NCBI GenBank assembly: GCA_019429105.1
Contig: JAHYJE010000001.1
Location: forward strand, 91,952-155,951
Direction of reading: 5' to 3'
Length of the DNA: 64,000 nucleotides
Origin: Syntrophobacterales bacterium
GTDB taxonomy: Bacteria; Desulfobacterota; Syntrophia; Syntrophales; UBA5619
In this document: positions 1 through 64,000 of the stretch, piece by piece
How positions within the stretch are numbered: the first letter of the stretch is position 1
How the letters are laid out: every line of letters begins with the position of its first letter
Made by a program: the position numbers and the translations under genes
The notes under the pieces: generated by a model
What the model saw: only the letters and a program-made list of their open reading frames with translations
The model's database searches: none
What the model was told of the DNA's origin: nothing

Positions 1-130
1 CATCGCCCGGGAACTGCTGCGCGATAATTTCCAGAGTGGTCAATAACGAACAATCGGCCTGCGGACCTCCCGGACAGGACGGGGCGCGTCCCGTACATAT
101 TTTGTGAACATCAAGCCCCGCTTTCATCAT
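1..130 (-). CDS. 5' part of an unidentified gene, cut by the window edge
   Basis: A minus-strand reading frame opens with two consecutive ATG codons at 130 and 127 and stays open for 43 codons to the window edge. A strong Shine-Dalgarno sequence, GGGAGG, lies 8 bases before the ATG, which is the main reason to believe it is a real start. The visible peptide contains three cysteines (a C-x6-C pair, then a third) and ends in a helical-looking stretch. I do not recognise the family. It diverges from the LysM gene. The call rests on the ribosome site and open frame only; most of the gene lies outside the window. Confidence 0.5.
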   Translation of the reverse strand, partial: MMKAGLDVHKICTGRAPSCPGGPQADCSLLTTLEIIAQQFPGD

Positions 131-192
131 TCGTTGTGCCTCCCGGGGCATGGGGGTTTATAGAGAAATGCCGGGCTAAAAAAGGAAAGTCT

Positions 193-1950
193 ATGAAAAG
201 TCGCGCTTGCCCGCTCACTGCTGGAAACAACCAAAGCAGCGGCCAGGGGAAAACCGCCCAAAAGCATGGATTTCACAAAAGAACCGGGCTGCCGGGCAGG
301 GGATCTTTAATTATTTTTCTCCTGCTTCTTCTTGCCTTTTTACCCTCGTCTTTCCTCGATGCCAGACAGGACGGCGCCCGCTTGAGTTTTCAAAAAACCA
401 TCGGCAGAGGCGCCGGTAAAATCCATGTGGTCAAAAAAGGCGAGTCTCTCCTCGCAATCCTCAAAAAAATACCCGGCGGCAAACCGGTTTCCCTGTCCCT
501 GGTTAGACGTTTGAATCCCGGATTGCGGGATATCAATAAAATATATCCCGGCCAAAAGATCGTTCTGCCGTCATCCGAACAAGCCGACTTTCCCTTGGCA
601 AACACACACCCAAAACAACAGAACGGCCAGAAACTGTCGCCCTATTTGATCAAGGAAAACGACTCTATCAGCAGGATACTCCTTGCCGAACTGAAACCGG
701 AAGGCAATGGCCGCCCGTTGACGCCGGAGGAGATAATTGAGACATACCGCAAAATCCTCAAATCAAATCCCGGTATAGCGGATATGAATAATCTCCCGGC
801 CGGACAGACGCTGCTTTTGCCCGCCGAGATGATCAGGGCTGAAGGAGCGGAATCCAAGCAATCTGCCCAAGAAACGCCCGCTGCCAAAACCCATCCGGCC
901 CTGCAGGCGCTTCTGCTCGAGATTAAACCGGTAATAGAGGGGATTAACGGCTCTCTCAACACTGCGGGAAGTTATTTCATTCCGCTACCGGGCGCCACTC
1001 AGATAAGCATCGACTCCTCGCTGATTCCTTCTGTAGAACTTGATGATGGAACAATAGTTTTTCTCGACTATGAAAACATACTGCCTAATGAAGTCAGGCA
1101 GTTGATCCACCAGTACTGGCGCAGCCATTATTTTCTGACAAACCTGGAAATGCAGAACCCAGCCGAAACATTGCGGGGAATCATCGGCCATGCGCAGAAT
1201 TACCGGATGACGCGCGTGGAAAAACCCTTGCTGGTGACAGCCAAGCCGGAGATCGCCGTCTTTCCCGACTGGCTCATCTCCGGCAACAGAAAAACGGATG
1301 GCGGCAGCTACCGTCAGGGTATTTTCCTGCTCGCTTTGGGCGAGCCGCCCTTGCCCGAAGCGGCAAAACTTTTTCTCGAACAAAACGGCCTTGCCGTCAC
1401 ACAGATCGCCAAAGAGAAAATCCTGCCTCATAGTCCCCCCGATAATTTACAGATAATCCGGGAAGATTTAAGCGGTCTTCAGGGGATCGCCCTTGCGGAG
1501 AGACTGCTAAAGGCTCTGGGAGAGCCAACCCAGCGCAAGGCAGAGGTGGCAATCTTCAAACAGGCCGAAAACGGCTTCAATCTTTTCATAACGGCAGATC
1601 TTCTGCTGCGCAAAGGCGAGCAAAAGCTGATATTGCATCCCCAAAAACTGCCCGACCAGTTCATGAAAATCCTCAAAAATTCAGGATTTGAGCTTCTTAC
1701 AATCGGAGAAAACGACAAGGGCCGGTCTCTTATCGAAGCGATGCTCCGGGGGGCGGGGCTGCCTGCCTCCTTCGGCTATTTTTCTTCCCGAATCCCCATG
1801 GAGGGGGTGAAAAGCCGGCTCAACATTTCGTTTTCCGCCATCAGCAGCGTAAAAGATGGCGAACAAATATATCTGACGGATTTCGACTTGCCTGCCTGGA
1901 TCTTGCCGATAATCTATAGCGGCCCCAAGGTTCTGGTCATCCGCTATTAA
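193..1950 (+). CDS. LysM-domain protein, membrane-anchored or secreted
   Basis: 585 residues from the ATG at 193, preferred over an upstream in-frame ATG at 136 because GGAAAG precedes it. A basic N-terminus is followed by one hydrophobic segment (about residues 35-55), an uncleaved anchor or signal peptide. Two LysM-type modules follow, around residues 75-130 and 150-210, each starting with the 'GES/NDS' pattern and ending in 'PGQ/AGQ' plus a short hydrophobic strand; LysM binds peptidoglycan glycan chains. The remaining roughly 370 residues match no family I know and contain no obvious catalytic motif. The protein probably sits in the periplasm against the cell wall. The next gene follows after a short gap on the same strand. 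Function beyond wall binding is unknown. Confidence 0.8.
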   Translation: MKSRACPLTAGNNQSSGQGKTAQKHGFHKRTGLPGRGSLIIFLLLLLAFLPSSFLDARQDGARLSFQKTIGRGAGKIHVVKKGESLLAILKKIPGGKPVSLSLVRRLNPGLRDINKIYPGQKIVLPSSEQADFPLANTHPKQQNGQKLSPYLIKENDSISRILLAELKPEGNGRPLTPEEIIETYRKILKSNPGIADMNNLPAGQTLLLPAEMIRAEGAESKQSAQETPAAKTHPALQALLLEIKPVIEGINGSLNTAGSYFIPLPGATQISIDSSLIPSVELDDGTIVFLDYENILPNEVRQLIHQYWRSHYFLTNLEMQNPAETLRGIIGHAQNYRMTRVEKPLLVTAKPEIAVFPDWLISGNRKTDGGSYRQGIFLLALGEPPLPEAAKLFLEQNGLAVTQIAKEKILPHSPPDNLQIIREDLSGLQGIALAERLLKALGEPTQRKAEVAIFKQAENGFNLFITADLLLRKGEQKLILHPQKLPDQFMKILKNSGFELLTIGENDKGRSLIEAMLRGAGLPASFGYFSSRIPMEGVKSRLNISFSAISSVKDGEQIYLTDFDLPAWILPIIYSGPKVLVIRY

Positions 1951-1986
1951 AAACAAATTTTAATCTTCATGAAAGGAACTGACAGC

Positions 1987-2964
1987 TTGAGCACAAAGGC
2001 AATTTTACTTTTCTCCGGGGGCTTAGACAGCATCCTTGCCAGCAGGATCATCGCCGACCAGGGAATAGAGGTCACCGGACTGACCTTCGAAACCCCTTTT
2101 TTCAGCGCCGCCCGGGCCAAGGCAACCGCCCTTCGGCTCGGCATCCCTCACGTGATTATGAACATAACGCAAGCGCATCTTGACATGCTCCACGCACCGC
2201 GTCACGGCTACGGCAAGAATATGAACCCCTGCATCGACTGCCATACACTTATGTTGAAAATCGCCGGACAGTTAATGGAAGAGACCGGGGCGAACTTTCT
2301 GTTCACCGGGGAGGTTGTGGGGCAAAGACCCATGTCCCAGGGGAAACAAACCCTCATCATGATAGCCAAAAACGCCGGTCTTTCCGGCCGCCTGCTTCGC
2401 CCCCTGTCTGCAAAGCTCCTTCCGGAAACGGAACCGGAACTTACCGGCAAGGTGGATCGCAACCGTCTTCTTGATTTCCAGGGAAGAGGCCGCAAACGGC
2501 AGATCGAGCTGGCCAACAGTTTAGGCATCGCCTCCTGGCCGTCGCCGGCCGGGGGCTGCCTGCTGACAGACCCGATATTCTCCAAGCGGCTGCGCGACCT
2601 TTTCGCGCATGCTCCCCAATACCGCATCCGGGACATAGAACTGCTGAAAACTGGCCGGCACCTGCGGCTGCGCGACAATATAAAGGCCATAGTCGGCAGA
2701 AATTCAAGCGAAAACGATCTGATCGAGGGTATGGCGGAACCGGAAGACGCGCTCATCCGCGTAAATGACTTTCCGGGGCCTACCGTCCTTGTACCCTACG
2801 GAGGCGATGCAGAAACGCGCTCCCTCGCCGGTCGGATTTGCCTCCGCTACAGCGATGCGCCTCGCAACCAGGAGATTTTCGTCACCTGCCTGCAAAATGG
2901 AATTTCATCGTCGTTAAAGTCAATCGCCCTGCCGCCGGAGGCCTCGGCAGGGATGATGATCTGA
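1987..2964 (+). CDS. PP-loop ATPase, ThiI/MnmA-like tRNA thiolation family
   Basis: The N-terminus carries the PP-loop SGGLDS, the ATP-pyrophosphatase signature that adenylates a substrate carbonyl. Further in is a NPCIDCH stretch typical of the MnmA/ThiI-like tRNA sulfur-transfer group, plus GEVVGQRPMSQ and a PAGGC(L)LT segment that supplies another cysteine. It therefore probably activates a tRNA base for thiolation in the cytoplasm, but the exact nucleoside cannot be told. At about 325 residues it lacks the THUMP domain of full ThiI. The start is a choice between ATG at 1969 without a ribosome site and TTG at 1987, which has AAGGA nine bases before it and gives the family's usual short leader; I chose TTG. 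Confidence 0.75.
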   Translation: MSTKAILLFSGGLDSILASRIIADQGIEVTGLTFETPFFSAARAKATALRLGIPHVIMNITQAHLDMLHAPRHGYGKNMNPCIDCHTLMLKIAGQLMEETGANFLFTGEVVGQRPMSQGKQTLIMIAKNAGLSGRLLRPLSAKLLPETEPELTGKVDRNRLLDFQGRGRKRQIELANSLGIASWPSPAGGCLLTDPIFSKRLRDLFAHAPQYRIRDIELLKTGRHLRLRDNIKAIVGRNSSENDLIEGMAEPEDALIRVNDFPGPTVLVPYGGDAETRSLAGRICLRYSDAPRNQEIFVTCLQNGISSSLKSIALPPEASAGMMI

Positions 2965-2974
2965 TCTTCCGCAA

Positions 2975-4531
2975 TCATTCAGCAGACGGCTGATGGGAGG
3001 GGCGGAGCAGATCCCTGACCCTTTTAATCGGGGCAAACGTGGCTGGTGGGACCTCGAGAAAAATTGTATTCCAGAAGGCCATGGAACCATTCCAGAGTCC
3101 CGGTCTTTCCAATGCAAGAATGTCCCTTCCCTTCTCCGCTTTTCTGGTGATAATGGATGTTTCCTGATCGACAAAATCGGCCAGCCTGAATTTGCGCCCC
3201 CGGTAATCACGCAGTCCGCAGACGAGGTCCACCGGATTAAAATGGGTTGAGGAAGACCAGACAGCCAACTGTTCTTGATCCTCCCTGTCTATCTGCACCT
3301 CTTCCACAATTTGCAAGGAAGGAACGCAGGCGCCTCCCCGGCTTTCCACCCAAAAAGGGCCGCCGCCCGGTTCGCCCTCGTTTTTTACCATCCCGCAGAC
3401 ACGCAGCGGCCGGTTTAATTTATCGAACAGGAAATGGCGTTTTTCGCCCTCCGTCAGACTCCCGAAAACAGACGGCAGGGGGATATTCAACTTTTCCCGG
3501 CAGAATTCTGCGATCCCGGGAATTTCTTTCCCGGCAGGATTGGGATTTTCGAGAACCAGCAAATTGTGGAACAACTCCGCCTGCACAGTAAGCAAGTAAC
3601 CGGCCAGCAATTTTTTCCAGAGAACCGTCTCTTCCTTATAACGGTCAACTACGACATTATCGATATTTTTTATGAAGACGATATCCGCATCCAGGCTGTC
3701 GAGATTCATCAACAGCGCCCCGTGCCCCGACGGCCTGAAGAGAAGCTCCCCTTTTTCATCACGAAAAGGGCGCCCGGCAAGATCGACGGCAAGCGTGTTG
3801 GTGGCAGGATTCTGTATGGAGATATCAAAATCAAACACCGTGTCAAAGCGGACCTCGTAATCCCGGATGACCTGCAGAAGTCTTTCCCGCACCATCTTTT
3901 CGTGGTCGCCGGAGACGGTGAAATGGATGCGGGCGATCCTGTTCTCATCCCGCACATACAGAGCCGCCTCGACTAAGTGTTCCTCGATGGCGGTTCTTGT
4001 GCAATCGGGGTAATGGTGAAATTTGAGGAGGGCCTTGGGAAGGCTCCCCAAATTCAACCCCTTGTCAGTCAGGATGCAGTCAAGTAACTCCGCATACCGG
4101 CAGCTTGTAATCATTTGCGCAAGGGACATGCCTATATCGGCAAGAACTTTTTCCAGATCCGAAGAAAACGCGTAACTGTTGAGGGAGAGACGAAAGTTTT
4201 CCTCTTCCTCTCGCTCCCCAAACCCCCCCTTCGCCAATGCTGCGTGCCACTCATGAAACATCCGGCTTGCCGCCCCGGAGGCAGGCACAAACTTCAACAG
4301 GCGGCCATCTTCCCGCGCCGCTTCGCAGACCTCCATTAGCCGGGGACGCCCTTCATCGGCAAGGACAGCGATCCCGTCTCCTATGGTGCAGGGCCTGAGC
4401 AAACGCACCGGGGAGACCCCTTCGCGAAAGATTGCGAGCTGCCTTTCGACCGCTTCAATGGTAAGCCCCGCAGAGGCAATTGCCCCCCGGTCCTTCTCTG
4501 ACCAGCCGCCGCTCCTCTGTTCTCCGGTCAT
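2975..4531 (-). CDS. DUF4301 family protein
   Basis: 518 residues. The segment FVPASGAASRMF near residue 85 and the RPLRVCGMVKNEGEPGGGPFW-type stretch in the C-terminal third are what I associate with the DUF4301 family, whose nucleotide-sugar-transferase-like look (SGAASR loop) has no assigned reaction as far as I know. ATG at 4531 is preceded by AAGGGGG, a better start than an upstream TTG at 4558. It lies 36 bases downstream of the tolC-like gene on the same strand, so the two probably share a transcript, although no functional link is evident. The 3' end converges on the PP-loop gene with a gap of only about 10 bases. Confidence 0.7.
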   Translation of the reverse strand: MTGEQRSGGWSEKDRGAIASAGLTIEAVERQLAIFREGVSPVRLLRPCTIGDGIAVLADEGRPRLMEVCEAAREDGRLLKFVPASGAASRMFHEWHAALAKGGFGEREEEENFRLSLNSYAFSSDLEKVLADIGMSLAQMITSCRYAELLDCILTDKGLNLGSLPKALLKFHHYPDCTRTAIEEHLVEAALYVRDENRIARIHFTVSGDHEKMVRERLLQVIRDYEVRFDTVFDFDISIQNPATNTLAVDLAGRPFRDEKGELLFRPSGHGALLMNLDSLDADIVFIKNIDNVVVDRYKEETVLWKKLLAGYLLTVQAELFHNLLVLENPNPAGKEIPGIAEFCREKLNIPLPSVFGSLTEGEKRHFLFDKLNRPLRVCGMVKNEGEPGGGPFWVESRGGACVPSLQIVEEVQIDREDQEQLAVWSSSTHFNPVDLVCGLRDYRGRKFRLADFVDQETSIITRKAEKGRDILALERPGLWNGSMAFWNTIFLEVPPATFAPIKRVRDLLRPSHQPSAE

Positions 4532-4567
4532 TTTTCCCCCTTTGCCCTTTTCCTGCAATTTTTTCCG

Positions 4568-5932
4568 CTACCGACCAGTTCTGACGGCGGCGCCCATTGC
4601 CCGATCCAACCGCGCCTTCGCCATGTTAAGATCGCCGAGATAGTTCTGATAATCGGACAGGGCCGCAGTCAGAATGGTCTGGGCGTCTATCACATCCGTG
4701 GCGGTTCCTACCTGCTCGCTGTACCTTTCCGTGTTGATCCGAAAGTTTTCTTCCGCCTGCTCGATCGCTTTTTTTGCCACCGGCAACTGTTTTTGCGCCT
4801 CGCCGAATAAAAGATAACTGCTTTTTACCTCCAGGGCTATCTGCTCCCGCAGACCGGCAAGCAGATCAGCGGCCTGATTTTCACGACTTTTCCCGGCGTC
4901 AACGCGGTCTTTGGTTTTTCCCCACTCCCAGAAAGTCCAGTTCGCAACCGCCATGACGTACCAGTTTTCCTGATCGCGGTAGTCGCTCCCTGCCACCCCC
5001 GGCGTGTCCCCGTACCGTGCGTAATTTCCCGAAAGAGATAGATTCGGGTAGTATTCGCTTTTGGCCTGTTTTACCAGAATTTTCGCCTGATTCCACCTGA
5101 GTTGATAAGCTTGTATCTCCGGACGGCGCGCCAAGGCGGCGGCTATGCAGGCATCAAGGGGTTCAACGGCAACGGCTTTTGTCAAGCTGTCCTCGATAGT
5201 TGCCGGGGAGTTGATCTTCCTCCTGAGCAAGGTGTTGAATCTTGCTTTCGCCAACTCCACGCCGTTTTCTGCCCGCAGCAGGGATTGTCTGCCCGCCGCC
5301 AGTTCAACCTCCGCCCGCAGCAGATCGTTGCGGGGAATAATTCCGGTCTCGTAAAAAGCGCTGGCGGCGTCACGATGGGCGGTCAACCTTTTAAGCGCCT
5401 GGACCGCAACCTCCACCGCCCGCTGAGCCTTCAGGATGTTGAAGTAGGCGATCCTTACCTCGTAAACGACATCCAGAATCGTCTGCTGCTCGTTCAGGCG
5501 GGCTATTTCAGCGCCGACCTGACTGGCCTCGTAACCGGCAGCAATCCCTCCCCCCGCGTAAAGAGGTTGCCTGACCTCAACGTTCCAGTTGTAATTGTTT
5601 TTCGTGCCGGTGGCAAGTCTCTGGGCAGGCGGCGCGCCGGGCAGGGTGAAGGAAAGGTCCGGGAAAAGAAAACTTGGCTCTTCGTTTAACCTTGTATAGC
5701 TGTAAGAAGTGCTGAACTTCGGAAGAAACCCGGTAAAAGCCTCCCTCTGCACAGCCTCGGCCCCGAACACCCCTTCCTTGGCCGAGTTGACTCGCAGGCT
5801 TTGCTTTATGGCGATTTCAACGCTTTCGGAAAGCGTCATGAATCCGGCGTCAGCCGCGTCAGCAATACCGCTCGTCAATGCGACAAACACGATATAAATA
5901 ATGGTTCTCCCCCAAAAACAGCAGCTCCGCAT
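4568..5932 (-). CDS. TolC family outer-membrane efflux protein
   Basis: 454 residues with an N-terminal signal peptide (hydrophobic to about residue 25, ending near ADA). Two repeated halves rich in long heptad-like helices, with the usual LNEAEQ-like loops, LARRPEIQAYQLRWNQA and a final SDYQNYLGDLNMAKARL helix, match TolC/OprM-type trimers that form outer-membrane exit ducts for ABC or RND exporters. ATG at 5932 has AGGGG before it; an in-frame TTG lies at 5950. No inner-membrane pump or adaptor gene is adjacent, so the partner must be elsewhere. Divergent from the nuo operon; its promoter region is shared with nuo (see 6002-6040). Confidence 0.85.
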   Translation of the reverse strand: MRSCCFWGRTIIYIVFVALTSGIADAADAGFMTLSESVEIAIKQSLRVNSAKEGVFGAEAVQREAFTGFLPKFSTSYSYTRLNEEPSFLFPDLSFTLPGAPPAQRLATGTKNNYNWNVEVRQPLYAGGGIAAGYEASQVGAEIARLNEQQTILDVVYEVRIAYFNILKAQRAVEVAVQALKRLTAHRDAASAFYETGIIPRNDLLRAEVELAAGRQSLLRAENGVELAKARFNTLLRRKINSPATIEDSLTKAVAVEPLDACIAAALARRPEIQAYQLRWNQAKILVKQAKSEYYPNLSLSGNYARYGDTPGVAGSDYRDQENWYVMAVANWTFWEWGKTKDRVDAGKSRENQAADLLAGLREQIALEVKSSYLLFGEAQKQLPVAKKAIEQAEENFRINTERYSEQVGTATDVIDAQTILTAALSDYQNYLGDLNMAKARLDRAMGAAVRTGR

Positions 5933-6001
5933 CTTTTCTGTTCCCCTCAAAAACGTGATTGCCTATAACGCACGGGTTTTTCATGCGTTCAAAACATTTT
6001 T

Positions 6002-6063
6002 TTGTCAAGCTGAAAAACTGATGAAATTTTTGCTTGACAAGACGATAACCTTCGGTGTAGCAA
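6002..6063. promoter_or_regulatory. Divergent promoter region of tolC-like gene and nuo operon
   Basis: A perfect 9-bp inverted repeat, TTGTCAAGC at 6002-6010 and GCTTGACAA at 6032-6040, contains a TTGACA -35 box on each strand, pointing outward. Rightward, TAGCAA at 6058-6063 is a modest -10 box at an 18-base spacing; leftward the -10 is poor. The gap 5933-6228 holds no other gene that I can support. The nuo leader would be about 155 bases long. Confidence 0.4.
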
Positions 6064-6228
6064 GGCACCGCTTTCAGGTGGGAGCAGCCGCTCCTGATGA
6101 TTGGGAAAAAGCGATGGTCTCAAGCAATCGCCTTTCTGTCATCCGCGACCTGAGATATGCGATGAAAACCCGTCCGGCGCCAGTTCGATATTTCCTGCGC
6201 TGAACTTTTACAAAAGGGGTTCTAAAGC

Positions 6229-6582
6229 ATGGCCGATTATATTCCAATTCTGATAATTATCGTTTTTGCACTTCTGATCGCATGCCTCATTGTCGGCGCT
6301 TCCTTCATCCTGGGAAACAAAATCTCTCAAAAAACAAAACTTGACACATATGAATGCGGAATGCGGACAGTCGGGCCGACCCGCATGAAGATGAATATCC
6401 GTTATTATCTGACCGCAATGCTGTTTTTGATCTTCGATATCGAAATCATGTTTCTTTATCCCTGGGCCTTGGTTACAGGGAGTCTCAAGCTGTTCGGATT
6501 TCTGGAGATGCTGTTTTTTGTAGTCATTCTCCTCGTCGGTTATCTGTATGTATGGAAGAAAGGGGCCTTGGAATGGGAGTAG
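6229..6582 (+). CDS. nuoA: NADH-quinone oxidoreductase subunit A
   Basis: 117 residues with three membrane helices and the conserved loop [24 protein letters not shown], followed by [13 protein letters not shown], both diagnostic of NuoA. The subunit sits in the complex I membrane arm at the base of the peripheral arm beside the quinone cavity and helps the cysteine loop switch conformation in the catalytic cycle. It is the first gene of a thirteen-gene nuo operon and its 3' end overlaps the start of nuoB by 10 bases. Confidence 0.96.
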
Positions 6583-7067
6583 AAGTTGCCGCGCCCGCCA
6601 CTGTGCAAGAAGTTATCAACTGGGCAAGGAAAAATTCAATCTGGCCGGTTACGTTCGGGCTCGCTTGCTGCGCCCTCGAAATGATGGTTGCCAGTTCCGC
6701 CACCTATGACATCTCCCGCTTCGGCGCCGAGGTTTTTCGCCCCTCCCCCCGCCAGACGGACCTGATGATCGTCGCCGGAACACTAACCAAGAAGATGGCG
6801 CCGATTCTGAGGCGGATTTACGAACAGATGCCGGAGCCCAAGTGGGTCATAGCGTACGGCGCATGCGCCTGCAGCGGCGGGATATTTCAGTCCTACAGTG
6901 TTGTGCAGGGGGTCGATCAGATTGTCCCCGTCGATGTTTATGTGCCCGGCTGTCCGCCCCGCCCGGAGGGATTGCTGAAGGCAATAATCGAACTGCAGAA
7001 AAAGATAGCTGTGGAACCAGCCGGACAGAGAAATCTGGTCAGCTTGCCTTGGGGGAACAATGGATAG
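6573..7067 (+). CDS. nuoB: NADH-quinone oxidoreductase subunit B (cluster N2)
   Basis: 164 residues. [11 protein letters not shown] gives the adjacent cysteine pair, ACACSGGIF the third ligand and VPGCPPRPE the fourth of the [4Fe-4S] cluster N2, the last centre before the quinone. The start is ATG 6573 within the end of nuoA; an open frame extends upstream to 6354 but that is antiparallel-frame run-through of nuoA. NuoB and NuoD together form the quinone-reducing site. The end overlaps nuoC by 8 bases, which suggests translational coupling. Confidence 0.96.
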
Positions 7068-7551
7068 TCGCTCAGCCGGTAATCTGTTAAAGGAAAAATT
7101 CCCGCAGGCAGTCGCGGGAATCGAGGAGTTCAGGGGGGAAACAACCGTTACTGTTGAAGCGCCAAATCTCTTCGAGGTCATGACGTTTCTCCGGGAAAAT
7201 ACCGAGCTTGCCTATGACATGCTCATCGACCAGGCGGGGGTTGATTTTCCCGGCCAGAGTCCCCGTTTCACCATTGCCTACCTGCTGCACAGCATGAAGT
7301 TCAATAACAGGCTCCGGATAAAAATAAAAGTAGCCGCAGACGTTGCAGTTGATTCAGTCAGCGCTATCTGGAAGGCGGCAAACTGGATGGAACGCGAAAC
7401 AGCGGAGATGTTCGGAATAACATTCAAAAATCATCCCAATCCGCAGCATATCTTATTGCCCGATGACTTTGTCGGCTACCCTTTACGGAAGGATTACGAC
7501 GTCAAGGGGCCCAATTTCGATCAACCGTTCCAGGTCTGTTTGGACGAATAA
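7060..7551 (+). CDS. nuoC: NADH-quinone oxidoreductase subunit C
   Basis: 163 residues. The core [12 protein letters not shown] and the C-terminal signature [20 protein letters not shown]...LRKDY are the 30-kDa subunit pattern. It lies in the peripheral arm of complex I against NuoD and NuoB and is structural. Here nuoC and nuoD are separate genes, unlike the fused nuoCD of E. coli. Start ATG 7060 overlaps the end of nuoB. Confidence 0.95.
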
Positions 7552-7579
7552 AAAGAGACTTTTTGAGGACATCAAAGCG

Positions 7580-8755
7580 ATGGCTGAATCACGCACCATG
7601 ACAATCAATATGGGACCGCAGCATCCTGCAACCCACGGCGTGCTGAGGGTGCTTGTGGAGCTTGACGGGGAGAACGTCGCCAAGTCGGAACCTCACATCG
7701 GGTATCTGCACCGGGGAATCGAGAAGCTCTTCGAAACGATGACCTGGCGTCAGGGACTGCCGCTCACGGACCGGCTGGACTACACCAGCGGCATCTCCAA
7801 CAATCTCGCCTATTGCCTCGCAGTAGAAAAACTCCTTGACATCAAGATTCCCCCAAGAGCCCAGTATTTAAGGGTGATGATGGCCGAGCTGCAGCGAATC
7901 GCCGCTCATCTGCTGTGGCTGGGAACTCACGCCCTTGACCTCGGGGCCATGACTGTACTTTTCTATACATTCCGGGAACGGGAGACCGTCCTGGAGATCC
8001 TGGAACTGGCAACCGGCGCGCGCATAACGCCGAGTTTTATCCGCATCGGCGGGCTTGCCGACGACATTCCCGATGACTTTCTTCCCCGCGTGACGGCGTT
8101 CATCGAGGAATTGCCGAAACGGATCGATGATTACGAAACCCTGCTGACCAAAAACCCGATCTGGAAGCGGCGGACGATGAATGTCGCGGCGATGTCGGCA
8201 GAGGATTGCATCAACTACGGGGTGACCGGCCCGGTGCTGCGGGCCTCCGGCGTCAACTACGACGTCAGAAAGGCCTATCCCTATTCGAGTTACGAGGATT
8301 TCGACTTCGAAGTGCCGCTGGGGAAAAACGGCGACGTCTATGACCGCTATCTGGTAAGGCTCATCGAGATGCGTCAGTCAGGGCGGATCGTCAAGCAGGC
8401 CGTCGAGAGACTCCCCGCCGGCCCTGTCGGCGCCGTGGACGCGCTTCAGATCGTTCCCCCCGCCAAACAGGATGTGCAAACTGATATAGCGTCTCTCATC
8501 AGACACTTCAAGATCATGCAGGAGGGCTTTGAACCGCCTCCCGGAGAGGTTTATGCATCCATTGAATCATCGAAGGGCGAGCTGGGCTTTTACGTTGTCA
8601 GCGATGGCTCCAACAAACCCTGCCGGGTAAGGATAAGGCCGCCTTCCTTTATCAATCTCGCCGCCCTGCCGAAGATGATCGACGGGGTTCTGGTAGCGGA
8701 TATTGTCGCCGCCATCGGCAGCATTGACATCGTTTTGGGTGAGATCGACCGGTAG
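7580..8755 (+). CDS. nuoD: NADH-quinone oxidoreductase subunit D (49 kDa)
   Basis: 391 residues from ATG 7580, with GAGG some 11 bases before. The N-terminus TMTINMGPQHPATHGVLRV and the following EPHIGYLHRGIEKL are the NuoD signature; the His in the GPQHPATHG loop lines the quinone-head pocket together with a Tyr further on (DRLDYTSG). The protein descends from the NiFe-hydrogenase large subunit but lacks the cysteine pairs that hold Ni, as expected for true complex I. The gene is 28 bases after nuoC. Confidence 0.96.
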   Translation: MAESRTMTINMGPQHPATHGVLRVLVELDGENVAKSEPHIGYLHRGIEKLFETMTWRQGLPLTDRLDYTSGISNNLAYCLAVEKLLDIKIPPRAQYLRVMMAELQRIAAHLLWLGTHALDLGAMTVLFYTFRERETVLEILELATGARITPSFIRIGGLADDIPDDFLPRVTAFIEELPKRIDDYETLLTKNPIWKRRTMNVAAMSAEDCINYGVTGPVLRASGVNYDVRKAYPYSSYEDFDFEVPLGKNGDVYDRYLVRLIEMRQSGRIVKQAVERLPAGPVGAVDALQIVPPAKQDVQTDIASLIRHFKIMQEGFEPPPGEVYASIESSKGELGFYVVSDGSNKPCRVRIRPPSFINLAALPKMIDGVLVADIVAAIGSIDIVLGEIDR

Positions 8756-8804
8756 GGCGTAATAACGGGTTCGCTACCGTAAAGCTTCGTATTTTGAGAG
8801 AGCA

Positions 8805-10760
8805 ATGACTATGGCAGACGTAATTTTCAGTTCCTGGCAGGACGAAGTGATCGACAACCGCGGAGTCGCGGCGGACGCTAAGGCGTCTGCAAAGACCAAG
8901 CTTCTCGACGAATTCAGCCCGGGAGAGCCGATAAAAGCCTTCCTCGGCTGGGATGGAATCGTCATTCGCGATGCTGACGTTGACATTGTCGGCATGTGCG
9001 CCAGGTACGCCCGGGCCGTCCAGAGCGAATCCTGCGGCAAATGCTTTCCCTGCCGGGTAGGAACCGGCATCATCAGCGACATGTTAAAAAAGATAGCCGC
9101 CGGCGAAGGCACGCATGCGGATATCGATAAAATAAAGGAACTGGCGCCCTCGATCCGGGATGGTTCCAAGTGCTCCATCGGCCAGACCGGCCTGATTCCC
9201 ATCCTGCACGCTCTCCAGTATTTTCCCCGGGCCTTTGCCGAGGCAATTGCCGGCAAGAAGAAGTCGCCGGACGCAAATTACCGCTATTCTGTCACCGCCC
9301 CCTGCCTGAGCGTCTGTCCGAGCGGGCTTGATATCCCCGCTTATATTGAGGAGATCAGCGAGCAGCGTTTCACCCAGTCGCTGGCCACCATCCGCAAGAG
9401 CATCTGCCTTCCCGGGACGTTGGGACGGGTTTGCGTGCGCCCCTGCGAATCAAGCTGCCGCCGGGCCAATGTGGATGACTCCCTGTCAATAAAATATCTG
9501 AAGCGGTTTGTCGCCGATTACGAAATAGACACGAACCGCCATCAGGAAATCCCCACCGCGGCAAAATCAGGCAAAAAGGTTGCAATAATCGGGGCCGGTC
9601 CCGCCGGCGTCTCCTGCGCCAACTATCTGATCCAGATGGGGCATCAGGCAACGATCTTTGAGCGGCACCCCGAGCCGGGCGGAATGGCGGCAATGGGAAT
9701 CCCCGATTACCGCCTGCCGAGGGATATCCTTCATCGCGAGGTGGAACTGGTGCAGGAGTCGGGGGTGGAAATCCGCTATAATGTTCAGGTCGGCAAGGAT
9801 ATCTCCTTCGCCAAGCTTCGCGAGGATTACGATGCCGTCTTCATCGGCGTCGGCGCCCAGGGCAGCATGCCGATGGGGGTGGAAGGCGAGGATCAGAATT
9901 ACGACGGTTATATCCCGGGTATAAAGTACCTGCTGGACATCAATCTCGGTCGCGATCCCTATCCGGCAGGCAAGAAAGTGGTCGTTGTCGGCGGCGGCAA
10001 TGTGGCAATCGACTGCGTGCGCTCCTCCTTCCGCATCGGAAAGCCGGATGTAAACCTGGTTTACCGCCGTTCCAAGGCGGAAATGCCGGCTGATCCCGTG
10101 GAAATCAAGGATGCCGAGGATGAAGAGGTAAAATTCCACTACCTCTGCAACCCCACAAAAATCATTGCCCAAGAAGGAAAGGTTGTCGGGGTTGAGCTTA
10201 TTCGGATGGAACTGGGCGAGCCTGACCAGAGCGGCCGGCGCAGGCCTGTTCCGGTAAAGGGTTCCGAGTTTGTTATTGATGCAGACATCGTCATTCCGGC
10301 AATCGGGCAGCAGCTTGATTTGTCATTCCTGAACGAAGCCGATGGCATAAAGGCCACAAAGCGCAACACCGTAGTTGTTGATCCCGAAATCTTTGAGACG
10401 TCGCAGCCAGGCGTTTTTTCCGCCGGCGACTGCGTCACTGGCCCGGACGTTTTGGTCAGGGCAACCGGCAACGGCAAGCGGGCCGCGGAAAAGATCGACC
10501 TCTATCTAAAAGGGGAGAAGGCGGCGCCCTCTGCGAACGAAAATTTCCGCAACCTCTTTGCCACGTTAGGCGTTTACAATGAAAAGGAACATATCGGTAT
10601 AATCGGCGGGTTGCACAAGTCTCACCTGCCGATGCTTGACCCTCTGGAAAGAAAGTGGAACTTCGCCGAAGTGGAGGATGGTTACACAACGGATGTAGCC
10701 ATAAAAGAGGCCGCCCGTTGTCTGCGCTGCTACAGAATAGGCATGATCGCCCTGGGATAA
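8805..10760 (+). CDS. NuoF C-terminal [4Fe-4S] domain fused to GltD-like FAD/NAD(P) oxidoreductase
   Basis: 651 residues, in the operon slot where nuoE and nuoF normally sit. Residues 1-150 match only the C-terminal end of NuoF: the N3 cluster ligands are visible as SCGKCFPC (Cys 77, 80, 83) and SKCSIG (Cys 123). The FMN- and NADH-binding part of NuoF is absent. From residue 165 on it is a glutamate-synthase small-subunit/DPYD-type flavoprotein: cysteine pairs at 167/171 and 201-218, a FAD dinucleotide loop GAGPAG near 263, a second nucleotide loop GGGNVAIDC near 396, the AGDCVTGP FAD strand near 545 and a C-terminal RCLRC. The likely route is NAD(P)H to FAD to FeS to NuoG. Which nucleotide is used, and direction of flow, are not decided by the sequence. 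Confidence 0.9.
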   Translation: MTMADVIFSSWQDEVIDNRGVAADAKASAKTKLLDEFSPGEPIKAFLGWDGIVIRDADVDIVGMCARYARAVQSESCGKCFPCRVGTGIISDMLKKIAAGEGTHADIDKIKELAPSIRDGSKCSIGQTGLIPILHALQYFPRAFAEAIAGKKKSPDANYRYSVTAPCLSVCPSGLDIPAYIEEISEQRFTQSLATIRKSICLPGTLGRVCVRPCESSCRRANVDDSLSIKYLKRFVADYEIDTNRHQEIPTAAKSGKKVAIIGAGPAGVSCANYLIQMGHQATIFERHPEPGGMAAMGIPDYRLPRDILHREVELVQESGVEIRYNVQVGKDISFAKLREDYDAVFIGVGAQGSMPMGVEGEDQNYDGYIPGIKYLLDINLGRDPYPAGKKVVVVGGGNVAIDCVRSSFRIGKPDVNLVYRRSKAEMPADPVEIKDAEDEEVKFHYLCNPTKIIAQEGKVVGVELIRMELGEPDQSGRRRPVPVKGSEFVIDADIVIPAIGQQLDLSFLNEADGIKATKRNTVVVDPEIFETSQPGVFSAGDCVTGPDVLVRATGNGKRAAEKIDLYLKGEKAAPSANENFRNLFATLGVYNEKEHIGIIGGLHKSHLPMLDPLERKWNFAEVEDGYTTDVAIKEAARCLRCYRIGMIALG

Positions 10761-10776
10761 ACGGTAAGGAAAAGAC

Positions 10777-13194
10777 ATGATTAGCTTGATTATAGATGGA
10801 AAAGAAGTTTTTACCGAGGAGGGGAAGACGATCCTCGAGGCGGCTCGCGCAAGCGGCATCTACATACCTACCTTCTGTTTTCATGAAAAGCTCTCTCCCA
10901 TCGGCTCCTGCCGCCTTTGCCTCGTCGAGGTGGACGGCTGCGACAAGCCGATGACCGCCTGTACAACCCCCGCGCTTGCCGGCATCAAGGTTACGACCCA
11001 ATCCGATAAGCTTCTCCGAATGAGGCGGCAGTTTTTGCAACTGATCCTCACCTCGCACCCGCTCGACTGCCCCCAGTGCGACAAGGGCGGGGAATGTCAG
11101 CTTCAGAACATCTCCTATGAACATAAAATCGAAAAAGCCGAGTACGAAGCCGTTCGCAAGGAGCACCGGGAAGAATACGCGACGCCGCTTATCCGCTACT
11201 GGGAGGCGCGGTGCGTCCTGTGCGGCCGCTGCTTCAACGCCTGCCGGGAGGTATCGGGACGGGCGGCAATCGATATCGTCGGGAACGGCTTTGAAGCGAG
11301 GATCGCGGCCAGCAACGCGGGCGACTGCATCTCCTGCGGGGAGTGCCTCTCGGTCTGTCCGGTCGGCGCCCTGACCGAAAAACTGAGCCCCGTTAAAGCA
11401 AGAACATGGCAAAGCCAGCGGGTTGAGACAACCTGTCCCCACTGCGGCTTTGGCTGTCAGTTGACATTGAACGTCCTGGACGGAAAGATCATAACCAAGG
11501 TCGTAACCGAGAAAAACCTCCCGCCCAATCACGATTCGCTTTGCGTAAGAGGGCGTTTTGGTTATGATTTCGTCAACAGCGACCAGCGGCTCCGGGAACC
11601 CTCGCAGGGCAATCAGAAAAAGACGCTCACCAAAGAAGAGGCGTTGAGCTATACAGCGGAAAACATGAAGAAACTCTCTGCGGAAGGCAAGGGCGTCGGG
11701 TTTATCGTTTCTCCCCGGGCCACCAACGAAGAGCTGTTTCTCATCTCCCAAATCGCCTCTACGCTCAAAAATTCCCGGATCGCTTCGGCTGCGGTTTATC
11801 ATACCGGGAAAATCGCCTCCGCCTTTGCGCGCATGGGGATAAGCCCGGTTTATGATTACGAAAAGATCAAGAGCTGCAAAACAATCGTCGTTGCCGGCGC
11901 CGATTTGCTGATCAACAACCATCTGCTCGCCAACAAGGTCAGAGAGGCGGTAAAATTGACCGGCGCCCGGATTGTGAGCATCGACCCCCTTGACAATTCG
12001 CTCGCCCGCATTGCCAGCGCCCATCTGCAACCGCTTCCGGGGAGTGACGCCGGGGTTTTCAACGCACTTTCCGCCCGGCTCCTCAAGGACGGCAAACACG
12101 ATAAAGCTGCCGAAGCATTTGCCGGTTTTGCAGAATTAAAACAGTCGCTTTCCGGGATTTCGGCAGAAGCATTGCAGACCCCGGCCGGCGTCGACGCCGG
12201 CCTGCTCGATAAGGCGTATCAGCTTATTGCCGATGCCGACAGCGTCTGTGTAATTTTCGCCTCCGGGATCACCGACAATGAGGCGAGTCTGACTGCGCTT
12301 TTGAATTTCTGCCTGCTGAAGGGCCTCCCGGAACGGGGACTCGTCATGGCGACAGCCCTTCAGGCAAACGCCCTCGGCGCCGTTTCGCTGCTGAAGGAAA
12401 TGGCCGCCCCGGACAGTCTCCTGGACGATTCCGGCATCTCCGGAATCTTTCTCTATGAAGACGACCCCTTCCAGTATCTGAACGGCAAAATGGTGAAAAA
12501 ATCCCTCGCCCGGCAAGAGTTTGTAGCCGTTTGCGATATATTGCCGACCAGGGTTATGGAGGGCGCCAGCATCGTCATCCCTTCCGCCGGCTTTGCCGAA
12601 AAGGATGGCTCCTTCATCTCGGGAAACGGCGCCGTAAGCACTGTGCATAAGGCTTGCAGCGGGCCCTCCGCCGGGTTTGACTTCTTAAGCAGCCTGCTGG
12701 GGCTGCTGGGCGGGAAGAGTTATGAGAATTCCCCAAGCGTTACCGCGGAAATTCGCCAAACCGGTCTGTTTGCAAAAGGTGGGGACGGGGTTGAAACGCT
12801 GGCTGTAAAAACCGACAAACCGGCCTTTGCCAAATTTGGCAGTGGAGAGGCCAACCAGCCTGCTCATAAAGAAACCGGCAGGTACAAGCTGATCCTCCGC
12901 GATCTGTTCATGAATCACCAGCTTGCCGACGTGACGGTTTATGGAGAAGGCGTTGGGCAAACTCAGACCGATCTGTTGCGGATCTCCCCCGAGGATGCAG
13001 CGGAACTGAATGTTTCGACCGGAGATGTCGTCGCGCTCGCGGGCGACGCCGGGGCAGCGACCAGCCCGGTTGTCGTCAAAAAGGGCATCCGGAAGGGTTC
13101 GCTGGAGTGCATTCTTTTCAGTAAACATGTTGAAATGATTTCCCTCTTTGCGCGACCGGCCAAGGTAAACGATGTTACCGTAAAAAAGGCTTGA
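10777..13194 (+). CDS. nuoG: NADH-quinone oxidoreductase subunit G (iron-sulfur, molybdopterin-fold)
   Basis: 805 residues. Order: plant-ferredoxin-type [2Fe-2S] domain (PTFCFHEKL...GSCRLCLVEV...ACTTP), the His-ligated segment SHPLDCPQCDKGGECQLQN, a two-[4Fe-4S] ferredoxin part (RCVLCGRCFNAC and DCISCGECLSVCP), then the CPHCGFGC...SLCVRG motif for cluster N7, and a molybdopterin-oxidoreductase-fold body that ends in a small beta domain (LNVSTGDVVAL). The fold is expected to be structural, without Mo. It should receive electrons from the NuoF/GltD fusion encoded just upstream (16-base gap). The body also resembles formate dehydrogenase alpha chains, but the operon context settles nuoG. Confidence 0.93.
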   Translation: MISLIIDGKEVFTEEGKTILEAARASGIYIPTFCFHEKLSPIGSCRLCLVEVDGCDKPMTACTTPALAGIKVTTQSDKLLRMRRQFLQLILTSHPLDCPQCDKGGECQLQNISYEHKIEKAEYEAVRKEHREEYATPLIRYWEARCVLCGRCFNACREVSGRAAIDIVGNGFEARIAASNAGDCISCGECLSVCPVGALTEKLSPVKARTWQSQRVETTCPHCGFGCQLTLNVLDGKIITKVVTEKNLPPNHDSLCVRGRFGYDFVNSDQRLREPSQGNQKKTLTKEEALSYTAENMKKLSAEGKGVGFIVSPRATNEELFLISQIASTLKNSRIASAAVYHTGKIASAFARMGISPVYDYEKIKSCKTIVVAGADLLINNHLLANKVREAVKLTGARIVSIDPLDNSLARIASAHLQPLPGSDAGVFNALSARLLKDGKHDKAAEAFAGFAELKQSLSGISAEALQTPAGVDAGLLDKAYQLIADADSVCVIFASGITDNEASLTALLNFCLLKGLPERGLVMATALQANALGAVSLLKEMAAPDSLLDDSGISGIFLYEDDPFQYLNGKMVKKSLARQEFVAVCDILPTRVMEGASIVIPSAGFAEKDGSFISGNGAVSTVHKACSGPSAGFDFLSSLLGLLGGKSYENSPSVTAEIRQTGLFAKGGDGVETLAVKTDKPAFAKFGSGEANQPAHKETGRYKLILRDLFMNHQLADVTVYGEGVGQTQTDLLRISPEDAAELNVSTGDVVALAGDAGAATSPVVVKKGIRKGSLECILFSKHVEMISLFARPAKVNDVTVKKA

Positions 13195-13303
13195 TTGTGA
13201 AGAAAAAAGAAGTTTCTGAACATAAAAAAAGCTCCCTCGCCAGGCAAGACAACAGGCTCGTTGTTCCTGGGCGGCGGACGCAACTCTTTTCCAAGGGCTG
13301 AAA

Positions 13304-14290
13304 ATGGAACCTTACTACTACACCCTCGAATCTCTGATAAAAATCGTGGTGGTCGTGACCATCCTCATGCTGTGCGTCGCCTACCTGACCTTGGTCGAAC
13401 GCAAGTTCCTCGGTTACCTTCAGGTCAGGGTCGGCCCCAACCGGGTAGGCCCCTGGGGCCTGCTGCAGCCGATCGCGGACGGGATAAAATCCTTTGTCAA
13501 AGAGGACATTATTCCCACAAACGCCGACAAGACGGTTTATGTGCTCGCCCCGATGATTACGTTCGTCACAGCCCTTTCGATGTTCGCCGTCATCCCTTTC
13601 GGCGACAGCGTAACCATCTGGGGCCGCGAAGTTAAACTGGTCATTGCCGACATTGACATCGGCCTTCTCTACATCTTCGCGCTGGGCACCCTGGGAGAGT
13701 ACGGCATTGTCCTCGGCGGCTGGGCTTCGAGCAACAAGTACGCCGTATTGGGCTCGCTCCGGGCTGCGGCGCAGATGATCAGCTACGAGGTAGCCCTGGG
13801 GCTAATCCTCATCGGCACGATCATCCTTGCCGGTTCGCTCAGGCTGACGCAGATTGTCGAAGCGCAGAGGGATGGCTGGTTCATTCTCTACCAGCCGTTC
13901 GCGTTTCTGCTGTACGTTGTCGCGGCGCTGGCCGAGATCAACCGTACGCCGTTCGACATGCCGGAATCGGAAAGCGAGCTTGCCTGCGGCTTCAACATCG
14001 AGTACAGCTCCATGAAGTTCGCCATGTTCATGATCGCCGAGTACGCGCATATTGTCACGGTTTCCGCCCTGACGATTACCCTCTTCTTTGGCGGCTGGCT
14101 CGGCCCATTTCTGCCGGGCCCGGTGTGGTTCATCGGAAAAACATTTGCGATGGTGTTTATCTTCATCTGGATCAGGGGCACCTTCCCGCGGATGAGGTAT
14201 GACCATATCATGAAGCTGGGCTGGAAGTTCCTTTTCCCGGCGGCGCTCGCCAATGTCGTCGTCACCGCTTTAATTGTAGCGCTTAGATAG
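13304..14290 (+). CDS. nuoH: NADH-quinone oxidoreductase subunit H
   Basis: 328 residues, eight or so membrane helices. ERKFLGYLQVRVGPNRVGPWGLLQPIADGIKSFVKED and EINRTPFDMPESESELACGFNIEYSS are textbook NuoH loops; the charged E-channel residues they carry link the quinone site to the proton-pumping arm. ATG 13304 is preceded by AAGGG. The 109-base gap after nuoG is the longest one in the operon and could hold an internal signal, though I see no clear promoter in it. Confidence 0.96.
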   Translation: MEPYYYTLESLIKIVVVVTILMLCVAYLTLVERKFLGYLQVRVGPNRVGPWGLLQPIADGIKSFVKEDIIPTNADKTVYVLAPMITFVTALSMFAVIPFGDSVTIWGREVKLVIADIDIGLLYIFALGTLGEYGIVLGGWASSNKYAVLGSLRAAAQMISYEVALGLILIGTIILAGSLRLTQIVEAQRDGWFILYQPFAFLLYVVAALAEINRTPFDMPESESELACGFNIEYSSMKFAMFMIAEYAHIVTVSALTITLFFGGWLGPFLPGPVWFIGKTFAMVFIFIWIRGTFPRMRYDHIMKLGWKFLFPAALANVVVTALIVALR

Positions 14291-14304
14291 ATGAGGCAAT
14301 TTTT

Positions 14305-14715
14305 ATGATAATTCCGTTGCTGAAAGGTCTCAAGTTAACGTTAAAGGTCTTTTTCTCGAAGTCGGTGACGATCCGCTACCCGGAAGAGAAAAGGGCTGTC
14401 TCGCCGCGCTGGCGGGGCATGCACTATTTCGAAAAGAACGATCAGGGAGAAACGGCGTGCGTCGCCTGCGGCCTGTGCGTCGCCGTCTGCCCTTCTCACT
14501 GCATCAAGCTGGAAATCAGGGAGCGGGAGGATGGCACGCGCTACCCGGGGAGCTATGATATTGACGCCCTGCGGTGCGTCTTTTGCGGATTCTGCCAGGA
14601 GGCGTGTCCGGTAAACGCGATCAGACTGGGCGGGGATTACGAATTCATACACTATTCACGGGCTGATTTTAAACTGACGAAAGAGAGCCTGCTTTCCGCA
14701 AAAAGGATAGGATGA
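14305..14715 (+). CDS. nuoI: NADH-quinone oxidoreductase subunit I (ferredoxin-type)
   Basis: 136 residues. Two [4Fe-4S] motifs, CVACGLCVAVCPSHCI and CVFCGFCQEACPVNAI, are clusters N6a and N6b that pass electrons from NuoG to N2 in NuoB. The N-terminal helix (KGLKLTLKVFF) docks on the membrane arm. The stop codon overlaps the nuoJ start as ATGA. Confidence 0.96.
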   Translation: MIIPLLKGLKLTLKVFFSKSVTIRYPEEKRAVSPRWRGMHYFEKNDQGETACVACGLCVAVCPSHCIKLEIREREDGTRYPGSYDIDALRCVFCGFCQEACPVNAIRLGGDYEFIHYSRADFKLTKESLLSAKRIG

Positions 14716-15251
14716 TGGGTGCAATAAGTTTCAAATTGATTGTTTTTTTCGTTGCGGCGCTTGTGGTTATCGTCTCGTCCCTACTGATGACGACAAGAAA
14801 AAATCCCATCCACAGCGCCCTGTGGATGATCCTGACCTTCTTCGCGATGGCCGTCATTTACCTGCTTCTGAATGCCCAGTTCATCGCGGTGGCGCAGGTT
14901 ATGGTTTATGCCGGCGCGATCATGATGCTGATCCTCTTTGTCATCATGATGGTCAGCCTCGATAACGGCGCGCAGAGCGAACAGAAAAAAATATCCATGA
15001 ACTTCACGAAAAAGGCAGCCTGGTCATTGGCGGTGATAATTCTTCTGCTCGAACTGATCTTCGGCGCCCTTTTTTATCAGACCACAGCGAAAATCGGCTC
15101 TTACCCGGCAGAGGCGGTGACCAGCCTGGGAAACGCAAAAACAGTCGGAACCCTGCTTTACGGTCAGTACCTTTTCCCGTTCGAGATCGCCTCGATTCTT
15201 CTACTGGTAGGGATTATCGGGGCCGTTGTTCTTTCCCGGAAAAGCAAATGA
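14712..15251 (+). CDS. nuoJ: NADH-quinone oxidoreductase subunit J
   Basis: 179 residues, five membrane helices, with the NuoJ helix QFIAVAQVMVYAGAIMMLILFVIMM that contains the pi-bulge helix TM3. It forms part of the membrane-arm core connecting the quinone module to the antiporter subunits. ATG 14712 overlaps the nuoI stop by 4 bases; a second ATG follows at 14715. Confidence 0.95.
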   Translation: MMGAISFKLIVFFVAALVVIVSSLLMTTRKNPIHSALWMILTFFAMAVIYLLLNAQFIAVAQVMVYAGAIMMLILFVIMMVSLDNGAQSEQKKISMNFTKKAAWSLAVIILLLELIFGALFYQTTAKIGSYPAEAVTSLGNAKTVGTLLYGQYLFPFEIASILLLVGIIGAVVLSRKSK

Positions 15252-15308
15252 GGCACGGGATGACTTGGGGGCGCCGTTCATAATCAAACATACCGACAGG
15301 AGTTAGAC

Positions 15309-15620
15309 ATGTTGCAGGAAATTCCAGCAAGTTACTGTTACATCTTAAGCGCCATCGTCTTTGTAATCGGGGCAATCGGCGCCATTACCCGCAAAAACGC
15401 GATCGTCATTTTCATGTCGATAGAGCTGATGCTCAACGCCGTCAACCTGGTTTTCATCTCCTCCGGCAATGCCTTTTCCTCAATGGACGGCTCGGTGTTT
15501 GTTTTTTTCGTGATGACGGTAGCTGCCGTCGAGGCAGCGGTTGGTCTGGCCATTTTTGTAATGCTCTTCCGGATCAAGGGCGCCGTCAATGCTGATGAGG
15601 CAAGCCTCCTGAAGGGCTGA
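15309..15620 (+). CDS. nuoK: NADH-quinone oxidoreductase subunit K
   Basis: 103 residues with three membrane helices. [20 protein letters not shown] and [19 protein letters not shown] hold the two membrane-embedded glutamates typical of NuoK (MrpC-like), which belong to the proton-translocation path. AGGAG lies just before the ATG. Confidence 0.96.
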
Positions 15621-15698
15621 ACGGGCATTGCCGGCTGGAATGAGAAGGACTGCGGGAGTAAAATTTTTTAACAACGCTTTTTAAAGAAGGAAAGATAA

Positions 15699-17687
15699 AT
15701 GGCTGACTACATCTGGCTGATACCACTTTTCCCGGCAATCGGATTCATTTTCAATGGTTTTTTCGGCGCCAGAATGTCCAAGGGCGCAGTTTCCTGGATC
15801 GCCTGCCTGGCGGTGTTTCTCTCCTTTCTCACCGCCGTCGCCATCTTTATCGAATTTCTGCAGATGCCCGCGGCAGCGAGGATCTTCGAAATCAATATCT
15901 ACAACTGGATATCCTCCGGTGAGCTTTACATCCCGCTGGGATTCAAAATTGACGCGCTTTCCCTGGTCATGTCCCTGACCGTCACCGGCGTCGGCTTTCT
16001 TATCCACGTTTATTCGATAGGCTACATGGCGCACGATCCCGGCATCAAGCGGTTCTTCGTCGAACTCAACCTGTTTGTCTTCATGATGCTCGTGCTGGTT
16101 ACCGGCAACAACCTGCTGATGATGTTTGTCGGCTGGGAGGGGGTCGGGCTCTCCTCATATCTGCTGATCGGCTTCTGGTATGAGAAGGACTCCGCGTCGG
16201 ATGCCGGCAAAAAGGCATTTATTGTCAACAGGATCGGCGACTTCGGCTTTCTTTTGGGGATCTTCCTGCTTTTTTTGAGCCTCGGCGCCCAAGGCGTCTG
16301 GACGCTTAATTTCGGAGAAATAAAGACTAACGCCCACCTCCTCAACGGGAGCTTGGTCAGTATAATAACCTTCCTGTTTTTTGTCGGCGCCGTGGGCAAG
16401 TCCGCGCAGCTTCCCCTTTATGTCTGGCTCCCGGACGCAATGGAAGGCCCTACGCCGGTGAGCTCCCTCATCCATGCGGCAACGATGGTGACCGCCGGGG
16501 TCTATATGATCGCCCGTCTCAATTTTCTCTACAGCATGGCCCCCGACACGATGATGATCGTCGCAATAATCGGCGTTTTGACTGCGTTTTTCGCGGCAAC
16601 GATCGGCTTTGCCCAGTACGACATCAAGAAGGTGCTTGCCTACTCGACGATCAGTCAGCTCGGCTACATGTTTGTCGCAGTCGGCGTCGGCGCTTATTCC
16701 GCCGGCATCTTCCACCTGATGACCCACGCCTTCTTCAAAGGTCTGCTCTTCCTCGGAGCCGGCAGCATCATGCACGCGATGAGCGGCGAGCTGGACATGC
16801 GCAAGATGGGCGGACTGAGAAAAAAGATTCCTGTCACCTTCTGGACATTCTTTATCGCCTGCCTGGCGATCGCCGGGATCCCGGGCTTTTCCGGCTTTTT
16901 CAGCAAGGATGAAATCCTCTGGAAGGCCTTCAGCTCCCCGCACGGCCACATCCTGATCTGGTTTCTGGCCGCGCTTACAGCCGGAATGACGGCATTTTAC
17001 ATGTTCCGCCTTCTCTTCAGGGTTTTCTACGGCGAAAGCCACGTCCCGGAGGAGATCAAGCACCACATTCATGAATCGCCCAAGGTGATGACGGTTCCGC
17101 TGATGATCCTGGCCTTTTTGGCCATTGCCGGCGGTTATGTCGGGATACCCCATGTCCTGGGTGGAACCAATCTTTTCGACCAGTTCCTTGCCCCGGTCTT
17201 GGGCGGAGGTACAGCCCATTCGGGAGCGGCAGCCGCCAGCTTCAGTCTCATTAGCAGCGCCTGGGCTTCCGGAGCGGAGGCGGCAGGCGAAGCCTCTCTG
17301 GAAATTACCCTCATGGTCGCCTCGGTTGTAACCGCGCTGATCGGCATCCTCATCGCCTATTGGCTCTATGTCAGCAATACGAAACTCCCCGAAAAGTTCA
17401 CGGCGGCGTTTCCGGGCCTCTTCAAGGTTGTCAATAACAAATACTACGTTGATGAACTCTACGATTTTGTGTTTGTCCGCGGGATCCTGAAAGCGGGGGC
17501 GTTCCTCCTGAAGGTCGTGGATATCGGGATCATCGAAGGAATCGTCAACGGTACGGGCAGTTTCCTGCAATGGGCTGGCGGTCATTTGCGTAAGTTTGAA
17601 TCCGGCGTCGTGCAGCAGTATGCGTTCGGCATGATTCTCGGGGCGATTATCGTCGTCGGCTATATCGTCTTTGCGCCACTTTTTTAA
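15699..17687 (+). CDS. nuoL: NADH-quinone oxidoreductase subunit L (antiporter-like)
   Basis: 662 residues, about 16 membrane helices. MMFVGWEGVGLSSYLLIGFW carries the key TM5 glutamate and KSAQLPLYVWLPDAMEGPTPVSSLIHAATMVTAGVY the broken helix TM7 with its lysine and histidines. The C-terminal part ends in the long lateral amphipathic helix and last TM that brace NuoM and NuoN. It forms the distal proton channel. The gap before it (78 bases) contains GAAGGAAAG as ribosome site. Confidence 0.95.
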   Translation: MADYIWLIPLFPAIGFIFNGFFGARMSKGAVSWIACLAVFLSFLTAVAIFIEFLQMPAAARIFEINIYNWISSGELYIPLGFKIDALSLVMSLTVTGVGFLIHVYSIGYMAHDPGIKRFFVELNLFVFMMLVLVTGNNLLMMFVGWEGVGLSSYLLIGFWYEKDSASDAGKKAFIVNRIGDFGFLLGIFLLFLSLGAQGVWTLNFGEIKTNAHLLNGSLVSIITFLFFVGAVGKSAQLPLYVWLPDAMEGPTPVSSLIHAATMVTAGVYMIARLNFLYSMAPDTMMIVAIIGVLTAFFAATIGFAQYDIKKVLAYSTISQLGYMFVAVGVGAYSAGIFHLMTHAFFKGLLFLGAGSIMHAMSGELDMRKMGGLRKKIPVTFWTFFIACLAIAGIPGFSGFFSKDEILWKAFSSPHGHILIWFLAALTAGMTAFYMFRLLFRVFYGESHVPEEIKHHIHESPKVMTVPLMILAFLAIAGGYVGIPHVLGGTNLFDQFLAPVLGGGTAHSGAAAASFSLISSAWASGAEAAGEASLEITLMVASVVTALIGILIAYWLYVSNTKLPEKFTAAFPGLFKVVNNKYYVDELYDFVFVRGILKAGAFLLKVVDIGIIEGIVNGTGSFLQWAGGHLRKFESGVVQQYAFGMILGAIIVVGYIVFAPLF

Positions 17688-17743
17688 GGCGTTTGGTCAA
17701 CATTGAACAGATGTTTTTTTATTTTATTACACTGGATTGGTGA

Positions 17744-19267
17744 ATGAACATGACATATCCCCTTTTGAGCGTACTCATTTTTCTCCCACTGGCCGGGGCC
17801 ATCGTCGTAATGCTGCTGCCGCGAAACAACCCCGCGCTTGCCAAGGGATTGACGCTTGTCTGGACGATCATCGAATTTGCGCTTTCTCTGCCGCTCTTTT
17901 TCAGTTTTGACGAAACGACCGCCGGGATGCAGTTCACGGAAAACGTCTCGTGGTTTCCGGAGCTGGGCATCAGCTATAACCTGGGAATCGATGGGTTCAG
18001 CATGCTGCTGGTGATGCTCACCACGTTCCTGACGGTGATTTGCGTACTGTCATCCTGGGATGCCATCAAAGACAAGGTAAAGGAGTACTACTTCGCTTTT
18101 TTGATTTTGGAAACGGCGCTGGTCGGGGCGCTCTGCGCGCTTGATCTCGTACTTTTCTACATATTCTGGGAACTGATGCTGGTGCCGATGTATCTGCTGA
18201 TCGGCGTCTGGGGCGGGCCTCGCCGGATCTACGCGGCGGTAAAGTTTTTCCTCTACACGATGGCGGGCAGCGTGCTGATGCTGCTGGCGATCATGGCTCT
18301 CTATTTCCATTACGGCGCCGAGTCCGGTTCCTACACCTTCAACCTGTTTGAACTCTACAAGGCAAATATTCCGCTTGCCAAACAGTACTGGCTTTTTGCC
18401 GCCTTCGCCCTTTCCTTTGCGATCAAGGTGCCGATGTTCCCGTTTCACACCTGGCTGCCGGACGCCCATACCGAGGCGCCGACTGCCGGCAGCGTGATCC
18501 TGGCCGGGGTCATGCTGAAGATGGGAACTTACGGATTTCTGAGATTCGCCATTCCGCTGTTCCCGCAGGCAGCCTTTGCCGCGGCGCCGATCCTCTCCAC
18601 ACTTGCCCTCATCGGGATCGTTTATGGGGCGATCATGTGCATCATGCAGAGCGACTTGAAGAGGCTCATCGCCTATTCCTCGGTCAGCCATCTCGGCTAC
18701 GTGATGCTTGGCCTCTTTGCCTTCAACATGCAGGGTCTGGAGGGCGGCATGTACCAGATGCTGAACCACGGGATCAGCACCGGCGGCCTCTTCCTCGCGG
18801 TAGGCATGATCTATGAAAGAAGACATACGCGGATGATCGCCGAGTTCGGCGGACTTGCCAAAACCATGCCGATCTTTGCCGTATCCTTCCTGATCATCAC
18901 CCTGTCCTCGATCGCCCTGCCGGGCACAAACGGCTTTGTCGGCGAGTTTCTCATCTTGCTGGGGACCTTTCGCAGCAACGTGAGCTTCGGCGTTATCGCA
19001 ACTACCGGGGTCGTTCTTAGCGCCGTATATATGCTCTGGATGTTTCAGCGCGTCATGTACGGGGAGATAAAGAAAGAGGAAAATCGGAAATTAAAGGATG
19101 TCAACAAGCGCGAAATAACCATTCTCGTGCTGATAATTTTTTTCATCTTCTTCATGGGCATTTACTCCCAGCCGTTTTTCAAGAAGATGGACGTCTCGGC
19201 GACTAATTATCTTCAGTATATTCATGCCAAAGCCGCTGCTCCCGCCATATCGGTAAAGGCTCAGTAA
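17744..19267 (+). CDS. nuoM: NADH-quinone oxidoreductase subunit M (antiporter-like)
   Basis: 507 residues, 14 membrane helices. LVLFYIFWELMLVPMYLLIGVWGG (TM5 Glu) and FAIKVPMFPFHTWLPDAHTEAPTAGSVILAGVMLKMGTYG (TM7 Lys, TM8 loop) are the antiporter-fold signature of NuoM, the middle proton channel. The neighbours nuoL and nuoN are in the usual order. Confidence 0.95.
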   Translation: MNMTYPLLSVLIFLPLAGAIVVMLLPRNNPALAKGLTLVWTIIEFALSLPLFFSFDETTAGMQFTENVSWFPELGISYNLGIDGFSMLLVMLTTFLTVICVLSSWDAIKDKVKEYYFAFLILETALVGALCALDLVLFYIFWELMLVPMYLLIGVWGGPRRIYAAVKFFLYTMAGSVLMLLAIMALYFHYGAESGSYTFNLFELYKANIPLAKQYWLFAAFALSFAIKVPMFPFHTWLPDAHTEAPTAGSVILAGVMLKMGTYGFLRFAIPLFPQAAFAAAPILSTLALIGIVYGAIMCIMQSDLKRLIAYSSVSHLGYVMLGLFAFNMQGLEGGMYQMLNHGISTGGLFLAVGMIYERRHTRMIAEFGGLAKTMPIFAVSFLIITLSSIALPGTNGFVGEFLILLGTFRSNVSFGVIATTGVVLSAVYMLWMFQRVMYGEIKKEENRKLKDVNKREITILVLIIFFIFFMGIYSQPFFKKMDVSATNYLQYIHAKAAAPAISVKAQ

Positions 19268-19319
19268 AATGAACGGATTTCATAAAGTTTTTTCGACTAA
19301 TACGAAAAGGTAGGAAATT

Positions 19320-20777
19320 ATGGTTGTACAGATACCTGAAATGGACTTTGGATGGCTCATCCCGGAGATCGTCATCACCGTCTTCGCGATCGCCACGCTC
19401 CTTTTGACCCTGTTGCGCAAGAAGAACGGCACCTGGTTTCTGGTGGAGGCCATGCCGCTTATCGGGGCCATCATCGCGCTTTATTACACATTTCAGTTAT
19501 GGAACGGCAATCTGGACATCTTCAATCATCTTTACACGATCGACAATTTCGGGGTATTTTTCCGGGGAGTCGTTCTTGCGATCCTGATCCTCGTCACCCT
19601 GCTTTCCTATCGCTATGTTGACCGGGAGGATATGGCCCGGGGGGAATATTACACCCTGCTTCTCTTCGGAACGCTCGGAATGATGATCATGGTGTCATCG
19701 AACAACTTTATCACCATCTTTATCGGGTTGGAGTTGATGTCAATCTCCATCTATATCCTCTGCGGTCTGATGGGCGGGAACGCCAAATCCGTGGAAGCCT
19801 CCCTCAAATATTTCCTGCTCGGCGCCTTTGCCACCGCCTTTCTTCTGTACGGCATGGCCCTGATTTACGGGACTACCGGCATGCTCGATATCCGGGAAAT
19901 CGCCGGATATTTGAACAGCGGCAACTTTATGGCGACGCCCACCTTCATGGCGGGTCTGGCCCTTTTGATTGTCGGTTTCGGCTTCAAAACAGCCTCCGTG
20001 CCTTTTCACATGTGGACGCCTGACGTCTATGAGGGGGCGCCGACCTCGATCACCGCCTATATGGCAACCGGCGTCAAGGCCGCCGCGTTCGGCGCGTTTT
20101 TGAGGGTGCTGTACACGGCTTTTCATCCCTTTCTGCCCGGCTGGACATTCATGTTATGGATTCTCGCCGTCGCCACGATGACTTTGGGAAACCTGACCGC
20201 ACTGCGCCAAAACGACGTCAAAAGAATGCTCGCCTATTCGAGCATCGCCCACGCCGGATACATCCTGATCGCCATGACCGTAGGCGACCGCTCCCTTTCC
20301 TCCACTGTTCTGTATTATCTGCTTGTCTATAGCTTCATGACGATCGGCGCCTTTGCGATTGTAATGATCCTGGGACGCAAGGGCTTTCCGAACACCGGCA
20401 TCGAATCCTACGCCGGTCTCGCCGGCAGACATCCGGTGATTGCAGCGGCAATGGCTGTCTTTCTCCTCTCCCTGGCAGGCATTCCCCCGCTGGCCGGCTT
20501 CATGGGCAAGTTCTATGTCCTGACCGACGCGATCCGTTCCGGTTATTACTGGCTTGCGGTAATCGGGGTGCTCAACAGCGTGGTGGCCGTCTATTACTAC
20601 CTGCGGGTCATCATGTACATGTACTTCAAGGAACCGGAAGCGGAGATCGGCATCCCCGATTTTTCCATCGGCTCCACGGTTGCCATCGCCATCAGCGTTG
20701 CGGCGGTTTTCTATCTCGGCATATTCCCACGCGTGTTTCTAATGATTGCGCACAGCTCGACCAATATTTTCATGTAA
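19320..20777 (+). CDS. nuoN: NADH-quinone oxidoreductase subunit N (antiporter-like)
   Basis: 485 residues, 14 membrane helices. FIGLELMSISIYILCGLMG and FKTASVPFHMWTPDVYEGAPTSITAYMATGVKAAAFGAFLR identify NuoN, the proximal proton channel. It ends the nuo operon. The 82 bases between it and the convergent minus-strand cassette show no convincing terminator hairpin. Confidence 0.95.
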   Translation: MVVQIPEMDFGWLIPEIVITVFAIATLLLTLLRKKNGTWFLVEAMPLIGAIIALYYTFQLWNGNLDIFNHLYTIDNFGVFFRGVVLAILILVTLLSYRYVDREDMARGEYYTLLLFGTLGMMIMVSSNNFITIFIGLELMSISIYILCGLMGGNAKSVEASLKYFLLGAFATAFLLYGMALIYGTTGMLDIREIAGYLNSGNFMATPTFMAGLALLIVGFGFKTASVPFHMWTPDVYEGAPTSITAYMATGVKAAAFGAFLRVLYTAFHPFLPGWTFMLWILAVATMTLGNLTALRQNDVKRMLAYSSIAHAGYILIAMTVGDRSLSSTVLYYLLVYSFMTIGAFAIVMILGRKGFPNTGIESYAGLAGRHPVIAAAMAVFLLSLAGIPPLAGFMGKFYVLTDAIRSGYYWLAVIGVLNSVVAVYYYLRVIMYMYFKEPEAEIGIPDFSIGSTVAIAISVAAVFYLGIFPRVFLMIAHSSTNIFM

Positions 20778-20859
20778 GCAGGAAGCCGAAGATAAACGCG
20801 CGCGCCCGAGTCAGTCATTGGCAAGACGAGTTGCGTCTCAAACGGGCATTTATAGGGTT

Positions 20860-21231
20860 TCAGGCTTTATAAGTGTGATGTAGGCCATGGTCCTGGCTTG
20901 CCTGCATTGCGTCGGCCATCTCGCCGACCATGGGCACGCCGTTCCGGTATTGGAACGGCCACATGCTCCGGGGATCAAAAAAGGCCACACGGTCGCCGTC
21001 GCCCAAAACGTGGTTCAAATCCGGCTGCAGACCGGGCATGGCGCTCAACTTGCCGTTGATGAACGTAATCCCCCGCTCCGCGGTCGGCATTTTCAGGCGG
21101 GCCATTAAATCATTAACCGTGCTTCCCGAAGGCAGGCGCACCTGCAGGTTGGCGTAGCTCCTCCCCTTGCCCGACTCTCCGCCGTAAAGCGCCAAAGCGC
21201 CATAGAGCCAGGCATCTATTGCAACCTCCAC
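20860..21231 (-). CDS. MoaD/ThiS-fold protein without the C-terminal Gly-Gly
   Basis: 123 residues from GTG 21231, one base after the stop of the MoaD gene; GGAGGGG in that gene's last codons is the ribosome site (an upstream in-frame TTG at 21246 is less likely). Residues 30-100 read like a beta-grasp fold (LQVRLPSGSTVNDLMARL...GITFINGKLSAM...LGDGDRVAFFDP), the pattern of MoaD and ThiS. The usual C-terminal GG is missing; instead about 35 further residues follow, ending in a His-rich tail. It is thus not a standard sulfur carrier. Its place behind the aldehyde ferredoxin oxidoreductase suggests a role in that enzyme's cofactor or assembly, which is inference only. Confidence 0.6.
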   Translation of the reverse strand: MEVAIDAWLYGALALYGGESGKGRSYANLQVRLPSGSTVNDLMARLKMPTAERGITFINGKLSAMPGLQPDLNHVLGDGDRVAFFDPRSMWPFQYRNGVPMVGEMADAMQASQDHGLHHTYKA

Positions 21232-21232
21232 G

Positions 21233-21469
21233 CTATCCCCCTCCAATCAGCGGAAATATCCCGACTTCACTGCCGGCTTCCAGCGGCCAATCCACAGGCC
21301 GGGCACGGGCATTGACGTAAACCATCTTCACTTCTTCAGCAGGCACGTCCAACTGACGGAGCAAATCCGCTACGGTAGCTCCCTCGGCCAAGTCAACTTC
21401 AAAGGGACGTCCCGGCGCGCCGGGAGCGTAATGGCGCAAGGTGGCAAAAAGTTTCGCTTGAACGCGCAT
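21233..21469 (-). CDS. MoaD-like sulfur-carrier protein of the AOR cassette
   Basis: 78 residues from ATG 21469 with GAGG before it. The beta-grasp pattern VQAKLFATLRHYAPG...VDLAEGATVADLLRQL...VYVNARARP...LEAGSEVGIFPLIGGG ends in the Gly-Gly needed for adenylation and thiocarboxylate formation. MoaD supplies sulfur to make the dithiolene of molybdopterin; genes of this type often accompany tungsten aldehyde oxidoreductases. It is translationally coupled to the following MoaD-fold gene. A fragment reading in another frame overlaps its 5' end. Confidence 0.8.
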   Translation of the reverse strand: MRVQAKLFATLRHYAPGAPGRPFEVDLAEGATVADLLRQLDVPAEEVKMVYVNARARPVDWPLEAGSEVGIFPLIGGG

Positions 21470-21600
21470 ATTCGCCTCATGAGCATCTGACAATCGCGCT
21501 CGTCCAGCCAGTATTCCCGGTGGGCGGCAAGGCGGCGGCGTTTGATAAAATCTTCGGGCAGAGCCAACCGGCAGTTGCTATCGGTTATAATTCTGGGCAT
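21470..21600 (-). pseudogene. Truncated leader, possibly of a radical-SAM tungsten-cofactor maturase
   Basis: ATG 21600 has GAGG six bases before it and opens a frame of about 40 residues with the segment PEDFIKRRRLAAHREYWLDERD. From memory, an N-terminal segment like this precedes the CxxxCxxC radical-SAM domain in maturases encoded beside tungsten aldehyde oxidoreductases; that match is not verified. Here no radical-SAM cysteine motif follows: the frame runs straight into the MoaD gene and continues in the wrong frame to 21370. The simplest reading is that an internal deletion removed the rest of the gene. A small AbrB-like protein is the alternative. Confidence 0.35.
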
Positions 21601-21662
21601 CTTGCCTCGGAAGCAAACGGGCAGGGCAGTTGTTGACCCGCCCGTACTTATGCTGCAATCTG

Positions 21663-23432
21663 CTACAGCTCTGCAAAGACCGAATCCAGGGCGCTGGCCG
21701 GCACATCAAAGACCTGATTGTGCGGCGGCAACGGCTCCATTGTCATGAACTCGGGGACACGGTCGGCGGCCTTGCCGATGCCGGCTGCCTCGTTAAACGC
21801 GCGCTCCTTCTTCAAGATGGAAACGCCCAGGGCAAGGATGTCGTCCGCGCTCCAGTTGGTGCCCAAAACGCCGTTGGTCTCTTCGACCATGCCTTCATAG
21901 CCACTGGCAATGTCGAGAATGGCGAAGGCGATGAATAAACAGTGGCCGCTGGAATCAATGAAGGCCGTGGTCGCCTGAAACGCGCGACTCAACGCGGCTT
22001 TGCCCTCCGGGCTGAGCGGGTCCTGCTTGCCCATGACGCCCAGAATTTCGGGCGCGACGGTATAGCCGGCGGTGTGGTCGGCGCCCATGGTGGTGGTGGC
22101 GTAGGTTACGCCCATGCCCTTGACGGCGCGCGGCTCATAGGCAGGCATGCTCTGACCCTTGACCGTGGGCACATGGATCACGCCCAACGCCTTGCCGGCA
22201 AGCTCCGTACCGCCGCCCAGGATCCGGCCCATCGGGGTCGCTTTGCCCATCTCCTCTACCAAGTTGATCGCCCCCTTGCCGTCGCCAAACTTGAGCACGC
22301 CGCCCTCCATCGCAACAGCGATGGCAGTGCCGGTTTCGATCGTGTCCAGACCATAGGCATTGCACAGATGAACCATCTCCGCCACATCGTCCAGATTGTC
22401 GATGCCGCAGTCGGCGCCCAACGCCCAGGCCGACTCGTACTCGACGCAGGAGGTGTGCTCCGTGCCATCGGGTTTGTACCAGGTGTTCGAGCACTGGATC
22501 ACGCAGCCGGGGCTGCAGCCATGGTTGTACGTTTCCTTGCCGGTACGTTCCTTGACCCCATCAAAGATGGCCTCGCCCGCGATGCTGCCGGCGCCTTCAA
22601 AGCGGCCGCTGGAAAAATTGCGAGTGGGCAGACCGCCGGCCTCGTTGAGAACATTGATCAAAGCCGCCGTGCCGTAAGTGTTCAGGGTGCCTTTGGGCTT
22701 GGTGATGTCGTGGGTCAAAAGGGCATTCACCAGCTTCTTCCGTCCCTGATCAAACAGGGACTTGTCGGCAATGGACACGCCGGGAGCTCCGTCGTTGTTG
22801 ATGACGATCAGTTTGAGTCCCTTGCCGGCCATGACAGCGCCCAAACCGCCGCGCCCGGAATAACGGCTGGGACGGCGGAATTCATCGTTATAAGCTATGC
22901 CCGAGTTAGCGTAGCCATATTCACCCGCCACGCCGCATCCGGCGATGACAACCTTGTTCCCGAACCGTTCGTAAACCTTCGGGAATACCTCGTACAGATT
23001 CTTGCCTGCATATTCAGCCGCGTCGAAGAACTCAACTTCAGGCTTGCCCGCCGTTGCGTCCCAGGCAAGATGGACGCCCCAGAACTTGTCTTTTCCCTTG
23101 GGCTGGCCCTCGACCACAATAGCCTTGACCTGCAGCTTCGCCAGGTCGCGCGCCCACGAGGTGCCGGCATTGGACTCCTTGATGCCGCCGGTCAGGGGCG
23201 ACTTTGCCCCGGCCGAGACGCGAGCCGACGTGGGCGCAACCGTGCCCGTCACCATGCCCGGCGCAAAGACGAGCTTGTTGTTGGGGCCGAGGGGATGGCA
23301 CAGCGGCGGAACCTCGTCGGCGACAATGGACGAAGTCAGTCCGCGCCCACCCAGATTCTTGTAGGCTTCCGGGACGTCTTCGACGCGATAGGTCAGATCG
23401 GTCATGTTGATGCGCAAAATACAAGCTGTCAT
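21663..23432 (-). CDS. aor: Aldehyde ferredoxin oxidoreductase (tungsten pterin enzyme)
   Basis: 589 residues, the usual size. The N-terminal domain has LGGRGL, LVFAPGMVTGTVAPTSARVSAGAKSPLTGGIKESNAG and GRGGLGAVMAGKGLK, the pterin-binding pattern of the family. A cysteine cluster CSPGCVIQC near residue 300 and a late cysteine (SSGHCLF) supply the [4Fe-4S] ligands; the first spacing is Cx3C rather than the Cx2C of the Pyrococcus enzyme. It interconverts aldehydes and carboxylic acids with ferredoxin, W-bis-pterin at the active site, in the cytoplasm. No separate FeS or FAD partner subunit lies next to it, so free ferredoxin is the likely partner. AAAGGAG precedes ATG 23432. Codon use is more GC-rich than in nuo by eye. 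Confidence 0.92.
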   Translation of the reverse strand: MTACILRINMTDLTYRVEDVPEAYKNLGGRGLTSSIVADEVPPLCHPLGPNNKLVFAPGMVTGTVAPTSARVSAGAKSPLTGGIKESNAGTSWARDLAKLQVKAIVVEGQPKGKDKFWGVHLAWDATAGKPEVEFFDAAEYAGKNLYEVFPKVYERFGNKVVIAGCGVAGEYGYANSGIAYNDEFRRPSRYSGRGGLGAVMAGKGLKLIVINNDGAPGVSIADKSLFDQGRKKLVNALLTHDITKPKGTLNTYGTAALINVLNEAGGLPTRNFSSGRFEGAGSIAGEAIFDGVKERTGKETYNHGCSPGCVIQCSNTWYKPDGTEHTSCVEYESAWALGADCGIDNLDDVAEMVHLCNAYGLDTIETGTAIAVAMEGGVLKFGDGKGAINLVEEMGKATPMGRILGGGTELAGKALGVIHVPTVKGQSMPAYEPRAVKGMGVTYATTTMGADHTAGYTVAPEILGVMGKQDPLSPEGKAALSRAFQATTAFIDSSGHCLFIAFAILDIASGYEGMVEETNGVLGTNWSADDILALGVSILKKERAFNEAAGIGKAADRVPEFMTMEPLPPHNQVFDVPASALDSVFAEL

Positions 23433-23543
23433 GATGATTCTCCTTTCTTTGATTTGTGAGTTAAGTGAACTGTTTCGTCCGGTTCCGGCGTGCGGGGCTG
23501 ATGGTTGTTCCTATTTGTGCAGCCACAATGAATGGTTATGTTT

Positions 23544-23640
23544 TTTCTACGCTGATAAATACCGGCTGTCAAGACCTTTGTAGGAGCCTTTGTAGGAGCC
23601 TTAGATATGCCTTGACAGACAAAAACAGCCCTCATATACT
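23544..23640. promoter_or_regulatory. Divergent promoters between AOR and acyl-CoA ligase
   Basis: Rightward: TTGACA at 23612-23617, a 17-base spacer and TATACT at 23635-23640, a near-perfect sigma-70 promoter about 110 bases before the ligase start. Leftward: TTGACA on the minus strand at 23572-23567 and TAGAAA at 23549-23544, also 17 apart. Both -35 boxes lie in an inverted repeat (CTGTCAAG 23566-23573, CTTGACAG 23611-23618). Between them CCTTTGTAGGAG is repeated twice in tandem (about 23575-23598), a candidate operator. The 316-base gap 23433-23748 holds no other gene. Confidence 0.6.
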
Positions 23641-23748
23641 CCCTCAGCCAAGGAAGGAATTTGCGTCAGCTCGAAATCATGCAAATTATGAAAACAAGTT
23701 TAAATATCTAACAGTAAAACTCTACCAAGCGAAAAGGAGAAGAAGGTT

Positions 23749-25575
23749 ATGGCAATTTTTGAATATGGCAAGTATGACAGCACATTCGAAGCCCCGGACA
23801 ATTTGGTGGAGATTTTTGAAAACAGCGCCGCCAAGTTTGCCAACAACCCGCTGATCGGCGAGAAAAACGCAGCGGGAGTTTATCAATGGGCAACATATAG
23901 TCAAATTGCAACAAGAGTGGATAATTTGCGGGCGGGATTAGCGGCGATCGGCGTCAAGCGGGGGGACAAAATCGGGATTATTGCCAATAACCGGAGGGAA
24001 TGGCTGATCGGCGAGATCGCCGTCCAGGGAATGGGCGCCGCCTATGTGCCGATGTACGAAAAAGAGCTGGTTTCGATGTGGAAGTATATTGTCAAGGATG
24101 CCGGGATAAAGGTTCTGCTTGTATCGAAACCGGAAGTTATGGCGAAAATCAAGGATTTTCCGTCAGAAATTCCCACTCTGGAAAAAATTTTCCTGCTTGA
24201 GGGTTCCGGCGAAAACTCACTGGAGGCACTGGAGAAAAAAGGGGCGGCCAGACCGGTTGCCTCGCTTCGTCCGAAACCAACCGAGCTTGCGGTATTGATA
24301 TACACATCCGGAACAACCGGAGAGCCCAAGGGGGTGCTTCTTTCTCATGGAAATCTGGCCGAAAATGTCAAGGCAGGTCTGGCCTGGTTTCCAAATCTTA
24401 GCGAGAAGAGCCGCTGCATATCGATGCTGCCGTGGGCGCATACTTTTGGAATGACCGCCGACCTGCACGCCTTCATGCTGCGGGGAGGCTCCATCGGCAT
24501 CATGGGGTCGGTAGAAACGCTGATCGACGATCTTCCCAAGGTGCAGCCCTCCTTCATGATTACCGTGCCGCGCATTTTCAACAAGGTCTATAACGGGGTC
24601 TGGGCCAAAATGAGGGAGGAAGGCGGATTGAAGCTGGCCCTCTTTGAAAAGGCCCTCGAGGCAGCAAAAATTAAACGGGAAACGGGCAAGGCGGGCTTGA
24701 AATACAAAATCCTCGATGCCCTCGTCCTGAAAAAAATCCGCGCCCGTTTTGGCGGGTGTCTCGAAAATGCCGTCACGGGAAGCGCCCCGATGAACATTGA
24801 GATAGCCAAATTCTTCATCGATGTCGGCATCCCCACCTATGACGCCTATGGTCTAAGTGAAACATCTCCCGCAATCACCATCAATTCCCCGATGATGGGA
24901 AATCGTCTTGGTTCGGTAGGCAAACCGATCAATAAAACAAAAGTAGTGATCGATCGTTCCCGGACAGGCGAGCAAAGCGACGATGGCGAGATCCTCTGTT
25001 TCGGACCGCAGTGCATGCTTGGCTATCACAACAAGCCGGAAAAAACGGCCGAAGTAATTGTCGAGCTGAATGGGATGAGGGGGGTGCGCACGGGTGATCG
25101 GGGCCGCCTGGACGATGACGGATTCTTGTTTATAACCGGCCGTTTCAAGGAGGAATACAAACTGGCCAACGGAAAGTATATCCATCCGGAGACCATTGAG
25201 CTCGAAATGAAGGTGATGCCCTGGATTTTAAATGCGGTCATCTCCGGGGCCGGGCATGACTACAATGTCGGACTGATTGTGCCCGACATGAAATTATTGA
25301 AGAATTTGGCCGCGGAGCTGAATTTGTCGGTCGAGCCGAAAGACCTTTTTGAGCCAACCTCTGCCGCCGGGCAAAAATTCAGGGAACTGTTAACCGCCGA
25401 GGTGCAGAACCATCTCAAAAAGACCATCGGTTCCTACGAAATTCCCCGTAAGTTCGTTTTTATTCTGGATGATTTTACTCTGGATAACGGCATGCTCACC
25501 CAAACCATGAAACTCAAGCGCCTGCTGGTCATGGAAAAATATGGAGACCTGCTGGAAAACCTCTACAAAAAATGA
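23749..25575 (+). CDS. AMP-dependent long-chain acyl-CoA ligase
   Basis: 608 residues. The ATP loop IYTSGTTGEPKG lies near residue 190, the YGLSE adenylate motif near 365, TGDRGRLDDDGFLFITGR near 450 and a lysine-rich C-terminal subdomain closes the chain (EYKLANGKYIHPE in the hinge). It activates a carboxylic acid to acyl-AMP and then acyl-CoA. The size and the EYKLANGKY hinge fit the long-chain/FadD15-like group. Divergent from the AOR gene, an acid/aldehyde enzyme, which is a plausible functional neighbour. AGAAGAAGG precedes the ATG. Two downstream genes follow on the same strand. Confidence 0.88.
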   Translation: MAIFEYGKYDSTFEAPDNLVEIFENSAAKFANNPLIGEKNAAGVYQWATYSQIATRVDNLRAGLAAIGVKRGDKIGIIANNRREWLIGEIAVQGMGAAYVPMYEKELVSMWKYIVKDAGIKVLLVSKPEVMAKIKDFPSEIPTLEKIFLLEGSGENSLEALEKKGAARPVASLRPKPTELAVLIYTSGTTGEPKGVLLSHGNLAENVKAGLAWFPNLSEKSRCISMLPWAHTFGMTADLHAFMLRGGSIGIMGSVETLIDDLPKVQPSFMITVPRIFNKVYNGVWAKMREEGGLKLALFEKALEAAKIKRETGKAGLKYKILDALVLKKIRARFGGCLENAVTGSAPMNIEIAKFFIDVGIPTYDAYGLSETSPAITINSPMMGNRLGSVGKPINKTKVVIDRSRTGEQSDDGEILCFGPQCMLGYHNKPEKTAEVIVELNGMRGVRTGDRGRLDDDGFLFITGRFKEEYKLANGKYIHPETIELEMKVMPWILNAVISGAGHDYNVGLIVPDMKLLKNLAAELNLSVEPKDLFEPTSAAGQKFRELLTAEVQNHLKKTIGSYEIPRKFVFILDDFTLDNGMLTQTMKLKRLLVMEKYGDLLENLYKK

Positions 25576-25620
25576 GTCGCAAGGAAAGAAAGCAGCCGAT
25601 ATCTTATAAGGGAATATTAC

Positions 25621-26145
25621 ATGCCAGTCTATGAATTTGATGGAAAAATACCGCGCATCTCCGCTGCGGCTTTTGTTCATCCCGAGGCCGTGATCATCGG
25701 CGACGTCGTTGTCGGAGAAAGTTGTTTCATCGGCCCGGGGGCTGTGCTCAGGGGGGATTTAGGCCCCATAACCCTCGGCGAGGGGGTGAGCTTTCAGGAC
25801 AACGCCGTCATCCATGTCGATATCGGATCCGAGGTTGTGATCGAAAACGACGTCATTGTCGGGCATGGGGCGCTGCTGCACGACGTACATATCCTGCCGC
25901 GCACGATAATCGGCATGGGGGCGGTGCTGATGTTTCATGTGATCTGCGAGGAAGACTCTTTCGTTGCGGCGGGTTCGGTAGTTCTTCAGGGAATGAGGGT
26001 TCCCGCCGGAACAATCGTCGGCGGCAATCCGGCAAAAATCATCAAGAAGGCCTCCGCAAAAAATATCATCGCTACCGCTGAAGGCGTCATCCTCTACAGG
26101 GAACTCGCCGAGAAATATCGAAAGACGATGAAAAAGCTTGCCTGA
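25621..26145 (+). CDS. Gamma-carbonic-anhydrase-like hexapeptide-repeat protein
   Basis: 174 residues built of left-handed beta-helix hexapeptide repeats (for example VIIGDVVVGESCFIGPGAVLRGD). Metal-ligand histidines are in the expected places: NAVIHVD and GHGALLHD. Proteins of this family, such as PaaY/YrdA/CaiE, are Zn or Fe trimers; some hydrate CO2 and others are thought to act as thioesterases beside CoA-ligase genes. The position right after an acyl-CoA ligase (45 bases) makes the second role worth considering. AAGGG is seen before the ATG. Confidence 0.85.
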   Translation: MPVYEFDGKIPRISAAAFVHPEAVIIGDVVVGESCFIGPGAVLRGDLGPITLGEGVSFQDNAVIHVDIGSEVVIENDVIVGHGALLHDVHILPRTIIGMGAVLMFHVICEEDSFVAAGSVVLQGMRVPAGTIVGGNPAKIIKKASAKNIIATAEGVILYRELAEKYRKTMKKLA

Positions 26146-26201
26146 TGGGAAAATCCTTGCGCTTCCGTCTAAATGACGGGATTGCCTGATGTAAAATTGT
26201 C

Positions 26202-26230
26202 TTGACAACAGGGCCGGCTTCTTTTAACAT
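26202..26230 (+). promoter_or_regulatory. Promoter of the CBS-domain gene
   Basis: TTGACA at 26202-26207 and TAACAT at 26225-26230 are 17 bases apart, about 85 bases before the CBS gene start. Upstream of the -10 the sequence TTGTCTTGACAA forms a short imperfect palindrome around the -35. Confidence 0.5.
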
Positions 26231-26314
26231 CCATTCGCCTCTGCACGTGTCCCACAGTCAGGGGGCTGCAAAAGGGAAGCATAACCCATCCAATAACAAA
26301 ATCAGGAGGTTGCC

Positions 26315-26959
26315 ATGCGCGTACAACACATCATGTCTACACCCGTAGTGACCGTTACCAGCGATACCCCGGTGCTGGAAGCGGCCAAACTCATGAAGGA
26401 AAGAAAGATCGAACGACTTCCGGTAGTTGACAAGGGGAAGCTCAAGGGTATCGTCACCAAGGACCGGGTGCTTCATTCCTCGCCGTCCATGGCGACAAGC
26501 CTGAGCATTGGAGAAATCCACTACCTTTTCGCCAGGTTGACGGTAAATGACATCATGCAGAAGGATGTGGCCACCGTCACCCCCGAAACGACGATAGAAA
26601 ATGCCGTCCGCCTGGCTCAGGACAGGCATGTCGGCGCCCTGCCCGTCATGGAGGACGGCAAGGTCGTGGGCATCGTCACTACCAATGACTTTTTCTATAT
26701 GATTCTGAACCCGATTCTGGGAATCGGCGAGGAGGGATCGCGACTGATTGTACGCCATTGCGAATCAACGGGGCAGATCGCCAACGCCTTCCGTTGCGTG
26801 GCTGATAGCGGTCTGCACGTATTGAACGCCTCCTACATAAGGAGCCGCAGGGGCTCGGAGAAGGACCTCATCATCCACGTGACAGAAGAAGACACCGGCA
26901 AACTTTCCGTGTGTTTGCATGAAAAGTGCCAACTGGATGTGGAGCCCCGCGAAAGGTAG
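26315..26959 (+). CDS. Tandem CBS-domain protein with C-terminal ACT-like part
   Basis: 214 residues. Two CBS motifs are clear: IMSTPVVTVTSDTPVLEAAKLMKERKIERLPVVD...KGIVTKDR at residues 5-55 and IMQKDVATVTPETTIENAVRLAQDRHVGALPVME...VGIVTTNDFF at 75-130. CBS pairs bind adenine nucleotides and act as energy sensors. The last 75 residues look like an ACT-type ligand domain. No enzyme domain is fused, so it probably regulates a partner by contact. Ribosome site AGGAGG before the ATG; it has its own promoter. Confidence 0.85.
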   Translation: MRVQHIMSTPVVTVTSDTPVLEAAKLMKERKIERLPVVDKGKLKGIVTKDRVLHSSPSMATSLSIGEIHYLFARLTVNDIMQKDVATVTPETTIENAVRLAQDRHVGALPVMEDGKVVGIVTTNDFFYMILNPILGIGEEGSRLIVRHCESTGQIANAFRCVADSGLHVLNASYIRSRRGSEKDLIIHVTEEDTGKLSVCLHEKCQLDVEPRER

Positions 26960-27052
26960 GTTTCCTAGATAATCCAACAAGCGAGAATTATGTTGCAGGC
27001 GACAGGTTTTCCTGCAAACGGAGATAGACTGAAAAATCAGCAGTTAAGCTGC

Positions 27053-27098
27053 TCCAGATGCCCCTCCCTCTTGGCACAGGGGGCGTCTGGATGCTTTT
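27053..27098 (+). terminator. Probable terminator after the CBS gene
   Basis: An 11-bp stem with one G-U pair (CCAGATGCCCC 27054-27064 and GGGGCGTCTGG 27080-27090) is followed by ATGCTTTT. The T run is short. A second, shorter hairpin (TTGCAGG 26993-26999 with CCTGCAA 27011-27017) lies nearer the stop. Apart from these I see no gene or other signal in 26960-27333. Confidence 0.45.
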
Positions 27099-27333
27099 AA
27101 TCGCAAGGCCCGTTTTGTTTCCACTCGCCCGGTTGCCCGAAGTGAATTTTTCGAAAAACTGCTGTTTATTGTCACAACGGCAAAAGCCCGATCGTAGAAC
27201 ATGATGCGGCAAGAGGGGATAGTCTGCATTGCAGAATTAATGCTTTGAAGCATACGGCCCCGTTTCCCACACAAAAAAATAAATGACTCGCCAAGCTATG
27301 GATGCCTGGAACAAAAGCGCTTGAGGTTTAAAC

Positions 27334-28914
27334 ATGATTCTTACGGACTCATTAAAGAAAGCCTGTCTGTTTTTCCCCGAAAAAAAGGCCGTCGTCTGCG
27401 GAAACAATAGCTGGACCTACCGGGAATTTTTTGCTCGCCTCCGCAGTATTTCCGCTTTCATGCAGGCGGAGGGCATAAAAAAAGGCGACCGGGTAGCCAT
27501 TTTGCACCCCAATTGCCATTATTACCTTGAATCCTACTACGCCATCGCCCTCATCGGGGCAATCGCCGTCCCGCTAAACTACCGGCTGTCCGCCGCCGAA
27601 CTCGCCTTCATCCTGAATGACGCCGGCGCAAAGCTCCTTATTGCCGCTCCGCAGTTCGCAAAAACAGTTGAGCAAATCAGCGGCAATATTTCCTCGCTGG
27701 GAAAGATTGTCTGGACCGGCAATGCGTCCGGCGGGTTTCCGGAAGGGAAAAACGACCGCTCGTATGAAAAACTTGTTTCTGACAAAGACGCCTTCTGCGC
27801 AGATGTTGCGGTAACGGAGGATGATATCGCTCAGATCTACTACACGAGCGGGACGACGGGGCGTCCGAAGGGGGTAATCCTTACCCACAAGAATGTTACG
27901 GTTCATGCCCTCGGAACAATCGCCGAGTTGCAGCTCACCGACCGGGATGTCTGGCTCCATGCCGCGCCCCTGTTTCATCTGGCGGATGCCTGGGCAAGCT
28001 GGGCGATAACCTGGGTCGGGGGCACGCACGTTCTTGTCGGCGAATTTTCTCCGCCGCTGGTTTTGTCGGCTCTGGAAGAAAAGAAGGTCACACTGACCAA
28101 TCTCATCCCCACGATGCTCAACATGCTGATCAATTATCCGGGGGTCAAAAAATACGACTTCCGCAGCCTGCGGGTGCTGCTCAGCGGCGGCGCCCCGATC
28201 GCCCCGGAGGTTGTCCGCCGGATCGTGGAAACCTTCGGGTGCGACTACATCCAGACCTACGGAATGACCGAGACGTGCCCCTACCTGACCTTTTCCCTCC
28301 TCAAGGAGCACCTGCGACAACTGCCGCCCGAAGAACAGCTCCGCTTCAAATCAAAAACCGGCAGGGAGTTCATCGCCGTCGCTCTGAAGGTGGTAACCGA
28401 TGCCGGCGGTGAGGTCAAAAAGGATGAAAAAGAGGTCGGCGAAATAATTGTGCGGGGTGATACCGTGACTCCCGGCTACTGGCAGCTCCCGGAAGAAACG
28501 GCCAAGGCCATCCGCGACGGCTGGCTCTATACCGGCGACATGGCCGTGATGGACGAAGAAGGCTACGTAACGATCGTGGATCGGAAGAAAGACATGATCG
28601 TAACCGGCGGCGAAAACGTCTATTCCACGGAGGTCGAAAATGCCCTCTACATGCACAAGGCCGTTCTGGAATGCGCCGTAGTGGGCGTCCCCGATGAAAA
28701 GTGGGGCGAAACGGTCCATGCTATTGTTGTTTTGAAATCGGGGATGGATGCAACGGCGGACGAGCTGATCTCGTTTTGCAAGGAGCAGATAGCGCGTTAC
28801 AAAGCACCTAAATCAGTAGAATTTTTACCGTCGCTCCCCAAGACAGGTTCCGGAAAAATCGAAAAGAAAAAGTTGCGGGAGCGCTACTGGACCGATGAGC
28901 GGAAGAAAATCTGA
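27334..28914 (+). CDS. AMP-dependent fatty-acid/carboxylate CoA ligase
   Basis: 526 residues, standard ANL ligase. YYTSGTTGRPKGVILTH is the ATP loop near residue 170, QTYGMTETCP the adenylate motif near 308, GDMAVMDEEGYVTIVDRKKDMIVTGGENVYSTEVE the hinge, and PKTGSGKIEKKKLR carries the C-terminal catalytic lysine. It makes acyl-CoA from a carboxylate; the substrate length cannot be read off. GAGG lies eight bases before ATG 27334. The TRAP-TAXI transporter genes follow on the same strand after 166 bases, which suggests that this enzyme may activate the imported acid. Confidence 0.88.
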   Translation: MILTDSLKKACLFFPEKKAVVCGNNSWTYREFFARLRSISAFMQAEGIKKGDRVAILHPNCHYYLESYYAIALIGAIAVPLNYRLSAAELAFILNDAGAKLLIAAPQFAKTVEQISGNISSLGKIVWTGNASGGFPEGKNDRSYEKLVSDKDAFCADVAVTEDDIAQIYYTSGTTGRPKGVILTHKNVTVHALGTIAELQLTDRDVWLHAAPLFHLADAWASWAITWVGGTHVLVGEFSPPLVLSALEEKKVTLTNLIPTMLNMLINYPGVKKYDFRSLRVLLSGGAPIAPEVVRRIVETFGCDYIQTYGMTETCPYLTFSLLKEHLRQLPPEEQLRFKSKTGREFIAVALKVVTDAGGEVKKDEKEVGEIIVRGDTVTPGYWQLPEETAKAIRDGWLYTGDMAVMDEEGYVTIVDRKKDMIVTGGENVYSTEVENALYMHKAVLECAVVGVPDEKWGETVHAIVVLKSGMDATADELISFCKEQIARYKAPKSVEFLPSLPKTGSGKIEKKKLRERYWTDERKKI

Positions 28915-29080
28915 CGTCAAGAGCAGGCGCTGCACAATCCCGGCCGATGTCCAAACTGTCAAAATGAGACATATTGTTGTTGACAAAGGCTGCCCCGTTG
29001 TTTTAGAGGTCGCCTATACCTGATCTACGCATAAACAACCTCCCGGGTGAGGCATATTCCTCCCAGAAAGGTAAAAACGC

Positions 29081-31201
29081 ATGCACGACGAGCCAATCAG
29101 CCAGGAAGACAACCTGGGGCGATTTGTCATCAAGCCCCTGCTGGTAATCGCCAGTATCTACAGCTTGTATCTGGTTATCCATCCCCATACGCCCTTTTCC
29201 GGATTGTCTATAGGCATCCTCGATTTAACCGAGCTGCAGCGCTCCACTCACGTTTTATTTCTGCTTTTGACCGGCTACCTTATCTCCTCCCAGCGCCTTC
29301 CCGGAAGGGCCGGAGTCGGGGCCTTCGTGTTTGCGCTCATGGCCGCCTTTCCGCTTTATTCCTTCTGGAAAATTGGTCTGGACATTAAATTCAACCTTGC
29401 CGCGACAATCTTCTGGATGGCGGCGGTGCTGCCTACTATTTATCCCCGTTCCAGCAAAATAGCCGACAAGCTGGCGGCGCTGCTGGTGATCATTCCCTAT
29501 GTCTATCATGTTGTTTATTTTCATGACATTATTGATCGGGCGATGATACCCGAAGCATGGGATCTGGTGCTGAGCTTCGGACTTACGCTGCTGCTGCTCG
29601 GCCAGGTGTACCGCTACATCGGGGCTATCCTGCCGTGCCTGGTACTAACCTTTCTTATCTACAATCTGCACGGGGACCTGCTGGGAGGCGTATTTTCCCA
29701 CGCCGTTTTCGGCTTCGATTTGCTGCTCGCCAAGCTCTTCAGTGAGACGGAGGCCGGACTTTTCGGAATGATTACCGGTGTCTCCGCCAAATATCTCGTT
29801 TATTTCACGATCATGGGCGGGATTATCGGTGTTTTGAACCTGGGAAAAATCATTGCCAATATCGCCTCGCTCGCCTCCCGCGGCCGGGCGGACGGCCCCG
29901 GGATCGTGACGACGCTCGCCTCCATCTTCATGGGTATGTTCAGCGGCTCCGGCGCCGCCGACACCCAGTTCGTCTCGACCATCAGCAAACCGATGTACGA
30001 AAAAAGCGGGTATGACAAGTACACCGCCGCCGGAATCGCCGCCACCTCGGGCACGATCGCGATGATCACCCCCCCGGTGCTGGGATCACTCGCCTTCGTC
30101 ATGGTGGAAATCCTCTCCATTCCCTACCTGTGGGTATGCATTATGGCGATTGGCCCCATGTTGCTCTATCTGATCGCGATTCTCGCCTACAACTATTTTT
30201 ACGTCAAAAAGATGGGGCTCAAGCCGATTGAACACGGCCAGAATTACGGCTGGGAATATTTCCGGCGCTATTCCTATATCTTTCTGCCCCTTTTAATCAT
30301 CGTGGGCTTTATCTACTGGGGATATTCAATCAGCCTTGCCGTCGTTCTGGCGATTTTTCTCTTCGTCATTCTGGCTTACATAGACCGGACGATCCGCCCC
30401 AAAAGCCCGAAGGTGCTGTTAAACGGATTGGCAAAAGGATTTTCCTCTCTTATCCCAATAGGTTCTGCTGTTGTCTGCGCAAACCTGATTTTGACCTTGA
30501 TGGTAATGACCGGTCTCTCCAGCAAATTTGCCCAGCTCCTGTCGATGATTTCCGGCACAAGCATCCTTGTCGCCTCGCTTTTTACTGCCGTCTTCACACT
30601 GATTCTCGGAATGGGAATCCCGCCTACGGCCTCTTATGTGGTGGCATCATCGCTAACGGCCCCGGCCATTCTGAGCATCGCCATGGCCAATGGCATTCCG
30701 CAGCAGGCCGCGCTGCTTTCTGCGCATATGTTTCTTATGTACTACGCCATCCTCGCCGACGTTACGCCGCCGGTGGCGCTTTCCGCCTACGCTTCGGCTT
30801 CGGTTTTTATGACCGATCCACTCAAGACAGGCATCTACGCCGCAAAGGTCGCGCTTCCCAAATACCTGCTTGGGTTTTCCTTCATCCTGACCTACCAGGG
30901 AACATCCCTGCTGATTATCCCGATGTGGACCACCACCAGCGCCACCATGGCCATCTCGGGATTTCTCATCCGGCTGGCGGAGGTGTCGATCGGGGCGATC
31001 GCCATGGCTGCAGCAACGGCAGGCTATGCCCGGCGGCCGCTGCGCAAATGGGAATCCTGGGTTCTGGGGATATTTTCGGTGGGGCTGTTCATCCCCAATT
31101 ACTGGTTCGATCTGGCAGCCCTGCCGGTCTTGATCTGGTTTTTTCTCATCAGTAAAACCAAAGCGCCGCTTAATTTCGATGCATCAGGCGGCAAGGCTTA
31201 A
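29081..31201 (+). CDS. TRAP transporter fused 4TM/12TM permease (TAXI type)
   Basis: 706 residues, about 16-18 membrane helices: the small DctQ-like part occupies the first 170 residues and the DctM-like part the rest. MGMFSGSGAADTQFVSTISKPMYEKSGY, AGIAATSGTIAMITPPVLGS and LGMGIPPTASYVV are DctM family loops. Such fused permeases pair with a TAXI-type periplasmic binding protein, encoded immediately downstream, and import organic acids using an ion gradient. GAAAGG stands before the ATG. Confidence 0.93.
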   Translation: MHDEPISQEDNLGRFVIKPLLVIASIYSLYLVIHPHTPFSGLSIGILDLTELQRSTHVLFLLLTGYLISSQRLPGRAGVGAFVFALMAAFPLYSFWKIGLDIKFNLAATIFWMAAVLPTIYPRSSKIADKLAALLVIIPYVYHVVYFHDIIDRAMIPEAWDLVLSFGLTLLLLGQVYRYIGAILPCLVLTFLIYNLHGDLLGGVFSHAVFGFDLLLAKLFSETEAGLFGMITGVSAKYLVYFTIMGGIIGVLNLGKIIANIASLASRGRADGPGIVTTLASIFMGMFSGSGAADTQFVSTISKPMYEKSGYDKYTAAGIAATSGTIAMITPPVLGSLAFVMVEILSIPYLWVCIMAIGPMLLYLIAILAYNYFYVKKMGLKPIEHGQNYGWEYFRRYSYIFLPLLIIVGFIYWGYSISLAVVLAIFLFVILAYIDRTIRPKSPKVLLNGLAKGFSSLIPIGSAVVCANLILTLMVMTGLSSKFAQLLSMISGTSILVASLFTAVFTLILGMGIPPTASYVVASSLTAPAILSIAMANGIPQQAALLSAHMFLMYYAILADVTPPVALSAYASASVFMTDPLKTGIYAAKVALPKYLLGFSFILTYQGTSLLIIPMWTTTSATMAISGFLIRLAEVSIGAIAMAAATAGYARRPLRKWESWVLGIFSVGLFIPNYWFDLAALPVLIWFFLISKTKAPLNFDASGGKA

Positions 31202-31249
31202 GAAATGGCGTTTTTTAGAAGGCAAATCATTAACTATGGAGGTATGAAA

Positions 31250-32248
31250 ATGAAGAAGCTCATCGGTATTATGTTGGCTGTTTTTCTGTTATCGGCGGGA
31301 ACCGCGTTTGCCGAGGAAAAACCTAAAATCATCATTACCACGGGCGGCCTGGGCGGGGTTTATTTCTATTACGGGACAACCATGGCCGAAATCCTGACGA
31401 AACACGCCGGGGTTGACGCGACCGCCATTCAGACGGCCGCCTCGGTGGATAACCTGCTTTTGATCCAGCGCCGCACCGACCCTTCCAAAAACACCTACTA
31501 CATGGGCCTGGTTCTTCCCGATTCCGCATATCTTGCCTATACCGGCAAGCATAAGCGTTTTGCGGATAGACCGGCAAAAGAGACCCGCATCATGTGGACA
31601 ATGTATCCCAATTACCTTCACCTGATCACCGCCTCGGGGTCAGGGATAAAAACCGTTGCCGATCTGAAAGGGAAACGGGTCTCCACTGCCGCGCCCGGGT
31701 CCGGCACCGAGGTTGAGGCGTTTCTGGTACTGGATGCCGCCGGGATTAAAGCCTCCGACTTCGCCAAGCAGGAGCGTCTGGGCGCCGCAGAGTCGGCAGA
31801 AGCGCTTTCCCAGGGGACGATTGACGCCTATTTCTGGTCCGGCGGCCTCCCGACGGGTTCGGTTGTCGAGCTATCGACAACCCTGGCGCGCAAGGGTAAA
31901 AAGATCGAATTCGTTGACATGGATCCCCAGAGCGCCCTAGTCAAGGAGCTGCTTAAAAAGTTTACCGGGGTAATGAATTCAGGCGCCATTCCCAAGAATG
32001 TTTACAACACTGAAAAAGACGTAAATACGCTGGTTTTCTGGAATCTTTTCATGGGCCCGGAAAGCCTGCCGGAGAAATACTCCTACGCAATCACCAAGGC
32101 GCTGTTTGAAAATGTCAGCCAACTCCAAACTGCCGTTAAGGCGGCAAAGGATACAAACCTCGGCAATGCGACAAAGTCTTACGGCGGAGTCATCCCCTAC
32201 GATCCGGGCGCATTGAAATATTACAAGGAAAAGGGCGCTATAAAATAA
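31250..32248 (+). CDS. TAXI-family TRAP solute-binding protein
   Basis: 332 residues. A signal peptide (MKKLIGIMLAVFLLSAGTAFA) is followed by IIITTGGLGGVYFYYGTTMAEIL, the start pattern of the TAXI group, and GSGTEVEAFLVLDAAGI in the middle. It captures the substrate in the periplasm for the permease just upstream. ATG 31250 is chosen because GGAGG lies at a proper 7-base distance; ATG 31244 and 31205 are less well placed. A strong terminator follows. Confidence 0.92.
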   Translation: MKKLIGIMLAVFLLSAGTAFAEEKPKIIITTGGLGGVYFYYGTTMAEILTKHAGVDATAIQTAASVDNLLLIQRRTDPSKNTYYMGLVLPDSAYLAYTGKHKRFADRPAKETRIMWTMYPNYLHLITASGSGIKTVADLKGKRVSTAAPGSGTEVEAFLVLDAAGIKASDFAKQERLGAAESAEALSQGTIDAYFWSGGLPTGSVVELSTTLARKGKKIEFVDMDPQSALVKELLKKFTGVMNSGAIPKNVYNTEKDVNTLVFWNLFMGPESLPEKYSYAITKALFENVSQLQTAVKAAKDTNLGNATKSYGGVIPYDPGALKYYKEKGAIK

Positions 32249-32264
32249 CGCCTCGCTGTTTTCT

Positions 32265-32319
32265 TGCCGGAAGCGGCGGTTAGACAGTTTTTTCGGGCTG
32301 CCGCTTTCGGCATGTTTTT
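32265..32319 (+). terminator. Rho-independent terminator of the TRAP-TAXI operon
   Basis: A 13-bp stem with one G-U pair (TGCCGGAAGCGGC 32265-32277 and GCCGCTTTCGGCA 32300-32312) is followed by TGTTTTT. It lies 17 bases after the TAXI stop codon. Confidence 0.75.
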
Positions 32320-32393
32320 CCCTGCACTTCTTCCGCAACGACTAAGCTCGGCAAAAGGGAGCGGGTTGCTTGCCTGCTTAAACACAAACATGC

Positions 32394-32567
32394 GAGCCAA
32401 TTGCAAAACTATTTGTCATTCCCGAAAGCGGAGCTTAATGTACACAATGCTTCTATCAGGAATACGGTTTTTCAAGCAGTTAGAACCAGATTATGAACAT
32501 TAAACTTCGTTTTCCCGCTTAAAATCATTGCGGGAATGACAGAATGTGAGAGTTTTGCAATTGCCTC
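32394..32567. repeat. 174-bp inverted-repeat element (MITE-like)
   Basis: Terminal arms of 17 bp match with one mismatch (GAGCCAATTGCAAAACT 32394-32410 and its inverse at 32551-32567; the inner 13 bp are perfect). A second inner pair is perfect as well: GTCATTCCCG 32415-32424 with CGGGAATGAC 32531-32540. The core is AT-rich and has no coding frame. This is the architecture of a non-autonomous insertion element; no clear target duplication is seen. It occupies most of the otherwise empty 32249-32597 gap. Confidence 0.65.
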
Positions 32568-32597
32568 ATACTTTAAAAAATTATACCCGGCGGATTT

Positions 32598-33011
32598 ATG
32601 ACCAAAGTTGGTTGGGCGAAGATTTCATTGGCGTTGCTGATTGTTGTTCTCTTTTTTTTGGCCACCTTTATCCGCCCCGTCAGAATCGCCACTGAAAGGG
32701 GCAACTCCACCCTCCTTCTCTGGGCCTGGCAAAAAGGGCGGATCGAATTCATAAACTCCATAACCGGCCATCCGGTTGTGATGCGCTTCTCTGTGCCCTG
32801 GCGTTTCTCCGGCTTCTTTGCCCGGACCGACGCCGGAACAGAGGAGTACTACACAATGGGACTCTATCGCTGGAACGATCAGTTGGCAAAGGAGAGCACC
32901 CGCAATATCAACTACTGCTCCGAAGTCGGGGTTGCTATCACCTTCGGCAAACAAATCATCCGCACCCAAGGCGGCTGCATCCGCGCCGCCCTCCTCTGGC
33001 CTCCCTCGTAG
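32598..33011 (+). CDS. DUF1850-like small membrane-anchored protein
   Basis: 137 residues with one N-terminal hydrophobic helix (about 8-25). The segment GRIEFINSITGHPVVMRFSV and the later EEYYTMGLY resemble DUF1850, a family that in many genomes accompanies TAXI-type TRAP transporters. The context agrees, since the TRAP-TAXI genes are just upstream, but a terminator and an inverted-repeat element separate them here, so this gene may need its own promoter. The ribosome site is poor (GGCGGA). The family call is moderate. Confidence 0.55.
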   Translation: MTKVGWAKISLALLIVVLFFLATFIRPVRIATERGNSTLLLWAWQKGRIEFINSITGHPVVMRFSVPWRFSGFFARTDAGTEEYYTMGLYRWNDQLAKESTRNINYCSEVGVAITFGKQIIRTQGGCIRAALLWPPS

Positions 33012-33101
33012 CGCCCGGGAAAGCCATGTTCCTGCCCTGAATAAAATAAATGGGGATAATCTTGTTTATACAAGACGCAGTACTTGCCTTGCGGGATTGG
33101 C

Positions 33102-34349
33102 CTATCCTTCTTTTTGACTTCCATCCATTTTCCCATCCTTGGCGGCGACAGGATTTTTGGGGTTGATGGAAGCGAGTTCTGAATTCATCCGTTTGGTTAA
33201 TTGGTGGAAGGCGACCAGCATTGGTTCGGATATCGCTGCGCTGCGCGGAATCTTAATTGACATTGGATTGATCGGCCGGTCATCGATCCTCATTTCGTAA
33301 TGCAGGTGGGGACCTGTGGCAAGCCCGGTTGCGCCGACATATCCGATAACCATGCCCTGGCTTACCTGCGCGCCGCTCTTTACACCCTTGCCGATCTTCG
33401 ATAAATGCCCGTAATAGGTGTCGTACCCGTTTCGATGTCTGATGATTACCAGTTTTCCGTATTGTCCCTTGCTCCCGGCAAAGCGCACCTTTCCGTCACC
33501 GGCAGCAGAAACGGGTGTTCCCTTAGCCGCAGCATAATCGATGCCTTGATGGGGACGCCGGATTTTCAGGATCGGATGATACCGTCCCCCGGAAAAACCC
33601 GAGCTGATGCGCCTGAAACTAAGCGGCGACTTCAAGAAGCTCTTTTGGAGGGATTTTCCGTCTTCGTCATAATAATGTATTTTGCCATTCTGTTCAAAGG
33701 CATAAGCCCGATAGACGGCGCCGGCGCTTGTGAACTCGGAGGCAAGAATCGCCCCGAATTTTTTGAATTGGCCATCACGGTAGAGTCCCTCAACAACGAT
33801 TTTGAATGAATCGTTGTTCCTTAGATCGGTCGTAAAATCGATGTCCCAAGCAAAGATGTCGGAGAGTTGAAGGGCCAAAAGAAGATTTTCATTGCCCTCG
33901 CCCAAAGAAGCGATCAGATTGTTTTTAATCGTTCCCCCGAGACGGAGGATTCTCTTTTCATAAAGGACGGGAACCTTTTCGGCGCGGTATCCCTCGTTCG
34001 TCCGGTTGATGCTCAGAAAGGAGTCGTCATCGATCCCGTAAGCAAAGGAATGAATCTGCGAACCCTCGCCGAGAACAATCTTGTAGGGGCGCCCCGGATA
34101 TAGTTCCCGTAATCGGTGGATGTTCGCAGAGGCCTCGCGTATTTTGTACAACTCACTGATATCAAGTTTGTATGTTTTGAAGATGTCAAAGAGCGTTTCG
34201 CCCTTTTTGATCTTGCCGCTGATTTCGCGAAACTGCTGATTTTGGGGTTGCGGCGCCTCCTCGGTATTGGTGAAGAAACTCACAGAACCGACAAGGACAA
34301 TAAGAGCAGCGACCACCATCGCGGTCTTTAAAGAAGCCATCTTTATCAA
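33102..34349 (-). CDS. M23-family peptidoglycan endopeptidase
   Basis: 415 residues. An N-terminal membrane anchor or signal is followed by a LysM/OapA-like part (KIKKGETLFDIFKTYKLDISEL) and a C-terminal M23 domain with HQGIDYAAAKGTPVSAA (first Zn ligands His and Asp), YGHLSKIG and GPHLHYEMR (HxH motif), so the active site is complete. It should cut peptide cross-links of murein in the periplasm, like MepM. The start is probably TTG 34349, which has AAGGG at the right distance; ATG 34340 is the alternative. Divergent from an L,D-transpeptidase gene. Confidence 0.9.
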   Translation of the reverse strand: MIKMASLKTAMVVAALIVLVGSVSFFTNTEEAPQPQNQQFREISGKIKKGETLFDIFKTYKLDISELYKIREASANIHRLRELYPGRPYKIVLGEGSQIHSFAYGIDDDSFLSINRTNEGYRAEKVPVLYEKRILRLGGTIKNNLIASLGEGNENLLLALQLSDIFAWDIDFTTDLRNNDSFKIVVEGLYRDGQFKKFGAILASEFTSAGAVYRAYAFEQNGKIHYYDEDGKSLQKSFLKSPLSFRRISSGFSGGRYHPILKIRRPHQGIDYAAAKGTPVSAAGDGKVRFAGSKGQYGKLVIIRHRNGYDTYYGHLSKIGKGVKSGAQVSQGMVIGYVGATGLATGPHLHYEMRIDDRPINPMSIKIPRSAAISEPMLVAFHQLTKRMNSELASINPKNPVAAKDGKMDGSQKEG

Positions 34350-34505
34350 ATTTTTCCCTTTTGATTCAAGCCTGAAGCTCTGTTACATTTCAATTTTTGG
34401 CGCGATATCTATCACAGGCGCCCTTTTCTTGTCAATAAAACTTGATCATGAACCGCACCTTCATTCCGCTTGAATCGTTGTTCCTTTCATGCTACCGGGG
34501 GCGGC

Positions 34506-35459
34506 ATGAAGGCATTTATAATGAAATTTCTGCACACATCAAGCCCCGCGTTCGGGCGCCTGAAGACCTTATTGAATTCCACCGATAACCATGTTAATTA
34601 TTTGCCCACATTACTGCGTCTGCTTCTCGTATTTGCCATAATCTTCGCCGTCGCAATTTTTGATCCGAAAACGATCTCCAATCCGGCCGCCTTGCCGGAG
34701 GACAAGGCCAATGAAGACCTGAGCCGGTACGAATATCCCAGCATCAGGGAAATAGGATGGAAGGGACACTTTGTCCGGCCGCAGGAAAGTCTGGAGAGGC
34801 TCTTCGGCAAAGACTGGCTCGCCATTGCCCGCTTCAACCGGATAGACCGCCGCCACGTTTACCCCGGCATGACGATAAAAGTCCCTGAAAACATAGACAA
34901 GATTAAAGATTACACCCCGATGCCCGCCCAATATGAAAAGGCAAAAACGCACGCAAAATACATCCTGCTCGACATAACGGAGCAATGGATCGGGGCCTAC
35001 GAATATGGCCGCCTCGTTTTTTCGATGCCGGCGGCAACCGGAATGGAGGGGCACCTTACCCCGGTCGGAATGTTCAGCATTAATGCGTACCATCGGAAGC
35101 ACACATCGTCGCTTTATAAAACCGACACAGGAACACAGCAGTACCCGATGGACTACGCCCTGCTTTTTCATATCGATAAAGAAAACGTATTATATTGGCT
35201 GCACGCCCGCGATTTGCCCGGGCGGCCGGCCTCTCACGGCTGCGTCGGCCTTTCCGACGAAGATATGCAGTTGCGCACCTACGGCGTCCCCGAGAAGCCT
35301 TTGATTAATGACGCAAAAAAGCTTTACGCCTGGACGATCGGCGAGGAACTTTTCGCCCTTGACAACGGAAGCGCCCACCCACTTGCCGACAAGGCGCTGC
35401 TGGAAATTTTCGGCGACCTGCCGAAGAAGCTTCCCCATACCCGTTCATGGGAAAACTAA
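34506..35459 (+). CDS. L,D-transpeptidase (YkuD domain)
   Basis: 317 residues. A membrane helix lies at about 25-45. A LysM-like segment (FVRPQESLERLFGKDWLAIARFNRI...VYPGMTIKVP) is followed by the YkuD catalytic domain from about residue 155, with LHARDLPGRPASHGCVGLSDED: the SHGC cysteine is the nucleophile. Such enzymes make 3-3 cross-links in murein or attach lipoproteins. ATG 34506 has GGGGG before it; an in-frame TTG lies at 34470. Its divergent M23 neighbour also acts on murein. Confidence 0.9.
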   Translation: MKAFIMKFLHTSSPAFGRLKTLLNSTDNHVNYLPTLLRLLLVFAIIFAVAIFDPKTISNPAALPEDKANEDLSRYEYPSIREIGWKGHFVRPQESLERLFGKDWLAIARFNRIDRRHVYPGMTIKVPENIDKIKDYTPMPAQYEKAKTHAKYILLDITEQWIGAYEYGRLVFSMPAATGMEGHLTPVGMFSINAYHRKHTSSLYKTDTGTQQYPMDYALLFHIDKENVLYWLHARDLPGRPASHGCVGLSDEDMQLRTYGVPEKPLINDAKKLYAWTIGEELFALDNGSAHPLADKALLEIFGDLPKKLPHTRSWEN

Positions 35460-35566
35460 ATGTATCTACTTAAGGTGGATAGTCCGCTGACAGCTAAAAA
35501 TCATTGGCATTGCAGAATGAAATATTATAAAGATACCGATCTTTTAAAGGAGGCAGTAAAAAGAAT

Positions 35567-36424
35567 ATGGACAATGACCAACAATTCAAAGGATCTTCAA
35601 AATATGTACTTGACGACGAACTTGCCAAGATCGTCAATGTTTCAATGGCGCTGGAAATGCCGCTCTTGCTGAAGGGCGAACCGGGCACCGGGAAAACGAT
35701 GCTCGCCCACGCGATCGCCGAAAACCTCGGCATGCCGCTGATCGTCCTGAACGTCAAATCAAGCATGAAGCTCCTCGACGCGCTTTACCTTTACGACACG
35801 CTGACCCGCTTAAACGACAGCCGTTTTGGTGATTCCAAGCGGGATGTCAGCGATATCGGGGAGTATATCCGAATGGGCAAGATCGGCCAGGCCTTCGTCG
35901 CCGAAAACAGGACGGTGCTCCTGATCGACGAAATCGACAAGGCCGACACGGACTTCCAGGACGACATGCTCGACGTCCTCGACCAGATGCAGTTTGACAT
36001 CATGGAGATAGACAAAACCATCACCGCCCGGAACCGCCCGGTGATCATCATCACCTCCAACGCCAAAAAGGATCTCTCCGATCCCTTCCTCGGACGCTGC
36101 AATTTCCACCATATCGCCTTTCCCGATCCGGATATGATGCGGATGATTCTCAACGTTCATTTCCCTGCTCTCTCCGAAGAACTGGCAAGGGCGGCGCTTA
36201 CGACCTTCTACCGCCTCCGGGAACTGCGGGGAATCGAGAAGAAACCGGCCACGCGGGAGCTGATCAACTGGGTGCGCGCCCTCAAGCTGGATCCGGATTT
36301 CAATATAGAGAATCTCGAACGAAGCCGGGAGATACCTTTCCTCGGCATTCTCTTCAAAAAGAGTTTGGATTTGAACACCGCCCTTCAGCAGACGGGAAAA
36401 AACCCGCGGCAACCGAGATCCTGA
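35567..36424 (+). CDS. MoxR-type AAA+ ATPase
   Basis: 285 residues. Walker A GEPGTGKT lies near residue 38, Walker B VLLIDEIDKAD near 117, sensor 1 IITSNAKKDLSDPFLGRC near 160, followed by the helical lid. MoxR ATPases remodel or insert metal into partner proteins together with a VWA protein, and the next gene is one. AAAGGAGG is 13 bases before the ATG. The target of the pair is not evident from the neighbourhood. Confidence 0.9.
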   Translation: MDNDQQFKGSSKYVLDDELAKIVNVSMALEMPLLLKGEPGTGKTMLAHAIAENLGMPLIVLNVKSSMKLLDALYLYDTLTRLNDSRFGDSKRDVSDIGEYIRMGKIGQAFVAENRTVLLIDEIDKADTDFQDDMLDVLDQMQFDIMEIDKTITARNRPVIIITSNAKKDLSDPFLGRCNFHHIAFPDPDMMRMILNVHFPALSEELARAALTTFYRLRELRGIEKKPATRELINWVRALKLDPDFNIENLERSREIPFLGILFKKSLDLNTALQQTGKNPRQPRS

Positions 36425-36480
36425 ATTGCCGGCAGAGGGTTTCTCGAAGCTCGCTGCCAATAATTTGCAAGGAAGAATGA

Positions 36481-37674
36481 TTGTTTATCAATTTTTTCTA
36501 TATGCTCAAGGAAAAGGGGGCGCCCGTCTCCCCCACCTCGTTTCTGCGCCTGCACCAGGCGCTTTCCCTCGGCCTGATCGACACCCTTGACGATTTTTAC
36601 ACCACGGCCCGTTCCATCCTTATCAAAAGCGAACGCTATTTCGACATCTACGATCAGGTATTTGCCAACTATTTCAAGGGAGTGTCCATACCGGAAGGAG
36701 AAGACGCCGAAATTAACGAGGTCATGAAGGCGCTGCTTGAAGAATGGCTTAAAAACCCCAGGGAACTCGCCGATATGCTCGGCATCGATGAAAAGGAGCT
36801 GGAACGCTTTACGCCGGAGGAGCTGCTCAAGTACTTCATGGACCGCCTGAAGGAGCAGACAGAGGCCCATCATGGCGGCCGCAAATGGATCGGAACGGGC
36901 GGCACATCCCCCGTGGGGCACTCCGGGTATCACCCGGGCGGAATGCGCGTGGGCGGGGTTTCCCGGAACAAATCCGCGATAAAAGTGGCAATGGAGCGGC
37001 GCTATAAGGATTATAATCAGGAAGGCCCGATCACCGAGCTGCAGATGAATGAGGCCCTCAAGAAGCTCCGGATGATGCTTCCCCACGGACCGCGCGACGT
37101 CGTCAACGTTGATAAAACCATCTACGAAACAATGAGAAACGGCGGCGAGATAACCCTTGTCTTTGACCGCCGCCTGACCGACCGCCTGAAAATCGTGTTG
37201 ATGATCGACAACGGCGGTTGGTCGATGGACCCCTATATCGAGATCATCCAGACATTGTTCACCTATGCCCGCTCCCAGTTCAAGGAGCTGAATATCTACT
37301 TTTTTCACAACACCATCTACAGCCACGTCTGGTCAGACCCCCAGCGTCACCTCCGGCCGGAGTCGCTCGAGGAGCTCGCGCGGCTCGATCCGGAGACCAG
37401 GCTGATTATCGTCGGCGACGCGGCGATGGCCCCCTCGGAGCTTTCCTGGGCCAATGGCGCCCTCTATATCGACCAGCATGAAAACCGCAGCAGCGAGGAG
37501 CGGCTGAATCTGCTCGCCCGCACCTTTCGCCACTCCGTCTGGCTGAACCCCCAGGAGGAAGCGAGCTGGGGCTATACCTGGACGATCGGCAAAATCGCCA
37601 ACATCTTCCCCATGTTCGAGCTTACCCTGGACGGCTTGGACAAGGCGGTGCAACACCTGATGAAACGCAACTAA
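36481..37674 (+). CDS. CoxE-like VWA-domain protein
   Basis: 397 residues. Start TTG 36481 with AAGGA before it gives FINFFYMLKEKGAPVSPTSFLRLHQAL, the normal beginning of this family; no good ATG is in frame until residue 8. The C-terminal VWA domain carries MIDNGGWSM in place of the classical DxSxS metal site, and a second acidic motif at IIVGDAAMAP. With the upstream MoxR ATPase it forms the usual MoxR/VWA chaperone pair, separated by 56 bases. The protein is cytosolic, without a signal or membrane helix. Confidence 0.85.
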   Translation: MFINFFYMLKEKGAPVSPTSFLRLHQALSLGLIDTLDDFYTTARSILIKSERYFDIYDQVFANYFKGVSIPEGEDAEINEVMKALLEEWLKNPRELADMLGIDEKELERFTPEELLKYFMDRLKEQTEAHHGGRKWIGTGGTSPVGHSGYHPGGMRVGGVSRNKSAIKVAMERRYKDYNQEGPITELQMNEALKKLRMMLPHGPRDVVNVDKTIYETMRNGGEITLVFDRRLTDRLKIVLMIDNGGWSMDPYIEIIQTLFTYARSQFKELNIYFFHNTIYSHVWSDPQRHLRPESLEELARLDPETRLIIVGDAAMAPSELSWANGALYIDQHENRSSEERLNLLARTFRHSVWLNPQEEASWGYTWTIGKIANIFPMFELTLDGLDKAVQHLMKRN

Positions 37675-37681
37675 AAGGCTT

Positions 37682-38578
37682 ATGGAAAACAAGGAATATC
37701 TGGATCTTAAGGCCATCGCCATTCTGCTTGCCCTGACGCTGCTGTGGGGTTTGAATTACCCTGTCATCAAATATACAAACCAGGGAATATCTCCGGTTTT
37801 TTCCTCGGCCATCCGGTCGGTCATTGCCTCCCTCTTTGGCATCGCCTACTGCATTCGGAAAAAAGAAACGCTGTTCCACACCGACATCAGACTTTTTCAT
37901 GGGTTCATGGTGGGGCTGCTGTTCGGGCTGGAATTTGCGTGCGTTTATTTTGGGATGCTCTACACCGATGCGGTCCGTTCGGTGCTCTTTGTTTATCTGA
38001 GCCCCTTCGTGGTGGCCGCCGGCGCCCATTTCCTTCTCAAGGGGGATCGTCTCACCTTTTTAAAAACCGCGGGACTGCTGCTGGCCTTTGCCGGCGTTTT
38101 CGCCGTTTTCTGGGGAAAACCCAAAACTGCCCGGCCAACAATGCTCCTCGGAGACATTTTAGAGATCACCGCCGGTTTTTTTTGGGGGGCAACCACCTTG
38201 TACATCAAAAAATTCATGGCCCAGAAGGTCGAGCCGATCAACACCTTCCTGTACCAGCTCTTCTTTTCGATTCCGATTCTCTTCCTGGTGAGCCTCATCC
38301 TGGAGCCCAGATGGATTTACAAAATCGACTTTTTCATCATCCTGGCCCTCTTTTTTCAGTCGTTTATCGTTGCCTTCATCTCCTACCTGATCTGGTTCAA
38401 ACTCATCCACCAGTATTCGGTAAGCAGACTTTCCGCCTTCACCTTTTTCACCCCCCTGTTCGGGGTGCTCTTCGGGGTGATCTTTCTCAATGAAGAATTG
38501 ACGCCTTCTTTGATGATCGGGCTGCCGCTGGTTTCGCTGGGAATCTTTTTGGTCAACTGGAGAAGGCGAACGGTTTAA
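37682..38578 (+). CDS. EamA/DMT-family transporter
   Basis: 298 residues with ten membrane helices arranged as two EamA halves; LTLLWGLNYPVIKY begins the first and AFTFFTPLFGVLFGVIFLNEELTPSLMIGLPLVSLGIFLVN ends the second, as in drug/metabolite exporters. The start is only 7 bases past the VWA stop, so it is probably co-transcribed with MoxR/VWA. Substrate unknown. Confidence 0.88.
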   Translation: MENKEYLDLKAIAILLALTLLWGLNYPVIKYTNQGISPVFSSAIRSVIASLFGIAYCIRKKETLFHTDIRLFHGFMVGLLFGLEFACVYFGMLYTDAVRSVLFVYLSPFVVAAGAHFLLKGDRLTFLKTAGLLLAFAGVFAVFWGKPKTARPTMLLGDILEITAGFFWGATTLYIKKFMAQKVEPINTFLYQLFFSIPILFLVSLILEPRWIYKIDFFIILALFFQSFIVAFISYLIWFKLIHQYSVSRLSAFTFFTPLFGVLFGVIFLNEELTPSLMIGLPLVSLGIFLVNWRRRTV

Positions 38579-38613
38579 AGAAGCGTTTTTTAGACGATCC
38601 GCTGAAATAGCTA

Positions 38614-38642
38614 TTGACACCTCATACAGATTGTCTTATGGA
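38614..38642 (+). promoter_or_regulatory. Promoter of the Panacea toxin-antitoxin pair
   Basis: TTGACA at 38614-38619 and TATGGA at 38637-38642 are 17 bases apart, about 45 bases before the antitoxin ATG. No hairpin terminator of the preceding gene is visible. Confidence 0.5.
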
Positions 38643-38692
38643 AAACAAAAGTTTACTTGTTAACTGATTCCTTTAAAAGATTGGTTTGCACC

Positions 38693-39250
38693 ATGATTCC
38701 CTATCAAAAAGAAAAAATCGAAAACGCGATTTGCTTTTTCGCCGGCGAACACCAGAAGAAGACCAAGCATCCTCTTTATCAGACATTTTTATATAAATAT
38801 CTTGCCTTCCTTGATTTTGAAATCCTGAGCGCAACCGGAAGGCCCTGCCTCGGACTGTCCTATAAGGCCATGGAGCGCGGGCCCGTCCCTATGGAAATCT
38901 ACGGTCAACGCGATAAAATAAAATCACCCCTCTTTGAATTCAGAAGCGTTCAGGATGACGTATATAGTATCCATCCTAAAGGAAAACCCGATCTTGCCTA
39001 CTTTTCAAAAAGAGAAATACAGCAAATGCAGAGGCTTATTGAAATTTACGCAAAGGATTATATCCCTGCCAAACTGATCAGCGACGCCACTCATGAAGCT
39101 GTCCTGGCTTGGAGAAAGACATGGAAGAGTCATCCCAACGGCATGATCGATTACAAATCAGAATTCGATCATGGTCTGTTGAATAAAAAAGAGGAAGATC
39201 TGACTTATCCTGAAGAAAGTTACCTGATCTATAGGGCGCTGGAAACTTGA
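38693..39250 (+). CDS. Panacea-domain (SocA/DUF4065-like) antitoxin
   Basis: 185 residues from ATG 38693. KIENAICFFAGEH...LYKYLAFLDFEILSATGRPCLGLSYKAMERGPVPMEIY is the Panacea/DUF4065 pattern: a small helical domain with the 'LY K L...D...... G....Y.....GPVP' signature, found in antitoxins that neutralise many unrelated toxins and in the ClpXP adaptor SocA. The downstream gene overlaps by 4 bases (TTGA), as in toxin-antitoxin operons. The pair is lower in GC than its neighbours by eye. The ribosome site is weak. Confidence 0.8.
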   Translation: MIPYQKEKIENAICFFAGEHQKKTKHPLYQTFLYKYLAFLDFEILSATGRPCLGLSYKAMERGPVPMEIYGQRDKIKSPLFEFRSVQDDVYSIHPKGKPDLAYFSKREIQQMQRLIEIYAKDYIPAKLISDATHEAVLAWRKTWKSHPNGMIDYKSEFDHGLLNKKEEDLTYPEESYLIYRALET

Positions 39251-39705
39251 CGCTTGAAATCGGCACGGTGTTCAGATGGGACAATTTCCCGTTGCCGCGA
39301 TACGGCGATGAAACAAAAGCGCGCTGGTTTATCTATCTTGGAGAAACCGGGCCATTTGCACAAATAGCCATTATTTATCTTGTCACAACGACTACCCAGA
39401 CAGCCCATTTTCAGCCCGGCGGCAATCGGTACGGTCATAGTCATTTCCAGTTTGAAGCCCGACAATTCCCGGCATTTGAGAAAGACTGCATTATCGACTT
39501 TAACGACCCTCCCTATCCTATTGAAAAGGCAAGGTTTGCAAATAAACAAAGCGATCTGTCTGTCAAAGGCAAGCTGAGAGAAGACGCAATGAGAATGATT
39601 TACAATAGATTTCTTCAGGCAGGTTCCTGCTCTAAAATGGTCATGCTGGATATTCACGAAAGTTTCAATAAGGCTGGCATTGCCGCTTTGAAGAAACCGA
39701 AATGA
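39247..39705 (+). CDS. Probable toxin paired with the Panacea antitoxin
   Basis: 152 residues, starting at a TTG that overlaps the antitoxin stop. I do not recognise the family with certainty. The N-terminal half (IGTVFRWDNFPLP...KARWFIYLGE...IAIIYLVTTTT) reads like an SH3-type barrel such as PemK/MazF endoribonucleases, but the basic catalytic pattern of MazF is not clear. The C-terminal half is helical, with KGKLREDAMRMIYNRFLQAG. The toxin role is inferred from the overlap with a Panacea gene. The 3' end converges on the Res gene after 14 bases. Confidence 0.6.
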   Translation: MTLEIGTVFRWDNFPLPRYGDETKARWFIYLGETGPFAQIAIIYLVTTTTQTAHFQPGGNRYGHSHFQFEARQFPAFEKDCIIDFNDPPYPIEKARFANKQSDLSVKGKLREDAMRMIYNRFLQAGSCSKMVMLDIHESFNKAGIAALKKPK

Positions 39706-39719
39706 ATGCAATCCTTTTC

Positions 39720-42700
39720 CTATACGAAGATCTTTTGAAACAATTCCGCCGGCCAATCCTCCTGATCCTCCAGAAACAAAACATGGTTTGCCTTGAATTC
39801 TTCTTTGGGTTCGGCTGAGGTTCGATCTTTTTTAATAGACTCGTAAGAAGTCTTCGACAGAATAAATGAATCCAAGGTTATTTTCCTGTCTCCAAGCTTT
39901 TTTTCCAGTTGCTTAATATCCTTTGACAACTGTATTTTCTGATTGTCTAATGATTTATCATGCTCCAGCCCATGAGGATCAAGGAACACGATACGCTGCC
40001 TGTCTTTGCTCTTTATCCACATAATGAAATCCGGATAGAAATTGCTTAGATTGAAAAAGCCCACCCCCGTTTTCGGAAAATTCCTTAATAAATAGATTTC
40101 ACAACCCCTGAATTTCTTTTTTTTATCTTCAAGGTATTGCTTCAAATTCACAAGGAAATCCTTTTCGCTCTCCTCCAAGCCGGCCGGGGATATTTTATCG
40201 ATCTTCCTGTTTATGCCTTTCAGAAGGATGGGCAGATACAGGTGGCGATCAAAATAGACCCTGGGCAGGATCTTCTTCTCCTCCTGCTTGAGAAGCTTCT
40301 CGAGATCCTCCTTGAGTTTTTTCACGTCCTCGATGAGTTTTGTCTCTTTCTTGTCAATCTGGACCGTATAAGCATATTGATTTTCACCCTTTTCGAAGAG
40401 AGGCAGCGCGGTCTGCCGTTTCATCATCTCATAACGCATATATTTGGTTTCATAGCGTTTTCTGTGATGCACATAAAACTGGTCTATGTATTTCTTGAGA
40501 AGCAGACAGGCAATGCTATCGATCCTTTCCAGATCAGGTCTGGTCTTTATGACCAATGTATCGGCAAGGGCAATAATCCTATACCGATTGGACAAAAGAA
40601 TATTTTTTAACCCTTCGATGCTGAAAACCAGATTCCAATAATTTTTTGAAGCCTTGAATTCCTGGATTTCTTCAAAGATTTTCTTCCAGTTGAGCAGCGA
40701 GATTTCATTATCAGATAACCTTCTTTGGGTGTCCTCGGCTTTCATCTCGTGAATCTTAACGGCGTCGGCTTTGTCCCTTTCTTTCCCCACAAACAGCGTT
40801 ACTCTGGGCAAAAGATTCAGGGAGACATGAATGTTTGTATTGAAAGCCAATGGCAATATAACGTCTTCTTCAAATCTCTTGCTTTCATCTTTGGACAGCC
40901 ACCAGAGCTGTCGCCATTTTTCCTCATGCTGAAGCGCCACAGGAATATCGATACTCTCGAATTCCACTTCTTCTTTTTTAATGGCCGCCAAAAAACGGCT
41001 TAGATAATCCGCCTTCATGCCATAGATATGCAGCATCTCCAGATATTTCACCGGCCCCTTGTCAGCGCTCCTCTTGAGGGAGTAATCCTTGCCCTTCAGC
41101 CGGATGCCTCTGCCAAAGAGCTGAATGATCTGCGGACCCTGGCCGGTTCCAATGTTCAACAACCCCATGCTGGAGACGCGCCACGTATCCCAGCCTTCAA
41201 TGAACTTTTTCGATCCAATCAGAACCTGGATGGGCGATCCTTCCTTCTTGATGGCGTCAAACAGGGAAGGGCTGACGGCATCCGGTTCGACGGAGATCCC
41301 TTTCTTAACTAATTCGTTCTTGAATGCGGAGACATCGCCGATATTGACGACCCCGAAGTAGTCGTTTTCCCCCACCCGCAAGCCAAACTCGCCATCGGCG
41401 TTCTTGATCTCATGGACGCGGAATTGCCCCCGTCCACCGAAAACCTTCTTGTAAAGGTCATCCATGTTCAAGCCTGATTCAGTAATGAAATCGTAAGAAT
41501 CGCTGAAGGCATCCCCTTCATTCTCGTCTTTCAGACCCGACTCCCCGCTCAGGACTGCATCGGCCTTTGTGCGCACCCATTGTTCGTCATCTAAAAGCCT
41601 TTTGAAGAAAGCGACGATCTGAATGACATCCGATTCTTCCTCCCTGCCTGTCACGGTTGTGCCCACGAAGATCCACAGGGGCTTTTCGAGATTGTATTGC
41701 CGGGCCAATGGCTGGTGCTGCTCATAAATCAGCATTTGCTGGAAATAGGACAGAAGATTGGCCACGAACATCATTTCCTGGAATACCTGTTCCCCAACAC
41801 CGCCCTGCTTAACATTCAGGACTGTAAAATCCTTACCGTAGCCGTCCAGATAGAAATAGCGATAGGAATAATCAAAAATGATGGACTTGGCGTATTCTTG
41901 AAGTGTTTCTTCTTGCTTTTCACTGAGAATCTGTCCGAAAGTGGCGCTATATTCAAAGGTAAAACCTGTTACCGCAAGCTTATTTCTGAGCTTCGCCCAT
42001 TTCTGCTCTTCCGACCTTTTCCCCTTGTGGCCTTCGTCCACAAAAATGAGATTCCGGCCTTCAAATACCTCAATGGGCAGCGTGACGCCGCCACCTTTCT
42101 TTTCTTCCACCAGTTTCGTCATCTCGATAATCAGGATGGGCTCCTCGCCGGGCAGGTTTCCGGTATTCCCGAGATTCCCGGCGTATAGCCGGCAGGGGAT
42201 GCCGCTTTTCTGGAGTTCTTCGAAATGCTGTCTGGAAAGGCCCTCATTGGGCGTGATCAGGAGAATATTATCGGGAGAAAAAAGCTTGTAGCGCTGGAAT
42301 TGGTGGTAATTGATATGCATCAGAAGGGTTTTGCCGGAACCTGTGGCCATCCAGAAGGCGATTTTCCTCAGGTTGTCTTCGGTAAATTCGTCAAGCAGGT
42401 CAATATCGTGTCCCTGCTTATAGGCTTTCAGGAATTCGTTCAGATCGTGGAGAAATTCAGCCTTGCGATTCTTCAATGCATCGAGGACGATCTCCGTAAA
42501 AAGGAGTGCGAGGTACTGGAAGTATTTCAAGACAATTTTCGGCTCACGCCGGTGATTGATCTTACCGACGCAGATGCGGATTTGCTCATCATACTCAAGT
42601 AACCTGTCTTCAGGCAGTCGGCTTTGCTTCAAACCGTCCAGGGCGCAAAGGACTTCGACAAAGTAACTCCTCCCCTCGGGGTCGTAACCCACACGCTTAT

Positions 42701-42791
42701 CCGCCAAAGCATTCTGGAGTTTCTTGAATTCATCGACGCCGAAAAGAGACAGGAGATACCTGTTGAGGACAAGATATTTCTCGATCTTCAT
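39720..42791 (-). CDS. res: Type III-like restriction enzyme Res subunit (SF2 helicase/nuclease)
   Basis: 1023 residues. SF2 helicase motifs in order: Walker A ATGSGKT (about 149-155), DEGH box in LIFVDEGHKGKRSEEQ, SAT in FEYSATFG, and motif VI QLFGRGIRLKGKDYS near 560. The C-terminus has a PD-(D/E)xK-like segment, SNFYPDFIMWIK followed by RIVFLDPHGL, where the last part departs from the ExK of classical Res subunits. It should cut DNA after ATP-driven sensing of unmodified sites recognised with Mod. The start codon shares one base with the Mod stop (TGATG), so the two are translated together. Confidence 0.85.
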   Translation of the reverse strand: MKIEKYLVLNRYLLSLFGVDEFKKLQNALADKRVGYDPEGRSYFVEVLCALDGLKQSRLPEDRLLEYDEQIRICVGKINHRREPKIVLKYFQYLALLFTEIVLDALKNRKAEFLHDLNEFLKAYKQGHDIDLLDEFTEDNLRKIAFWMATGSGKTLLMHINYHQFQRYKLFSPDNILLITPNEGLSRQHFEELQKSGIPCRLYAGNLGNTGNLPGEEPILIIEMTKLVEEKKGGGVTLPIEVFEGRNLIFVDEGHKGKRSEEQKWAKLRNKLAVTGFTFEYSATFGQILSEKQEETLQEYAKSIIFDYSYRYFYLDGYGKDFTVLNVKQGGVGEQVFQEMMFVANLLSYFQQMLIYEQHQPLARQYNLEKPLWIFVGTTVTGREEESDVIQIVAFFKRLLDDEQWVRTKADAVLSGESGLKDENEGDAFSDSYDFITESGLNMDDLYKKVFGGRGQFRVHEIKNADGEFGLRVGENDYFGVVNIGDVSAFKNELVKKGISVEPDAVSPSLFDAIKKEGSPIQVLIGSKKFIEGWDTWRVSSMGLLNIGTGQGPQIIQLFGRGIRLKGKDYSLKRSADKGPVKYLEMLHIYGMKADYLSRFLAAIKKEEVEFESIDIPVALQHEEKWRQLWWLSKDESKRFEEDVILPLAFNTNIHVSLNLLPRVTLFVGKERDKADAVKIHEMKAEDTQRRLSDNEISLLNWKKIFEEIQEFKASKNYWNLVFSIEGLKNILLSNRYRIIALADTLVIKTRPDLERIDSIACLLLKKYIDQFYVHHRKRYETKYMRYEMMKRQTALPLFEKGENQYAYTVQIDKKETKLIEDVKKLKEDLEKLLKQEEKKILPRVYFDRHLYLPILLKGINRKIDKISPAGLEESEKDFLVNLKQYLEDKKKKFRGCEIYLLRNFPKTGVGFFNLSNFYPDFIMWIKSKDRQRIVFLDPHGLEHDKSLDNQKIQLSKDIKQLEKKLGDRKITLDSFILSKTSYESIKKDRTSAEPKEEFKANHVLFLEDQEDWPAELFQKIFV

Positions 42792-45700
42792 CAGGCGTTC
42801 ACCATTCGTTTCCTGAATTCCGGCTCAATGGCCAGAATATCTGTGGTGTGACTGCCTATTTGGGGAGTGAGGGCGCTTTGACCGTTGACATAGACAACCT
42901 GAGGCGCCCAGGCCTCAATCTCCTGAATGATGAACTCCTTGTCCCGCTTGAAGTCCCTTTCGGCCCATGCGTCATCGTACTCGCGCCAGACGACGGCGAC
43001 ATTCCGGCCCTCTTTTTCGCCCAGGGTGAAAAGGTATCTTCTGCCTTTATCCTCGCGAACCTTGATCTTTTTGGCCTTCAGACCGAGGAGATAATGGAAG
43101 GTTTCCGGCAGATCGACGACGGCCTCCTGAGGTTCACCCACCTCCTCGTAATTGACCTTGAGCCGGTAGGAAAAGGGCTGTTTGAATTGTTCGAAATTCA
43201 CCCAGGCGGCATCGTCCTGAGTCTCGAAATCCAGGAAGTATTTCAGGAGATAATCGCTGCCGAAAAGGTTCAGGGCATTGCCGTTCTCTTTGAGTTCCAG
43301 ATTGTCGAGGGTATCCTCATATTGTTCAAGAACCTGGTATTTGAAGAAAACACCACTCCCGCCGCTGTCCTGCGGTTTCCCGTCTTTCCAGTTAAAGGAA
43401 TAGGCCACTTTCTTGATCCGGGGGATGATGACGGTATCGAAATAATTGGCCATTTCGATGAGGATGAACTTGCGCTTGCCGCCGTCTTCGTTATTCAGAT
43501 TCATAACCGCATGAGCTGTGGTGCCGGAACCGCCGAAGAAGTCGAGGGCGATATCTTTGTCACTCGATTCTCTCAGCGATATGCAATGCTCGACAACTGC
43601 ACAAGGCTTTGCTGTATAAAATGTTTTTTCACCGAATAAAGATTTCAGCTCTGATGTTGCAGTTGCAGAACTACCGCACTTGTCAAGAATGTTGGAAGGG
43701 GCCGAGACTGTCACAGCCCCTTCCCGAATCTTACGGTAAACAGTAATTTCTCCGGGCGCAGGATCATTCAAAAAATCAAGATCTCCGGCAGCCAGCATTC
43801 GTCCTACGTTTTCTCTGTTTGCACGCCAGCAACCGTCCGAACCGTCTGGTCTCTTCGGATACACTTCGGTGCCAAAGGGCGTGGGTATCGCGAAATAGAG
43901 CGTGGGGCGTTCCTCCCGACGATCATGTTGTCCGCCCCATTGACGCAATTGCTCCCTACGATATGGACCTTTTTCATCGCTGTAACGGCAGTTCTCTACT
44001 CTTTTTTCGATCAGCTTTACCTTGAAATCGGCTGCAGATTTGCATGCAGATTCTATGCTTTCATGGGCCACCTGAATGCGTCTTTCCGTAACGGCCTTAC
44101 CTGTACGCGCAAGCCACACAAACGGTGCCAAATAATTCTCTTCGCCCATAACCTCAATAATTAAGTGTGTTAGCCTGTAGTGTTCCCTCTCATCTATGTG
44201 AATGAACATAGCGCCATTTGCTGACATCATCCACTTGGCAAGGCAGAGACGCTCATACATCATAGCCATCCAGGAGCTATGTTGATAACTGTCTCTGTAA
44301 ATGAACTCGTCTTGTCCCGTGTTGTATGGTGGATCAATACAGACAGAACCTATCTTCTCCCGGTATTTCTCCACCAGCACATTCAACGCCTGCCAGTTCT
44401 CGCTCCTGATCAGCAACCCATCGAGAAGCTCATCCAAATCTGAATTTTCCGTAAGCCGCTCCAGCAGCCTTTCTTTGAAATCGCAGGCGAAATGCCTCGT
44501 ATCAATGGGCAGCTTCCTTTCTTTAAGCTCCGCCTTCGACGGCGCCGCGCCGAATCCCAGGGCCTTCCATTCTTCTGTCTGCTTCTTGTTCTTCAGGATT
44601 TCCTGATGAAAATCATCAGGCACACGGTCTGTCGTAATGACGTACTCCGTACTGAGAACGAATTTTTGCTTCTCCCACAGCTTCTTCTGGAAATCCTCAA
44701 TCTGCGCCAGAAAAGCGATGATCCTTTCCCCGATCTCACGGACCGCCTTGGCGCGCGTGATGTGTTTGTCCAGAAACCGCTCCTTCTCCAGGGTTTCGAT
44801 GGAAATGACATCGGCCTTGATGAAATAGTCGAGTTGGCCGGAGAGAAATGTTTTCAGATTCTTATGGATGAAGAAATCCCGGCTGTTCTTGGCGCTGAAG
44901 CGGGAAAGCTGATAGAGCAGAAGCGGCTTGTCATTCTTGTATTCTCGTCCCAGGGAGGTTTTAAGGCCGGGATCTCTTATTTCTTTGAGGACGGTTGCAT
45001 GGATATATTGATTAATCTTCTCCTGTTTTGCCGCATTGCTGCCGCCGCCGGCCTCGAATTTTCTCACTTCCTCGGCAGTCAACTCCCGATGTTGGAAGCG
45101 GATCACCAGGGTTTTCTCATCGCTTAACTCCGAGGGCTTTTCATCATCCAGGACAAAGAAGCGGGTTTTGGTTGCCTTGTTGGAACCGAGTTCGTCCCTG
45201 GCGGCGACGGTGCGGAAAATGATTTTGCAGGACTTGGCAGGGTCGGTGAAAAAGGCGTAATCGCGGAAGAGGATGCCCGCTTTTACGTAGTACTGGTCGC
45301 TGTTAGCCCAGTAGAGCTTCACTTCTTCGCCGTTGTAAGGGATGGCGTATTTGTGGCCCCTGACGGAGTAACGATATTGCGGCGCAAAGTCGCCCTCGTC
45401 ATAATACCGGGAGAAGAAGTTGTAGAGGTCGTTGAAGACCTGCAGCTTGATTTCCTCGATAGCCGCCGCCTCGTCCTTTCGCGCCCGAATCGCCAGATAA
45501 TCGCGCCCCACGGGCGTATCGCGGAATTCCTCTTTCAGGTCTCCCGTTGGCAGGAAGGCGCCGGCGCTCAGGTTCTGGACAATCTTCAGCCTTGCCTCTT
45601 CAAAGAGCTGCCCGATATTGTCCAGCCGTTCATCCCGGTATTTGGCAAAAGCTTCGTCGGCGATCCGGCCAAGGTCTTCGTGAATGAAATTCCGGATCTG

Positions 45701-45805
45701 CTCCCGTTTGACATTCAGAATTCGGTAGATGCCGAAGTCCAGATCAGCGGCGTTAAATTGAAAAAGTTCTTCAAGGAGTCCCTGAAATTTCTTAAGGTTG
45801 TCCAT
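42791..45805 (-). CDS. mod: Type III-like adenine-specific DNA methyltransferase Mod
   Basis: 1004 residues from ATG 45805, which has AGAGGTG before it (in-frame ATG 45829 is possible). The catalytic motif DPPYNTG lies near residue 485 and the AdoMet motif DFFGGSGTTAHAVMNLN near 770, so the order is IV before I, a beta-class N6-adenine enzyme. About 450 N-terminal and 220 C-terminal residues surround it, making it larger than the typical 600-700-residue Mod; the N-terminus LFQFNAADLDFGIYRILNVKREQI is conserved in such long forms. Inserted segments between the motifs probably hold target recognition. It protects host DNA and guides Res. Confidence 0.88.
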   Translation of the reverse strand: MDNLKKFQGLLEELFQFNAADLDFGIYRILNVKREQIRNFIHEDLGRIADEAFAKYRDERLDNIGQLFEEARLKIVQNLSAGAFLPTGDLKEEFRDTPVGRDYLAIRARKDEAAAIEEIKLQVFNDLYNFFSRYYDEGDFAPQYRYSVRGHKYAIPYNGEEVKLYWANSDQYYVKAGILFRDYAFFTDPAKSCKIIFRTVAARDELGSNKATKTRFFVLDDEKPSELSDEKTLVIRFQHRELTAEEVRKFEAGGGSNAAKQEKINQYIHATVLKEIRDPGLKTSLGREYKNDKPLLLYQLSRFSAKNSRDFFIHKNLKTFLSGQLDYFIKADVISIETLEKERFLDKHITRAKAVREIGERIIAFLAQIEDFQKKLWEKQKFVLSTEYVITTDRVPDDFHQEILKNKKQTEEWKALGFGAAPSKAELKERKLPIDTRHFACDFKERLLERLTENSDLDELLDGLLIRSENWQALNVLVEKYREKIGSVCIDPPYNTGQDEFIYRDSYQHSSWMAMMYERLCLAKWMMSANGAMFIHIDEREHYRLTHLIIEVMGEENYLAPFVWLARTGKAVTERRIQVAHESIESACKSAADFKVKLIEKRVENCRYSDEKGPYRREQLRQWGGQHDRREERPTLYFAIPTPFGTEVYPKRPDGSDGCWRANRENVGRMLAAGDLDFLNDPAPGEITVYRKIREGAVTVSAPSNILDKCGSSATATSELKSLFGEKTFYTAKPCAVVEHCISLRESSDKDIALDFFGGSGTTAHAVMNLNNEDGGKRKFILIEMANYFDTVIIPRIKKVAYSFNWKDGKPQDSGGSGVFFKYQVLEQYEDTLDNLELKENGNALNLFGSDYLLKYFLDFETQDDAAWVNFEQFKQPFSYRLKVNYEEVGEPQEAVVDLPETFHYLLGLKAKKIKVREDKGRRYLFTLGEKEGRNVAVVWREYDDAWAERDFKRDKEFIIQEIEAWAPQVVYVNGQSALTPQIGSHTTDILAIEPEFRKRMVNA

Positions 45806-45847
45806 TTTCACCTCTTTTAGTGGATTCATCCTGCAAACCTGATGGCT

Positions 45848-45876
45848 GTTTTATGTCAATCTCAAGTTGAATGCAA
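45848..45876 (-). promoter_or_regulatory. Promoter of the mod-res operon
   Basis: On the minus strand TTGCAT (45876-45871) and TAAAAC (45853-45848) are separated by 17 bases. They lie 43 bases before ATG 45805. This is a moderate match to the sigma-70 pattern. Confidence 0.4.
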
Positions 45877-45966
45877 ACACTTACTCAACGGTTGTTTTAT
45901 TTTTTTATTGGGATCTGATATCTGCCGCCCGCAAGCTCCCAACCCCCTACTGAAGGCGCTTTTGGA

Positions 45967-46008
45967 CAAAAAAACCGCCCGGGCGCTTGGGAAAAATGGC
46001 CGGGCGGC
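45967..46008 (-). terminator. Rho-independent terminator downstream of the Mrp gene
   Basis: Reading the minus strand, CCGCCCGG (46007-46000) pairs with CCGGGCGG (45982-45975) and is followed by seven T (45974-45968). It is about 100 bases past the Mrp stop codon and would end that transcript before the mod-res promoter. The rest of the gap 45830-46109 holds no gene I can support. Confidence 0.75.
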
Positions 46009-46109
46009 AGTACAGACGGACTAAATGCTAATTGACGATCAGTGATGATCGGAGGGCACCTCCCCTCCGCAACGGGATATCTATCTTACGAAAACTGTTT
46101 TCCAGCGCC

Positions 46110-46991
46110 TTACAGGACCGATGAAACAGCGGCGGGAACATTTCCCAACGCTCCGCTGCCGTTCATTGCCATAATCGGCTTCACTACGCCGCGGAAGGCC
46201 TGCGCCGCTTCAGTTTCGCTAAAATGGGAAACAAACGGTTCCCCGTTGTCCGAGGTCTCGACGATGCGCGGGTCAAGCGGGATCGTTCCCAAAAACGGCA
46301 CACCCATTTCGTGAGCCATCTTTTCTCCGCCCCCGGTTTTGAAGACGTTGATAAGCTTGTTGCAGTGCGGACAGATGAGGCCGCTCATATTCTCGACGAC
46401 TCCGGTCACCGGAACCTTTACCTGCCTGCAGAAATTTATGCATTTTCGGACGTCATTGAGGGACAGATTCTGCGGGGTCGTAACAATGACGGCGCCGTCA
46501 ATGCCGGGAATAATCTGCGCGACGGACAGGGGTTCATCCCCTGTTCCCGGGGGGAAATCCACTATCAGGTAATCCAGTTTCCCCCATTCCACGTCAGTAA
46601 GAAGCTGTTTGATGACGCCCATCTTCATCGGCCCCCGCCAGATTACCGCATCATCCCTGTTCGGGACGAGCAAGCCTATAGACATTACCGACAGGTTCTC
46701 GCCGTACGGAACCGGCAGCATCTTTTCCCCCTTCACCTCCGGAACGACGCCCTCAAGCTTCAGCAGGGTCGGGATGCTCGGCCCGTGAAAATCGGTATCC
46801 AGCAGGCCCACCTTCTGCCCCTCCATTGCCAGCGCCACCGCGATATTGGCGGCGACCGTGCTCTTGCCGACCCCGCCCTTCCCGGAAAGCACCATGATCT
46901 TGTGCTTTATCTTATTCAAGCTGGTATTGAGCTCCATTGATTCTGTAAGCGACTTGAGGCTGTCTGCTCCCTGGCTGTTTTCTTCACTCAT
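46110..46991 (-). CDS. Mrp/NBP35-family iron-sulfur cluster carrier ATPase
   Basis: 293 residues. The deviant Walker A GKGGVGKST near residue 39, FHGPSIP (switch I), LIVDFPPGTGDEP (switch II) and a CPHC motif (ENMSGLICPHCNK) identify the Mrp/ApbC group. The CxxC pair holds a bridging [4Fe-4S] cluster in the dimer, which is handed to apo-proteins in the cytosol. A FeS carrier fits a genome with many FeS enzymes. AAAGGA precedes the ATG; its own promoter is visible upstream. Confidence 0.9.
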   Translation of the reverse strand: MSEENSQGADSLKSLTESMELNTSLNKIKHKIMVLSGKGGVGKSTVAANIAVALAMEGQKVGLLDTDFHGPSIPTLLKLEGVVPEVKGEKMLPVPYGENLSVMSIGLLVPNRDDAVIWRGPMKMGVIKQLLTDVEWGKLDYLIVDFPPGTGDEPLSVAQIIPGIDGAVIVTTPQNLSLNDVRKCINFCRQVKVPVTGVVENMSGLICPHCNKLINVFKTGGGEKMAHEMGVPFLGTIPLDPRIVETSDNGEPFVSHFSETEAAQAFRGVVKPIMAMNGSGALGNVPAAVSSVL

Positions 46992-47046
46992 TTATTCTGT
47001 CCTTTCATAATTTTTTGGTTTCCGCCCTTCTTTATTCCTGTGAGGC

Positions 47047-47075
47047 AATATAGATATCGTGACACGGAAAAGCAA
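47047..47075 (-). promoter_or_regulatory. Promoter of the Mrp gene
   Basis: On the minus strand TTGCTT (47075-47070) and TATATT (47052-47047) are 17 bases apart, about 55 bases before the ATG at 46991. Confidence 0.5.
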
Positions 47076-47155
47076 GCATGAAAAATAAAAAAACGGCTTT
47101 TGTGCGTTTCCCGCCCTCACATCCAGACCTCTTCTCAGATAGCGCTTTGCCTAAG

Positions 47156-47332
47156 GGCCTGTCCACAAATAATCTGGGCAAGATTGCGCTCAGATTTGGG
47201 TTGGATTTGGTTGCGGCGATTGAACAAAACCGCAAACGTAGCAGCGCTACGTTGAGGATTTTGTGATTGAGCCACAGCCAAAGATGGCCCAAAGATGAGA
47301 TGCAAGATGTTCAGGTTATTGGTGGACAGGCC
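47156..47332. mobile_element. MITE of about 177 bp with CTAAG target duplication
   Basis: The ends GGCCTGTCCAC (47156-47166) and GTGGACAGGCC (47322-47332) are perfect inverted repeats, and the similarity goes on for some 10 bases with two mismatches. CTAAG stands directly outside on both sides (47151-47155 and 47333-47337), a target duplication. The interior has no transposase frame but holds a further palindrome, AACGTAGC-AGC-GCTACGTT at 47235-47253. This is a non-autonomous element that needs a transposase elsewhere; the CTAR-type target suggests the IS5 group, which is inference. With the promoter above and the fragment at 47311-47463 it accounts for most of the 46992-47474 gap. Confidence 0.75.
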
Positions 47333-47463
47333 CTAAGCTTGAAGACAAACCGCAACCATTCGGGGAAGCGCGGCTCTTTGATCTCCGGATAGATCCCCGC
47401 GTATGGTTTTATGTCTATTATCGGGCTGCCGTCAACCGCTTCGAGCCCCTTCACCCTCAAAAT
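47311..47463 (-). pseudogene. C-terminal fragment of a TsaA/TrmO-like tRNA methyltransferase
   Basis: A minus-strand frame directly after the MFS stop reads LRVKGLEAVDGSPIIDIKPY, then PEIKEPRFPEWLR. The first part is the C-terminal signature of the TsaA/TrmO (UPF0066) family, which N6-methylates A37 derivatives of tRNA. The N-terminal two thirds, with the AdoMet site, are missing; the 3' end of the MFS gene stands in their place. The last codons run into the terminal repeat of the MITE, which now supplies the stop codon (47311). It may still be translated from a TTG or ATT after AAGGAGG, but cannot be active. Confidence 0.65.
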
Positions 47464-47474
47464 GTTGCCGGCGC

Positions 47475-48647
47475 TTATTCCTCCTTAATATCCAGGCGGG
47501 CAATAAGCAAAAGGCTCGCCAGCACGGCGCAGCCGACAATGATAAAGGCCAGTCCGAACCTGCCCGCATCGCCGAATATTCCCAGGAAAACAGGGATCAG
47601 CCCGGCGCCGACCAGGTTGGCAATAAATACGGTAATCGCGACGGCCAGACTGCGGGCGTTTACGGGGACTATCCGCGAGAGGGCGGCAAATCCCGCCGGG
47701 AAGAAGCCCCCTGCAAGCGCCGGCTGCAGGAAAACCATTGGGGCAACCCATCTTCCCGGAATGATGCCCAGGAGGATCACTGCCAGTCCGTTAAAAAAAA
47801 TTACGAAGGCCATCGTCGGCTTGGCGCCAAACCGATCGACTATCCAGCCGGTAAAAAGGGCCGCCGGGATGGCAGACATCCGGGACAGCCCCGCCAAAGC
47901 GTTCGCTGCCTCCCTGTCCATGCCCCTTTCCGCCGTCAAATAAAGCGGCAGCATATTGTAGATGCCGACGCTGATGGTAAGCGCCGCACAAAAAAGGGGA
48001 ACCATCCTCCAGAAATCCCTGTTGCCAACTACCAGGCGGATGTTGCCAAACGTCGGGGCGTCTCCTTTGAAGTTGCCGCCCGGAGAAAAACGGGGGAAAA
48101 TCAAACCCATGACCATTACGGCAATCCCGATAAAGACAAGGATAACCCTCCAGGGCAGTATCAAAAGCAGGCCTTCGGCCAGAAGCGGAACGGCAATGAA
48201 GGCAAGGATCGGGGCAAATTCGTGGACGGCAAGCGCCTTGCCCCAGTGCCTTGACTCAAATGACGAGGTGACTGTTGTGATTCCGGAGGGGAGGTAAAAA
48301 CCGGTAAATATCCCGACAAGAAACAATCCCCCGCGGATCATCCACAACTCGCGACTGGCGGCGATCAACAGCAACGCGCAACCGGTGATAATTGCGGACA
48401 GAGAAATGGTGCGTCGATGCGTCAACCGCGAAGAGACCAGCCCGGAAACCATAAGCCCAATCGAATAACCAATGGCAAGCATCAGAAAGAAAAATCCGGC
48501 GCCGGAGTGACCAAAACCCAGTTCCTTCTCAATCACCGGCATCAGTGGCGCAGAGATAAGGCGGGAGACAAAATTGGCAAAAAACATCCCCGCCAAAAAA
48601 AATAAGGGAAAAATCTTCGCTTTAACTGAAGTGGGAGCAGTTGTCAT
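47475..48647 (-). CDS. Major facilitator superfamily transporter
   Basis: 390 residues, twelve membrane helices. MPVIEKELGFGHSGAGFFFLMLAIGYSIGLMVSGLVSSRLTHRRT contains the MFS loop 2-3 motif, and GWIVDRFGAKPT the matching loop 8-9 motif. Its ATG overlaps the etfA stop codon (ATGA), so translation is coupled to the ETF genes. Substrate unknown; a carboxylate used or produced by the ETF-linked pathway is a guess. No Arg/Lys-rich extension or fused domain. Confidence 0.88.
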   Translation of the reverse strand: MTTAPTSVKAKIFPLFFLAGMFFANFVSRLISAPLMPVIEKELGFGHSGAGFFFLMLAIGYSIGLMVSGLVSSRLTHRRTISLSAIITGCALLLIAASRELWMIRGGLFLVGIFTGFYLPSGITTVTSSFESRHWGKALAVHEFAPILAFIAVPLLAEGLLLILPWRVILVFIGIAVMVMGLIFPRFSPGGNFKGDAPTFGNIRLVVGNRDFWRMVPLFCAALTISVGIYNMLPLYLTAERGMDREAANALAGLSRMSAIPAALFTGWIVDRFGAKPTMAFVIFFNGLAVILLGIIPGRWVAPMVFLQPALAGGFFPAGFAALSRIVPVNARSLAVAITVFIANLVGAGLIPVFLGIFGDAGRFGLAFIIVGCAVLASLLLIARLDIKEE

Positions 48648-49681
48648 GAGATGTCCTTATTGCGCTTTTGCCTTTTGCAGGCATTGATCAAGAGCGGAAG
48701 GAAGAGCAGCAGATCCTCAACGATGCAGACATCCGCCGCCTGGAAGATGGCGGCGCGGGGATCGCTGTTGACGGCGACTATAAACTGCGAGCCGCGCATC
48801 CCCGCCAGGTGCTGAAGGGCGCCGGAAATTCCGCAGGCGATATAGAGGCGGGGCGTTACGGTCCTTCCGGTCTGCCCAATCTGCAGGCGGGTGGGAAGCC
48901 AGCCCGCATCGCACACCGTTCGGGAGCCGCCGACAGCGGAACGGGAAAAAAGCGACGCCAGATCGCGAACAAGGGACAGATTCTCCTCTTTTCCAATGCC
49001 CCGCCCGGCGGCAACAACCACCTCCGCCGCGGCAAGGTCGGCATCCTGCTCCGGCGCCGCCAAAAGGCCAAGGGGACGGCTCGCAAGCGCCATCTCCAAA
49101 ACGGGACTGATCTTTGCCTGCACGGCCAGCAACCGCCCCTCGCTTAACACATCCTCCGGCTTCTGTGTTGCCAGGCCAGCGTCCCGGCAACGGTACGCCC
49201 CGGGAAGAAGTGTGAGCACTGTAGTTTCCGCCCGCGAAATTACCTCTGCCGTTATTTTACCGTTGAGCAGCGACCGGCGGAAGATTACATCCTCCCCCTC
49301 AACCCGGGCGCTTTCGCCCGCCGTGATGCAGCCGGCGCCCAGACGGACGGCAAGCCCCGGAGCAAAGTCAGCGCCATTTGCATTGTGGGCAATGCAGACA
49401 AAACGGGGTTTCATCTCAGCGAGAAGCGGGGCCAGAACGCCCTTCCACGCCTCGGCGCTGTAAGCGGCGAGGGAAGCTCCGGAAAAGCCGACAACGGCAA
49501 CAGCGGGAATTGCGGAAAGCAGGGCGACGGCTTTTGTTATCCCCTCTCCGAGGACAAAGACGCGAACCGGGACGGTCTGATCGCTACGGAGGGCTTTTGC
49601 AAAAGCGATCAGCTCGATCGTGACCGGAGCGGGGAGACCGGCGGCAAGTTCGGCAACAACAACTATTTCCTGAGTCTTCAT
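48644..49681 (-). CDS. etfA: Electron transfer flavoprotein alpha subunit
   Basis: 345 residues. The C-terminal FAD domain carries the family signature DAGWLPTRLQIGQTGRTVTPRLYIACGISGALQHLAGM and IVAVNSDPRAAIFQAADVCIVEDL. Together with EtfB it takes electrons from acyl-CoA dehydrogenases to a quinone oxidoreductase or bifurcating partner. The N-terminal domain is short, with no ferredoxin insert. etfB lies just upstream (45-base gap) and the MFS gene overlaps the 3' end. No ETF:quinone oxidoreductase or acyl-CoA dehydrogenase gene is present in the window. Confidence 0.93.
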   Translation of the reverse strand: MKTQEIVVVAELAAGLPAPVTIELIAFAKALRSDQTVPVRVFVLGEGITKAVALLSAIPAVAVVGFSGASLAAYSAEAWKGVLAPLLAEMKPRFVCIAHNANGADFAPGLAVRLGAGCITAGESARVEGEDVIFRRSLLNGKITAEVISRAETTVLTLLPGAYRCRDAGLATQKPEDVLSEGRLLAVQAKISPVLEMALASRPLGLLAAPEQDADLAAAEVVVAAGRGIGKEENLSLVRDLASLFSRSAVGGSRTVCDAGWLPTRLQIGQTGRTVTPRLYIACGISGALQHLAGMRGSQFIVAVNSDPRAAIFQAADVCIVEDLLLFLPLLINACKRQKRNKDIS

Positions 49682-49726
49682 TTTACAACCTGATAAAAAT
49701 TTAAACGCCGATTAAACTGTTAAACC

Positions 49727-50500
49727 CTACAGAAACGCCCGTTCGCGGAATATTTCGGCCAGACGCTCCGCCTTCCCTGCTGCCGTTCCTTCCAAAAAGA
49801 ATGACTTGCCCGACGGCGCGGGCCAAGACAGGTGCAAAAGCTCTTCGCGCCGGGACGCTTTCGGCAGGGTGTCAGCCGGGATGACAAGCAAGGGCTGGGT
49901 GCGCGACCGCAAAACGTGGGAGAGGGCGGGATAACGCGGACGGTTGATCCCCGACTGAACAGTGAGCAAGGCCGGAAGGGGCAGCTCCAGCCCTTCCCGA
50001 AGCCCGCCTTCCAGTTCCCGCTCAACCCTCAAACGATCATTTTCCGAAGACAGCCGCTCTTCCACGACGGCTGTCGCACAGGGGATGCCCAGCAGTTCCG
50101 CAAGCATAGCTCCTGTCTGCCCGTACATCGCATCCTCCGACATCACCCCGGCCAAAATAAGGTCATAACATCGCTCACGGACAAAAGCTGCAATCAAAAA
50201 GGCCGTCTCACTGGGGAAGAGTTCCTGCTTTTCTTCGTAAAGAATATGAATCGCCGCGTCAGCCCCCATTGCCAGGGCTCGGCGCAAAACTGCGGCAACG
50301 CGGGGGGGGCCAACCGAAACCGCTTCCACAGAGCTTTCCGGCAACGCCTCGCGTATCCTCAGCGCCTCCTCTACCGCAAACTCGTCGAAACGGTTCATCC
50401 GCCAGTCATTTTCCCCCACTATAAGACAAGAACCATCTTCGGAAATTCCGATATCCGCCTCGCCAGCGGGAGTTTGTTTCACCAGAACCAGTATTTTCAT
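49727..50500 (-). CDS. etfB: Electron transfer flavoprotein beta subunit
   Basis: 257 residues from ATG 50500 (an in-frame ATA/ATG leader at 50506 is less likely; GGGGG precedes). MKILVLVKQTP, the RMNRFDEFAVEEALRI strand and the AMP/FAD-binding segment ALAMGADAAIHI are typical, as is DLILAGVMSEDAMYGQTGAMLAELLGIP. In standard ETFs this subunit binds AMP, in bifurcating ones a second FAD; the sequence alone does not settle which. The partner is etfA, next in the operon. Confidence 0.92.
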   Translation of the reverse strand: MKILVLVKQTPAGEADIGISEDGSCLIVGENDWRMNRFDEFAVEEALRIREALPESSVEAVSVGPPRVAAVLRRALAMGADAAIHILYEEKQELFPSETAFLIAAFVRERCYDLILAGVMSEDAMYGQTGAMLAELLGIPCATAVVEERLSSENDRLRVERELEGGLREGLELPLPALLTVQSGINRPRYPALSHVLRSRTQPLLVIPADTLPKASRREELLHLSWPAPSGKSFFLEGTAAGKAERLAEIFRERAFL

Positions 50501-50573
50501 GATCAATACCCCCGGAAAACAAAGGTCTCACGACAAAAAAATGCGCCCGGAAATGCGTGCATAATCAGAAAAA

Positions 50574-50603
50574 CGCTACGGCCGCGCCGGAGCGCGGCCC
50601 TCC
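50574..50603 (-). terminator. Hairpin terminator between the zinc-ribbon gene and etfB
   Basis: A perfect 8-bp GC-rich stem (GGCCGCGC 50580-50587 and GCGCGGCC 50592-50599, loop CGGA) is followed on the minus strand by GTAGCG and five T. It lies about 100 bases after the zinc-ribbon gene and before etfB, so it would separate the two units or act as an attenuator. Confidence 0.55.
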
Positions 50604-50701
50604 CTTTCATGAACATTGAACTGCGCATCACCTGAAAATACGATCTCAACTTATTGAAACCATTACACCCAGTTTTCCTCCCCGGCAAGGGTGGCGCAAC
50701 G

Positions 50702-51151
50702 TCATTCCCGTGCCGTTACGGGCCGGTTCATCGCCAGGAGTTTCCTGCCCTCACGAAAGAGCACCTCCATTTTATCCATCGTCGTTGACTCGACAAAGCC
50801 GCGGCCAAAGTGGGGGTGCGCGATGACGTCCCCCTGCTCGTAGAGCTCAGTCATGCCATAATCCCAGACGGCCACATCCTGACCAAGTGCGGCATTTTTT
50901 AACTCCCACAGCCTGTTTGCCTCCGGGCGAACCGGTTTCTGAACAGGCGCAAGCCATCCCCGTATCCTCCTTATCTCGGAAATCTCCTTCTTTTTTACCG
51001 GCGCCGGCCCATGATGACGATGTTCGGAGCCACAAGTCCGGCACTTAACCCCGGAAACCACCTCGTTCACCTCGAAAAGAACGACATGAGCCAACGTCAA
51101 ACGACAGCGCGTACAATAGGAATCAATAAATTTTCCAACCAGAGTAGCCAA
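50702..51151 (-). CDS. Zinc-ribbon and tudor-like domain protein of unknown function
   Basis: 149 residues. I chose TTG 51151 because GGGGGAGG lies just before it and because the residues upstream in the same frame look non-coding. Residues 10-45 hold two CxxC pairs (SYCTRCRLTLAH and VKCRTCGSEH) that would bind one zinc. The C-terminal 45 residues, YEQGDVIAHPHFGRGFVES...KMEVLFREGRKLL, resemble the small tudor/SH3-like barrel at the end of UvrD-type helicases, which contacts RNA polymerase. A nucleic-acid or polymerase-binding role is therefore possible, but this is inference; I do not know a named family. Confidence 0.65.
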   Translation of the reverse strand: MATLVGKFIDSYCTRCRLTLAHVVLFEVNEVVSGVKCRTCGSEHRHHGPAPVKKKEISEIRRIRGWLAPVQKPVRPEANRLWELKNAALGQDVAVWDYGMTELYEQGDVIAHPHFGRGFVESTTMDKMEVLFREGRKLLAMNRPVTARE

Positions 51152-51359
51152 AATAACCTCCCCCTTTTTCTTATCCGCGCCGCCTTTACCACGATGGGAA
51201 CCATTTGCAAACCTGATTTTCGCGACGGCCAAAATGCAGAACACCCACTGAATCACCTCGTTCACCAAGGGATTCAGGGGGCGTTCGTATTTTGTTATCA
51301 ATATCTTGCGGAAAACTATTGCGTAGCTGCGTTTCCGTCCGCCGGGACTTGCAACCTCG

Positions 51360-54300
51360 CTATTTGACTACCCCCGCCGCCGTGCCGGAGAAGGTTCCAG
51401 TGGTCGTTGTCGTAGCGCTGATGCTGCCGGCCGCGCCTCCCTGGAAGTTGAGACCTGTGGTTGCCGCATTGGGATAGGTAAAGGTTACTGTGTTGGCCGG
51501 CACGGAACCGCTCGTCACCGTGGCGCCCCACTTCGTTGCATCCCAGCTCTGAATATTGAAAGTGGCGGTGATCCCATTGGCCACCCCCGTCCCGACCTGG
51601 TACCCGGCAAGAGACACGCTGGTGCTTCCCGGCTCCGGGGTTGTTGTATAGGCGCCGTTCACATTTCCCGACGCCCAGAGCTGGGGCCGGCCTCCCGTGG
51701 AGGCGGCAAGGAACGTGGCGTTGACAATTCCCCTGCTGGCATCGCTTACGCCCATATCTATTACACTTCCCTGCCCCCGCAGATCCGTCGTCCCCACGGT
51801 GAAAGCGGGGATTTTCGTTGCATCATAAAATGCCTGTTTCTGCGCGTCATTCATGCTGCTGACCTTAGTGAGGAAGGCCTTCGTTTCCATCCCCGTCAGC
51901 AGGGCGGCCGCCCGCCAGGTCGCGGTCACGGGGTCGAAAGAGCCCTTCACGACACCGCCGGCGATGCTGGTGAACCCGCCATTCCCCTCGTCCGGAACGA
52001 TCCGGGCCGCGGCAGTGGTCGCGGTGAATAGTTTATTCGCCTCATCCACCCCGGTAATCTCCGTAACGTCATATCTGAAGCCATCAGCCTGATTGAACCT
52101 GGCCCCCGCCTCGGGCGGAACAACGCTCTTGTAGCCGCCGCCGGTCAGCTCGGCCACCACCGTCAGGTCAGACAAATCCGCAATCCTCATCTCTCTGGCA
52201 TGCCTCTCCCATAACTTCCAATACCCATTTGTCATCTTCTCGGTAATCTCTGCCGATAAGTTGGAGTTGTCAAACATCCCGATGGCGTTGTCGCTCAACA
52301 CCGGATCCGCGGTGAAACTAAGCCCGCTGAAAAGGGAATAGGCCTGCAGTTTTGTTTTCGGGGCAAGCTCCCACATGCCATTGACGTCGGCTACCCCCAT
52401 GTAGTCAAGGTTGGGGTGGGGATAGAGGTTTGCCATTGCGCCGCTCCCGACAGAGAGAACCCCCAGTTCATATTTCCCGTCGTCGGGATTCTTTTTCCAG
52501 TACAACCCGCCCATGTTGCCGGCGAGCGACGTCGGCACACCATCGGCATCGAAAAGATTGACGCCGCTGAAGAAGAGGACATTGCCATTGGTTGCGACTG
52601 TTTCATCTATCATATTTTTCCCATTAAACCTGGCAAGGAAAAGGGGAAACTTCTCTGAATTGCCGTAGATTCCGATCCCGGCCAAGGTTACTGCCGGATA
52701 ATTTCCGAGGGCGGCGTCGAAGGACCCGAACAGCGTATCCGTCCCGCCGATCAGACCCTGTAAAAATCCCTGGCTCATCAATTGCCCGCCGTAGGTGAGT
52801 GAATCCAAAGGAGGATCTTCGGGATACCCGGGATACCGGTATTGCCAAAAGGCGGAGGACCAACTGTCTTCCTCGCCGCCAAAGGCCAGCGGCGTTCCGC
52901 TCCAGCTCCCGAGAGAAACCGCCTGCCAGGTGTCATCCGCCGTGTTGTAAGTCCCCAGCAGATCGCCGGTTATGCCTGTGCCGAAAAGTGCGCCCGCCGT
53001 CACAGACGCGTTGCCCATCTTGGTCCGGGTGATAAATCTGCCGTTTACCGTCCCCGTCAGTTTGTTCCCCTCCGCCTTGCCGTCCGTAATCTCGGCCAGC
53101 CAGTAACCTTCGTCAGGATCGTGGACGCCATTCTTGCTCTCACTTTCAAGAGTGGCGTTCAAAGGATCTTCCGCTGTCCTTATAGAGGACAATCCCGCGT
53201 CAGGAAACCCTGTGCCCGTAACAACTTCTGTCGGATAATAGTCGATACCTCCGATCTCGGGCACTTCGCCATAGGTGTAATAGATCTTCATGTAAGAGCC
53301 ATCGTGATTGTAGGTAATCTCATAACTTGTGATCGCTGGATCAGGTATCATGTAGGCAACATGCCCTGAACGGTTGTCTGTATAATAATTGTAGGAGTAG
53401 GATCCGCCGTCCGTGTAACCGTAACTGCCATAATAATTATTGGCAGCATTGTAGGCCCCGAAATTCCCCCGGCCGCCCGCCTTTGCCGCCCACGCTGTCC
53501 ACGCGGCCGGCGCTTCCAAGAGACCGCTCATCCCCAAACCGTAGATCCCCCACGGCTCCGCCCTGTTCATCTCATGGTTCACCAGCGACATCGTCTGGAA
53601 ACCGCTCTCATAGCTGTAATTGCTGTCGCTGACGATCTTGCCGCCCGTATCGAAGGCCCCCGCGAGCCCGATATCGTAATAAGAATAATAACCGCTCTCA
53701 GTCAAATGGCTGACCATCTCCCCGGGAGCAATTCCCGGATCGGCTGTCATCTGCGTCGGATAGGCGCTGCCATCCATCGCCAACATGCCGATCTCCGGAT
53801 AGGCAGTGCCGGCAAGCGCCCCCTTTAAATAACCCGCATTGCCCGCCGGGTCTATGTAAAGCGCAACCAGTCGGGCATCCATCGCCCTGTTAATCTCGGT
53901 GCCCGCCAAGTAGCCTGTGTAGGCTCCCCCGTCATAAGTGACGCCGCTGTCATTCATGTAATTGCGGCTGGCTATGTTGCCGTAGCCGTAACCGCCGCCC
54001 CAAATGTGCGGCAGAGCGCTTGCCGAGGAATATGTCCCCATCATCGTGAGCTTCGCCGGTGTTGCCTGCGCGGCAGTCCAAAGCGTATCGGTTCCACCCA
54101 GGAGGGCAGTCAAACTGCCGTCATTATATTGGTATGGATAATTGTTGCTCGATGCTGAAGCATAATTGGCATCCGCCGCCGCAGCAATGAAGGAAATGTC
54201 TGTGCCCTGGGTCAATGTCCCAGTTTCCGTACCCGTCGCAGTATAACCGGAAGCAATGCTATAACTATATAGCGTTTTTGTCCAGGTACCATCCTGATTG

Positions 54301-57300
54301 TAAGTAACGTCATAGCTTGTTATCCCTGGATCGGGTCTCCGGTAGTAAATATGTCCGTAATGATTATCGGTGTAGTAATCGTAAGAGTAATAACCATTAT
54401 CCTCATACGAATAGCTGCCCGTATAATGCCTTGTCTGTGCCATCAGCCCGGAATAAAAATCACTGACATGGCTCAGTTCCGTCCCCGTCCAGGTCCCCAG
54501 GGAAACCGCTTCCCAGGTGTTGTCCCCCGTGTTGTAGGCGCCAAGCAGATCGCCGGCCATTGTTCCTGCCTTTGCATGAGTGAGGAATCTTCCGTCCACT
54601 GCACCGGAAATTTTGCCATCCGCCCAGGCGCCGTCATTAATTGTTGAAAGGGAGTAGCCCCAATCTCCATCAAGCAAGGGATAGGTTGTCCCCGCGGAAG
54701 TGTACGGATAGGCGCCAAACGCCCCCTCGCCTCCCATGCGCGCCCCCCAAACTGCCGCAGGGGTTTCATAGCTGCCATAGAGGGTCAGTCCGTAGATGCC
54801 CCAGTTCTGGGCCACGTTCGTTGTCCAGTTGGCGATGGCAAATGTTTCGGAATAATTATTACTGGCCGTCAGAGAACCAACGTAGGCGGAACCGTCTTGA
54901 AAAATTCCCCCCAAGGATGCATTCATGTATCCCCAATACTTGCTGTTCATCAATTCAGATGCTGCCACCCCGACTTCGGCAGCCGGCTTGATCTGCTCGC
55001 GTGCGAGAGAACCATCCATTGCAAACATGCCTATCGCCGGATAGGCGTTCCCTGTCATATTTCCCTTCAGATATCCGGCATTGCCCAAAGGATCTATATA
55101 CAGGGCAAGCAGTCTGCCTGCCAGCAACCGGCTGCTCTCAGCCGCTGAGGAAGTTTCTGTCCCGCCCATCAATCCCAGATATGATCCGCCGTCGGAAATT
55201 GTATTGGTGGCGCTTTCGTAGTTGTAGCTGTTCAGTACACTTGTCGAGTACCAAATGTTGTTTGCCGGATTTTCGACCTCTAAAGCATGCTCGTAAGTCC
55301 CCATGACTCGGAAAGGCATTCCCGTCTTGCTTGCCCCAATCGTTGCGCCGTCGGCATCATACCAGAGGGATTGGGTTCCCCCGATCAGGATATCCCAAAG
55401 ATCGCCTATATGGTCCGCATATGCAGCCTCGGAATAGGTCGTTTTATACCGGCCGGCATCGTCAAGATAACTCACAAATGCCAGGGGTGTTTGCGCATAG
55501 CTCCCGATTCCGATATCGGAAAGCTGATAGTTGCCAGCGTCGTCGTATGTCCCGGTTATCGTTCCGGCGCCGGAACCAAGCCGTGTTTTTGAAAGATAAT
55601 CCAACTGCGAGGTTCCCGAGAGGGTCTCGGCGCCGGCATCAGCGCTGACGGAGGCGATACCAAGCCAGTAGCCGCTTTCTGCATTTCCGCCGCCGGCGTA
55701 GATATTTCCCGTTTCATTCGGCGGGGGATTTCCACTGCCGGTCATGGCAATATTCCAGCCGCCCCAGTTATCGCCGGCAACTCCCACGGCATCGCCAGCG
55801 GCAGTTCCGGAAACACTGCCCGAGAAACCGGTAATTGTGCCGTCAAGGGAATAAATATCCAAAGTAAAGGAAACATCTTTTGAACTCTCATTGCCCGCCG
55901 CATCCGTTGCCGTCACGAGCAAGGTATGGGGCCCCTCGCTCAGGGCGGTCAAAGCGGTAGAAGCTACCACAACTCCGTCAAGTATGTAGGTGGTGGCTGT
56001 AACGGCGCTTGCGTCCGTCGTCGCTACGCCTATGTTCGCCGCCTTGATAGTCGAAAGGGCAGCCGGCGTTCCCGAAAGGGTAATTGTCGGCGCCGTGTAA
56101 TCCGTCGTCCATGCATATTCCTTGGTTCCGGTGTTGCCCGCCGCATCCGTCGCCGTCACAACGAGGGTGTGAGACCCTTCGCTCAAACCGGTCAAATCAG
56201 CCGACGCCACTGGTTTTCCATCAAGCTGATAAGTGGTGGCAACGGCGCTTGCATCAGCCACCGCCACGCCGATGTTCGCCGCCGCTGCATTGGTCAGGGC
56301 CGCGGGCGTTCCCGAAAGCGTGATCGTCGGCGCCGTGTAGTCTGTAGTCCAGGCATATTCCTTGGTTCCGATATTGCCCGCCGCATCCGTCGCCGTCACC
56401 AGCAGGGTGTGAGGGCCTTCGCTCACGGCAGTCAAATTGGTCGACGTTACCAAAGCTCCGTCAAGCTGGTAGGTGGCTGTAACGGCGCTTGCGTCCGTCG
56501 TCGTCACGCCGATGTTGGCCGCCGCTGCATTGGTCAGGGCCGCGGGCGTTCCCGAAAGCGTGATCGTCGGCGCCGTGTAATCCGTCGTCCAACTGTAAGT
56601 CTGGGTCGCAACATTCCCCGCCGCGTCCGTCGCCGTCACCAGCAGGGTGTGAGCCTTCTCGCTCAGGGCAGTCAAGTCGGTCGAAGTTACCGAAACCCCG
56701 TCAAGCTGGTAGGTGGTTGTAACGGCGCTTGCGTCCGCCACCGCCACGCCGATGTTCGCCGCATTCACTTTGGTTACGGCTGAAGGCGTTCCCGAAAAAG
56801 TGATTGTCGGCGCCGTGTAATCCGTGGCCCAAGCATATTCTTTGGAGGCAGAGTTGCCCGCCGCATCCGTCGCCGTCACAACGAGGGTGTGAGACCCTTC
56901 GCTCAAACCGGTCAAAGCGGATGACGCGATCGCAACCCCGTCAAGTCTGTAGGTAGTTGTGACGGCGCTTGCGTCCGCCACCGCCACGCCGATGTTCGCC
57001 GCCGCTGCATTGGTCAGGACCGCGGGCGTTCCCGAAAGCGTGATCGTCGGCGCCGTGTAATCCGTTGCCCAGGAGTACTCCTTCGTTGCGGTGTTCCCCG
57101 CCTCATCCCTTGCCTCCACGATCAGCGCGTGGGCCTTTTCCGCAAGAGTCTGAAGATTGACGACAAATTCCGTATCGTACTTGGTATCTTCAACCCATCC
57201 CCCATCATCAACGCGATATTTAATGGCAGCCTTCTCATCCGTTTTAAAAATGAAGGTCGCCGAATTGTCGTTTGTAAATTTGTCCGGATTCACCGTCATT

Positions 57301-58385
57301 GTGATCACGGGCGGGGCAGCGTCTGCTATTGGCGGCACAATTGGCACATCCGGGATCGTCGGCACCGGCATTGGGGCAAGTGTCGGCTGTAGAAATGACG
57401 AAGCCGTGGAAGTCTCGTTCGTAGTCCGCCCAACAATATCTACGATCGCCGACTGCTCTCTCTGAGCTGCGTTATCCGAAGCTAAAACGATCTTGGGCGC
57501 CTCTTCCGTCGGTTTATTCGCCTCCGGCGCGGGTGTACCCGCCCCAAGCGGTTGGGAGTCTTTTTGAGTCGTGCTTTCCTCCGCTTTTGTCTCTAAAGGC
57601 TCATCCGCTGCCTTGGTCTCGGCGGGCTTCTCATCCGCCTTTGCCTCGGGTTTCTGTTCTTCCTTCTTTTCCTCTTGCTTTGCCTCTTCTTTCTTCCCCT
57701 CTCCCGTCTTGGCAGCTAACTCCTCCGGCTTCTTCTCTTCATCCTTTTTTGCTTCTTCCTTTGCCTTTTCCGCCGGTTTGGTATCTTTTTGATGTTGTTC
57801 AACCTCTTTCGGCGTGGCTTTTCGCACCGTCGGCGGCGTATTGGCATCCTTCACGACCATCGCCTGACCGACGCCGATCATTCGCACCTCGCCCGGCTTG
57901 TTGGAACTGTAGGCATAGACCGTCCCCTCCGTCACCACCGCCCCGCTCACCCCCGACTGATAGTAGGTATAAAACTGGGTGCCGCGGACGCCGCACACGG
58001 CGGTCGGGGTGCGAACTTCGTATTTCGACTGGCCGCCTACCGCTTTGACGATGTTATGCACCTTTCCCCGAAAGAGATCGACGGTCGCGTTCCTTTTTTC
58101 CTTTTCCTGGGAAAATTCCGTAACGCGCAAACGACTGCTTTCGGCAAGGCGCAGAATGCTCCCGTCCATGAAGGTGATTTCGCACTTGGACTTGCTTTTC
58201 GTGCGGATGATATCCCCCACATTCAAAGGGTCTCCCATATTGGCCTTTACCGCCGCCTTTCCCGGAGTTGTCACATCGACATTGCCCTCTATGCTGGTAA
58301 ACTTGGCGACTGGAGCTGCCTGGGCGAAACCGGGCAACACAACCAGTAAGGCCAAAAGTGACAGGATCACGGATATTCTTTTCAT
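51360..58385 (-). CDS. Giant FecR-domain surface protein with Ig-like repeats
   Basis: 2341 residues from ATG 58385 (GGGAGG before it; the frame upstream is non-coding). A signal peptide ends near AQA at residue 22. Residues 25-180 are a FecR domain (TSIEGNVDV...MGDPLNVGDIIRTKSKSKCEITFMDGSILRL...TAVCGVRGTQF). A lysine/glutamate-rich linker follows (about 190-300). Then one divergent and five near-identical 80-residue Ig-like repeats (about 380-870), and about 1470 residues of glycine-, tyrosine- and asparagine-rich modules that recur two or three times (for example YIDPxGNAGYLKG, LLGxYNTxDxTWxAVSLG). There is no LPxTG, autotransporter barrel or other known anchor. Exported; probably surface-bound with the TPR/barrel protein encoded just upstream. 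Substrate unknown. Confidence 0.85.
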   Translation of the reverse strand: MKRISVILSLLALLVVLPGFAQAAPVAKFTSIEGNVDVTTPGKAAVKANMGDPLNVGDIIRTKSKSKCEITFMDGSILRLAESSRLRVTEFSQEKEKRNATVDLFRGKVHNIVKAVGGQSKYEVRTPTAVCGVRGTQFYTYYQSGVSGAVVTEGTVYAYSSNKPGEVRMIGVGQAMVVKDANTPPTVRKATPKEVEQHQKDTKPAEKAKEEAKKDEEKKPEELAAKTGEGKKEEAKQEEKKEEQKPEAKADEKPAETKAADEPLETKAEESTTQKDSQPLGAGTPAPEANKPTEEAPKIVLASDNAAQREQSAIVDIVGRTTNETSTASSFLQPTLAPMPVPTIPDVPIVPPIADAAPPVITMTVNPDKFTNDNSATFIFKTDEKAAIKYRVDDGGWVEDTKYDTEFVVNLQTLAEKAHALIVEARDEAGNTATKEYSWATDYTAPTITLSGTPAVLTNAAAANIGVAVADASAVTTTYRLDGVAIASSALTGLSEGSHTLVVTATDAAGNSASKEYAWATDYTAPTITFSGTPSAVTKVNAANIGVAVADASAVTTTYQLDGVSVTSTDLTALSEKAHTLLVTATDAAGNVATQTYSWTTDYTAPTITLSGTPAALTNAAAANIGVTTTDASAVTATYQLDGALVTSTNLTAVSEGPHTLLVTATDAAGNIGTKEYAWTTDYTAPTITLSGTPAALTNAAAANIGVAVADASAVATTYQLDGKPVASADLTGLSEGSHTLVVTATDAAGNTGTKEYAWTTDYTAPTITLSGTPAALSTIKAANIGVATTDASAVTATTYILDGVVVASTALTALSEGPHTLLVTATDAAGNESSKDVSFTLDIYSLDGTITGFSGSVSGTAAGDAVGVAGDNWGGWNIAMTGSGNPPPNETGNIYAGGGNAESGYWLGIASVSADAGAETLSGTSQLDYLSKTRLGSGAGTITGTYDDAGNYQLSDIGIGSYAQTPLAFVSYLDDAGRYKTTYSEAAYADHIGDLWDILIGGTQSLWYDADGATIGASKTGMPFRVMGTYEHALEVENPANNIWYSTSVLNSYNYESATNTISDGGSYLGLMGGTETSSAAESSRLLAGRLLALYIDPLGNAGYLKGNMTGNAYPAIGMFAMDGSLAREQIKPAAEVGVAASELMNSKYWGYMNASLGGIFQDGSAYVGSLTASNNYSETFAIANWTTNVAQNWGIYGLTLYGSYETPAAVWGARMGGEGAFGAYPYTSAGTTYPLLDGDWGYSLSTINDGAWADGKISGAVDGRFLTHAKAGTMAGDLLGAYNTGDNTWEAVSLGTWTGTELSHVSDFYSGLMAQTRHYTGSYSYEDNGYYSYDYYTDNHYGHIYYRRPDPGITSYDVTYNQDGTWTKTLYSYSIASGYTATGTETGTLTQGTDISFIAAAADANYASASSNNYPYQYNDGSLTALLGGTDTLWTAAQATPAKLTMMGTYSSASALPHIWGGGYGYGNIASRNYMNDSGVTYDGGAYTGYLAGTEINRAMDARLVALYIDPAGNAGYLKGALAGTAYPEIGMLAMDGSAYPTQMTADPGIAPGEMVSHLTESGYYSYYDIGLAGAFDTGGKIVSDSNYSYESGFQTMSLVNHEMNRAEPWGIYGLGMSGLLEAPAAWTAWAAKAGGRGNFGAYNAANNYYGSYGYTDGGSYSYNYYTDNRSGHVAYMIPDPAITSYEITYNHDGSYMKIYYTYGEVPEIGGIDYYPTEVVTGTGFPDAGLSSIRTAEDPLNATLESESKNGVHDPDEGYWLAEITDGKAEGNKLTGTVNGRFITRTKMGNASVTAGALFGTGITGDLLGTYNTADDTWQAVSLGSWSGTPLAFGGEEDSWSSAFWQYRYPGYPEDPPLDSLTYGGQLMSQGFLQGLIGGTDTLFGSFDAALGNYPAVTLAGIGIYGNSEKFPLFLARFNGKNMIDETVATNGNVLFFSGVNLFDADGVPTSLAGNMGGLYWKKNPDDGKYELGVLSVGSGAMANLYPHPNLDYMGVADVNGMWELAPKTKLQAYSLFSGLSFTADPVLSDNAIGMFDNSNLSAEITEKMTNGYWKLWERHAREMRIADLSDLTVVAELTGGGYKSVVPPEAGARFNQADGFRYDVTEITGVDEANKLFTATTAAARIVPDEGNGGFTSIAGGVVKGSFDPVTATWRAAALLTGMETKAFLTKVSSMNDAQKQAFYDATKIPAFTVGTTDLRGQGSVIDMGVSDASRGIVNATFLAASTGGRPQLWASGNVNGAYTTTPEPGSTSVSLAGYQVGTGVANGITATFNIQSWDATKWGATVTSGSVPANTVTFTYPNAATTGLNFQGGAAGSISATTTTTGTFSGTAAGVVK
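55850..57055 (-). repeat. Five tandem 240-bp Ig-like coding repeats
   Basis: Within the giant gene, five successive 240-bp units encode 80-residue blocks starting TITLSGTP and ending DYTAP or similar. Long runs are identical in DNA between units, for instance around GGCGCCGTGTAATCCG and GCATCCGTCGCCGTCAC. A sixth, divergent unit precedes them. The near identity suggests recent duplication and possible unit-number variation. Confidence 0.85.
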
Positions 58386-58420
58386 GGCGCTACCTCCCGC
58401 TGTTTGCTTGTCAAGTGCTG

Positions 58421-59992
58421 TTAATACCTGAACTCGCAACCAAGCGCATATTGGTCGCGGTTGTATTCGTACATCCAGACGTTCGAGTCGCTTTGCGTTC
58501 TCGTATATTGGGCGATCAGACTGGCGTATTTCCAAAACCGCCAGGTCAGGCCTGCGGAGGCGGTATAAACATTGTCGCTCCTCGTCTCCAACGGCGGCCA
58601 ATTAATTTCATAGCTGTACCGCTGAAAATAGGCGCTGCCGGTAAGCTGCAGCGTGATTGGGCCGAGACGTTTGCCCAGCTCTTCCGAAGTGACCGGCAAA
58701 CTGAGATTTAACGTGAGGCGATGGCCGTTGTTGTCCCATTTCCGCCCGTCGGCATGTTCCCTGGCGAAGTCGTAACGGAGATTGAGGAAGGAGTTCTCCT
58801 TGAAGAGCCAAATCCAACTTACGTACTCCCTTAAGCCCACGGTGTCGCGTTCGTCGTCGGGCAGATTAACAGTCTGGTGGTGGTAATTCTTTTTGTCGTA
58901 ACCGAAAAATACTTCAAGGATATGCTCTTGATTCATAAAATAGCGGAAGGCCGGTCCTACTGAAAGGTAATCCAGATATCTCTTATAGCCCGGGCTGCTC
59001 CTTTCCGGGTCAAGATACATGTACGGGTCGGTCCGCAACAGGACGTTTGTGTAACTCGCGTTCAGATTAAAGGCGAAGCGGCCGAAATTGTATCCCGGAG
59101 AGACGGAAAAACTGTTGGCCAGCGAATCATGGGAATGGGTGAACTTGGAATATACCGTGGAAGCGGCGGAATACTGGGCGTTGAAAAGCCATGGTTCCGT
59201 AAGCCTTGGGGTATAATCGAGACGCACGTTCGAGGAGAGATACTCCCCTTTCGCGTCCGTAACATTTACAGCCGCCGGAGAATCAAGAGGGTTCGAAGCG
59301 ATGTTGGTGTCATAGCCGCCCATTACGCCCACGGTCAAATGCAGAGGCCTTTCCTGATAGAGTCGCTCTTCCACCATGGCCTGGTACTGGCGGGCAAAGC
59401 CAGCCAAATCGGACAGCGGATCCTGCAGGATGATTGCCTGAAAGCGGGCCTTGGCTTTTTCCAGTTTTCTCTCCTTGATGTTGATAATCCCTATCTGAAA
59501 ATCTGCGGCCTGCGCAAGAATCGGTTCAAGCTGCTTGGATTTTTCAAAGGCTGTAATGGCTTCCTGGTTGTTGTTCGCCTTGGCAAGGATGAGGCCTTTC
59601 AAGAAAGCCACGCGGGGAGGGGAAACGCCAGCGCTTTCCGCCGTCCCGACCCATTTTTTGGCCTCGGCCAGTTGGTCTATCTGGTAGAGGGCGTCGATAA
59701 GATCAACCAGCGCCTCTTTGACCGGCGGCGCGAGGGTGGCCGCATCCCGCAAATGGCCGACGGCTTTTTGATAGTCCAGCACCTGTTTATAGGCCATCCC
59801 CAGGAAAAAAGCCGCCCGGGATGATGCCGGTTCCTGTCGGCGCGCCTCGGTAAAAAGCTCTATCGCCTCTTCATAGTTTTCCTGCTGGTATTGGTCGCTC
59901 CCCTGCTGAAGCGCCGCTTTTCCTTCAGCATGAGCCAAGGAAAACAGCGATGAAAGGAGCAGGCAAAAACAGAAAATGACCGTTTTTCTCAT
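58421..59992 (-). CDS. TPR protein with C-terminal outer-membrane beta-barrel
   Basis: 523 residues. Signal peptide MRKTVIFCFCLLLSSLFSLAHA, then about five TPR-like helical pairs to residue 200 (QQENYEEAIELFTEARRQEPASSRAAFFLGMAY...), then about 300 residues of alternating strands with aromatic girdles, ending in CEFRY with the terminal aromatic of outer-membrane barrels. The layout recalls the Slam/DUF560 'surface lipoprotein assembly modifier' group, which moves proteins to the cell surface; that assignment is inference. The FecR giant gene starts 35 bases downstream, so this is probably its export or anchoring partner. GAGGG precedes the ATG. Confidence 0.8.
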   Translation of the reverse strand: MRKTVIFCFCLLLSSLFSLAHAEGKAALQQGSDQYQQENYEEAIELFTEARRQEPASSRAAFFLGMAYKQVLDYQKAVGHLRDAATLAPPVKEALVDLIDALYQIDQLAEAKKWVGTAESAGVSPPRVAFLKGLILAKANNNQEAITAFEKSKQLEPILAQAADFQIGIINIKERKLEKAKARFQAIILQDPLSDLAGFARQYQAMVEERLYQERPLHLTVGVMGGYDTNIASNPLDSPAAVNVTDAKGEYLSSNVRLDYTPRLTEPWLFNAQYSAASTVYSKFTHSHDSLANSFSVSPGYNFGRFAFNLNASYTNVLLRTDPYMYLDPERSSPGYKRYLDYLSVGPAFRYFMNQEHILEVFFGYDKKNYHHQTVNLPDDERDTVGLREYVSWIWLFKENSFLNLRYDFAREHADGRKWDNNGHRLTLNLSLPVTSEELGKRLGPITLQLTGSAYFQRYSYEINWPPLETRSDNVYTASAGLTWRFWKYASLIAQYTRTQSDSNVWMYEYNRDQYALGCEFRY

Positions 59993-60182
59993 GATTTTCC
60001 CTCACAGACTGAATTTTGTTGCAACAGGGATAAAATAATTAGCGCTGACAATTGAGCCCTTTGTAATTATTTCAGGTTGTTGACTTACAGCCGCTCTTCT
60101 CCATAAAAAGCAAGATTCGCGTTTCGGTTATGATGAACTCGCAACCAAAAGTCAAGAATATTTTCAGCTCCCCAAAAAAAGC

Positions 60183-60210
60183 TTGACTATCGCAAATGAT
60201 GAGTGATAAC
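60183..60210 (+). promoter_or_regulatory. Possible promoter of the LIV transporter operon
   Basis: TTGACT (60183-60188) and GATAAC (60205-60210) are 16 bases apart, about 170 bases before the binding-protein start. The gap 59993-60379 also has to hold the divergent promoter of the TPR/FecR genes, which I cannot place with confidence. No other gene is seen there. Confidence 0.35.
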
Positions 60211-60379
60211 TAACGACCATCTTTTTCGCTTTTATGTACAACTCATCCAAACGGCAGAGGCCACGGATATGCGTCGGAAAACGCTTTATCTTTCCTTCAT
60301 CTATCACAGCCACTATGCACCGTGTTTCTTTCGGGGCTTTTTCCAGACAAACACCTACCATGGAAAGGAGAAAAACACA

Positions 60380-61678
60380 ATGAAAAGAGCTACTTGGATA
60401 GGAAGTATTGTACTCTCAGCGTTTCTGGTCATCACGCTGGCATTTCCCGTTGGGGCGCGCACCATCAAAATCGGCGTCATCGGGCCGATGAATTTCGTTC
60501 AGGGCAAGGGGCATTGGAACGGCGCCATAATGGGAGCTGAGGAAATCAACGCCAAAGGAGGCGTGCAGGTCGGCAAGGAAAAGATGAAAATCGAATTGGT
60601 AAAAGCCGATTCCAATGAATTTTTAAGCCTGACCGATGCCACGAACGCCATTGAAAGGCTGATCACCAGCGACAAGGTCGATTTTATCGTCGGCGGCTTT
60701 AGGACGGAGGCGGTGCTGGCAATGCAGGACATCGCCATGGACTATAAAAAAATATTCATGAGCGCCGGGGCCGCCCATCCCGAGCTCTGTACAAGGGTTG
60801 CAAAAGACTATAACCGCTACAAATACTTTTTCCGCGTAACCCCCTTCAACTCCTCGTATCTGGTCAGAACCAGCTTTGCCCATATGGGATATGTCGGAGC
60901 GATCCTGAAAAAGGAGCTGCAATTGCCGAAGGTGAAAGTGGCAATCGTCGCCGAAAAGGCGGTATGGGTTGATCCGATGATTGCGGCGGCCCAAAGCGTC
61001 ATCCCCAAAATGGGCATGGACGTCGTTGGGATATGGCGCCCCTCGGCGGTTGCCACGGACGTCACCGCGGAGCTCGCCGCCATTCAGAAAAGCGGCGCCA
61101 ATTTAATCTTTACAATCTTTTCCTCCTCCGTCGGGATTCCGTTTGCCCGCCAGGCCGGGGAATTAAAAATACCGGCAGTTCAAGTGGGAATAAATGTTGA
61201 GGCCCAGAAGGATGGCTTCTGGGAGGCCACCAAAGGCATGGGAAATTATGTTTTTACAACCAACACCTACGTCCGGGGGGTGGAATACAACAATCTGACG
61301 GCGCCCTTCGTTGAGGCCTATTACAAGCGCTTTGGAGAAGTCCCCACTTATACTGCAGACACCCACACGGCAATCGTGCAAGGCCTTGTCCCCTCCATTG
61401 AGGCCGTAGGAAGCCTCGATGCCGACAAGATCGTCGCCCACCTGGAAAACCGGGAATACCTTGTCCCCAGCGGCAAGGTGAAATACGAAAAAGACGCCCA
61501 GGGCCGCCCCACCCATGATCTCACCTGGGGTCCCGGGTATCTGACCAGCTTGGGCGTTCAATGGCAGGACGGCAAACTCGTCGGGGTATGGCCCAATAAA
61601 TGGGTTGCCGCCCCCGGTGCGCCCGAGATCACCTATAAGGGAATCGTTCCTTACAAAATACCTCCCTGGATGAAATAA
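60380..61678 (+). CDS. LIV-type ABC transporter substrate-binding protein
   Basis: 432 residues from ATG 60380 (AAAGGAG before it; the open frame upstream to 60203 is not coding). Signal peptide to about residue 26 (VGA-R). IKIGVIGPMNFVQGKGHWNGAIMGAEEINAKGGV is the start of the Leu/Ile/Val-binding periplasmic fold, and LITSDKVDFIVGGFRTEAVLAMQDIA follows in place. In related anaerobes such proteins bind amino acids, but also aromatic or other carboxylates. The presence of an acyl-CoA ligase gene at the end of this operon favours a carboxylate, as an inference. Confidence 0.9.
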   Translation: MKRATWIGSIVLSAFLVITLAFPVGARTIKIGVIGPMNFVQGKGHWNGAIMGAEEINAKGGVQVGKEKMKIELVKADSNEFLSLTDATNAIERLITSDKVDFIVGGFRTEAVLAMQDIAMDYKKIFMSAGAAHPELCTRVAKDYNRYKYFFRVTPFNSSYLVRTSFAHMGYVGAILKKELQLPKVKVAIVAEKAVWVDPMIAAAQSVIPKMGMDVVGIWRPSAVATDVTAELAAIQKSGANLIFTIFSSSVGIPFARQAGELKIPAVQVGINVEAQKDGFWEATKGMGNYVFTTNTYVRGVEYNNLTAPFVEAYYKRFGEVPTYTADTHTAIVQGLVPSIEAVGSLDADKIVAHLENREYLVPSGKVKYEKDAQGRPTHDLTWGPGYLTSLGVQWQDGKLVGVWPNKWVAAPGAPEITYKGIVPYKIPPWMK

Positions 61679-61699
61679 TAACACTGTCTTCCGGCCTGT

Positions 61700-61721
61700 C
61701 CCGCCCCTCCGCAGGGGCGGG
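61700..61721 (+). terminator. Strong hairpin between the binding-protein and permease genes
   Basis: CCCGCCCCT (61700-61708) and AGGGGCGGG (61713-61721) form a perfect 9-bp stem with a 4-base loop, 20 bases after the stop codon. No T run directly follows (TTTTT comes only 17 bases on). It probably slows or stabilises the mRNA end, so that the binding protein is made in excess over the permeases, as often seen in ABC operons. Confidence 0.5.
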
Positions 61722-61765
61722 GAGGTCTGTCCTCTAACCCTTTTTCAAAGGCGCTGCGAGGTCTT

Positions 61766-62629
61766 ATGAATATTATCATCACCGGTCTTATCACTGGCAG
61801 CATGCTGGCTTTGCTCTCTATAGGCTTTTCTCTGATCTTCGGCGTTGCCCGCATCGTCAACATCGCCCACACGGCCTTTTACATGATCGCCGGTTACGGC
61901 ATCTATTTTTTGTGCGTCCGCCTCGGCCTCAGCCCCGTGCCGGGCATGCTGATTTCCGTTTGTGCCGTCACCCTGCTGGGCTTGCTGGTTTACACATTCC
62001 TGATAGACAAAATCCGCGAGCACGAAGCCGCGGTGCTGATCGCCACCATCGCCCTGGCAATGATCTTTCAGGAGGCGATGATGCTGATCTTCACAGGGGA
62101 TTATCTTACCGTATCGCCCCTCGTTAAGGGCTACTTTTCCCTGTTCGGGGTCAAAGTCTTCAACCAGCAGGTGCTGAGTTTCGTCGTGGCTTTGCTGCTG
62201 ATGTTTATTCTCTGGCTGCTTTTGATGAAGACCCGGCTTGGTCTCGCAATCCGTTCCATTGCCGAGGACCGGGAGGTCGCCAATCTGATGGGGATGAACG
62301 ACAGCCTGCTTGCCATGATCACGATGGGCATTTCGGTTGCGCTTGCCGGCTTTACCGGAGCGGTCATCGCCCCCCTGATGGTGCTTAGCCCCTACATGTG
62401 GATGGAACCCCTGATCATGATGATGGCAGTGGTCGTCCTGGGAGGATTGGGCAGCATCAAGGGAAGCTTTATCGCCTCGTATATTCTCGGGTTTACCGAG
62501 GCCCTGGTGGTCTTCCTGATCCCCAAAGGCGCGTTTCTGAAAGGGTCGGTCGCCTTGATTATCATGATCCTGGTGCTGCTGCTGCGGCCGGAAGGACTGT
62601 TCGGCGTTTCTTTTGAGGAAGAAAGGTAG
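61766..62629 (+). CDS. livH: LIV-type ABC permease, LivH-like
   Basis: 287 residues, eight membrane helices. ITGLITGSMLALLSIGFSLIFGVARIVNIAHTAFYMIAGY is the LivH start, and IRSIAEDREVANLMGMN the coupling-helix loop that touches the ATPases. It forms the channel with the next gene product. GAGG precedes the ATG. The ATP-binding subunits (LivG/LivF) are not in the window and should lie downstream. Confidence 0.9.
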   Translation: MNIIITGLITGSMLALLSIGFSLIFGVARIVNIAHTAFYMIAGYGIYFLCVRLGLSPVPGMLISVCAVTLLGLLVYTFLIDKIREHEAAVLIATIALAMIFQEAMMLIFTGDYLTVSPLVKGYFSLFGVKVFNQQVLSFVVALLLMFILWLLLMKTRLGLAIRSIAEDREVANLMGMNDSLLAMITMGISVALAGFTGAVIAPLMVLSPYMWMEPLIMMMAVVVLGGLGSIKGSFIASYILGFTEALVVFLIPKGAFLKGSVALIIMILVLLLRPEGLFGVSFEEER

Positions 62630-62631
62630 GC

Positions 62632-63672
62632 ATGTTGACCGTCGGCTTGTATCTGAAAAGGTTTTATACGCTCATCCATGAAGAGGTATTGGTGCTTCCC
62701 AGCCGGATCATTGTCGCCCTTTTTTTCTTGACGCTCCTGGGAATTCCCCTTGTAAGCCAGAACCCCTATCTGATCCGGGTGATCATCCTGACCAGCATCT
62801 TTGCCATTCTGGCGGCAAGCTGGGATTTGCTGTCCGGGTTTACCGGTCAGATGAACTTTGGCCATGCCCTTTTCTTCGGCGTCGGCGCCTACACCTCGGC
62901 GCTCCTGAATATTCGCCTCCATATCCCCCCCTGGGGATGCGTACCCTTGGGTGCCGCGGCCGCGGTTCTGGCGGGGCTTCTGGTCGGGATACCCTGCCTG
63001 CGGTTGAAGAAAACCTACCTGGCCCTGACCACGCTTGCGTTTCCCATAATCCTGATGGGCATCGTTTTTGCACTGCCCGATTTAACCGGCGGCGAATTGG
63101 GAATCTCCGGTCTGAAGCGCCTCACCAATTCCCTTGTCGGCAATTACTATATCCATGTTGTCCTGATGCTTGCCCTGTGCTTTATCATGTGGAAAATTAC
63201 CGATTCCAATACCGGCATCATTTTTCATGCCATCCGCGAGGATGAACTGGCAGTCAAGGCTTCGGGGATCAACACCACCCGCTACAAGCTGCTGGCCTTC
63301 TGCCTGAGCGGCTTTTTTGCCGGTCTGGCCGGCGGTCTCTACGCGCATTACATGAGAATAGCCGGGCCTTCCACGCTCGAGGTTTCCATGTCCTTCACGG
63401 TGGTGATCTGGGGTGTTTTCGGCGGCATTGCAACCATTTACGGCCCCGTGGCGGCGGTGTTTATCCTTTTTCCACTTCTGGAGTTCGTCCGTTTCTGGCC
63501 CGAATACCGGACGCTCATTTTTGCCGTCATCGTTCTGGTGATCCTGCTGTACATGCCGGAGGGTCTGGCGCCCTGGATAAGGGACAAGATCGAAAAGGAG
63601 TGCCCCCGCTGCAAGGTGAAAAGCATCGCCACCCGGAAAACATGCCGAATTTGCGATGCTTCGCTGGATTGA
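62632..63672 (+). CDS. livM: LIV-type ABC permease, LivM-like, with C-terminal zinc ribbon
   Basis: 346 residues. WDLLSGFTGQMNFGHALFFGVGAYTSALL and FHAIREDELAVKASGINTTRYKLLAFCLSGFFAGLAGGLYAHYM are LivM signature loops, with nine or so membrane helices. After the last helix comes a cytoplasmic tail with two CxxC pairs, ECPRCKV and KTCRICDA, 12 residues apart, like a small zinc ribbon; standard LivM proteins lack it. Start ATG 62632 is two bases after the livH stop with GAAAGG before it. Confidence 0.88.
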   Translation: MLTVGLYLKRFYTLIHEEVLVLPSRIIVALFFLTLLGIPLVSQNPYLIRVIILTSIFAILAASWDLLSGFTGQMNFGHALFFGVGAYTSALLNIRLHIPPWGCVPLGAAAAVLAGLLVGIPCLRLKKTYLALTTLAFPIILMGIVFALPDLTGGELGISGLKRLTNSLVGNYYIHVVLMLALCFIMWKITDSNTGIIFHAIREDELAVKASGINTTRYKLLAFCLSGFFAGLAGGLYAHYMRIAGPSTLEVSMSFTVVIWGVFGGIATIYGPVAAVFILFPLLEFVRFWPEYRTLIFAVIVLVILLYMPEGLAPWIRDKIEKECPRCKVKSIATRKTCRICDASLD

Positions 63673-63760
63673 CCGGCGCTGGGGAAGGCGCTGCGAGAAA
63701 GGAACGCCCGTCTTCGTCAGCAGCTACTCTAACCCCATCAACAAATCAAAGGATGCAATT

Positions 63761-64000
63761 ATGAACCATAAAGAGGCATATCTTTCCAAACCGTGGTTGA
63801 AGAGCTATCCGGAAGAAGTTCCTGCCCAAATTGACATTCCCGAGATCTCCGTACCGGGTCTCTTCGATGAGATCGTTGAAAAATACGGAAACCGCCCGGC
63901 TTTGATCTTTTACGGTAAAAGGATAAACTACCGCGAGCTCAAGGAACGGGTGGACCGGATGGCCACCGCCCTGGCTGATCTGGGGATCCGCAAGGGAGAC
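63761..64000 (+). CDS. AMP-dependent acyl-CoA ligase, 5' part only
   Basis: The first 80 residues lie in the window. KPWLKSYPEEVPAQIDIPEISVPGLFDEIVEKYGNRPALIF, KRINYRELKERVDRMATALADLGIRKGD is the N-terminal beginning of long-chain acyl-CoA ligases (FadD type). AAAGGA stands seven bases before ATG 63761. The gene follows the LIV permeases after 88 bases and is probably in the same operon, so that imported acid is turned into a CoA ester. The catalytic motifs lie beyond the edge. Confidence 0.85.
   Translation, partial: MNHKEAYLSKPWLKSYPEEVPAQIDIPEISVPGLFDEIVEKYGNRPALIFYGKRINYRELKERVDRMATALADLGIRKGD

Follow-up and report, generated by a model that had tools for sequence, protein, structure and literature searches.

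The locus analysed here raises the question of how electrons enter a complex I whose operon lacks the usual NADH-oxidizing subunits. The window, the whole 64,000-nucleotide stretch of Syntrophobacterales DNA that was analysed, carries the nuo genes in the order nuoA, B, C, D, fusion, G, H, I, J, K, L, M and N (6229 to 20777), with short gaps around the fusion gene. No nuoE or nuoF is present in the nuoA-N operon, and no Pfam match to PF01512, the FMN/NADH domain, was obtained in the fusion or in the operon. The membrane arm (NuoA, H, J, K, L, M and N) is complete and in order. NuoB, NuoD and NuoI retain the N2, N6a/b and quinone-site residues in the alignments with E. coli; therefore, the remainder looks like a working quinone reductase. 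The NuoD encoded here is also the only close NuoD copy in the genome. Compared with the canonical 14-subunit NADH:quinone oxidoreductase, the sequence appears to provide the Q module and the membrane arm, and it lacks the PF01512-bearing NuoE/NuoF part. A preliminary description of this DNA had placed a NuoF C-terminal/GltD fusion at the position of NuoE and NuoF and had found the other Nuo subunits all present in order. Both statements are confirmed, the first by the Pfam domains, the missing PF01512 and the operon order, and the second by inspection of nuoA-N. An aldehyde:ferredoxin oxidoreductase-like gene (21663-23432, minus strand) lies convergently behind nuoN with a MoaD/ThiS-like neighbour (20860-21246, minus strand); both were assigned by eye.

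Table 1. Position of the nuo genes and of the main features of the fusion and its partner in the window.
Feature	Position	Strand	Basis or remark
nuoA	6229..6582	+	ORF call; homologs in same order
nuoB	6573..7067	+	N2 cluster cysteines kept ([20 protein letters not shown]); E. coli NuoB alignment
nuoC	7060..7551	+	PF00329
nuoD	7580..8755	+	PF00346; HPATHG and DRLDY quinone-site motifs kept (E. coli alignment)
Putative FdhB/SfrB-type fusion: NuoF N3 domain + GltD-type FeS/FAD/NAD(P) enzyme	8805..10760	+	ATG start, 651 aa
Fusion: N3 domain, aa 42-150, ligands C77 C80 C83 C123	8928..9254	+	PF10589; E. coli NuoF alignment
Fusion: Fer4_20 FeS domain, aa 164-243, C167 C171 C210 C214 C218, K233	9294..9533	+	Pfam; family alignment
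Fusion: FAD + NAD(P) domain, aa 257-557, GxGxxA 396-401, YRR 420-422, R303	9573..10475	+	Pfam; family alignment
Fusion: invariant C-terminal CxxC, C639 C642	10719..10730	+	Family alignment
nuoG of formate-dehydrogenase type (predicted)	10777..13194	+	Cluster ligands, model comparison
NuoG Tyr341-His342, where active relatives carry Sec-His	11797..11802	+	Comparison with relatives
nuoH	13304..14290	+	ORF call; gene order in homologs
nuoI	14305..14715	+	Eight N6a/N6b cysteines kept (E. coli alignment)
nuoJ	14712..15251	+	ORF call; gene order in homologs
nuoK	15309..15620	+	ORF call; gene order in homologs
nuoL	15699..17687	+	ORF call; gene order in homologs
nuoM	17744..19267	+	ORF call; gene order in homologs
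nuoN	19320..20777	+	ORF call; gene order in homologs

The fusion protein joins the N3 domain to a GltD-type enzyme. Three Pfam domains are arranged along the chain: NADH_4Fe-4S (PF10589; residues 64-146, 84.9 bits), Fer4_20 (PF14691; residues 164-243, 79.1 bits) and Pyr_redox_2 (PF07992; residues 257-557, 114.5 bits). The N3 ligands line up with those of E. coli NuoF. In 70 aligned fusions, the cysteines C77, C80, C83 and C123, the group C167, C171, C210, C214 and C218, and the C639-x2-C642 pair are invariant or nearly so, as are G396-x-G-x-x-A401, Y420-R-R422 and R303. GltD and DPD carry two further cysteines near the N-terminus. The GltD part of the fusion is without these two cysteines and has the invariant C-terminal CxxC instead, a pair that would substitute for them and complete the first GltD cluster. 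The fusion had been described as holding a complete GltD with its own FeS cysteines; FeS cysteines are indeed present, and completeness has to be amended at the N-terminus.

The AlphaFold model of the fusion has a mean pLDDT of 92, and superposition of its GltD part gives Z 51.8 with Nfn-ABC (9bov), Z 50.4 with StnC (8oh5) and Z 40.6 with NfnI (5jca), whose NADP(H) domains match the fusion across 400-490 residues (VIA Z 51.8 to 39.5). StnABC of Sporomusa (8oh5) and Nfn-ABC (9bov) resemble the arrangement in the window in that a GltD NADPH domain feeds a NuoG-like FeS chain (VIA Z 50 to 52). Unlike in the window, their NuoG-like subunit contains the GltD domain as an insertion, N3 resides on a separate NuoF-like bifurcating subunit, and there is no membrane arm. 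None of the 60 matches listed by a sequence search of solved structures joins N3 and GltD within one chain in this order. As a single chain with N3, Fer4_20 and FAD/NAD(P) domains, the protein may be better named an FdhB/SfrB-type subunit. An FdhA/SfrA-type partner is encoded adjacent to it in the operon (NuoG), and the same applies to a stand-alone paralog in the same genome (C45; L037:4847-9651), an N3-GltD fusion that lies beside a selenocysteine FdhA (Sec-FdhA; 824 bits to Fdh-alpha). A further FdhA-like gene, of the Cys form, is located at 10402-12099 of that locus.

By its sequence and its predicted structure, the window NuoG is of the formate-dehydrogenase (FdhA/SfrA-like) type. It carries the ligands of N1b (C34/45/48/62), N5 (H94, C98/101/107), N4 (C146/149/152/194) and an N7-type cluster (C220/223/227/256), together with an extra [4Fe-4S] set (C156/184/187/190) that is absent from E. 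coli NuoG; an eight-cysteine dicluster is present as in formate dehydrogenase. The retained extra cluster could form a bridge between N4 and the N7-type cluster. The model of this subunit matches the alpha subunit of NAD-linked formate dehydrogenase with Z 36.5 over 790 aligned residues, compared with Z 31.3 for mycobacterial and 29-30 for plant and mitochondrial complex I NuoG. In the tree, it groups with FdhA-type proteins; resolution is only partial at the deep forks and the branch of E. coli NuoG is very long, and therefore no ancestral state is claimed. The score against TIGR01591 (formate dehydrogenase alpha) is 211.7 bits, below the curated cut-off of 666. At the site where the Sec relatives have L-U-HSS, the window protein reads VYHTGK. 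Since Tyr-His replaces Sec-His, the protein has probably lost its formate activity, and the module is likely to work between NADPH and menaquinone. SfrAB reportedly has no formate dehydrogenase activity either, in an account attributed to Kaufmann and Lovley (2001). The retention of all NuoG clusters including N7, and an intact chain of cluster ligands from N3 and NuoG onward, had been predicted earlier and agrees with these ligands. Replacement of the NADH module also stands, but the formate-dehydrogenase type of the NuoG partner had been overlooked, and it changes the story.

We consider it fairly probable that, in the complex I encoded by the operon, a two-subunit module of the NADP-dependent formate dehydrogenase/SfrAB type has taken the place of the N module (NuoEFG). 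The domains, the cluster ligands, the gene order, their conservation and their recurrence across the phylum can be read from the sequences. The fusion would act as the FdhB/SfrB-like subunit and 'NuoG' as the FdhA/SfrA-like subunit; both are assigned to the Nuo core because of their operon position, whereas SfrAB-like stand-alone pairs show that the two can also exist apart from complex I. NADPH would deliver its electrons to the FAD of the GltD part. Single electrons would then pass from the FAD through two GltD [4Fe-4S] clusters to N3 and/or N1b, and onward through N4/N5 of NuoG, N6a/b and N2 to menaquinone, with the membrane arm pumping protons. In the reverse direction, NADP+ would be reduced by menaquinol and the proton motive force. 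The formate branch of the window complex would end blind, which would leave NADP(H) as the only evident soluble partner.

NADPH would be the likeliest donor because the fusion shares its domain layout with Moorella FdhB and is similar to SfrB. FdhB of the NADP-dependent Moorella enzyme comprises 4Fe-4S, ferredoxin-like and NADP-binding domains (PMC5736913). By this published description, the beta subunit of the W/Se FdhAB of Moorella thermoacetica matches the fusion in its domain set, and the alpha subunit is a selenocysteine FdhA as in the C45 pair. Unlike the window module, Moorella FdhAB is soluble, stands outside complex I and has an active formate dehydrogenase, whereas the alpha subunit in the window has lost Sec/Cys. 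SfrAB of Geobacter sulfurreducens also combines, by description, a GltD-like SfrB with a NuoG-like SfrA (PMC7483475), and differs in being soluble and not bound to a Nuo core. SfrB has been compared with StnC, in which GxGxxA is read as NADP(H)-binding (PMC7483475). The donor had been left open in the preliminary description (NADPH or another donor via FAD), and a changed nucleotide preference would turn the complex into a normal NADH dehydrogenase that uses another flavin. We regard NADH as an unlikely donor. GxGxxA and YRR (R421, R422) are invariant in the 70 aligned members, SfrAB is an NADPH:Fe(III) oxidoreductase (PMC7483475) and Moorella FdhAB is NADP-dependent (PMC5736913). Thus NADPH appears to be the sensible part of the earlier suggestion, although its preference over NADH draws on motifs and distant homologs.

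The fusion is a common arrangement in the phylum and not an isolated oddity. A contig scan with a single fusion protein yielded three loci, and the wider sampling was performed on whole genomes, 297 of which (mostly MAGs) were taken evenly from the phylum. The fusion lies inside a nuo operon in 41 of these genomes, which belong to many families; in 40 further fetched loci it lies outside a nuo operon or the contig is too short to tell. Most sampled genomes of the window's own family have a close nuo-type form (nine contexts checked). In a second species of the genus, the fusion is 87% identical and the gene order is the same; in this comparison, the fusion has a dN/dS of ~0.07 and NuoG one of ~0.11, with synonymous sites near saturation. 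A chance fusion, a misassembly and a pseudogene are excluded by this conservation (the 87% identical genus-mate, the recurrence in the phylum and the dN/dS of ~0.07).

Nuo-linked and stand-alone forms alternate in several groups of the fusion tree. Well-supported branches force at least four changes, fewer of which may be true because two of the loci counted as stand-alone (L089 and L092) are at contig ends. Pairs of the fusion with NuoG/FdhA are accordingly common outside nuo operons (the 40 sampled loci, some on contigs too short), and 11-subunit complexes are known (PMC5736913), so the pair might be a soluble SfrAB-like enzyme that is merely encoded in the operon, with the Nuo core fed by ferredoxin at NuoI in the 11-subunit style. 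This arrangement is distinctly improbable, given that the fusion is kept between nuoD and nuoG/H in 41 sampled genomes of many families, that the canonical NuoEFG takes the same operon positions, and that NuoG keeps the N1b/N4/N5 ligands. Several variants of the arrangement were also seen. In one family with otherwise stand-alone forms, an SfrAB-like fusion and NuoG pair follows shortly behind nuoI-N (L106:430-13959), and a short NuoG-N-like protein of about 240 aa is the fusion's partner in other families of the order (L138-L147). Beyond the phylum, an N3-GltD fusion sits between nuoD and a divergent nuoG in an Arcobacteraceae genome (L035:3769-11289). The nearest named record is a MAG labelled Syntrophus aciditrophicus, a species reported to be without the membrane part of complex I (PMC8805022).

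The partner of the fusion is the alpha subunit of a selenocysteine formate dehydrogenase in 18 of the 41 nuo operons. In many relatives, the gene in the NuoG slot is split by one in-frame UGA within the motif CARL-U-HSSTVAGL, and this UGA sits in the formate dehydrogenase active-site column of the alignment. The set contains 30 such UGAs (18 of them nuo-linked); each is followed by a predicted SECIS-like hairpin, whose apical loop is GGUCU, GGACU or GGGCU in 27. The single-sequence folding z-scores of these hairpins are not significant alone, and therefore the argument for SECIS elements rests on the recurrence of the hairpin. A frameshift as the cause of the split was rejected on the single in-frame UGA at the active-site column and the recurrent hairpin behind it. 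tRNA-Sec scored above the cut-off in all 13 genomes tried. When the UGA is read through, the nuo-linked proteins tested reach 862-868 bits against TIGR01591, and a Cys variant (L044) reaches 916, compared with the cut-off of 666 (proteins scored: L051, L073, L046 and L044). In six of the 13 genomes, the slot protein is the only NuoG-like match that covers the whole N-terminal query; thus, no separate NuoG is left over there. At the Sec site, further nuo-linked proteins carry Thr, Ser, Asp, Gly, Ala, or Cys without His. In five operons, a Sec-FdhA lies directly upstream of nuoA. One genome (G024) has a nuo operon with the fusion and without nuoG (L047:6833-18533); on the same contig, a Sec-FdhA lies beside genes that, judged by eye, resemble those of EtfAB and [NiFe] hydrogenase (L165:5083-7770). 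In another (G095), rnf-like genes stand directly before a nuo operon with Sec-FdhA (L108:689-5786). A PF01512 match near that operon was considered as a true NuoF and set aside, since its neighbours look like rnf genes and it is probably RnfC. G021 also has a PF01512 match near its nuo operon.

In the Sec forms, formate could enter or leave via the N7-type and extra clusters, and the module could interconvert formate, NADPH and quinol. This leads to a broader proposal, which in our judgement could equally well hold or fail: a phylum-wide complex I family in which NuoG would be an active selenocysteine formate dehydrogenase and NuoEF would be replaced by an NADP(H) diaphorase, that is, a proton-pumping formate/NADPH:menaquinone oxidoreductase. 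In syntrophs it could operate in reverse, with the proton motive force and menaquinol yielding formate and NADPH, and the window complex would be a relative without the formate site. It has long been asked how syntrophs drive electrons uphill from menaquinol, formed in acyl-CoA oxidation, to formate. A complex I with a formate dehydrogenase and an NADPH diaphorase as substitute for the NADH module would be a direct answer driven by the proton motive force. The family also bears on the kinship of NuoG and formate dehydrogenase, as one slot holds states from an active-looking Sec-FdhA to a dead FdhA-like NuoG.

The GltD fold also suggests a different use of the FAD. NfnB has the same fold, and R303, which aligns with the NfnB Arg assumed to point at N5 of the FAD, is invariant; for Geobacter, a complex I that bifurcates (Nuo-Bfu) has been put forward (PMC9304861). 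An NfnB-like FAD could then couple NADPH to quinone and ferredoxin simultaneously, in bifurcation or confurcation. We give this reading a slim chance, as the second flavin subunit (NfnA, StnAB or BfuBC) is not encoded in the operon, and StnC has the corresponding Arg, yet its FAD does not bifurcate (PMC10482914).

Three PF01512 matches occur in the genome, all in NuoF-like proteins with a NuoE-like neighbour; once traced, none of these three genes is of the complex I type, and no complex I-type nuoEF was found elsewhere in the genome. Two of them (C59, L156; C65, L157) belong to clusters in the order HdrA-MvhD-NuoE-NuoF-NuoG-N, which is the bamEFGHI order as judged from gene order and sequence likeness, with no family model. 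The bamEFGHI genes belong to class II benzoyl-CoA reductase. These bam-like clusters suggest anaerobic degradation of aromatic compounds. The third (C27) is of the HydB type, being longer and carrying additional domains. Although the genome thus holds three NuoE/NuoF-like pairs, NADH input in trans from one of them is scarcely credible, because two pairs lie in the bam-like HdrA clusters and the third is HydB-type, each of the three sites has its own short NuoG-N-like match, and the N3 domain, normally part of NuoF, is already supplied by the fusion.

The preferred reading, an exchange of the N module for an FdhAB/SfrAB-type pair, is partly preceded by known systems. NuoEF replacement is already known from Epsilonproteobacteria (PMC4585668) and Nuo-Bfu (PMC9304861). 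Geobacter Nuo-Bfu likewise appears as a complex I with NuoEFG swapped for another anaerobic input module, which, unlike in the window, is the bifurcating BfuABC that uses NADH and ferredoxin (PMC9304861). In epsilonproteobacterial complex I, NuoEF is also replaced in an otherwise normal operon, but the replacements are other NuoE/NuoF-like proteins with flavodoxin or ferredoxin as the donor (PMC4585668). The new element is that the NuoG partner, too, is of the formate-dehydrogenase type. No earlier description of an FdhB/SfrB-type NADP(H) subunit in complex I, or of a formate dehydrogenase as NuoG, was found in the literature searched, a scope with subscription journals mostly outside it. In Seep-SRB1g, fdhF2 is located beside 'nfnB' (PMC10553843), and these genes are possibly a stand-alone fusion pair. 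A related fusion also lies beside an [FeFe] hydrogenase on a Collinsella replicon.
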